Positions 1 through 35,364 of a stretch of 35,364 nt of DNA are shown here, in pieces. A program made the position numbers and the translations under genes. Position 1 is the stretch's first letter; each line of letters opens with the position of its first letter. The stretch is from contig JAAXGO010000075.1 of NCBI GenBank assembly GCA_012267425.1, positions 1-35,364 on the forward strand, in the 5' to 3' direction. Below the pieces are notes generated by a model. It was not told the origin of the DNA and did no database searches. It was given only the letters and a program-made list of their open reading frames with translations. This stretch comes from Rhodothermales bacterium. GTDB lineage: Bacteria; Bacteroidota; Rhodothermia; Rhodothermales; Bin80.

Positions 1-14
1 TGGAACCAATAGGA

Positions 15-941
15 TTGACATCGACCCGGCAGGCAAGCGTATCCTTTGATTTGCTGGGCGACCTGCATGGCGGGCTCGATGTCGCCACTGCTGCCCTCGT
101 TTCCACAACGGGCGGGGATGTTCGGGAATACGGCGGCAAACTGGTTCTGGCTATCCTGCTGATAGCTGCCACTTGGCTGCTGCTCAGGGGCTCGGTACGG
201 CTTCTTGGCATTCTGGCGGAGCGTAGCGCCGCGCGTCGGCTTTTTTACAAGAAGTTGATTCCCATTGGGCGACTGCTGGTCTGGTCCGCCACGATCTGGA
301 TCGTACTCGCCGAGATTTTCCAACTGGATTCCCGCGGCCTCTTGGCGGCGGGGACAGCCCTGGGCGTAGCCATTGGGTTTGCAGCTCAGGATTTGCTCAA
401 AAATGTGTTCGGCGGGATCCTGATCATCTTCGATCAGCCGTTTCAGGTCGGTGATAAGATCAATATAGGGGGCACGTATGGAGAGGTCGTAACGATGGGA
501 CTCCGATCGACGCGGATAATGACTTCCGACAACAATCTTGTTTCCGTGCCGAATGCCCACGTCGTCGACCGCCAAGTCAGCAATGCGAATGCGGGTGCAC
601 TGGAGTGCCAGGTGGTCGTAGATCTCTTCGTGCCAGGATGGACAGACGTCCAGAAGGCTAAGGCCATCGCGTACATGGCGGCCGCCAACTCCAAGTACAT
701 CTACCTCGAAGAGCCCATCGTCGTTAACGTGAAGGACACGTTCAAGGAAACGTTCCTGACGCAGCTCACGGTGAAGGCGTACGTCTTGGATGCACGGTAC
801 GAATTCGCTTTTGCGAGCGACGTGACAGAAACCGCTAAGATCGAGTTTCTGCAGAACGGCTTCTTTGAACAATTGGAAAGGGATTCTCCCATGCTGAAGA
901 AGCTGCCTAAAGGAGTCGCCTCTTCGCCGGATACCGCATGA
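15..941 (+). CDS. MscS-family small-conductance mechanosensitive ion channel (start uncertain, TTG at 15; may extend upstream of window)
   Basis: Translation has N-terminal hydrophobic helices, then a typical MscS pore/beta-domain: 'GTALGVAIGFAAQDLLKNVFGGILIIFDQPFQVGDKINIGGTYGEVVTMGLRSTRIMTSDNNLVSVPNA'. Confidence 0.93.
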   Translation: MTSTRQASVSFDLLGDLHGGLDVATAALVSTTGGDVREYGGKLVLAILLIAATWLLLRGSVRLLGILAERSAARRLFYKKLIPIGRLLVWSATIWIVLAEIFQLDSRGLLAAGTALGVAIGFAAQDLLKNVFGGILIIFDQPFQVGDKINIGGTYGEVVTMGLRSTRIMTSDNNLVSVPNAHVVDRQVSNANAGALECQVVVDLFVPGWTDVQKAKAIAYMAAANSKYIYLEEPIVVNVKDTFKETFLTQLTVKAYVLDARYEFAFASDVTETAKIEFLQNGFFEQLERDSPMLKKLPKGVASSPDTA

Positions 942-3900
942 ACGACGCGGCATCCCAGACCGTCGTGAAGGCTGAGCCACCCGAGTGGACAGATGAGCGT
1001 GCACGCGAATTCGTCCGGTTCACCGTCGATCGTGCCCGTGCGGAATGGCAGCGCTGGTTAGATGCTGTCAGTACGGACATTCTACTTCCCGTACGAGCCG
1101 CCATTAAGACGGCCATCGAGGCCCACGACAATTTGGTGAAGGCGACATTCGAGAGCGATGGCGCAGCTGGCCTTTGGGAAAGTGCAGTCACTTATCGAGA
1201 ATCGGTCGTAGCGGACGTACTTGTGCCCATCCGGGATGTCCTGAAGCGATTCTGCCCGGGCGATTGCATTGGGCAAAGGGCCCTTCAAATCTGTACTACT
1301 CTGCAGGTGGTGGTCGACGAGACACCTGCAACCTGCATTCTGCCTTGCTCAGATGCTCTTTTTGTTTCACGGGAAGCAGACAGCTTCGCCGTGATTCTGA
1401 AGAAGGCATACTCGAGGGCACAAAGGCGCTTAGGTCGGAAACAGGAAGTGCGAACCGTACAGCTCCAGAGCCTTGCGGCGTATCACATAGATGTCCGGCT
1501 GGCATCCGTCCTGCAAATCACACATGAGCGTATTCAGGAACATGTCGCCATTGCCACGGGCAGACTCGAAACGGCACTCAACGACTGGACGTACGCCGTT
1601 TTGGACGCAGAGCACGGACTTTGCCGAGCGGCATTCGTGCAACCGCCGCTCCCGGAGTCGTTTCTCGGCGTAGTGGACGCAACCCCGACTGCTGCCCCCG
1701 ATCTGGGTGACGTGGCGCGGCTAGTGGACTGTGCAGACATGTTGCGGGGTGCGCTTAGCGCAGCGGCAGAGGCACTGGAACGGCCCGGCATGCGTGCAGG
1801 CGAGCTCATACCCAGTGCGTCTGAAGCGTTTGAGGAGGACGTTGCGAGGGCTGGTACCCTGCTCCTGTCGATGACCGACCGAGGCCCGGCGCCGAAAGCG
1901 CAGGCGCTGGAAACGCGGCGGAAGCAGTGGGCTGCCTGGCACATGGAGGTAGTAGATAGGCTGGACTTCTGCAAGGAGCTGTTGTCGTTGCGCAAGACGG
2001 TGCTGCGCACGCACCGAGACATGATGCAGTATGTATTAAGCGAGACGCTTAAACCTCTTTGGCGATCTTTCGGCAACGTGGCCGCCCGCCTGCATGAGGC
2101 TGAGCGCGATGCATACGAGGCGTTCGAGTCGATGGAAGCAAAGGACGCTCCTGTCTGTGCGCTGCAGGAAATAAGGGAACGCATGCTGGGCACCCTGCGA
2201 GAGTCTTTCGGTGCGCTTCCTGAGCTTCTGGCTGCCGACGCGGCACTGGCACACCCGGGCAAGGCTGCACGGGCGACCCTCGCCGCGGTAGTGGAGCTGC
2301 TTCCCGAGAGGCTTTCGTTCCATAACCTTGTTCGCTCGGGCAAAATTGTGCATGCCGAGCCCAGGGTACGGGACATGCGCCATGAGATTCGCAAAGTGGT
2401 CGTGGTGTCTGACGAGCATCTTGCACGTCGTGCGGTGCCGCTTGGAACCGCACTCTCCCAGATATGGGGTGCGTCGAATCAGGTTATTCACATCGTGGAA
2501 TTCAACCTGGATGCGGCACTGGACGAATTCCAAAGCCGAGGAGAGCCGCAAAATGCCCGCGAGCTGGCAACAAGTGGACTTCGCAACGCCGCTCAGAAAG
2601 TACTTGATCTTGCACGCTCGGCGCTGGGTCCCTGGCATGACCTGGAGTCAGGCTTCTTTAAGGAGTTTCAGGTGGAGTGGGAGCGGATCCATCACATTTC
2701 GCGGTCTGAAAGCGAATTCGAGGGCAGGTGGACTTCCCTGTGGTATCGGATTGGGAGCCGGGCCAAGTTATTTGACCGCACCGTCCTCGGGCGGCTGAAC
2801 CTGTTTCAGGAAAGGGGGTGGCTACTCGTTCGCCGCGGTCGGCAGCAGGCGAAGTTGCTCTTGGAGCAGGGCCGGAGTGCCATCCTCCCGATAGAGGTCG
2901 GTGATCGCGATCGTCTGAGCGCCATTGATGCAATTTCGTCAGTGGCCATCGGCAAGCTCCGCGAGGAATTGCCGTTGGTCTACGGAAGATTGTTCGCATT
3001 TAAGCCACTGTTAGAGCCCTATCTCCTCGAAGGTCGCACAGGTGATATCGAACGCATTCGGTACCACCATGAGCGCTGGAAGCATGGCAGTGCAGCGGGA
3101 GCACTTGTACTTCCAATGACGCCGGGCAGTGGGCGCACGAGCCTACTAAATGCTGTACGCTCGGAGTTCGAGCGTACAGCGGATGTTTGCATGGTGACCA
3201 TAGATAAGCGTGTTACCGACATCTCTGACTTCGCCACGCTCATGGCTCGGACGTTCGGTATTGATACAGGCGATGACCCGTCATTGGACCGATTGGAGTT
3301 CGAGCTGCGGAATGCGTCACCCAAGATGTGCCTTGTTGACAATATGGAGCACCTTCTCCTCCGCACGCCCGGAGGGTCTGATCTGATGAAACGGGTGCTG
3401 ATTTTCCTTTCGCGTACTGATTCGACTATTTGCTGGATTGCCACGATCGCAAGTCTGGCCTGGCACTTTCTCGAAACCGTACTCCAAGCGGCGACCACTC
3501 TCGTAACCTGCTATTATCCGAGCGTATTGGAACGCTCCACGCTCGAAGACATCGTACTTGGACGGCACCGTCGAAGTGGACTACCACTCGAGTTTTGCCG
3601 ACCGCGCACCCTGTCGCCTCTTGCAAAGAGGCGCCTTAATCGGGCGAAGTCGCCGGAAGCCGCGCAGAACGTTCTTCGCAAGGTATACTTCGAGCGCCTG
3701 CATCATGCCAGCGGCGAGAACGTGATGCTTGCGCTCTTTTACTGGTTACAATCGGCTCGCTTCAATGAGGCGAAGGACATGCTGACGATAGAACCGGTAC
3801 GCCCGCTGAGGTTCAAGTTCTTCGAGTCGTTCGATCTCGCACGTGCTTTTACGCTCAAGGATCTCCTCCTTCACCATTCGCTGACGCTTCAGGAGCACAG

Positions 3901-4090
3901 CTGTGTTTTTCGGATGACTACTGAAGAGAGCATCTACCAATTGGAGGGGCTACTGAATATGCAACTGATCATCCCGGACGGAGACGGCGCAGGCTCGACG
4001 CGGATTGTGCCTGGAGTTCCCTACCGCTTGCACCCACTCATTGTGCATCCTACATATAAGCTTTTGGCCGACCGACATATCATTCATTGA
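938..4090 (+). CDS. Large (1050 aa) helical protein with C-terminal AAA/STAND-like P-loop ATPase domain; function unknown, overlaps mscS-like gene by ATGA
   Basis: Long ORF; Walker A-like 'LPMTPGSGRTSLLNAV' (Arg instead of Lys), Walker B-like 'KMCLVDNMEHLLL'; 4-nt overlap with upstream channel gene implies translational coupling. Confidence 0.8.
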   Translation: MNDAASQTVVKAEPPEWTDERAREFVRFTVDRARAEWQRWLDAVSTDILLPVRAAIKTAIEAHDNLVKATFESDGAAGLWESAVTYRESVVADVLVPIRDVLKRFCPGDCIGQRALQICTTLQVVVDETPATCILPCSDALFVSREADSFAVILKKAYSRAQRRLGRKQEVRTVQLQSLAAYHIDVRLASVLQITHERIQEHVAIATGRLETALNDWTYAVLDAEHGLCRAAFVQPPLPESFLGVVDATPTAAPDLGDVARLVDCADMLRGALSAAAEALERPGMRAGELIPSASEAFEEDVARAGTLLLSMTDRGPAPKAQALETRRKQWAAWHMEVVDRLDFCKELLSLRKTVLRTHRDMMQYVLSETLKPLWRSFGNVAARLHEAERDAYEAFESMEAKDAPVCALQEIRERMLGTLRESFGALPELLAADAALAHPGKAARATLAAVVELLPERLSFHNLVRSGKIVHAEPRVRDMRHEIRKVVVVSDEHLARRAVPLGTALSQIWGASNQVIHIVEFNLDAALDEFQSRGEPQNARELATSGLRNAAQKVLDLARSALGPWHDLESGFFKEFQVEWERIHHISRSESEFEGRWTSLWYRIGSRAKLFDRTVLGRLNLFQERGWLLVRRGRQQAKLLLEQGRSAILPIEVGDRDRLSAIDAISSVAIGKLREELPLVYGRLFAFKPLLEPYLLEGRTGDIERIRYHHERWKHGSAAGALVLPMTPGSGRTSLLNAVRSEFERTADVCMVTIDKRVTDISDFATLMARTFGIDTGDDPSLDRLEFELRNASPKMCLVDNMEHLLLRTPGGSDLMKRVLIFLSRTDSTICWIATIASLAWHFLETVLQAATTLVTCYYPSVLERSTLEDIVLGRHRRSGLPLEFCRPRTLSPLAKRRLNRAKSPEAAQNVLRKVYFERLHHASGENVMLALFYWLQSARFNEAKDMLTIEPVRPLRFKFFESFDLARAFTLKDLLLHHSLTLQEHSCVFRMTTEESIYQLEGLLNMQLIIPDGDGAGSTRIVPGVPYRLHPLIVHPTYKLLADRHIIH

Positions 4091-4687
4091 GAGTGGCCTT
4101 GTGACTTTACGAGGCGGGGCTTCACAGAGCCGAAGGCGACGCCCGCTGTGTGTCCGCCACACAGTCACCGTAGTAGTTACTTGTCGTCATTCAGTGCGTT
4201 CTTTTCGGCGGCGTTGCATTGTTGCTTGGGTCATACCTCCATCCGGCGGCGCTAAGCCAACGGTGTCGCCGTGTGCTCGGACGGGTCCAACCAGCGGTCG
4301 GAGCTCCTTGTTGATGCCTCGGTCGGCATCGCGGAGAGTGGGCATGTGCACACCCATGCTCGGTTTGGCCGAGGAGACGCTGCCCCCTTTGTTGAATCCC
4401 TCAACTTTCCGCGCACTCTTAGCTGGGCGCTGAATGCTCAAGGTCGCCGAAGCAACTGGACTGCTGACGAGTTTTTTTTGAAACAAGAGTCGCGGGATGC
4501 ATGTCAGTGATTGGCTTTCTGACAGTGCTTTCGTACTGTTCCTCTGCCATGCTGAGGCTGGACGCAACGCGTTGCAGCTTTACCCATGGTCTGTGAGGAT
4601 CCTCCGTAGGCCTGTAGAATCAGACCAGAGGCTACATTGCGTTTCTGTCCGCCACTCGTAAGAAGTGTGCCGCATGGTCAGGTGTCC

Positions 4688-5779
4688 ATGTTGGCTCAGA
4701 TCGTGTTTGGCACGTGCATGGCCATGCACACAATCGGGCCTGCAGTGGCGCAAGACGCTACTGTTCCTGCTCGGTTGGATTTGGCAGAGATCTTTCGCAT
4801 CGGGGATGATGAGAATGATCCGTTGCTGTTTGGGTTTGTTACTGCACTGGATATTAATGCAGCTGGCCAGGTCTATGCCGTAGATGGTAGCAACAACAGC
4901 ATCTATGTCCTATCCGATTCGGGTGAATTAGTCGACGAAATAGGCCGCGAGGGAGCAGGGCCTGGCGAGTTCGAGGACATATCTGGTCTCTATGTTGGGC
5001 CGGGCGATTCAGTCTATGTCCTTGACAGTGATCTGTATCGACTGTCTGTGTTTGAGCCTGACATGCACCGGTTTATGTACAGTGTCCGTATTGAAGCAGA
5101 TGGAATGAGAGACCCTGTGCAGTTACTGGGAGTGGTGGATAACGAGTTTCTCATCGTCTACAGCTCCCCGATGTACCCTGGCCTCGAAGCCACCCATGAC
5201 AGGCGGGCCGTTGTTAATCTCGTGAGCAGGGATGGGATCGTGATCGGGGAGTCTGTGGTTAGCCTGCCAGACAGGGAGTATGTCGCTTCTCAGCGGTACA
5301 TTTTGTTGGTTCCTTTTGGACGGAGATTCGAGTACCGCCTTGGTGCGGACGGCCTGGTGTATTCGGGACTAAGCGACAGGATTGACATTGGGATGACCAC
5401 GGTTGGGGGAGGTACGCAAGGATCAGTCCAATACGATCATCCGGCTGTGCCGGTAACCCGAGAGGATATCGATAACTATGTCAGTGACATGTCTTCAGAT
5501 GCTCGGCGTCTGATTCTGGCATCTGATATCCCTGCCAAGATGCCGGCGTATCAATCGTTTTCAGTTGACGATCGGGGACGTATTTGGATCCAGCTTATCG
5601 GGGAAGGGGGAACGTCGTCTGGAAAGTGGTTGCTCTTGAGTAAGGAAGGAGAAGCCGTAGCCAGGGCAGTTTTGCCTGCAAGTGTCAGTCTGCATGTAGT
5701 CCGGGAAGGCATAGCTTATGGAAACGGCAAGAGCGAATCTGGCGCGCCGTATGTTGTAGCGTATAGAATTGACGAGTAG
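4688..5779 (+). CDS. Exported six-bladed beta-propeller (NHL/BF3164-like) protein
   Basis: Signal-peptide-like N-terminus ('MLAQIVFGTCMAMHTIGPAVAQ') and propeller repeats 'ALDINAAGQVYAVDGSNNSIYVLSDSGELVDEIGREGAGPGEFEDISGLYVGPGDSVYVLDSDLYRLSVFE'. The ORF track starts at a TTG (4637); ATG at 4688 is preferred. Confidence 0.8.
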   Translation: MLAQIVFGTCMAMHTIGPAVAQDATVPARLDLAEIFRIGDDENDPLLFGFVTALDINAAGQVYAVDGSNNSIYVLSDSGELVDEIGREGAGPGEFEDISGLYVGPGDSVYVLDSDLYRLSVFEPDMHRFMYSVRIEADGMRDPVQLLGVVDNEFLIVYSSPMYPGLEATHDRRAVVNLVSRDGIVIGESVVSLPDREYVASQRYILLVPFGRRFEYRLGADGLVYSGLSDRIDIGMTTVGGGTQGSVQYDHPAVPVTREDIDNYVSDMSSDARRLILASDIPAKMPAYQSFSVDDRGRIWIQLIGEGGTSSGKWLLLSKEGEAVARAVLPASVSLHVVREGIAYGNGKSESGAPYVVAYRIDE

Positions 5780-5830
5780 TTGGTCGGGGCTCGTCATAGA
5801 TCACACGCAACTAAGATCAAAGGTAGGTCC

Positions 5831-6064
5831 ATGAGGAAGGTTCTTTGTTCTATCGTGGTGTCGGCTCTTCTCGGCCTCAGCGCATGCACGCCAGCCTCGA
5901 TATCTTCCCAGTCGGGAGAAGGTAGGGCTGTATGCGAGTCTAAGGACGGTAAAAAGTGCCGAGGCAACACCTCATGCTCCGCAACCGCAACGTCCTGCAC
6001 GGCCTGCTCAACTATTGATGGCGAATTGCATTGCGAGTCGAAGCCCCCTGAGACGGGGATGTGA
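5831..6064 (+). CDS. Small Cys-rich lipoprotein
   Basis: MRKVLCSIVVSALLGLSAC lipobox followed by a short mature region with six further Cys; SD-like 'aaaggtagg' upstream of ATG 5831. Confidence 0.7.
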   Translation: MRKVLCSIVVSALLGLSACTPASISSQSGEGRAVCESKDGKKCRGNTSCSATATSCTACSTIDGELHCESKPPETGM

Positions 6065-6302
6065 TACTCCCTGCAGTGCGTCTCAATGCGCCAGTGACTG
6101 GTTCTCGCCCGGAAATGGCCATCAAGCGTGGTTGTTACCCGGAGGTAGTCGCGGCGCACTCTGAGGGGCTTACGGTGCGGCTCCCGGGCAACGGGATTGG
6201 TTCGGCGAACATCTAACCATGGATTGGGGGCGATTGTCCCTTCAGGTCCGCTGAAAGATGAGAGGCGTGTGAACAAATCCGACGGATGGAGAACACCAAG
6301 TC

Positions 6303-6490
6303 GTGTACGGTGAATCGATTGCAGGCGCACTGGTGCTCCTGTTGGCCGTAGCCCCAGCGGCGGCTCAGGAGGTCATTGAACTGCCGTGGAAGACCGCCAA
6401 CTGAATCCAACCTTTGGACGAAGTCTACAGGGTTGGCTCAGCATTGGGCGAGGACTGGGAGCAGTTCGGCAATGTGCGCCTCGTGGCGAA
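6303..6490 (+). pseudogene. Truncated, frameshifted N-terminus of a second six-bladed beta-propeller protein
   Basis: Frame 1 'VYGESIAGALVLLLAVAPAAAQEVIELP' (signal peptide), then other frames 'VEDRQLNPTF' and 'DEVYRVGSALGEDWEQFGNVRLVA', which together resemble the N-terminus of exported propellers; coherence is lost after ~6490. Confidence 0.6.
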
Positions 6491-6634
6491 GCGCGTACTC
6501 GGGGGATCGAAGGAGGGCGGAGCCAGCTGTTTTTACCAGCGGGAAAGCCATTCCGACGTCTCGGACAACGCCGGGCCGCGTCGTGGCTCCGGCACAGTCG
6601 CGACCTTCGCCTCTCCAGACGCGCCAGAGACTCG

Positions 6635-6890
6635 GTCCACCCGGCCGCGTAGGTGCCTCGAAGGTTTGAAGATCGGTACAACTCGGGGAGGCACCTGCAC
6701 CGGCTTGCCGGTTCTGGGATTGCGGGCCGCACGCGCTTTGCGGTGTTGCACCTTGAAGGTGCCGAAGCTCCGGATCTCGATGTGGCCTCCGCGCACCGGT
6801 ATGTCCTTATACGGCGTCGAGGAAAGCGTCGACCAACAGCCCGCAATTCCTTTTGGTGGCGGCGACGTTGTGACACGAAGGCTGCCGGGC
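6635..6890 (-). pseudogene. HU/IHF-family DNA-binding protein remnant
   Basis: Minus-strand peptide 'GGHIEIRSFGTFKVQHRKARAARNPRTGKPVQVPPRVVPIFKPSRHLRGRVD' is the HU/IHF C-terminal signature; 'LLVDAFLDAV' lies upstream in a different frame. Confidence 0.7.
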
Positions 6891-6947
6891 CGCGCCCCGT
6901 CGGTGGGATGTCCGGGGCCGGCCCGGTTGCAGCCCTCGCGTCCTCAC

Positions 6948-8051
6948 TCAGGGGTGGCCGATCGGTTCGAAGGACTTCTGCCACCCCACCGTGAGTACCC
7001 AATCGGTCTCCAGTTGGGGCCCGTGAAGCGACTGGTAGACGGGGAGAGTAAACTCGGCCGAAATGCGGTGCCCCTTCAGCGCCCCACCCGGAAAGTACAC
7101 GTTGAGTCCCAGCGGAGCATCCATGCGGAAACCTCCGCGTAATTCCTCCCTTATGGTCGGGACCATCATCCGGTTGTCGTAGGCTTCGTCGTGCCCCGAG
7201 TAGTCGCCCCAGTTGCGGACAAGGACGCGCGCCGAGAGGCTCAGCTGGTCGGTTGCCTTCACCGCGAACCAGGCGGTTCCTTCGGCCACATCGCCCAATG
7301 CATACCCACGGCTATTCGTGCCCAGACGCACGGTTCCCATCCCCTGGAGGCCCCATGAGGTGCGTTTGCTCATTCCAAGGATCGTGATGCCGGGTTTGAG
7401 GTCCCAGGTACCGGACCCGAGCTGCATGGGGTAGGGCATCTGCACCGTGCGGCCCATGCTCATCGGGTTGACACCCGTTTCCTCTATGGAGCCGACCGGG
7501 ATCGACACCCCGGTGTTGAGATGAGCGCGGATCGAACCCGAGCGCTTGAGCCCGACCAGCGCCGACAGGCCGACGTCGCCGAGGCCCGACGAAGCGGCCT
7601 CGAACATGCCTCCCGGCCGCGTCTCGTGGTTCATCGACTGGTCGATCCAGTTGGCCATGGTCATCAGGGTGACCACGTCGCTCGGGGCGTACATCAGCCC
7701 GGCCATGTGCATCCGCATGGTCATGTCGAGGGGGGCCACCATGAAGTCGCGGTGCACGTCGCTCGTCTCGAGACGCTCGGTCCCGTCGCGGTTGCCAGCC
7801 ATGCTCATCTGCATGAAGCGGTACGAGAGCATCCATTCGCCGCGCACGTGTGTGTGTTCCCCCATGACCCCGATCGGAGCGTGCCCGTCGGGACGCGACG
7901 CGGTCCACTCGTACTGGGCGTAGAGGGGTGGTACGGTGATGGTTGACGCGGCCAGGCACAGGGCCGCCACAAAGGGCACGGCGGCGCGAAGAGCGGGTAG
8001 CGCCGTGCCGGCATAGTCTGCCCGGGGGCAGGGGAATGTCTGTGTAAACAT
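6948..8051 (-). CDS. Outer-membrane 'transporter' type beta-barrel protein (MetA-pathway/phenol-degradation-like family), Met-rich
   Basis: Signal peptide at 'MFTQTFPCPRADYAGTALPALRAAVPFVAALCLAASTITVPPLYAQ'; beta-rich body with 'FMQMSMAG', 'DMTMRMHMAGLMY', 'VNPMSMGRTVQMPYPMQLGSG'. Start placed at ATG 8051 rather than 8228. Confidence 0.7.
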   Translation of the reverse strand: MFTQTFPCPRADYAGTALPALRAAVPFVAALCLAASTITVPPLYAQYEWTASRPDGHAPIGVMGEHTHVRGEWMLSYRFMQMSMAGNRDGTERLETSDVHRDFMVAPLDMTMRMHMAGLMYAPSDVVTLMTMANWIDQSMNHETRPGGMFEAASSGLGDVGLSALVGLKRSGSIRAHLNTGVSIPVGSIEETGVNPMSMGRTVQMPYPMQLGSGTWDLKPGITILGMSKRTSWGLQGMGTVRLGTNSRGYALGDVAEGTAWFAVKATDQLSLSARVLVRNWGDYSGHDEAYDNRMMVPTIREELRGGFRMDAPLGLNVYFPGGALKGHRISAEFTLPVYQSLHGPQLETDWVLTVGWQKSFEPIGHP

Positions 8052-8282
8052 TTGTTTTCTCCTCAATCCGGTGGTTACAATTTGGTAGTCTGAATTCGCT
8101 GCAAGCAGGAACACGCGGAACCCCGCCCGGGCCAAGGGAATGCCGCACACAAGACCAGCCCCGGCGTATTCGGGATGCTGGTATCTGCGGCCATTCCGAC
8201 GGGACGGTCGCCGTTGGGGGGGGCACATGGACGTGCCCGAGCGAATGGGGAAGCTCTGCGACTCGGGGTTGCCGGGTCGCAG

Positions 8283-8627
8283 TCAGGAAAGAGGAGGCGC
8301 GTTCGCGAACGGAAGTGTGTAGGGGACGCGGTTGAGTCTTGGGCGGGAACGGGGCGCCGGGACCGCTGTCACGGGCCGGTGAGAGGCCGCGAGGGGGTGG
8401 AGTTGGGTAGTGGCGTGTAAATCAGGGCCGGTCCGTGTGGGACATTTGCCGATGCAGTCGCACGGCGGGGTTGGAGCGGGAGCCGGAGCGGGGGTGGAGT
8501 GGGGACCCCCCAAGCCCAGTATTGCCGGAACGACGGACGGCGCGAGCGAGAGCGCCACGAGCACGCTCATGAGCCTCAGGCCCGTTCGCCCTACACCAGT
8601 CCGCGAACTGCGTCCGTATTTCGTCAT
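8283..8627 (-). CDS. Hypothetical small protein with one hydrophobic segment and CDC-x3-C motif
   Basis: 'MTKYGRSSRTGVGRTGLRLMSVLVALSLAPSVVPAILGLGGPHSTPAPAPAPTPPCDCIGKC'; same strand as the downstream Met-rich outer-membrane protein. C-terminal part is low complexity. Confidence 0.35.
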   Translation of the reverse strand: MTKYGRSSRTGVGRTGLRLMSVLVALSLAPSVVPAILGLGGPHSTPAPAPAPTPPCDCIGKCPTRTGPDLHATTQLHPLAASHRPVTAVPAPRSRPRLNRVPYTLPFANAPPLS

Positions 8628-8662
8628 CAGATGCGTCGGATTTCCGAGCTGTCACCGGTGCA

Positions 8663-9124
8663 TCACCCCTTCGAACCGGCCTCTCTCAGTGCCTCGATGT
8701 GGATCTTACCCATTGTAAACAACTTCTCCATCACCCGCTGGGGGTCGGCGCTCATCAACTCGCCCATCTTCGCTGGGACTACCTGCCAGGACACGCCGAA
8801 GCGATCATCGAGCCAGCCGCAGAGCCCCTCCCTCCTACCGTCCGAAAGCGCATCCCAATAGCTGTCGATCTCCTTCTGGGACTCGCAGTTCACCACAAAA
8901 GAGATCGTGGGCGTGAACTTGAACATCGGTCCGCCATCAATGCCCTGGAAGGTCCGCCCGGCCAGCTCGAAGGTCACGAACGCGTTGCCCTTGGCCGGCC
9001 CCGCGCCCACCGTCGAGACATTCACGATCCGAGAATCGGGGAAGAGCGAGACGTAGAACTTAGCCGCCTCGACGGCGTGGCCCTCGAACCATAGGCAGGT
9101 CCCGATCAGGTCAAGCGTTGCCAT
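8663..9124 (-). CDS. VOC family protein (PhnB/3-demethylubiquinone methyltransferase-like)
   Basis: 'LDLIGTCLWFEGHAVEAAKFYVSLFPDSRI...GRTFQGIDGGPMFKFTPTISFVVNCESQKEIDSYWDALSDGRREGLCGWLDDRFGVSWQVVP' is the PhnB-like VOC pattern. Confidence 0.9.
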   Translation of the reverse strand: MATLDLIGTCLWFEGHAVEAAKFYVSLFPDSRIVNVSTVGAGPAKGNAFVTFELAGRTFQGIDGGPMFKFTPTISFVVNCESQKEIDSYWDALSDGRREGLCGWLDDRFGVSWQVVPAKMGELMSADPQRVMEKLFTMGKIHIEALREAGSKG

Positions 9125-9549
9125 CGCCGTCTCCTTCCGTCGGCATCTGGTTCATGTCCATGTGGAAGATCTCCCAGATGTGCCCGTCCAGGTCCTCGAA
9201 GGTCCGTTCGTACATCCAGCCGTAGTCCATGGTCTCCCGGTATTCGCTGCCGCCCGCGGCCACGGCGCGAGCGATTATAGTCGTCCACGTTCGCCCGGTT
9301 GGGTGCGTCGAGGGCGATCAGAATCTCCGCGTCACGCGCCGCGTCGGCAATCTTCTTGCCCGGTGTGAAGCGGGCGAAGGAGCCGTGTGTGTGCAGCATG
9401 ATGAAGATCTGGTCAGTGATGCTCATCCCGGCGGCCGTCTCGTTGGAGAAGTGCGGGTTGAGCGTGAAGCCGAGCGTCGTAAAGAATGCAACCGAGCGAT
9501 CGAGGTCGGCGACGGGCAAGTTCAGATAGATGCTTCGCCGGGTTGGCAT
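9119..9549 (-). pseudogene. VOC/glyoxalase family protein with a frameshift around 9270-9285
   Basis: N-terminal half 'RSIYLNLPVADLDRSVAFFTTLGFTLNPHFSNETAAGM' is in one frame; the C-terminal half 'AAGGSEYRETMDYGWMYERTFEDLDGHIWEIFHMDMNQMPTEG' is in another. Confidence 0.8.
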
Positions 9550-10159
9550 GCAGGGTTGATCCTCCCTGGTTTCTTGGCGGTGTTCGTTTCAGTTCCTCAC
9601 ATAATATGGGGGATGAAGCCGGACTACAAGGGATAGTGCCAGCCGATGGAAGCCGTGGGCAAATCATCGAGTTAGGAGCTTGATTACTGAACACATATGA
9701 ACGATTTCGGATATTGCTGGACTTCAATTGTGCCGTCTCCGCCACCTCCACGCCGATCCGTTTGAGGTTGCCCACGTCGTCCTCCGGCTCTATCGTGATC
9801 ACCTCCCGGGGCAGGCATCATCTGACGTATCGCCGCACGCTTTTGTGGCAGCTTTCATGTAAGACCGCCCGTCCACGGTGAAGGACGGACAGCCCAACGT
9901 GCCGGCGGGCAGCATCACGTCTCAGGTCGTCTCCTCGATCTCGGCCATGGTCTTCGCGCTTACTTGATCCGCCCGTTCAGCACCACCAAGATTCCGATTC
10001 CGCGTTCGATGCTCGCTGACAACCAGTGCATCGTCACCCAACCTCTGCCCTACCTTCAGTTGTAATGAGAGGACAGTCGCTTTGCAGGCCGCAGTCGAAT
10101 GCGGAGTTGTACATGTTTCTAGTTCGGTCCAGCGCTGTCTTATCGATGTGATACAAGTC

Positions 10160-10409
10160 ATTTATTTACAATTATATTACACGATAACATGACAAGCAAG
10201 CCGAAGGGCTCGAGCGTGCTCAGCAGCGAATCCAGCCTGTATTTGTCCACCAAAAATCTAAAAATTAATAACTTAAGGACTTATTTCAAAATAAAGACAT
10301 ATATACTATGTGTGTAGAATTTGCAACGAATGGGTGAAAATTTACTCACCTGAATTTATGAATTCACGCTAAACATTTCTTTTTCAAGATATTATGTTCC
10401 ATAACGCAG
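10160..10409. other. AT-rich intergenic segment downstream of copA-like gene
   Basis: Visibly AT-rich stretch (e.g. 'aaaatctaaaaattaataacttaaggacttatttcaaaataaagacatatatactatg') in otherwise GC-rich surroundings; no convincing ORF. Confidence 0.6.
10333..10366. terminator. Two adjacent short inverted repeats downstream of copA-like gene; possible terminator
   Basis: GGTGA(10333-10337)/TCACC(10346-10350) and TGAATT(10351-10356)-TATG-AATTCA(10361-10366), about 45-75 nt past the copA stop; no strong T-run. Confidence 0.35.
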
Positions 10410-12827
10410 TCACTTAGTGGCTCTAGATTGCTGAAAACTGATCCTTCGGAGGCGAAGACTGTTAGTTACGACAGATATACTGGAGAGGGCCATTGCGGCA
10501 GACGCGACAATCGGACTGAGGAGGATGCCGAAGACCGGAAACAGTGCGCCTCCGGCAATCGGAATGCCCGTCACGTTGTAGACAAAGGCAAAAAACAAGT
10601 TCTGCCTGATAGTCCTCAGCGTCCGTTGCGAGAGCCGAAAGGCCTCGGCGACGGAGCGGAGGTCGCTCCGCATGAGAATGACGTCGCCGACTTCGGTGAC
10701 AATGTCCGAGCCGGCACCTATTGCGATACCGACATCGGCCTGCGCGAGTGCGGGGGCGTCATTGATCCCGTCGCCGACCATCGCAACAACGTGCCCCACT
10801 CCCTGGAGTCTGCGGATAAGCTGCACCTTGTCGGACGGGAATGCGCCAGCTTCGACGAGTTCGATGCCGACCGCTTGGGCAACAGTGAGTGCCGTGGTTG
10901 CCGCGTCGCCGGTGATGAGGGCGACTCTGAGTCCCAGATGCTGTAACTGCCCCACGGCGGACTTCGACGTCGGGCGGAGTTGATCGGAAACGGACAGAAT
11001 GCCAGCTGGAGAGCCGTCGATCGACACGTAGACCAGAGTTGAGCCGGTGGCAGCAGTGACGTTGACAGGTGCGTCACCGTTCTTGGAAGTAAGCGCTTCG
11101 TTGCCGATCACTACGGAATGCCCTTCAACGGTTGCTTCGATTCCGCGTCCCGTCCGTGACCGGAAGGAGGTTGGCTCCGTAAGGGTAATGCCGCGGAGCT
11201 GTGCTCCTGCTACGATTGCCGCACCAATGGGATGTTCAGACCGCGTTTCGGCAGAGGCGGCAAGCCGCAGGAGATCCTCATCGCTCCAGTGCTTTAGAGA
11301 GTGTACGTCTTCGAGACTCGGCGCACCTTCCGTCAGCGTTCCCGTTTTGTCCAGAACAACAGTGTCCACTTTGCATAGCCGTTCTATGCTCTCGGCTCTC
11401 TTGAAGAGGATTCCGCGCCCGGCGGCTTTGCCCGTAGAGACCATTATGGCTGTTGGGGTAGCCAGCCCGAGCGCACACGGGCAGGCAATGATCAGTACGG
11501 ATACGCACGTAAGGAGTGCGTATGTGAGTCGCGGTTCGGGTCCGACGGTTAACCAGACAACAAATGTTGCAACAGCAAGAAGCAGTACGACAGGCACGAA
11601 AACCGCTGATACACTGTCTGCTAGGCGCTGGATAGGAGCCTTGCCGGATTGTGCCTCGCGCGTCATCCGCACGATCTGCTGCAGCGTGGACTCCCGTCCG
11701 ATGCGGGACACCTTGGCTACAAAGGCGCCGAATGTGTTGATTGTCCCGCCCACGACAGTGTCTCCCGGCCTCTTGTCCACGGGGAGTGGTTCGCCCGTGA
11801 TCATGCTTTCGTCCACGGCGGAGTCACCGTCAAGAATCACTCCATCGGCAGGGATTCTCTCTCCGGGCCGCACAACGACTTGGTCTCCCTGGCGGACAAG
11901 GTCGATCGGAATCTCCTCAGTGTCGTTACCGCGCTGTACACGAGCTGTTGGTACCTGAAGGCTCAGCAGTCTTTCGATTGCCGCACCTGATTCACCGGTG
12001 GCACGTGCTTCAAGGAGTCGTCCCACGAGAATCAGCGTCACGATGACTGCAGCGGCTTCGAAGTAGACGTGTGGCTCTTGCCCTGCGGTCGCGATCCAAC
12101 CGGGCACGATGGTAGCGACGGCACTGTATACATAGGCCGTGCCAACGCCCAACGCCACGAGGCTGTTCATATTGGACGTGCCGTGCCGGAGAGCTGACCA
12201 GGCGCCCGCAAAGAATGGCCGCCCTCCCCACATCACGACAGGAGTTGTCAGCGCAAAGAGCACGTACCGGATGCCGGGAAACTCCAGAGCGCCGTGCGCC
12301 ATCGAGAGCACAAGAACCGGCAGCGTCAGCAGGCTGGACGCGAGGGAGCGGTGCTTGAGGTTCCGGATATGTTGCTGCCTTTCGCGCGCGAGCGGATTGC
12401 CATTACCGGAGCCAGGCCTGTCGGTGGGCGGATCCACGAGGCCGCTTTCGATGAGCATGCGGCGAAGCTCGAAAGGATCCGCGAGAGACTCCACGTACTC
12501 GACCACGACGGAGGCGTCTTCAATCCGCGCACTTGCCGAACCCGCGATGGCAGCGACTACCTCCTCCGGATTGCGCACTGACTTGGTCAAGGGGAAGCGG
12601 ATCGTCTCTGTCCGTACGTCGTATCCCCCGTCTCGCACGGCGCGGATGAAGCGGGACACGTCGCCGCTGCCGGTGAAGCGGACTGCTGCCTCGCCGCTTA
12701 AGTAATTGACGGCAACGCTCAGGACACCGGGCTCTTGGGAGAGTCGGCGCTCGATCCCGGCGGCGCAGGCGGCACACTCCATGCCCCGGACAGGTAGCCG
12801 GACAGTTTGAGCGTCAGTCATTTTCAA
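10410..12827 (-). CDS. copA: Heavy-metal (Cu+-type) translocating P-type ATPase
   Basis: HMA domain '[12 protein letters not shown]', '[31 protein letters not shown]', phosphorylation motif 'DKTGTLTEG', '[22 protein letters not shown]'. Confidence 0.95.
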
Positions 12828-12917
12828 ATATGGGGCGCGCCCTACTTGTCACTTGCGACCGTGTGAAACGACACGTTTCCCGAAAGGTTACTCTCGGACC
12901 ATTCCTCTAGCGATCCC

Positions 12918-13370
12918 ATGGAAAGCCGCACTCACGTACACGAAGAGTATTTCGAGGTTGACAGCGCTACGCTGTTTGCTGCACTCCACACTCCGAGTGC
13001 CATCCGCACGTGGTGGCAGGCCGCAGCGGCCATCGTGGTGCCGGAGGAGGGTGGGCGGTATCTGGTATCATGGGGCGCCGAGGAGGACGATCCCGACTAT
13101 GTCGTGGCGGCTTCGATCTGTGCTTTCGAATCGGGGGTCCGCTTAGTACTTGGCGAGCACTACTATTGGGCGAAAGAGGGGCCGCTGCCGTTCGAAATGA
13201 AAACCAAAATCGAGTTTGTGGTACGTCCACTTGATAGTGGCGCTACGCTCCGAGTCACTCAAGGCGGCTTCCCTGCTGGCCCCGAAGCGGACGAATACTT
13301 CAATGCCTGTGTCAAGGGCTGGCGCGACACGTTCGCGGGAATCCGGTCCTATCTGGCCGCTTGCCCCTGA
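12918..13370 (+). CDS. SRPBCC (AHSA1/START-like) domain protein
   Basis: 'THVHEEYFEVDSATLFAALHTPSAIRTWWQ...GGRYLVSWG...FVVRPLDSGATLRVTQGGFP...YFNACVKGWRDTFAGIRSYL'. Confidence 0.85.
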   Translation: MESRTHVHEEYFEVDSATLFAALHTPSAIRTWWQAAAAIVVPEEGGRYLVSWGAEEDDPDYVVAASICAFESGVRLVLGEHYYWAKEGPLPFEMKTKIEFVVRPLDSGATLRVTQGGFPAGPEADEYFNACVKGWRDTFAGIRSYLAACP

Positions 13371-14542
13371 AATCTTTTTAGCACTTTGAGGCGCGGAGCG
13401 CGACGTTTGGGGCTGTCGAGGCTGAATGCTCGCGCGTCCTGAAGGTCACTCTTGATGAAGGCTTCCGTGTGGGCTACGGCTTCGAGAACCTCCTGAGTTG
13501 CGTTGCTGAAAGTTGCCCAGACAACGGATTCATTCTGTGGGTCGTATTCCCAAAAACCAATCAGCCTGCCCCGGTCTATGATGGCATGGTAAGGAAGGTC
13601 AGTGAGACCACTTGCGCGTGAGACAAGAAGCGGATGATCGCGGTCGGCGGCTGCGACGAGCGAGGCGGCATTGCGGCGAAGAAGTGCGAGCGCGTCGAGA
13701 CTGCTGATGAGGCTGACGGCCGGGGCGGTCGGCAACGAAAAATTTCGGAATGCTTCGAGCTGGCTGGGAAGAATGAGACGGGTGTTTTGTAATCGCACCG
13801 CCACAAGGCCGAGCGGCTCGAGTGCGGCCCGGGCAGCCTTCGCTCCGAGTCCGGAAAACCACCGAAACTCAGCGACAGTGGCTGGTGCCGTCCATTCAAA
13901 ATACCGCCGAGCAAGCTCAACACGTGCCTCTTCAAGTGTAAGTGTGTACGCACTGAGCGGATTTGAATTCCAGCGAATGTACCGATAGCGTTGCCTGTCA
14001 AGCCGGCCTGTCGCAGAGATGCGGCGGATTTCTCCGCGAACCTGAAGATGGCCGAGTGCGACGGGCAACGTAGTCGTCAGCCCCTTTTTCTTGCCTTCGT
14101 CGCCCAGATTGCGCACAGCGTCGCCCAAGGCACGGCGCAGCTCGGATGGGAGCATGGGGCCACTAGCAAGAACGTCCAGGATCGCGTGATCCAACCGGCT
14201 GATTTCGTCGTCCAGTACGCCGAGTCGGCGTGCCGTCCTGCGCTCGGCTTCACTGAAAGGCTCGCCGACCCTCAGTGCCAGTGCGTGGTCACGGGCTCCG
14301 ACAACGTACATGCACCCTCTGGCACTCGGAAGCTCGAGGATAGCCGTCGCCTTGACGGCCTTGTCAGCTTCCGCTCTTGTGACACCGCCGCGGCTATGGA
14401 GCGTAACGTAGGGACAGACACTTCCAACCGATCGTGCCCAGCCGGTAGCGTTGAGGATGTCGGCTGCGGGGAATCCTGCCAGACGTCCGTCGAGTCCCTG
14501 CAAGTAGGACCACCACGCACGCAGACGGTCGTCGATTTTCAT
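13349..14542 (-). CDS. Winged-helix DNA-binding protein of the AlkZ/YcaQ-like (HTH_42) superfamily
   Basis: 'LDHAILDVLASGPMLPSELRRALGDAVRNLGDEGKKKGLTTTLPVALGHLQVRGEIRRISATGRLDRQRYRYIRW' and 'ELARRYFEWTAPATVAEFRWFSGLGAKAARAALEPLGLV'. Start at 'MKIDDR' (14542) preferred to 14617. Confidence 0.8.
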   Translation of the reverse strand: MKIDDRLRAWWSYLQGLDGRLAGFPAADILNATGWARSVGSVCPYVTLHSRGGVTRAEADKAVKATAILELPSARGCMYVVGARDHALALRVGEPFSEAERRTARRLGVLDDEISRLDHAILDVLASGPMLPSELRRALGDAVRNLGDEGKKKGLTTTLPVALGHLQVRGEIRRISATGRLDRQRYRYIRWNSNPLSAYTLTLEEARVELARRYFEWTAPATVAEFRWFSGLGAKAARAALEPLGLVAVRLQNTRLILPSQLEAFRNFSLPTAPAVSLISSLDALALLRRNAASLVAAADRDHPLLVSRASGLTDLPYHAIIDRGRLIGFWEYDPQNESVVWATFSNATQEVLEAVAHTEAFIKSDLQDARAFSLDSPKRRAPRLKVLKRFQGQAAR

Positions 14543-14678
14543 GCGATAACAGCGTATACGTTGAAGACGCGTAACTCGTCCGGCGTGCCGAACGTAGGGA
14601 TATAGGCAACGCATCAATGGTTGCGTATGTGCCGTTCGCTAGGTAACATTGGCCCGCAACGCTGACCACACAAGATCC

Positions 14679-15362
14679 ATGTCTCACATACGGCCCGCGC
14701 TGTTTGACTTTTTTCGGGACCTCGATGCCAATAACCACAGGGAGTGGTTCCTTGCGAACAAACATCGCTACGAGGCCGACGTTAAGGAGCCGCTGTTGCG
14801 CCTGATCGTGGATTTCACGGGCCTCCTTGGCGAGATCAGCACACGATTCCGTGCCATTCCCAAAGTAGGCGGATCGCTGTTTCGCATCTACCGTGATGTG
14901 CGCTTTTCCAAAGACAAGCGACCGTACAAGACGGCGGCCGGTGTACATTTCAGGCACGAAGCCGGCAAGAACGCCCATGCTCCGGGGTTCTATCTGCATC
15001 TCGGCCCTGAAGAGGTGTTCGCGGCTGTTGGTATCTGGGGACCCGATACACGGACACTGACGCGCATCCGACAGGCCATCGTGAACGAGCCCGACACGTG
15101 GGAAAGCGTTACGGTAGATCCGGCATTTACGGCAATGTTTACTACTGCATTCGACGGCGAATCGCTCAAGCGGGCACCGCGGGGATTCGATCCCAATCAC
15201 CGCTTCATCACGGATCTCAAGCGCAAACATTTTGTCGTGTCAGCTGCGCTATCGGAAGGCGAGGCCTGTCATGCTGATTTTCTGGAGCGTTTGGCACGCA
15301 TCTACGGCAATGGATCGGACTTCATGGAATTTCTCACCCGAGCAATCGGGCTTGAGTGGTAA
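14679..15362 (+). CDS. DUF2461 (TIGR02453) family protein
   Basis: 'LFDFFRDLDANNHREWFLANKHRYEADVKEPL...SLFRIYRDVRFSKDKRPYKTAAGVHFRHEAGKNAHAPGFYLHLGPEEVFAAVGIWGPD' is characteristic. ATG at 14679 preferred to TTG at 14649. Confidence 0.93.
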   Translation: MSHIRPALFDFFRDLDANNHREWFLANKHRYEADVKEPLLRLIVDFTGLLGEISTRFRAIPKVGGSLFRIYRDVRFSKDKRPYKTAAGVHFRHEAGKNAHAPGFYLHLGPEEVFAAVGIWGPDTRTLTRIRQAIVNEPDTWESVTVDPAFTAMFTTAFDGESLKRAPRGFDPNHRFITDLKRKHFVVSAALSEGEACHADFLERLARIYGNGSDFMEFLTRAIGLEW

Positions 15363-15388
15363 GCTGCTAACGAACCAACAGAAGAATC

Positions 15389-16165
15389 ATGAATCCATTT
15401 ACAACACACGGTGCGATCAGCTGGCATGAGCTCTTGGCCGCCGCGCCCGACCGTGCCCTGGCATTCTACTCGGAGCTCTTTGGGTGGAAACCCGAGGAGA
15501 TGCCAATGGAGGGCGGCTTAATGTACCACGTCATGAAGATTCACGACATCAATGTCGCCGGTGTGATGCAGCGACCACACGAGGAGATGCCCCCTTGTTG
15601 GACGCTGTACATAACGGTCGATGACGTCCGGGCCCTGGTAGACAACAACGATCTCAACCTGCTTGTCCCGATTACAGATACGCCTATTGGTCCGTTCTGC
15701 GGAATTTTGGATCCTCAGGGTGCCTACATTCAGGCCATCCAATATGCCGACGGTTCCTCCGAGTCGGGGCTTCGTGATTTCGTGAAGGCTTTTCGCACGC
15801 ACGGCTTGTTCAGCTGGTTCGAACTGCGCACACAGGATCCGGAAGCGGCTGCCACCTATTATTCGAACCTGTTCGGATGGACAATTGAGGTGGTGCAGAT
15901 TCCCACTGGACAGTACCGAATAGTTAAGATCGGAGATGTCGGCTTCGGCGCAATCGTTCGTCTGCCGGACGCCGAGGTTCCACCTCACTGGTGCGGCTAC
16001 GTCACCGTGGACGATGTAGACACGGTCGTGGAAAAGACTCCGTTGCTTGGCGGGACAGTGTTGTTTCCTCCGATGGACATTCCGCACGTGGGGCGGATGA
16101 CGCAGATCGTGGATCCGGAAGGCTCCAGCGTTGTGGCCATCACCTACGTGGCCGAGGAACAGTAG
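15389..16165 (+). CDS. Two-domain VOC family (glyoxalase-like) protein
   Basis: Tandem halves 'ISWHELLAAAPDRALAFYSELFGWKPEEM...' and 'FSWFELRTQDPEAAATYYSNLFGWTIEVV...IVDPEGSSVVAI'. Confidence 0.93.
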   Translation: MNPFTTHGAISWHELLAAAPDRALAFYSELFGWKPEEMPMEGGLMYHVMKIHDINVAGVMQRPHEEMPPCWTLYITVDDVRALVDNNDLNLLVPITDTPIGPFCGILDPQGAYIQAIQYADGSSESGLRDFVKAFRTHGLFSWFELRTQDPEAAATYYSNLFGWTIEVVQIPTGQYRIVKIGDVGFGAIVRLPDAEVPPHWCGYVTVDDVDTVVEKTPLLGGTVLFPPMDIPHVGRMTQIVDPEGSSVVAITYVAEEQ

Positions 16166-16194
16166 CTTTGCTGCGCTGCCGCAGGTTGGCAACG

Positions 16195-16620
16195 GCGATA
16201 CTCCCGCAGCCGTTTCAGCACACAGCCGAACACCGCTACGTGTGCCTGTAGGCTCAGCCGCTTGCACGTCTTCGACAGCGTGGAATGATCTGGCAGGTTC
16301 TTCGCCAGGCCGTATCCAAGAAAGTCGCGCAAAGAGAGCGAGTCCCTGCACCCCACGCACTACCCCGCTCCGAGGAGATCCCTTCCAGGTATCCCACAGC
16401 ATCCGAAAATACACTCCCGGAATACCCGGCCGACCGCGCTTTTCCGCATAGAAGAACTCGCGGCATGTCGATCCGCGAACTCGCCGAAGCCCTGGTCCTC
16501 CACTTAAAGCCACGGTGCAACGGGTGCCCAGCGCCCGAATCCTGTCAGCCGCCACAAACAGCTCGTCCTGTGATTCCTTGTGCTGCCTGCCGATCGCCGG
16601 AGCTATAGAAGAAACCCCTT
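16195..16620 (-). pseudogene. Decayed IS5/IS1182-type (DUF772) DDE transposase N-terminal fragment with several frameshifts
   Basis: Peptides in different minus frames: 'QDELFVAADRIRALG', 'REFFYAEKRGRPGIPGVYFRM', 'VGYLEGISSERG', 'DSLSLRDFLGYGLAKNLPDHSTLSKTCKRLSLQAHVAVFGCVLKRLREY'. The C-terminal catalytic region is absent. Confidence 0.8.
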
Positions 16621-16688
16621 TGAGTCACTCAATCTAAACCCCACACACTACCACTGCGCGGAGGATTGTATCCACTGATTGGTAGGCG

Positions 16689-17162
16689 CTATTTGCTGCG
16701 CCCGATCATCCGGCATCCAAATGCTATGCCTAATACTCCGACTAGAGGATTGACGTACAACACCCAATCGGGCTGTTGGGCGTTTGCCATTGCAGCAAAA
16801 TTACCAACGTCGGAGGTCCGAGGTCCCATCTCCACCGGTGCCCCGGCAAAGACTATGGTCACGATACCAAGGACGATGACGAGGCCGATGAGATAGAGCG
16901 GCGCTTTGCCGGAAGTGTCAATGCGGATACAGACCATTCCGCCGAGGTATGCTGCAACGAACCCTAGGACGATTGTAACGACGATCCAGGCACCGGATAC
17001 GTCCCATGAGTCCGGACGAAAGGCGCCATCGGCGCCCAAGATGAAGTATGCCACGGTGAAGGTGACGAACACGAAGACGAACATCGTGGCGTAGCTGCCG
17101 ACGACGCTCAGGATTATGTTCGGTATGCGGCGTCTCATGAATGGTACGGTGCTTTCTGGCAT
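16689..17162 (-). CDS. Small integral membrane protein, about four TM segments, function unknown
   Basis: Strongly hydrophobic segments 'IILSVVGSYATMFVFVFVTFTVAYFILG', 'GAWIVVTIVLGFVAAYLGGMVCI', 'LYLIGLVIVLGIVTIVFAG', 'YVNPLVGVLGIAFG'. Confidence 0.65.
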   Translation of the reverse strand: MPESTVPFMRRRIPNIILSVVGSYATMFVFVFVTFTVAYFILGADGAFRPDSWDVSGAWIVVTIVLGFVAAYLGGMVCIRIDTSGKAPLYLIGLVIVLGIVTIVFAGAPVEMGPRTSDVGNFAAMANAQQPDWVLYVNPLVGVLGIAFGCRMIGRSK

Positions 17163-17221
17163 GGCACGGTTGGGATTGAGTCGTAGGAAGTGATAACGAT
17201 ACTAACTACGGCCGAAACATG

Positions 17222-18193
17222 TCACTGGTTATGGCAGTGGACAACTCGCTTGGAATCTCCATCCCATCGCCATTCAGCCGAGCCACCGCACAGATGGATG
17301 CCCCCAAGCCATCGTCGTACTCCCCGCAGTGCTATGGCGTCGCGGTCACCGGAAACTACGTCCGCGCCATCCGGCGACAGAGTCAGCGTGGCTTTTGGAA
17401 AGTCGCCGTGAATCTGGAGCAGTGGATGCGTGCCTCCCGCTAGATCCCGGAGTGCAGCCCAGAAAGACCAGTCGCCCACGAACGGCGCTTCTTCCTGCGC
17501 CTCGTGCGCTATGAAAAGCTGCGCAGAATCCGTAACACCGGAGGCAATCCCGACCAGCGCATGATGTTCAGTTCGCCCGAGGCCGTTGAAGGTAGAAGGT
17601 AACTGCTCCAAGTGTCTGACGAGGGCGGCTCCGAGAAACGGGAGCGGAGTTGTGTTTCCAGCGATCAGGCGCTCTACCCTTCGCGGATCCGCATCACGAA
17701 ACGCTGCCCACGCTTCGCGTGCAAGACGCAACATCCCTTCGGTAATCCGTTCGCGTCGGTCGTACAGGGGCAGAATCTGTTCTGGCGTCAAGTCGCCGAG
17801 ACCACGAAAATCACTTACATCCGGATGATTGCCGATACAGATCATAGACAGCGATGCGCCACGTACATGATTCCGTGCTAAGTAGTCGAGTATCTGCAAG
17901 ATTTGTAGCTGGTCGTACAGGTCGTGTTCGAACCAGAGTAGCATGCCGTCGTAGCGGCCCCAATTTCGCAGCGTCGTGTTGCGGTGAAAGAACGAGGTTC
18001 GCAATTCGTCGAGTGTACCCCAGCCACGCGCAGCCAGGTAGCGAGCTCGCAATTCGCTTAATTCGTCCAGCTGCGGTCCCGCAGGTACAGGGCCTTCGTG
18101 CAGTACGTCGCGCCACGGCAAAATTGTGCCGCCGAAGCCGGCTTCCCTGAGTAATTGGGCAGCTGAGTCGCCGTTGGTTACGTGCAACGTCAT
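17222..18193 (-). CDS. DUF1835 domain-containing protein
   Basis: 'LHVTNGDSAAQLLREAGFGGTILPWRDVLHEGPVP' plus 'WFEHDLYDQLQILQILDYL' is the DUF1835 pattern; start at 'MTLHVTNGD' (18193). Confidence 0.85.
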   Translation of the reverse strand: MTLHVTNGDSAAQLLREAGFGGTILPWRDVLHEGPVPAGPQLDELSELRARYLAARGWGTLDELRTSFFHRNTTLRNWGRYDGMLLWFEHDLYDQLQILQILDYLARNHVRGASLSMICIGNHPDVSDFRGLGDLTPEQILPLYDRRERITEGMLRLAREAWAAFRDADPRRVERLIAGNTTPLPFLGAALVRHLEQLPSTFNGLGRTEHHALVGIASGVTDSAQLFIAHEAQEEAPFVGDWSFWAALRDLAGGTHPLLQIHGDFPKATLTLSPDGADVVSGDRDAIALRGVRRWLGGIHLCGGSAEWRWDGDSKRVVHCHNQ

Positions 18194-18295
18194 GCACTTT
18201 CTTCGATCGGTCGTGGATTCCACCCGAGAACAGTGACGGTGTGCGGACGTGTCGTCAGGCAGTCTTCGAATGCAGCACGTCCAGCCTTGTCGCTG

Positions 18296-18604
18296 CTACA
18301 TGTTTCGGATTTCCGCAACTTCGATTTTGCCCATTTTGAGGAATGGACACCGGTGGGCGATGGCAAGCGCTTCGTTCATGTCATCGGCAGCTACGATGGA
18401 GTATCCCGTCAGGCGATCCTCTCCAGCAGGTTTGGTCTTACCGCCGGCTTCCACGATGGTTGACGGGCCGAGGGGCGTGCCCGGATGTACGACCGCGTCA
18501 CCAAGATCGGCTAGCCACTTTTGCCATCTCGCTTGGGCCCTGCGCCCTTCTTCCGGGCTGGGGGGCTGTCGCCCACCGAGATAGGCGATAATGAAATCCG
18601 GCAT
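18296..18604 (-). CDS. YCII/DGPF-type small protein
   Basis: 'MPDFIIAYLGGRQPPSPEEGRRAQARWQKWLADLGDAVVHPGTPLGPSTIV...LTGYSIVAADDMNEALAIAHRCPFLKMGKIEVAEIRNM'. Confidence 0.85.
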   Translation of the reverse strand: MPDFIIAYLGGRQPPSPEEGRRAQARWQKWLADLGDAVVHPGTPLGPSTIVEAGGKTKPAGEDRLTGYSIVAADDMNEALAIAHRCPFLKMGKIEVAEIRNM

Positions 18605-18836
18605 TACGTCACAGATCTTTTGAGGTGTGGAAACGCAGTCCAGCCTCGGCTCGAGAATGACCGTTGTTCGTTCGACGTGCCCGCCGTGCCTCGAACAATG
18701 CAGATCGACATGCCAGCTGAGCACCCTGCGAACATCGGCAACAGCTCGAATTGCTGCGAGTTTCCCAACGATCGCCGCATCTTTTTCGGAAGCTTCGCGT
18801 CAGAAAAAAAGCCACACCAACCTTTCTCGGGAGACC

Positions 18837-19268
18837 ATGCCTAACATCAGGTTCGACTTCACCGTGCGGGCTCAGCCCGAGCTGGTATTCGACGCCCTCA
18901 GCACACCCCGGGGCCTGTCGGCTTGGTGGACGCTCGAAGCGGCAGGCGAGGCCAAAGCGGGCAACGAAATGTTCTTGGGCTTTGGCCCCGGCTACGACTG
19001 GCGTGCCGAAGTGTCGGAATACGCACCCGGAGAAACGATCGAGTGGATCGTTACGGATGCGGACGAGGATTGGAACGGAACACGCCTGCGTATCCACCTG
19101 GAGCGCCAGGGCAGCGAAACGCTCGTACAATTCGAGCACTCGGGATGGGCGAAGAACTCAGCGCACTTTCGCACGTCGGCGTTCTGCTGGGCGATGTATT
19201 TCCGCCTGCTCAGACGGTATGTAGAGGCGGGCGAGGTTGTGCCCTATGCGGAGCGTCAATTCGCCTGA
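18837..19268 (+). CDS. SRPBCC (AHSA1-like) domain protein
   Basis: 'MPNIRFDFTVRAQPELVFDALSTPRGLSAWWTLEAAGEAKAGNEMFLGFGPGYDWRAEVSEYAPGETIEWIV'; ATG 18837 selected from the longer ORF. Confidence 0.85.
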   Translation: MPNIRFDFTVRAQPELVFDALSTPRGLSAWWTLEAAGEAKAGNEMFLGFGPGYDWRAEVSEYAPGETIEWIVTDADEDWNGTRLRIHLERQGSETLVQFEHSGWAKNSAHFRTSAFCWAMYFRLLRRYVEAGEVVPYAERQFA

Positions 19269-19951
19269 ATCGGGGGAGCGCTGTTGTAGTATGACGTCAG
19301 CGGTCGCCCAAGGCGGCGCTGCGGTGGCCGTGGTCTGGCTTTATGGAGGCCCGTCCTGTTGACGTGTCCTACGTAGCGTCCGAGTACGCGTACTTCCTCA
19401 AAGACGTCCGGCTCGATGTGGATGTCTTCGTACTCCGGGTTGGCTGGTTCCAGACGCAAGCCGTTTTGGTCCATGAAAATGCGCTTGAGCGACGTTTCGC
19501 CGTCATACAGCACGGCACCGATGCCTCCGTTGGGGATGTCGTCGTCAATGAGTAGTACGTAATCCCCGTCCTTTATATCTGCGCCTCGCATCGACTGTCC
19601 GGCAACGCGCAAGGCGAAAATGCGATGCAAGTTCGGAAACAGCATCTCGAGTGTAATAGAACCGAGATTAGCCTCGACAGCTTCCTGTAGCTGCCCGGCA
19701 GCAATCACGCCACGGATCGGAATGCCACGCGACCTCGGCGCCTTTACCTTAAGATGATACCCGTCGGCATCGTACCTGAGATAGTTCTTTTTCCGCAGTG
19801 CCTGCAGATTCTGCGTCACGGAATTCGGCGACCGGTAGCCGAATTCAGCGACGATCTCGCGGTACGTTGGCCAAATGTGGTGTTCCTTGACGTATTGCCT
19901 CAGGAATTCCAGGAATGCAAGCTGTTTGGTGGTGAGTGAGCGGCGGCCCAT
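19256..19951 (-). CDS. lexA: LexA-type SOS repressor (S24 peptidase)
   Basis: wHTH 'PTYREIVAEFGYRSPNSVTQNLQALRKKNYL', Ala-Gly self-cleavage site 'GVIAAGQL', catalytic Ser 'VAGQSMRGADIKDGDYVLI', Lys 'GETSLKRIF'; strong SD 'aaggagg' upstream. Confidence 0.95.
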   Translation of the reverse strand: MGRRSLTTKQLAFLEFLRQYVKEHHIWPTYREIVAEFGYRSPNSVTQNLQALRKKNYLRYDADGYHLKVKAPRSRGIPIRGVIAAGQLQEAVEANLGSITLEMLFPNLHRIFALRVAGQSMRGADIKDGDYVLLIDDDIPNGGIGAVLYDGETSLKRIFMDQNGLRLEPANPEYEDIHIEPDVFEEVRVLGRYVGHVNRTGLHKARPRPPQRRLGRPLTSYYNSAPPIQAN

Positions 19952-19976
19952 GGCGATCCTCCTTGAAGTGATGATA

Positions 19977-20004
19977 TATACGATATATAGTATACATAAT
20001 ATAC
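19977..20004. promoter_or_regulatory. AT-rich inverted repeats upstream of lexA; candidate LexA operator/promoter
   Basis: TATAC(19977-19981)...GTATA(19990-19994) and GTATA-CATAA-TATAC (19990-20004), 26-53 nt upstream of the lexA ATG. Confidence 0.45.
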
Positions 20005-20045
20005 AAATGCAAGATTAACATAAAATAAACCTTGCCTGAATCTTG

Positions 20046-20549
20046 TCACGACTCTTGCTCCTGTCCAAGGGTTTCAGCTCCACCTATCGGTACGTCTTCC
20101 GAAATACCGAATCGCTGCGAAAGCAGCCCGACGGCCAGAAGCTGCAGGTCCCAGGCAGTGTCAAGAACAGTGCGTATACGATCCTTGTGTTGCCCTTCAA
20201 GGGGTGCCTCTACGGCTATAGTGAGGGCGTCTTGGCCGTGTGCAGCGTAAGACACGTCGAGCCCATGCAAGAGCTGCGTATGCCGGCCCTTCCGCAGGTC
20301 TGCAAGATCCGATGGGTCCGCATGTGACGTTATGGTGACTTCGGCGCGGAAACGGTCCCCTTCAAGCACGAGAAGTCCCTGCAGGTGCGGATGGGCGGAA
20401 GCCGGGCAGGATACGGTGACTCGCCCGCCGACTTCGAGCGTCTCACACAAGGCATTCCAGACGGATTCTCCGTGGTAACGCCACGATGCGGGTGACTGGG
20501 ACCAGGGCATCTGACCAAAGTCGATGCTCAATTCGCGAGAAGCAGGCAT
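20046..20549 (-). CDS. Hypothetical protein, probably cotranscribed with upstream VOC gene
   Basis: Intact ORF starting 'MPASRELSIDFGQMPWSQSPASWRYHGESVWNALCETLEVGGRVTVSCP'; ATG lies about 5 nt after the VOC stop. Confidence 0.6.
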   Translation of the reverse strand: MPASRELSIDFGQMPWSQSPASWRYHGESVWNALCETLEVGGRVTVSCPASAHPHLQGLLVLEGDRFRAEVTITSHADPSDLADLRKGRHTQLLHGLDVSYAAHGQDALTIAVEAPLEGQHKDRIRTVLDTAWDLQLLAVGLLSQRFGISEDVPIGGAETLGQEQES

Positions 20550-20554
20550 GTGAC

Positions 20555-20977
20555 TCAGCGTGTGGGTTTGTCGAAAAACTGGTCGATAAGGATCGCGTTG
20601 CCGTCCGGGTCCAGACACATGACACTGCCTGGGCCCGTCGGGTTCTCGGCCTCGTCCACGGACATTGTTAGCTCGATGCCCTCGCCTTGCAGGTGATTCT
20701 GAATGGCACGGACGTCCGCAAATTCTTCTACTCGAAGTGCCTCCAACAGCGGTCCCGGCCTTTGCTCCACATTGGACAAGCCGGGGTTGAAGGTGAGGAT
20801 GTTGCCTTCAAACATACCGTGGAACAGGCCGATGACTGTCGTGCCGCTACGGAGGATGAGGTAGCCCTGCCCACCTCCGGAGGCCACGAAGCCGAGTTTC
20901 TCGTAGAAGGTGCGGCTCTTTTCGAGGTCACGCACCGACAGGCTGATCGAGAATGCGCCGAGGTCGAGTGTTTTCAT
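20555..20977 (-). CDS. VOC family (glyoxalase-like) protein
   Basis: '[56 protein letters not shown]...[20 protein letters not shown]'. Confidence 0.93.
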
Positions 20978-21057
20978 AGGTAGAGACCTGATTGGAGGAC
21001 TTTTCGAGAGAGCCCGCATAAGACGCGGAAACCTCCAACAGTTTCCCTTTGGTGGGA

Positions 21058-21883
21058 TCACCCGTGCCAGGACGCACGCAGGCGCTGCCGTACTTTGCGG
21101 CTGCCCGACCGCATAAGCCGCCTGTAGTAAGCGTTGCTAGGATCGTCGGGGTAGTGGAGGGATGAACCTGCTTTAATCAATACGTCTACGATGTCTAGGT
21201 ATGCACGCTGGCGCTTCGCCGCTCCACCCGAATGGTGAGAGCCGTGGACGGCCCATCCAAGCGGAGAGCTTCCGTGTACGCGCTCAAACACGTCGAGCGG
21301 AGTGCCACGATCGATCAAAAGGCGCACATTGGCAGGCTGTCCGAACCAGGCGGCCTGGTGCAAGGGCGTTCCGTCATCAAGTCCAGGTGCCACAAGATCA
21401 GCTCCCGCGTCGACGAGCATTCGAACCGCGTCGATGTTATTTCGACCCGCCATGTCGGCAAGGAGACGGTCTTCTTCAGGATTGCCCGTTTTTGCACAAT
21501 CCGGATGCTCTGCCAGTATTGCCCTGGCTTTGCCGAGGTCTTCTGCGCTCAGCGCCATCGCAAGTCGGTCTGCGGGCACACTGGAGCAGTTCGCACCGCG
21601 GCATCGCAGCAGGTCACATACTTCAGTGAATCCACGCCGCGCGGCATGGACGTATGCGGTCTTGCCATACCCCGTACGGGCGTCAATATCTGCACCGAAG
21701 TCCAACAAGATGGGCAACGGCAGTCAGCCGTCGGCGGCGGGTAGCTACGTGGAGCGGGGGTTCGGCAGACGGCCCCCGGGGAGCATTCGGGTCTGCGCCA
21801 CGCCGGAGCATAGCTCGAAGACGGCGATCGCCGAATCGGCCGTACCCCGTGTCCAGGAACTGGTGAAGACTAACTCGTGACAT
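21058..21883 (-). pseudogene. Ankyrin-repeat protein with apparent single frameshift near 21700-21720
   Basis: 'LRAMLRRGADPNAPRGPSAEPPLHVATRRRRLTAV' (ORF 21683..21883) continues in another frame as 'PILLDFGADIDARTGYGKTAYVHAARRGFTEVCDLLRCRGAN...DGTPLHQAAWFGQPANVRLLIDRGTPLD'. Confidence 0.75.
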
Positions 21884-22040
21884 CCTGCGTGTCGTTGTGG
21901 AGAGATTTGTGGCGTGAGGGCGCCATTTGTAGCCCGCTCGTTTGAGGAAACAACGCCCAATGAGGGTCCGTGCTCTGAAGGCATGTATCGCTAGACATCT
22001 GTAGTTTTGCGAGAGGCCTATCAGAGCCGATTAAGGAAGA

Positions 22041-22460
22041 ATGGCAGAGCTCAAGACGAAGAAAACAACGGCAAGTGTGGACGAATTCATTGCCACAGTC
22101 GAAGACGCAAAAAAGCGCGCGGACTGCGAGAGGATTATGGCCATGATGGCGGAGGTAACCAGCGATGAACCGTCTATGTGGGGCAGTAGCATTGTGGGCT
22201 TCGGGTCGTATCACTATAGGTACGCTTCCGGGCGAGAGGGCACGTGGTTCCTCACAGGCTTTTCGCCGCGCAAGCGGAATCTAACCCTGTACATAATGTC
22301 GGGCTTCGCCGCGGTTGAGGACCTGTTGCCACGACTTGGGAAATATTCGACCGGAAAATCCTGTCTGTACGTCACGCGTCTAATGGACGTGGATTTTTCC
22401 GTTCTGCGCGCGGTGGTCGAAGTCTCGGTCAAGCACCTGAGGGACACATACTCCGAGTAA
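22041..22460 (+). CDS. DUF1801 domain-containing protein
   Basis: 'ASVDEFIATVEDAKKRADCERIMAMMAEVTSDEPSMWGSSIVGFGSYHYRYASGREGTWFLTGFSPRKRNLTLYIM' is the DUF1801 pattern. Confidence 0.93.
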   Translation: MAELKTKKTTASVDEFIATVEDAKKRADCERIMAMMAEVTSDEPSMWGSSIVGFGSYHYRYASGREGTWFLTGFSPRKRNLTLYIMSGFAAVEDLLPRLGKYSTGKSCLYVTRLMDVDFSVLRAVVEVSVKHLRDTYSE

Positions 22461-25400
22461 TCACGACGCGTTCGGTACTTTGCGCGGACTGCGCCTTCCC
22501 GTTCGAGCGGAGTCTCTGCGCACTGCCTTGGTCTGAGGCTGCATGAGAAGCGCTCGTTTCAGTTCGTGCGATTTATATTTGTCTGAGAACATCCGGATTT
22601 CGCCGCCGACAAGCGCGGCAACCGGCACGCCCGAGCGGTACACGATCCGGTTCGATGCAATGGCCGGGATGCGTCTGCCCGGACTCAGGATGCCCGCCAG
22701 GTTCAGTGGGTCCGTCCCGCTGATGCCAGATGGTTCTGCTGCGATCGAGGGGTCTTTCCGAACACGCCTGAGTAGCCCGACGGCGTCCGGCAGCGCGAAT
22801 TGCTCTCCCGGAAAACCAGCCACGAATCGTCCGCCTCGCATCTCTCCACGGGCTTCCAGGCGCCAGAATACGCGAACCAGATCACGCCAGCTTGGCATGC
22901 TGTGCTCCCGTGTCAAAAGCCGCCGGAATACCACACCGTACCGCAGCAGGAGAGTCCGAGCCATATTTTCGGCATGCTCTTCGGCCTCGGGCTCCGAATG
23001 GTCTACGATTGACCATCTTCCGGCCGCTTCCATTCCGTACGGGACCTGTCGCCTGTGTCTCGGCCTGCTGTTTTTTCGGCGGCGCTCATCCGATGGTGTA
23101 AGCAAAACGCGCAGACCAGCGAATCCGTCCGCGGTTACGAATCCTCGCCCGACCAGCTCGCCCAAAGCAGCTTCTACCTGCGTGGGAAGGAGTTCGCTAA
23201 CATGCACGATAGTGGGCATGAAGGAAGCACCGCGCACTTCCAGGACGTCGAGGACCCGTCTCGCAGCACTGGAAAGCGATCCTTCGGTCGGTGAGCGCCG
23301 AAAAGTCACTTCATCTTCTGCAAAGAAGAGAGCGATAGGCGTCGACCGGATTGGCGCCGGTGACTCACCGTTGGTCTGCGGCGTCGCGCGCCCCCAAACG
23401 ACACGTCCGGTGTAGCACAGGGTATCCAACATTGCCGGATCGTAGTCGCCGATGCGTAGGGGTAGAACGTCCGTTTCCCACGCGGAGGCCTGCACAGCAT
23501 ACCCACCCATCTGCTGGATGACTCCGGAAAGCGCAGTAAGACCCCGTCCGCGAAAACCGTTTGCGGCTTTTTGCCAGGCAAACAGGAATCGCGTAAAGTC
23601 TGCCGCAGACACCGGTTCGACGGCTGCGCGCAGTTTGCGTAGCGTCAGCCGATGCATGCGTGCCAGAAGCCGCCTGTTGCACCAGGTGCCGTTGGCCATG
23701 CGAAGTACTTCGCCGCCAGCTTCAAGCCGAAGCAATGCGTCACGTGCCAGTGCCTCGTCAATTCCCAAAAAGCGCGCGACGTCTTCCTGTGCCATTGGGC
23801 CACCAGTGTCAAGCACACCTCGCACAAAGCCGGTCGCGGCATCCTCCCGAGAGACGGATTCAAACATCGGGTCGAGCGCAGGATCACACGTCAGGTCCCA
23901 GAGTGCCAGTCCTTCGTGAAGTCGCTCGGTAGGCAGCCAGAAAATCAAGCCGGAATCTTTAACGGCACCGCGCGTTGCGCGACCGGTTGCCACAAGCGTC
24001 CGAAACATTGCTTCCCATCCTGCACACTCCTTCACGCATCCTGTTGATAACATCAGATCGTGCAGCTGGTCGGGATCGTCCGGCTTTGGCCGCACCTCTT
24101 CGATGACATGGTCGATGGCGCGTCTATCGAGGATGTTGTCTGACGTAGGCTCGAAGGCCCGCCGTCTATACGCGGCCTGCGAGCGACGCTCCTCGAGAGG
24201 CGCATCGTCCAGGAAGGCATACGGGCTTGCCGTGAGGATTTCGTGGGCGAGGGGAGACGGTTCAGTCGCGTCACATTCTACGCATCGAATGGAACCTATC
24301 CGGATGCGTCCCAGGACTGCGTTGAGCTGCGGCTGATCCATTGCCAGCGTCAGGCAGTCGGCGAGAGTCTGCTGCACGAGTGGGTGCTCCGGTACGTCCC
24401 TTTCTCCGACGATGTTTTCAAGACATGCTGCAGCGTCCGGAAAGACAGCCACGAGAATGTCTTCGGCCTGCATCCGCTGGATGGGAGGAGGAACCTTGCG
24501 TCCGCCCCTTTGCCGAGGCACGGCGAGCGATATGTTGAGATTCCAGCGCCATCTTGTCTGGAACATGGGCGCATCCAGGACGGCCTGCGTCAAAGTGGCA
24601 CGCAGTGAATCCGGCGACAGGTAGTCGAATACGTCGGCAAGCGGAAACGAATGTTGCGGGCCAAGAGACAACAGGACTGCATTTTCGGTAGCGGCGGCCT
24701 GGAGCTCAAAATTGAATGTTCGGCAGAACTTCTTGCGCAGAGCGAGTCCCCAGGCGCGGTTGACCCGTGCACCGAAGGGAGCATGTACGATAAGTTGCAT
24801 CCCGCCCGACGCATCGAAAAAGCGTTCGGCAACGATCGTGCGCTGCGTTGGAATTACGCCGAGTAGGTGGCGCGAAGCGCACAGGTATTCCGCCAGCTGT
24901 ACTGCGGCTGCAGGCGAAAAACGACCAAGCCAGGCACGCGCCGTCTCACGGCTTTCCAAGTGCGCTTCTGCATCCTCTCTCAGCCGTGACACGGCTGCCG
25001 ACAGTTCATCGCTGCGCGACGGAGCCTCGCCGAACCAGAACGGGATCGTCGGCGGTGCACCCTGCGCATCCCTCACGCGTACGGTCCCCGATTCAATGCG
25101 CTGAATCTGCCACGCGGCGTTTCCGAGCTGGAAGATGTCTCCAGAGATGCTCTCGACCGCAAAGTCTTCGTCCACGGTGCCGACGAATGTCTGCTGCGGC
25201 TCGACAATTACGCGGTAATCGGCCGAGTCCGGGATAGCTCCGCCGGAGGTAAGCGCTGTGAGGCGGGCACCCTTGCGGCCTTTGATCCGGCCGTTGACGG
25301 CATCGTGGTAGAGCAGTGCGCCTCGCCGCCCGCGATCGGTGACGAAACCGCGTGACAGCATGCCAACGAGGTCGTCCAGGATGCTTCTCGTCAGGTTGCG

Positions 25401-26708
25401 ATACGGGTATGCGCGCCGACATAGCAAGGTCAATCCGTCAAGCGACCATTCCTCAGCCGATGCCTCAGCTACGATCTGCTGTGAGAGGACATCGAGCGGC
25501 ATGTTGAGCGGGCGCACGTGCTCCAGTTCACCGCGGTCCAGGGCGTCGAGGAGGGCGCAACATTCCAGGAGATCGTCACGCGTAATCGGAAACAATCGAC
25601 CCTTCGAAATACCGTCCACCTGATGGCCTGCTCTACCGATTCGCTGGACGAACGTGGCGATCGAACGCGGTGACCCGATCTGGCACACGAGATCGACTGA
25701 TCCGATGTCTATGCCGAGTTCGAGGGAGGCCGTTGCAACCAATATCTTGAGGCTTCCATCTCTGAGAGCCTTTTCTGCGGCCTGTCTCTTACTCTGTGCA
25801 AGACTTCCGTGGTGCGCGGCCACCGACTCGTCACCCAGTCTTTCGGCGAGGTGTCGAGCTAGGCGCTCGGCCATACGGCGCGCGTTGACGAATACGAGGG
25901 TGGTTCCGTGATCAGCGGCAAGAAGAGCGATGCGGTCATAGATTTCGTCCCATACTTCGTGAGGCATCACGGCATCGAGGGGAGACGACGGCAGTTCCAA
26001 TGCAAGGTCCATTTTCCGCCGGTACCCGAGGTCCACGATGGTGCACGGATCGGGTCCGGCAAGAAACCGCGCCACGCATTCAACCGGCCGCTGCGTCGCC
26101 GACAGCCCGATGCGTTGCAGGCGGCGGCCGGTCACGTGATCGAGCCGTTCGAGACTCAGTGCCAGATGGGAACCACGCCGCGATGGGAGTACGGCGTGGA
26201 TTTCGTCGACGATGACGCACCGTGCCGTACGCAGCATATTGCGACTGCGTTCGGCCGTAAGCAGCAGGTACAACGACTCTGGAGTAGTGACGAGAATGTG
26301 CGGAGGCTTCCGCGTCATGGCCGCCCGCCGGGACGAGGGGGTGTCACCTGTCCGTATGGCTGTCGTGACGGGTGGCGGAGTGAGACCGTCGTTAAGCGCC
26401 CCTTGCCGAATTCCCGCTAGTGGCACAGCCAGGTTGAGATGGATGTCGGTGCTGAGTGCCTTTAGTGGCGACACGTACACGACGACCGTCTCGTCGGGCA
26501 GTACTCCTTCGGCTAAGCCGCGCGAGTACAGTTCGTCGAGTGCCACCAAAAATGCTGCCAGCGTCTTGCCGGAGCCAGTCGGGGCGGCAATGAGGGTGTG
26601 CGCGCCGCTGCGGATGGCTGGCCATCCCCGTTTCTGTGCTTCGGTAGGTGCACTGAATGCGGATTCGAACCAGCGCGCGACGACGGGATGGAAAGCTTTT
26701 GATTCCAT
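22461..26708 (-). CDS. lhr: Lhr-like large ATP-dependent DNA helicase (core plus long C-terminal region)
   Basis: Q-motif/Walker A 'PTEAQKRGWPAIRSGAHTLIAAPTGSGKTLAAFL', DEIH 'CVIVDEIHAVLPSRRGSHLALSLERLD', 'QIGSPRSIATFVQRIGRAGHQ', long Lhr-type C-terminal domains. Confidence 0.93.
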   Translation of the reverse strand: MESKAFHPVVARWFESAFSAPTEAQKRGWPAIRSGAHTLIAAPTGSGKTLAAFLVALDELYSRGLAEGVLPDETVVVYVSPLKALSTDIHLNLAVPLAGIRQGALNDGLTPPPVTTAIRTGDTPSSRRAAMTRKPPHILVTTPESLYLLLTAERSRNMLRTARCVIVDEIHAVLPSRRGSHLALSLERLDHVTGRRLQRIGLSATQRPVECVARFLAGPDPCTIVDLGYRRKMDLALELPSSPLDAVMPHEVWDEIYDRIALLAADHGTTLVFVNARRMAERLARHLAERLGDESVAAHHGSLAQSKRQAAEKALRDGSLKILVATASLELGIDIGSVDLVCQIGSPRSIATFVQRIGRAGHQVDGISKGRLFPITRDDLLECCALLDALDRGELEHVRPLNMPLDVLSQQIVAEASAEEWSLDGLTLLCRRAYPYRNLTRSILDDLVGMLSRGFVTDRGRRGALLYHDAVNGRIKGRKGARLTALTSGGAIPDSADYRVIVEPQQTFVGTVDEDFAVESISGDIFQLGNAAWQIQRIESGTVRVRDAQGAPPTIPFWFGEAPSRSDELSAAVSRLREDAEAHLESRETARAWLGRFSPAAAVQLAEYLCASRHLLGVIPTQRTIVAERFFDASGGMQLIVHAPFGARVNRAWGLALRKKFCRTFNFELQAAATENAVLLSLGPQHSFPLADVFDYLSPDSLRATLTQAVLDAPMFQTRWRWNLNISLAVPRQRGGRKVPPPIQRMQAEDILVAVFPDAAACLENIVGERDVPEHPLVQQTLADCLTLAMDQPQLNAVLGRIRIGSIRCVECDATEPSPLAHEILTASPYAFLDDAPLEERRSQAAYRRRAFEPTSDNILDRRAIDHVIEEVRPKPDDPDQLHDLMLSTGCVKECAGWEAMFRTLVATGRATRGAVKDSGLIFWLPTERLHEGLALWDLTCDPALDPMFESVSREDAATGFVRGVLDTGGPMAQEDVARFLGIDEALARDALLRLEAGGEVLRMANGTWCNRRLLARMHRLTLRKLRAAVEPVSAADFTRFLFAWQKAANGFRGRGLTALSGVIQQMGGYAVQASAWETDVLPLRIGDYDPAMLDTLCYTGRVVWGRATPQTNGESPAPIRSTPIALFFAEDEVTFRRSPTEGSLSSAARRVLDVLEVRGASFMPTIVHVSELLPTQVEAALGELVGRGFVTADGFAGLRVLLTPSDERRRKNSRPRHRRQVPYGMEAAGRWSIVDHSEPEAEEHAENMARTLLLRYGVVFRRLLTREHSMPSWRDLVRVFWRLEARGEMRGGRFVAGFPGEQFALPDAVGLLRRVRKDPSIAAEPSGISGTDPLNLAGILSPGRRIPAIASNRIVYRSGVPVAALVGGEIRMFSDKYKSHELKRALLMQPQTKAVRRDSARTGRRSPRKVPNAS

Positions 26709-26719
26709 GGTGCTGCCGC

Positions 26720-27805
26720 CTATTCGAACAATCCAGGCTGCGCGGCAAACCGTCTGAATGCTTTGGTGCTCAGCGGCGGCCAGGGTTCGTTGAAACCGGC
26801 CTCTGTGCAGGCCGTCCGGAACAGATGCGCGATGGTATCGGCCCAGATGCCCGTGCCACGCATGCGCCGACCGAATCGACTGTCTGTCAGGCGGCCACCG
26901 CGCATTTCACGGAGGCGTTCGAGGACTTTTCGGGCGTGGTAGGGAAGTTCGGTTTCCAGCCAGTGGATGAAGAGAGGTTTAACAGCTCCAGGCAGGCGCA
27001 GTAAGACGTAGCCCGCTTTACGGGCACCGCGATCGGCGGCGGCTCTGATGATGTTCGGCATCTCGTGGTCCGTGAGACCGGGGATGACCGGTGCCACCAT
27101 GACTCCGACGGGTATTCCAGCAGAGGCAAGTGTCTCGACTGTACGGAGCCTGTCGGCGGGTCGCGACGTTCTGGGCTCCATGACGGAAACCAACTCGGGA
27201 TTCAGCGTAGTGATCGACACCATGACCCGCACGAGGTTGAAGCCAGCCAATTCCGTAAGCAGATCCACGTCGCGACGGACGAGTCCGTTCTTGGTGATGA
27301 TGACGACGGGGTTGCGGTGGCGCAGAAACACCTCCAAGCATCCCCTGGACAGCCGCAACCTGCGTTCTACGGGTTGATACGGGTCGGTATTTCCGGACAG
27401 TGCGACAGGCTGTGGCTCCCATGACGGTGCGGAAAGTGCTTTGGACAGCAGTTCAGGTGCAGTGCGCTTGACCAGAATCTTCGTCTCGAAGTCCAATCCC
27501 GCCGACCAGCCGAGGTATTCATGGCTGGGTCGGGCATAGCAGTAGATACATCCATGCTCGCACCCCCGGTACGCATTGAGGCTGTAGGTGAAGCCCACGT
27601 CCGGGCTTTCATTGCGGGCGAGAATACTCTTGGAGGTATCAATGTAAAAGCGTGTCGGCACATTGCGCAATTCATGGGGCTCCAGCTCGGCGGGATCAGG
27701 CTCGAGCACAAACGGGTCGAACCGCGTCGTCGGATTGAAGCTGGCGGCACGTCCCCGTAGCCTCGGCATCGTGCGAGACTGCTCGATCGCAGGATCGCGT
27801 GTCAT
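26720..27805 (-). CDS. PA0069-family radical SAM protein (spore photoproduct lyase-like)
   Basis: CxxxCxxC 'YRGCEHGCIYCYARPSHEYLGWSAGLDFETKILVK'; 'ALSGNTDPYQPVERRLRLSRGCLEV'; 11 nt upstream of lhr on the same strand. Confidence 0.93.
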   Translation of the reverse strand: MTRDPAIEQSRTMPRLRGRAASFNPTTRFDPFVLEPDPAELEPHELRNVPTRFYIDTSKSILARNESPDVGFTYSLNAYRGCEHGCIYCYARPSHEYLGWSAGLDFETKILVKRTAPELLSKALSAPSWEPQPVALSGNTDPYQPVERRLRLSRGCLEVFLRHRNPVVIITKNGLVRRDVDLLTELAGFNLVRVMVSITTLNPELVSVMEPRTSRPADRLRTVETLASAGIPVGVMVAPVIPGLTDHEMPNIIRAAADRGARKAGYVLLRLPGAVKPLFIHWLETELPYHARKVLERLREMRGGRLTDSRFGRRMRGTGIWADTIAHLFRTACTEAGFNEPWPPLSTKAFRRFAAQPGLFE

Positions 27806-27918
27806 GGGATGCGTTTACATGATTGGAACATACCAATTACGTGAATACCTGCTCTAAAGTCAGGGTTCCGAAGCAGGCCGGTACGTGAACGGATCCACGT
27901 AAAGGTCCTTACATTGCT

Positions 27919-28851
27919 GTGATCACGTTTCACATTGAGGGCCGTTTCATGGAAACCGTAACACTGATGCGCACTATTCAGGCCGAGCCCCAGGCTGTAT
28001 TTGCAGCATTCACTACGCCGGACGGCCTCGCGAGGTGGTTCGCGCCTACTGCAGAGCTTGAAGTGATTGCGGAGTGCGAGTTGGTTCCTGGAGGAACCTG
28101 GCGCGTGGAAATGCAGCATCAAGATGGTGATGTTTTCGCCGTAGGCGGAGCGATCCGTTCGTCAGATCCACCACGTTTTTTGGAATGGTCTTGGCGATGG
28201 GAAGGCGAGGCGCTCGCATCTCTGGGCGACACTCGCGTCGTCGTTGCAATAGACCGTGAGGCCGGAGGATCCAGGCTCCGTGTTTCGCACGACGGATTCC
28301 CGAACGAGGAATTCGCCGGCACACACCGCGACGGCTGGGAGAGCTCGCTTTCCCGTTTGGCGGATCTGTTCGCTCCCAAGTCGCCGCATCGTATCTCGAC
28401 GCTCTTGGCGCTTCACAGGCAACTGTTTACGCAAACGATGGACGGTGTTTCGGATGTGGATCTCTTGCGGCAGCCGAACGACATGACCCCAAGTATGCTG
28501 TGGATAGCATGCCAAATCGCTCGGGGACGCTACGTTCTTGCAACGAAACTTGGTCTGGACGTGACGTTTCCATTTCCGGCCTTTGCAAAAACGGCTCCTA
28601 ACTATGACGATTATCCTAGCTGGCATGAAGTTCTAGCTTACTTTTCGGAGGTGACACACACCGTTTACGGTGTCCTTCACCAGATGGACACCGCAGCACT
28701 CCGTAGGCCGCACGGCATGGATCTTCCGATAAACGACCCGACGATGGCCGGACTGTTGGACCACGCAGTCGACGAGGAAGCCTACCTGCTCGGTCAACTG
28801 TCGTTTATGCGAATGCTGGTGGGTTACGAAGCACCGAACGGGACTACATGA
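27919..28851 (+). CDS. SRPBCC-DinB fusion protein
   Basis: N-terminal SRPBCC 'TIQAEPQAVFAAFTTPDGLARWFAPTAELEV...'; C-terminal DinB-like four-helix region 'LLALHRQLFTQTMDGVSDVDLLRQPNDMTPSMLWIACQIARGRYVLATKLG...HAVDEEAYLLGQLSFMRMLVG'. Confidence 0.75.
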   Translation: MITFHIEGRFMETVTLMRTIQAEPQAVFAAFTTPDGLARWFAPTAELEVIAECELVPGGTWRVEMQHQDGDVFAVGGAIRSSDPPRFLEWSWRWEGEALASLGDTRVVVAIDREAGGSRLRVSHDGFPNEEFAGTHRDGWESSLSRLADLFAPKSPHRISTLLALHRQLFTQTMDGVSDVDLLRQPNDMTPSMLWIACQIARGRYVLATKLGLDVTFPFPAFAKTAPNYDDYPSWHEVLAYFSEVTHTVYGVLHQMDTAALRRPHGMDLPINDPTMAGLLDHAVDEEAYLLGQLSFMRMLVGYEAPNGTT

Positions 28852-30062
28852 CGAGGAAACAAGTTACTGTCAGTCACGAATCCGTAGTCCGCCTTTGGCT
28901 CTGGCTGCAGGGCTTTTCCGAACCGCGTGGCACGACATCTCTCGCGCCTGATACGCTCGACGACCACCTCAAGAGAACGGGCGCACTTCAGCTCGACAGC
29001 GTCAACGTAGCCGAACGTGCCCATTACCTCACCCTGTGGAGCCGCTTCGGACCATTTGACAAAGAGCGGCTCAGCGACTGGGTCTATCGTGATCGTAGGG
29101 CTTACGAATACTGGGGCCATGAAGCATCCATTCTCCCCATCTCTCACCTAAAGCACGGACTGCGGCGGATGCGGCTTTTTCCGCCGGACAGGTGGCGCAA
29201 TTCTTCGTGGTGGGCGCGCTACGACGTGTCGACAGCATCGAAGCGTCGCGTGCTGCGGCGGCTGAGGCAGGAGGGACCGATGGAGAGTGCGGACTTCAAA
29301 AAGCGGCCGGAGGACGAGAAGAGGGCGAAGGCATGGGGAATGGCCTATCCAAAGGAAGACAAGAGGGCCCTACAGCTGCTATGGCATGCAGGTAAAGTTG
29401 CCGTAAGCCGTCGGCGCCATTTTCGGCGAGTGTACGATCTGGCCGAGCGGGTGTATCCCAAGGTTCAACCGGTAAGTAGAACTGCCTATGAGGACGGCTG
29501 GCTCCTAGCGGGTCTCTCAGGCTGCGGCGTCGCAAGCGAAAAGCACCTGACGAACTACTGGACAGCGCCGAATCCGAAGGCGGCCGATCGGAGGAGGATC
29601 ATCGGGCGAAACCTAACGGCACGCAGGATCGCGGAGGTTCGCGTAGCGGGTTTTGAAGATCCGTACTATGTGCTCCCGGAGCATCTGGAAATACTTCAGA
29701 CAGCCCCTGCAGCGTGGGGTACCACCTTGGTCTGTCCGTTTGATTCACTGCTCTGGCAGCGGCGTCGAGTGGAGGATCTGTTAGGTTTCCGGTATCGGAT
29801 CGAGATCTACGTTCCTCCGCGGAAGCGGACCTATGGCTACTACGTACTGCCGATTCTCCACGACGGCCGACTGGTCGGTCGTCTGGATCCGAAGATGCAC
29901 AGGGCAGAAGGCGTACTTGAAATCAAGAACTACTTTCTGGAGGAAGGGTTTGAGCCTGACGCGACCTTCAGGCGTGGATTCAGAGATTCGCTGGAGAGCT
30001 TGGCTTCGTTCTTGGGTGCCTCCGAGTTGAAGGTGTGCGCGCCCTCAAGCCATGTCGTCTGA
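28848..30062 (+). CDS. YcaQ-type (AlkX) winged-helix DNA glycosylase-like protein
   Basis: 'TGALQLDSVNVAERAHYLTLWSRFGPFDKERLSDWVYRDRRAYEYWGHEASILPI' contains a QxD motif; 'LVCPFDSLLWQRRRVEDLLGFRYRIEIYVPPRKRTYGYYVLPILHDGRLVGRLDPKMHR' is a hallmark of the YcaQ/HTH_42 family. Confidence 0.9.
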   Translation: MTRKQVTVSHESVVRLWLWLQGFSEPRGTTSLAPDTLDDHLKRTGALQLDSVNVAERAHYLTLWSRFGPFDKERLSDWVYRDRRAYEYWGHEASILPISHLKHGLRRMRLFPPDRWRNSSWWARYDVSTASKRRVLRRLRQEGPMESADFKKRPEDEKRAKAWGMAYPKEDKRALQLLWHAGKVAVSRRRHFRRVYDLAERVYPKVQPVSRTAYEDGWLLAGLSGCGVASEKHLTNYWTAPNPKAADRRRIIGRNLTARRIAEVRVAGFEDPYYVLPEHLEILQTAPAAWGTTLVCPFDSLLWQRRRVEDLLGFRYRIEIYVPPRKRTYGYYVLPILHDGRLVGRLDPKMHRAEGVLEIKNYFLEEGFEPDATFRRGFRDSLESLASFLGASELKVCAPSSHVV

Positions 30063-30100
30063 CGCACCAATGCTGATGTTTTAATCTGACCGAGACTACC

Positions 30101-30691
30101 ATGAAGCGTTTGTATAAGACACTTGGCATCGTTGCCATTCTGATTGCCGGTCTTGCAATGGCATTCGTCTTCCTTGGACTCTTCGTAGATGAGGTCGAAT
30201 ACACGGCGTCGACGAGCGTGGAAGCGCCGGTGGCAGAGACCTGGGCAACGTTTATGGACGAAGACCGCACGAGTGAATGGCTTACCGGCTTCTTGCATGT
30301 GGAGCAAATCAGTGGAAGTCCTGGCGAGATTGGCGCCAGGTATCGGATGCATTTTGCCGACGACGTCATTGTCGAGGAGACCGTGACCGAGATTGTTCCC
30401 TTGGAACGGTACGGATTCGATTTGAAGACAGACTTCTTTACCGGTAGCACGACCGTTGAGTTTGTAGAGGTAGCCGGTGTCACCGAAATCGACCAGACCG
30501 TTTCGATTCGTGGCACATCATTCGTTTGGCGTGCCCTTCTGCCGGTTTTCAAGTCGATGATGGCTTCGCAGGCGACCGCAATGCTGGATTCCTTGGGCAT
30601 GTTGGTGGAGATGAATCCGACGGCGGTCGAGATCGCGGCTCCCGAATCCACGCAGCCAGTATTAGACGAGAATACTGCGCCGGAGAACTGA
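30101..30691 (+). CDS. Membrane-anchored SRPBCC-type protein
   Basis: N-terminal TM 'LGIVAILIAGLAMAFVFLGLF' followed by 'VEYTASTSVEAPVAETWATFMDEDRTSEWLTGFLHVEQISGSPGEIGARYRM'. Confidence 0.75.
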   Translation: MKRLYKTLGIVAILIAGLAMAFVFLGLFVDEVEYTASTSVEAPVAETWATFMDEDRTSEWLTGFLHVEQISGSPGEIGARYRMHFADDVIVEETVTEIVPLERYGFDLKTDFFTGSTTVEFVEVAGVTEIDQTVSIRGTSFVWRALLPVFKSMMASQATAMLDSLGMLVEMNPTAVEIAAPESTQPVLDENTAPEN

Positions 30692-31189
30692 CCGGTTCGG
30701 CTTAGGGGCGACGCTGCAAACGCTCTCATCGTTACTGTAATGTGCGAGTAGAGCTGTGGACCACGTCAATCAAATTCAGCGTTGAGACCGCAGGCCTGTT
30801 GTCTTGGCGTGCTCGAATTCCAAGGGTAGTTGATCGCGCTTGAGGAGAACTGGTGTCGCGCGGTTCTGCGATTGTTTCGCGAGCCGGTGTGTACGTCGGG
30901 TTTGATGCAAGGAGCAACTGAGAATTCAGCTACCGAAATCTTCTGCCTGATTCCGCAAGACACTTGGCTACGTTTCGGCATGCAGAGTTGGGGGACGTGA
31001 AGCTGCGCGGCTCCACAATGGTATCGATTGTACATTTAGCGTTCACTCACGACTGGAATCGCCGCGCCGACGGTGTGGAGTCGCAATGCGATGCCTGCCG
31101 GCCATCGCTACGTGGACCTACGACCAGAGCCCTGATAATCCAGGAGGGCGAGTGTCGCCAGAGCCGGAACTGCACTGCTCATCCTATAA

Positions 31190-32476
31190 ATGACCGAGTC
31201 CCCCAATCCCCAAGCCGTCCGCTTGGATTACGGAAAGGATGGCCTGCACCTCGATCTGGAGGGATTGAACGCAACCGTCCTGCGGCCACAATACGTTAAA
31301 GGGGTGCCAGACGAAAAAGCCGCGTTCGTGAAGGCACTCCGGCATCCGATCGGTGCCGAGCCGCTGCGCGAAATCATTGCCGCGGACGAGACGGTTGCCA
31401 TCGCCATTCCTGACATCACTCGCGCCCTACCGAGTGATCGGCTTCTTCCGTGGCTGCTGGAGGAACTCGGGCATGTACAGTCGGAGAACGTGACCATCGT
31501 AGTCGGCACTGGCACGCACCGGGCGAACACGCGCGAAGAACTAGCCATGATGGTCGGGCAGGCAATAGTCGATCGCTACCGCATCATAAATCACGACGCA
31601 CGTGATTCCTCGACCATGCGCAGGGTCGGCAGATCCCAGTTCGGCTACGAAGTCCATATTAATTGCGACTATGTAGAGGCCGATCGGCGCATCCTGATGG
31701 GATTCATCGAGCCGCACTTCATGGCGGGGTTCTCGGGAGGCTACAAAGCCGTCTTTCCGGGGCTGGCTGACTTGGAAGCAATTCTAGAGTATCACGGGTA
31801 CGACAACATTGCCCATCCACTGAGTACGTGGGGTATTCTCGAGGGCAATCCGACACAAGCTCACGTGCGGGCCGGGGGATCTCTTGTTTCAGTGGATTTC
31901 CTCGTCAACGTGACGCTCAACAGTGAGCGTGCTATCACCTCTTTTTTTTGCGGCGATGTCATTGACGCCCACATGGCGGGATGCCGGTTCTCGAAGGAAA
32001 CGGCGATGGCAGGAGTTAACAGACGGTTCCCGGTCGTAGTGACGACCAACAGCGGATATCCGCTCGATCTCAATCTGTACCAAGCCGTTAAGGGAATGAC
32101 GGCTGCCCACGCAGTTACGAAGCCGGGAGGCTTGGTCATCGCCGCAGCCCAGTGCGCCAACGGCATTCCGGATCACGGAGCATTCAGGCGGCAACTCTGC
32201 CGATACGCCTCTCCTCGGGATGCACTTCGCGCGATCAGAACGCCGGGATTTGCCGAAATCGACCAGTGGCAGACCCAGAAGCTGAATCAGATTCTCCTTG
32301 AATGCAGGATCCAGCTGCTGAGCGAAATTAACCCTAACACCGTTCGCAGTGTCCACCTGGATCCGATTACTGACTTGCGCCGGGCGATAGATGACGAGCT
32401 GAGTCGTCTGGGCGACAAAGATGCTCCGGTGGCGGTGCTTCCAGAGGGACCATTGACGATACCGTACATCCGATAA
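31190..32476 (+). CDS. LarA-family (lactate racemase-like, DUF2088) protein
   Basis: 'IAIPDITRALPSDRLLPWLLEEL', 'VTIVVGTGTHRANTREEL', 'RILMGFIEPHFMAGFSGGYKAVFPGLA' carry the conserved LarA His/Lys regions. Confidence 0.88.
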   Translation: MTESPNPQAVRLDYGKDGLHLDLEGLNATVLRPQYVKGVPDEKAAFVKALRHPIGAEPLREIIAADETVAIAIPDITRALPSDRLLPWLLEELGHVQSENVTIVVGTGTHRANTREELAMMVGQAIVDRYRIINHDARDSSTMRRVGRSQFGYEVHINCDYVEADRRILMGFIEPHFMAGFSGGYKAVFPGLADLEAILEYHGYDNIAHPLSTWGILEGNPTQAHVRAGGSLVSVDFLVNVTLNSERAITSFFCGDVIDAHMAGCRFSKETAMAGVNRRFPVVVTTNSGYPLDLNLYQAVKGMTAAHAVTKPGGLVIAAAQCANGIPDHGAFRRQLCRYASPRDALRAIRTPGFAEIDQWQTQKLNQILLECRIQLLSEINPNTVRSVHLDPITDLRRAIDDELSRLGDKDAPVAVLPEGPLTIPYIR

Positions 32477-32623
32477 GAGCCGCGCGCTATCGGTGCCGCG
32501 TGGTTTTGTACATTTTCCCTCTAGAGCAGACGCACCGTGGTGCGAATCTGCCGTGCAGCACGTGACGATCCACTCTGCAGTTCTCGTCTGCGGTTTCAAT
32601 TGATGCCAGCGAGAAAACGCCCT

Positions 32624-34018
32624 ATGGAGAATTCTCACGGCCTGCCGTTTGCGGAGAAGATCTCCTACGGTCTCGGAGACCTGGCATCTTCCATGTTCTG
32701 GAAGCTGTTTTCCTTCTTCCTCCTCTTTTTCTATACGGACATCTTCGGGATTACTGCTGCGGCGGCCGGGACGATGCTCTTGGTAACCCGCTTCTGGGAC
32801 GCCGCCAACGATCCGATCATGGGGATGATCGGAGACAGGACGCGAAGCCGGTGGGGCAAATTCCGCCCTTATCTGCTGTTTGGCGCCGTGCCATTCGCAG
32901 TGGTGGGTGTTCTGACCTTCACGACTCCAGACTGGAGCGCGGGTGGCAGACTCGTGTACGCTTACGTGACATACACGTTGATGATGATGGTCTACACGGC
33001 TGTCAACGTGCCCTACGCATCGCTGATGGGAGTCATGAGCACCGATACGGAAGAGCGTACGAGTCTTGCATCGTGGCGCTTTGTTGGTGCGTTTTCTGGG
33101 GGGCTGTTGGTCACGGCGACGGCCAACCCACTGATCGAATTCTTCAACAGCCGCTTAGGCAATGAAGCAACGGCATTCCAACTCACGGTCGCTGTATATG
33201 CAGTGCTGGCCGCAGCGTTCTTCATGCTCACGTTTGCGGGCACCAGGGAGCGTTTGCGGCCTGCCGCGGTCCGCTCGCTGCGTCTTCGGGAAGACGTGGC
33301 AGATCTACTGAAAAACGGGCCGTGGTTTTTGATGCTCGGTGCCGGAATCTCAGTACTCATCTTCAATTCGATTCGGGATGCCTCTATTCTGTTCTATTTC
33401 AAGTACTACGTGGGCGATCAGACGGTACAGTTCGTCGGAGAGGTGGGCCAGGGCGCGCTCGCATCTGCGTTTATGAGCTCACTTCTGATTGCCAACATCA
33501 TGGGCGTTTTGGCGGCCAAGCCGGTTTCGAGTTCCATCGGCAAGAAGCGGACGTTTATCCTCTCAGGTGTCGTCACGACGATCCTGAGCGTTCTGTTCTA
33601 TTTTGTGCCACCCCATCAGATCTACCTGATGTTCTTCGTCAACGTATTGGTAGGCGTTTCCAGCGGAATCGTGCTTCCGCTCATGTGGGCCATGTACGCT
33701 GACGTATCGGATTATTCGGAATGGAAGACAGGGCGGCGTGCGACAGGGCTCATTTTTTCTTCTTCTTCGATGTCGCAAAAGATCGGATGGACTGTTGGTG
33801 GCGCCGTCGCCGCATGGCTCCTGGCCGCTTTTGGATTCGTGGCAAACATGGTGCAGGGTGACGGGTCACTTTTGGGCATCCGCCTCATGATCAGTGTCAT
33901 TGCAGGGGCTGGCGCTCTCCTGTCGGTTGTCTTCATGGTCCGTTACCCGCTTTCAAAGGCGCGCATGCTGCAGATCACGTCTGAGTTGGAGGCAGTACGC
34001 CAGCTGGGCACAGCCTAA
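32624..34018 (+). CDS. GPH-family (glycoside-pentoside-hexuronide) cation symporter, MFS fold
   Basis: 'FAEKISYGLGDLASSMFWKLFSFFLLFFYTDIFGI...RFWDAANDPIMGMIGDRTRSRWGKFRPYLLFGAVPFAVVGVLTF' is the GPH/MelB signature; start 32603 or 32624. Confidence 0.92.
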   Translation: MENSHGLPFAEKISYGLGDLASSMFWKLFSFFLLFFYTDIFGITAAAAGTMLLVTRFWDAANDPIMGMIGDRTRSRWGKFRPYLLFGAVPFAVVGVLTFTTPDWSAGGRLVYAYVTYTLMMMVYTAVNVPYASLMGVMSTDTEERTSLASWRFVGAFSGGLLVTATANPLIEFFNSRLGNEATAFQLTVAVYAVLAAAFFMLTFAGTRERLRPAAVRSLRLREDVADLLKNGPWFLMLGAGISVLIFNSIRDASILFYFKYYVGDQTVQFVGEVGQGALASAFMSSLLIANIMGVLAAKPVSSSIGKKRTFILSGVVTTILSVLFYFVPPHQIYLMFFVNVLVGVSSGIVLPLMWAMYADVSDYSEWKTGRRATGLIFSSSSMSQKIGWTVGGAVAAWLLAAFGFVANMVQGDGSLLGIRLMISVIAGAGALLSVVFMVRYPLSKARMLQITSELEAVRQLGTA

Positions 34019-34098
34019 ACAAAGACTGGCAGTTCAGGGATTTCGTCGAATAGTGGTGCCTGCGAAGGGCGGGAGATGTCCGCATACTCCGTACACTG

Positions 34099-34123
34099 TC
34101 ACAGATTTACATCGTATCTGTGA
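34099..34123. repeat. Perfect 8-bp inverted repeat TCACAGAT-N9-ATCTGTGA
   Basis: Read directly from sequence: TCACAGAT (34099-34106), spacer ttacatcgt, ATCTGTGA (34116-34123). Confidence 0.8.
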
Positions 34124-34129
34124 TCGTTG

Positions 34130-34510
34130 GAGCTACGGGATTGTGTGTCCCGGTTCCCTCCGAATGACTCCCTCCGATTGGGATCTCAGGCGCGGACCCT
34201 CGGGCAGATGCTCCGTCAGTCCGCGGTTGTGGGCTGCCAAGATGACCGCAGTCCGGCTCGGCTCGTCCCGGAGATCGCGATACGGAGCAAGGACGGGGTC
34301 GATCATCGCTTGGCGGTCGGCATTCGGTTCTGGTAGTTTTCCTCGCACGAACCTCTGCAGCGAGTGGTTCCCAACATCGACATTGCACGCGAGCTCGATC
34401 CATGGTAAAGAAAGCCAGTTGGAGTATTGCTCGTTCCTGCTCTTCGCGATCTCGGAAAGGCAGGAATCCCTAACACTCCCGGAATCCGGGCGCTTGAAAC
34501 CTCGTTCTAA
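34130..34510 (-). pseudogene. Possible remnant of a small HTH-type protein
   Basis: Open minus frame 'EIAKSRNEQYSNWLSLPWIELACNVDVGNHSLQRFVRGKLPEPNADRQAMIDPVLAPYRDLRDEPSRTAVILAAHNRGLTEHLPEG*' has HTH-like character but only an internal GTG start. Confidence 0.3.
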
Positions 34511-34547
34511 ATGATCGAACTTCGTAGTGGCTTTCGAGGCATTCGGC

Positions 34548-34570
34548 GGGGCGCGGACGGACAGCGCCCC
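34548..34570. repeat. GC-rich hairpin GGGGCGC-N9-GCGCCCC upstream of methyltransferase gene
   Basis: Perfect 7-bp arms at 34548-34554 and 34564-34570. Confidence 0.6.
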
Positions 34571-34633
34571 GTCCTACGATCACGCGGGACACAGGGCAGA
34601 TCCAGCCGGGTGCTCGGCACCCCAAGGGCGATC

Positions 34634-35364
34634 ATGGTGCGACGAAAAACTAATGCGGAGCGGAACATCGCCACGTACGAGCATCCCGACAAGGAGCGCG
34701 TGAACAATCCTCCCGTGGGTTTGGTCACGCCGGAAACCGACCGAGACGTGGCCGACAAGACCTATGCTCATGATCCGCATCTCGATCCTCATCTCTCGTG
34801 GTCCGGCAAGGCGGAGCAGACTTCGTTCGAGGTGCCTACGGTGTCGCTGCACGTCCACGAGCGGATCGACCCTCGGACGATCATCGAAGCGGTACGCAAG
34901 CCGAGAAGTATGGAGGCACAGTTGTCCTTGTTTGCTACTCCAGAGGAAAACCCGCCCCTACGACAAGCCATCGAGTTCTACCGTCACCGGCATAACTGGA
35001 CCAACCGGCTGATCGCGGGCGACAGCCTTCTCGTCATGAACAGCCTAATCGAGAAGGAGGGTCTCGTCGGGCAGGTCCAAATGGTCTACATGGACCCGCC
35101 CTATGGCATCCGGTACGGCTCCAACTTCCAGCCGTTCGTGAACAGGCGCGAAGTGACCGACGGCAAGGATGCCGACCTGACCGCCGAGCCCGAGCAGATT
35201 CGCGCGTTCCGGGACACCTGGGAACTCGGCATTCACTCGTACCTGTCCTACCTGCGGGACCGCTTGCTGCTGGCCCGCGAGCTTCTCCACGAGAGCGGAA
35301 GCTGTTTCGTTCAGATCGGCCACGAGAACGTCCATCGAGTCGGCGTGGTCATGGACGACATCTT
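34634..35364 (+). CDS. Site-specific (adenine-type, type III Mod-like) DNA methyltransferase, 5' part; runs off window
   Basis: ORF open to the window end (hence absent from the track): 'MVRRKTNAERNIATYEHPDKERVNNPPVGLVTPETDRD...NWTNRLIAGDSLLVMNSLIEKEGLVGQVQMVYMDPPYGIRYGSNFQPFVN...FRDTWELGIHSYLSYLRDRLLLARELLHESGSCFVQIGHENVH', with DPPY motif. Confidence 0.88.
   Translation, partial: MVRRKTNAERNIATYEHPDKERVNNPPVGLVTPETDRDVADKTYAHDPHLDPHLSWSGKAEQTSFEVPTVSLHVHERIDPRTIIEAVRKPRSMEAQLSLFATPEENPPLRQAIEFYRHRHNWTNRLIAGDSLLVMNSLIEKEGLVGQVQMVYMDPPYGIRYGSNFQPFVNRREVTDGKDADLTAEPEQIRAFRDTWELGIHSYLSYLRDRLLLARELLHESGSCFVQIGHENVHRVGVVMDDI

Follow-up and report, generated by a model that had tools for sequence, protein, structure and literature searches.

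An MscS-type channel gene lies next to a gene encoding a large cytosolic protein at 98 of the 107 non-redundant loci that we collected from Rhodothermales, Balneolia, other Bacteroidota and Gemmatimonadota. Eight of the remaining loci are at a contig edge and one is unconfirmed, leaving the pair in place at 98 of 99 testable loci, and because it recurs to this extent the pairing is not a matter of chance. The two-gene system proposed in a first-pass annotation of a single stretch of DNA is thus conserved beyond close relatives, in two phyla and in both gene orders, and homologues of the large protein sit by MscS genes rather than apart from them. We favour, with moderate confidence, the view that the pair constitutes a dedicated ion/osmotic homeostasis unit, in which the large protein is the cytosolic partner of the channel and sets its opening or assembly.

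The stretch in question (35,364 nucleotides from a Rhodothermales bacterium, hereafter the window) is one entire contig of a MAG (completeness 89.85%, contamination 7.04%), and the channel gene within it is therefore truncated at the 5' end (Table 1). Both open reading frames of the first-pass annotation are present, and the ATGA that they share is consistent with translational coupling of channel and partner. The channel start assigned to position 15 has to be given up: the TTG at this position is unlikely to be a real start and probably reflects the cut end of the contig, since homologous channels run to about 340-670 aa, and the true N-terminus is lost beyond the edge. The product of the truncated frame can be assigned by sequence to the MscS family, with putative gating by tension. 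It matches Pfam MS_channel_2nd at 2.7e-20 (72.7 bits, cut-off 20.2) and MscS structures in the PDB, for example 7dlu at 1.2e-19, and these matches identify both the MscS beta-domain and the pore helix. At every locus of the order having upstream sequence, the channel adjoining the homologous large protein is 53-71% identical to that of the window.

Table 1. Coordinates of features identified in the window
Feature	Position	Strand	Basis or remark
MscS-family channel	3..941	+	Frame open at contig edge, 5' end missing; Pfam MS_channel_2nd and PDB sequence matches
MscS beta-domain, protein residues 130-196	390..590	+	Pfam MS_channel_2nd envelope
ATGA shared by channel stop and partner start	938..941	+	Read directly from sequence
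Cytosolic partner protein, 1050 aa	938..4090	+	Helical region followed by AAA/STAND-like C-terminus
Long helical region, residues 19-650	992..2887	+	AlphaFold model; without Pfam match, no known family
AAA/STAND-like nucleotide-binding fold, residues 679-890	2972..3607	+	AAA_22/AAA_16 in homologues; Foldseek
Degenerate Walker A PGSGRTS, residues 729-735	3122..3142	+	Lysine replaced by arginine
Walker B-like CLVDNMEHL, residues 798-806	3329..3355	+	Sequence motif
Family signature RHRRSG, residues 876-881	3563..3580	+	R876, H877 and S880 invariant in the window's clade
C-terminal helical/winged-helix-like part, residues 892-1050	3611..4087	+	AlphaFold secondary structure; Orc1/Cdc6-type match over about 400 columns
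DNA-repair-rich group	13349-14617, 19256-19951, 22461-26708, 26720-27805, 28848-30062

Two arrangements of the pair are observed, the channel gene coming first in one clade and the partner gene first in the other, with adjacency retained in both. A channel HMM detected an adjacent MscS gene on the same strand at 95 of the 107 loci, either upstream (69 loci, 68 of them strong) or downstream (26 loci, 20 strong), and a further three loci (L167, L168 and L170) possess a small neighbour in which Pfam recognises the MscS beta-domain; L169 is the lone testable locus where an MscS neighbour is unconfirmed. A 4-base overlap like that of the window occurs at 53 of the 69 channel-first loci. Many channels of this clade also carry a lipobox-like signal at the N-terminus (35 of the 59 with a visible 5' region, as against 13 of 379 control ORFs, by one rough rule applied alike to both), a signal that is rare among Balneolia-type channels and that would lie in the missing part of the window channel. 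A model of the full-length channel of one relative has a pLDDT of 68, with low confidence outside the core, and supports no claim.

A search of genome contigs that used the window protein as a single sequence gave no match, whereas an alignment-based scan did find homologues; the named scan, which was of the latter kind and employed one short motif, returned 55 loci from Rhodothermales, Gemmatimonadota and one representative of the Balneolales. Profile searches found matches in 73 of 396 Bacteroidota genomes, including much of the Balneolia, and in 86 of 298 Gemmatimonadota genomes, where about 38 matches are strong and the remainder are short, generic AAA matches. The family has been sampled in depth in these two phyla. 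Four loci in MAGs labelled as Gammaproteobacteria (L107, L109, L111 and L112) resemble those of Gemmatimonadota, and the labels may be wrong.

Clustering of all neighbouring ORFs revealed no third operon partner common to more than one lineage. Several clusters with high counts that lie opposite both genes at overlapping positions look like antisense shadows and were discarded, and the downstream gene for a sigma-70 factor (279 aa) and the gene for a peptidase M49 (544 aa) are lineage-restricted neighbours. In the window itself an NHL/6-bladed beta-propeller protein (4637-5779) is encoded directly downstream of the pair; the only neighbour common across lineages is MscS. Elsewhere the contig is rich in DNA-repair genes, encoding two AlkZ-like DNA glycosylases, a LexA-like repressor, an Lhr-type helicase and a radical SAM protein, and a lactate racemase LarA-like gene (31190-32476) adjoins a gene for an MFS_2 sugar-type transporter (32537-34018).

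Within the order, the large protein and one particular channel subtype are found together. This subtype, defined by 53-71% identity and E values of about 1e-87 or better, is encoded in 34 of the 36 genomes that contain the large protein and in none of the 63 that lack it, which have distant MscS genes only (best 1.5e-30). In the two exceptions (G078 and G098) the large gene is cut at a contig end. The association has a Fisher p of 1.6e-24, uncorrected for relatedness. The two protein trees are likewise congruent, with a Mantel r of 0.945 that was equalled in 0 of 2000 permutations and to which shared species history contributes; the channel-first and partner-first clades are each monophyletic in both trees. 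Presence in 36 of 99 genomes is patchy, so the pair must be dispensable.

The architecture of the large protein agrees with the first-pass annotation, which had described a helical N-terminus followed by Walker A-like and Walker B-like motifs in a second ORF of 1050 aa. Both motifs were found, and in an AlphaFold model built from 52 sequences the N-terminal region is almost all helix. Mean pLDDT of this model is 88 overall and mostly >90 in the AAA region, and no transmembrane segments are predicted. The C-terminus is modelled as an AAA+/STAND-like fold. Foldseek matched it to Orc1/Cdc6, RuvB, RFC and one plant NLR with a probability of 1.00 and E values down to 1.6e-7; the best matches are mostly Orc/Cdc6, and the single NLR, together with a region after the NTPase core that is modelled as helical or winged-helix-like, makes the STAND subclass a tentative assignment. 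No family exceeded the cut-off in Pfam for the window protein (AAA_22 reached 0.0075, below the cut-off) and NCBIfam gave nothing meaningful. Among 28 homologues, AAA_22 is present in 18 (best 2.8e-6) and AAA_16 in 12 (best 2.6e-6), so that the profile search proposed for the C-terminal region has, together with the model, borne out an AAA-type fold. Residues P679, Y682, L685 and F686, directly ahead of this fold, are invariant. Some candidate similarities were rejected. The sequence SGLPL (residues 880-884) could be read as GLPL-like, but an Orc/Cdc6-type helix end fits the position equally well; a PDB search with the single sequence gave chance matches only; and designed helical bundles, which with Cdc6 made up the bulk of the matches in a PDB profile search, were dismissed as composition matches.

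It is in catalytic competence that the protein departs from what had been proposed. None of the 71 proteins of the channel-first clade, to which the window belongs, retains the Walker A lysine, which is replaced by R (27), V (18), I (13) or other residues. By comparison, it is kept in 16 of 20 Balneolia-type relatives and in all 10 transporter-fused relatives. The channel-first clade does keep the T/S that follows the missing lysine and an acidic residue at the end of Walker B, position 801 being D or E in 71 of 71 proteins within a variable context. The large protein of the window is thus probably not an ATP hydrolase, and nucleotide binding may persist. Of the "giant P-loop ATPase" in the first-pass annotation, the AAA/STAND-like fold therefore stands and the ATPase activity is not supported; with the lysine lost, "pseudo-ATPase" is the more suitable term for this protein.

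A clue to function is provided by distant homologues in other Bacteroidota, in which the module is fused C-terminal to integral membrane transporters. Ten long homologues (about 1465-1746 aa) include four with Na_H_Exchanger and four with AA_permease, three of the latter also matching SLC12, and the similarity spans both the helical region and the AAA head (for example L155, profile positions 70-1015, 3e-76). TrkH adjoins all five sampled loci of the 1500-aa type (L154-L158), and TrkA and TrkH lie beside L159. In two TrkH-bearing loci the transporter-AAA gene is preceded by a 414-aa gene without a Pfam family (L155, 11551-12792; L157, 2727-3968). Fusions of 1686-1746 aa between AA_permease/SLC12 and AAA regions (L169 and L170) are also encoded in two Rhodothermales genomes (G016 and G021) that have the window-type pair, so both forms coexist. 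At the other extreme, some Balneolaceae possess a head-only version of ~380-400 aa, without the helical region and still next to a channel, which implies that the scaffold is not universally needed.

That the module is fused to Na+/H+ exchangers or SLC12-type transporters, with TrkH and MscS as neighbours, is a reason for favouring an ion/osmotic role, and of the two possibilities raised in the first-pass annotation, stress sensing and a conflict system, it supports the first, as stress sensing or ion homeostasis. In such a unit the MscS-type protein would be the solute-release channel, and the large protein would comprise a long helical scaffold and an AAA/STAND-like head whose catalytic lysine has been lost in the window's clade. 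Most probably the scaffold docks onto the channel's cytosolic cage, or onto its membrane neighbours, and the docked partner would then govern the ease of opening of the channel or its assembly, according to an internal state such as ionic strength, crowding or bound nucleotide. The module with intact Walker A that is attached to Na+/H+ exchangers and SLC12-type transporters, near TrkH and another MscS, would serve as a shared tail for the control of ion flux. Pairing, co-occurrence, fold, lysine loss and fusions are what we observe; from them we infer that the partner touches the channel and directly regulates its gating, and what the signal might be. The nearby ion transporters could mean mere co-regulation. 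A broader proposal, to which we give belief and doubt in equal measure, is that bacteria coordinate cell volume and ion content through an undescribed AAA/STAND-like control module, catalytically dead in certain clades and probably active elsewhere, which is attached to ion-flux proteins unrelated to one another (MscS, Na+/H+ exchanger and SLC12-type cotransporter, with TrkH nearby) either as an adjacent gene or as a fusion.

The most serious alternative, which we nevertheless regard as unlikely, is that the large protein helps the channel, or ion transporters generally, to assemble or fold and does not regulate gating. AAA-type folds are often chaperones, and adjacency and fusion are equally compatible with such a role, but most MscS genes in the same genomes, and all of those in the 63 genomes without the large protein, have no such partner; permanent fusion to a transporter would be unusual for a chaperone, and the catalytic lysine is gone in the window's clade. 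Less probable again is a transcription regulator whose winged-helix-like head binds DNA and controls osmotic genes, its operon with the channel being incidental. The top fold matches are indeed to the DNA-binding initiators Orc1/Cdc6, and to RuvB, yet a position C-terminal to integral membrane transporters is difficult to reconcile with this function, and adjacency to channels in both orders exceeds the needs of co-regulation.

A conflict system, in which a STAND-like sensor opens the channel upon infection and thereby kills or arrests the cell, is improbable to a still greater degree. It would accommodate the AAA/STAND-like fold, with its plant NLR match, and the patchy distribution in the order. 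Against it, PADLOC gave no match for either window protein, and its matches on homologues (mad8 at 0.00019, CARF_HEPN at 0.00012 and ZorA at 0.0076) were too weak to accept. The pair is chromosomal, with no relatives found among plasmids, phages and viral contigs, and it is vertically coherent, the trees of its two proteins being congruent. Loss of the Walker A lysine, the transporter fusions with TrkH nearby and neighbours such as the sigma-70 and M49 peptidase genes also speak against this branch of the earlier proposal. It is very improbable that chromosomal inertia alone holds two unrelated genes together: the vertical coherence of the channel-first loci would fit, but adjacency survives the inversion of gene order between clades while the wider neighbours differ by lineage.

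If the pair is indeed an ion/osmotic homeostasis unit, the prevailing view that MscS channels respond to membrane tension alone would need to be qualified, as a conserved partner that is lost and gained with one channel subtype over two phyla would put one class of MscS under protein control. The occurrence of the module on Na+/H+ exchangers and SLC12-type transporters suggests, in a form open to testing, that solute release is linked to ion uptake, and the lysine-bearing and lysine-less versions offer a natural contrast. A literature search with limited coverage of subscription journals found no described family or paper on the pair, and its novelty is provisional to that extent.

The channel shares the pore helix and beta-domain of the MscS family (E. 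coli MscS, YnaI and MscK), from which it differs in that a large cytosolic partner invariably accompanies it and, in the channel-first clade, in often having a lipobox-like signal and a long extra N-terminal region. The partner resembles STAND, AAA_16 and AAA_22 NTPases and Orc1/Cdc6-type AAA+ proteins in the fold of its C-terminal ~400 residues. It is distinguished from them by the absence of the Walker A lysine in the window's clade, by a helical N-terminus of ~650 residues that belongs to no known family, and by the association of its family with channels and transporters. Dedicated cytosolic partners with nucleotide-binding folds are familiar from other ion channels and transporters, as in the TrkA/KtrA and Kef regulatory subunits, which are of the Rossmann/RCK or flavodoxin type. 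We propose an analogous role for the large protein, although it is AAA/STAND-like and has no detectable sequence relation to these subunits. The msc-gt-tpsp operon of Thermoproteus tenax similarly combines a mechanosensitive channel with partners in the osmotic response, but these are enzymes of trehalose synthesis and are not AAA-like (PMC3634074).
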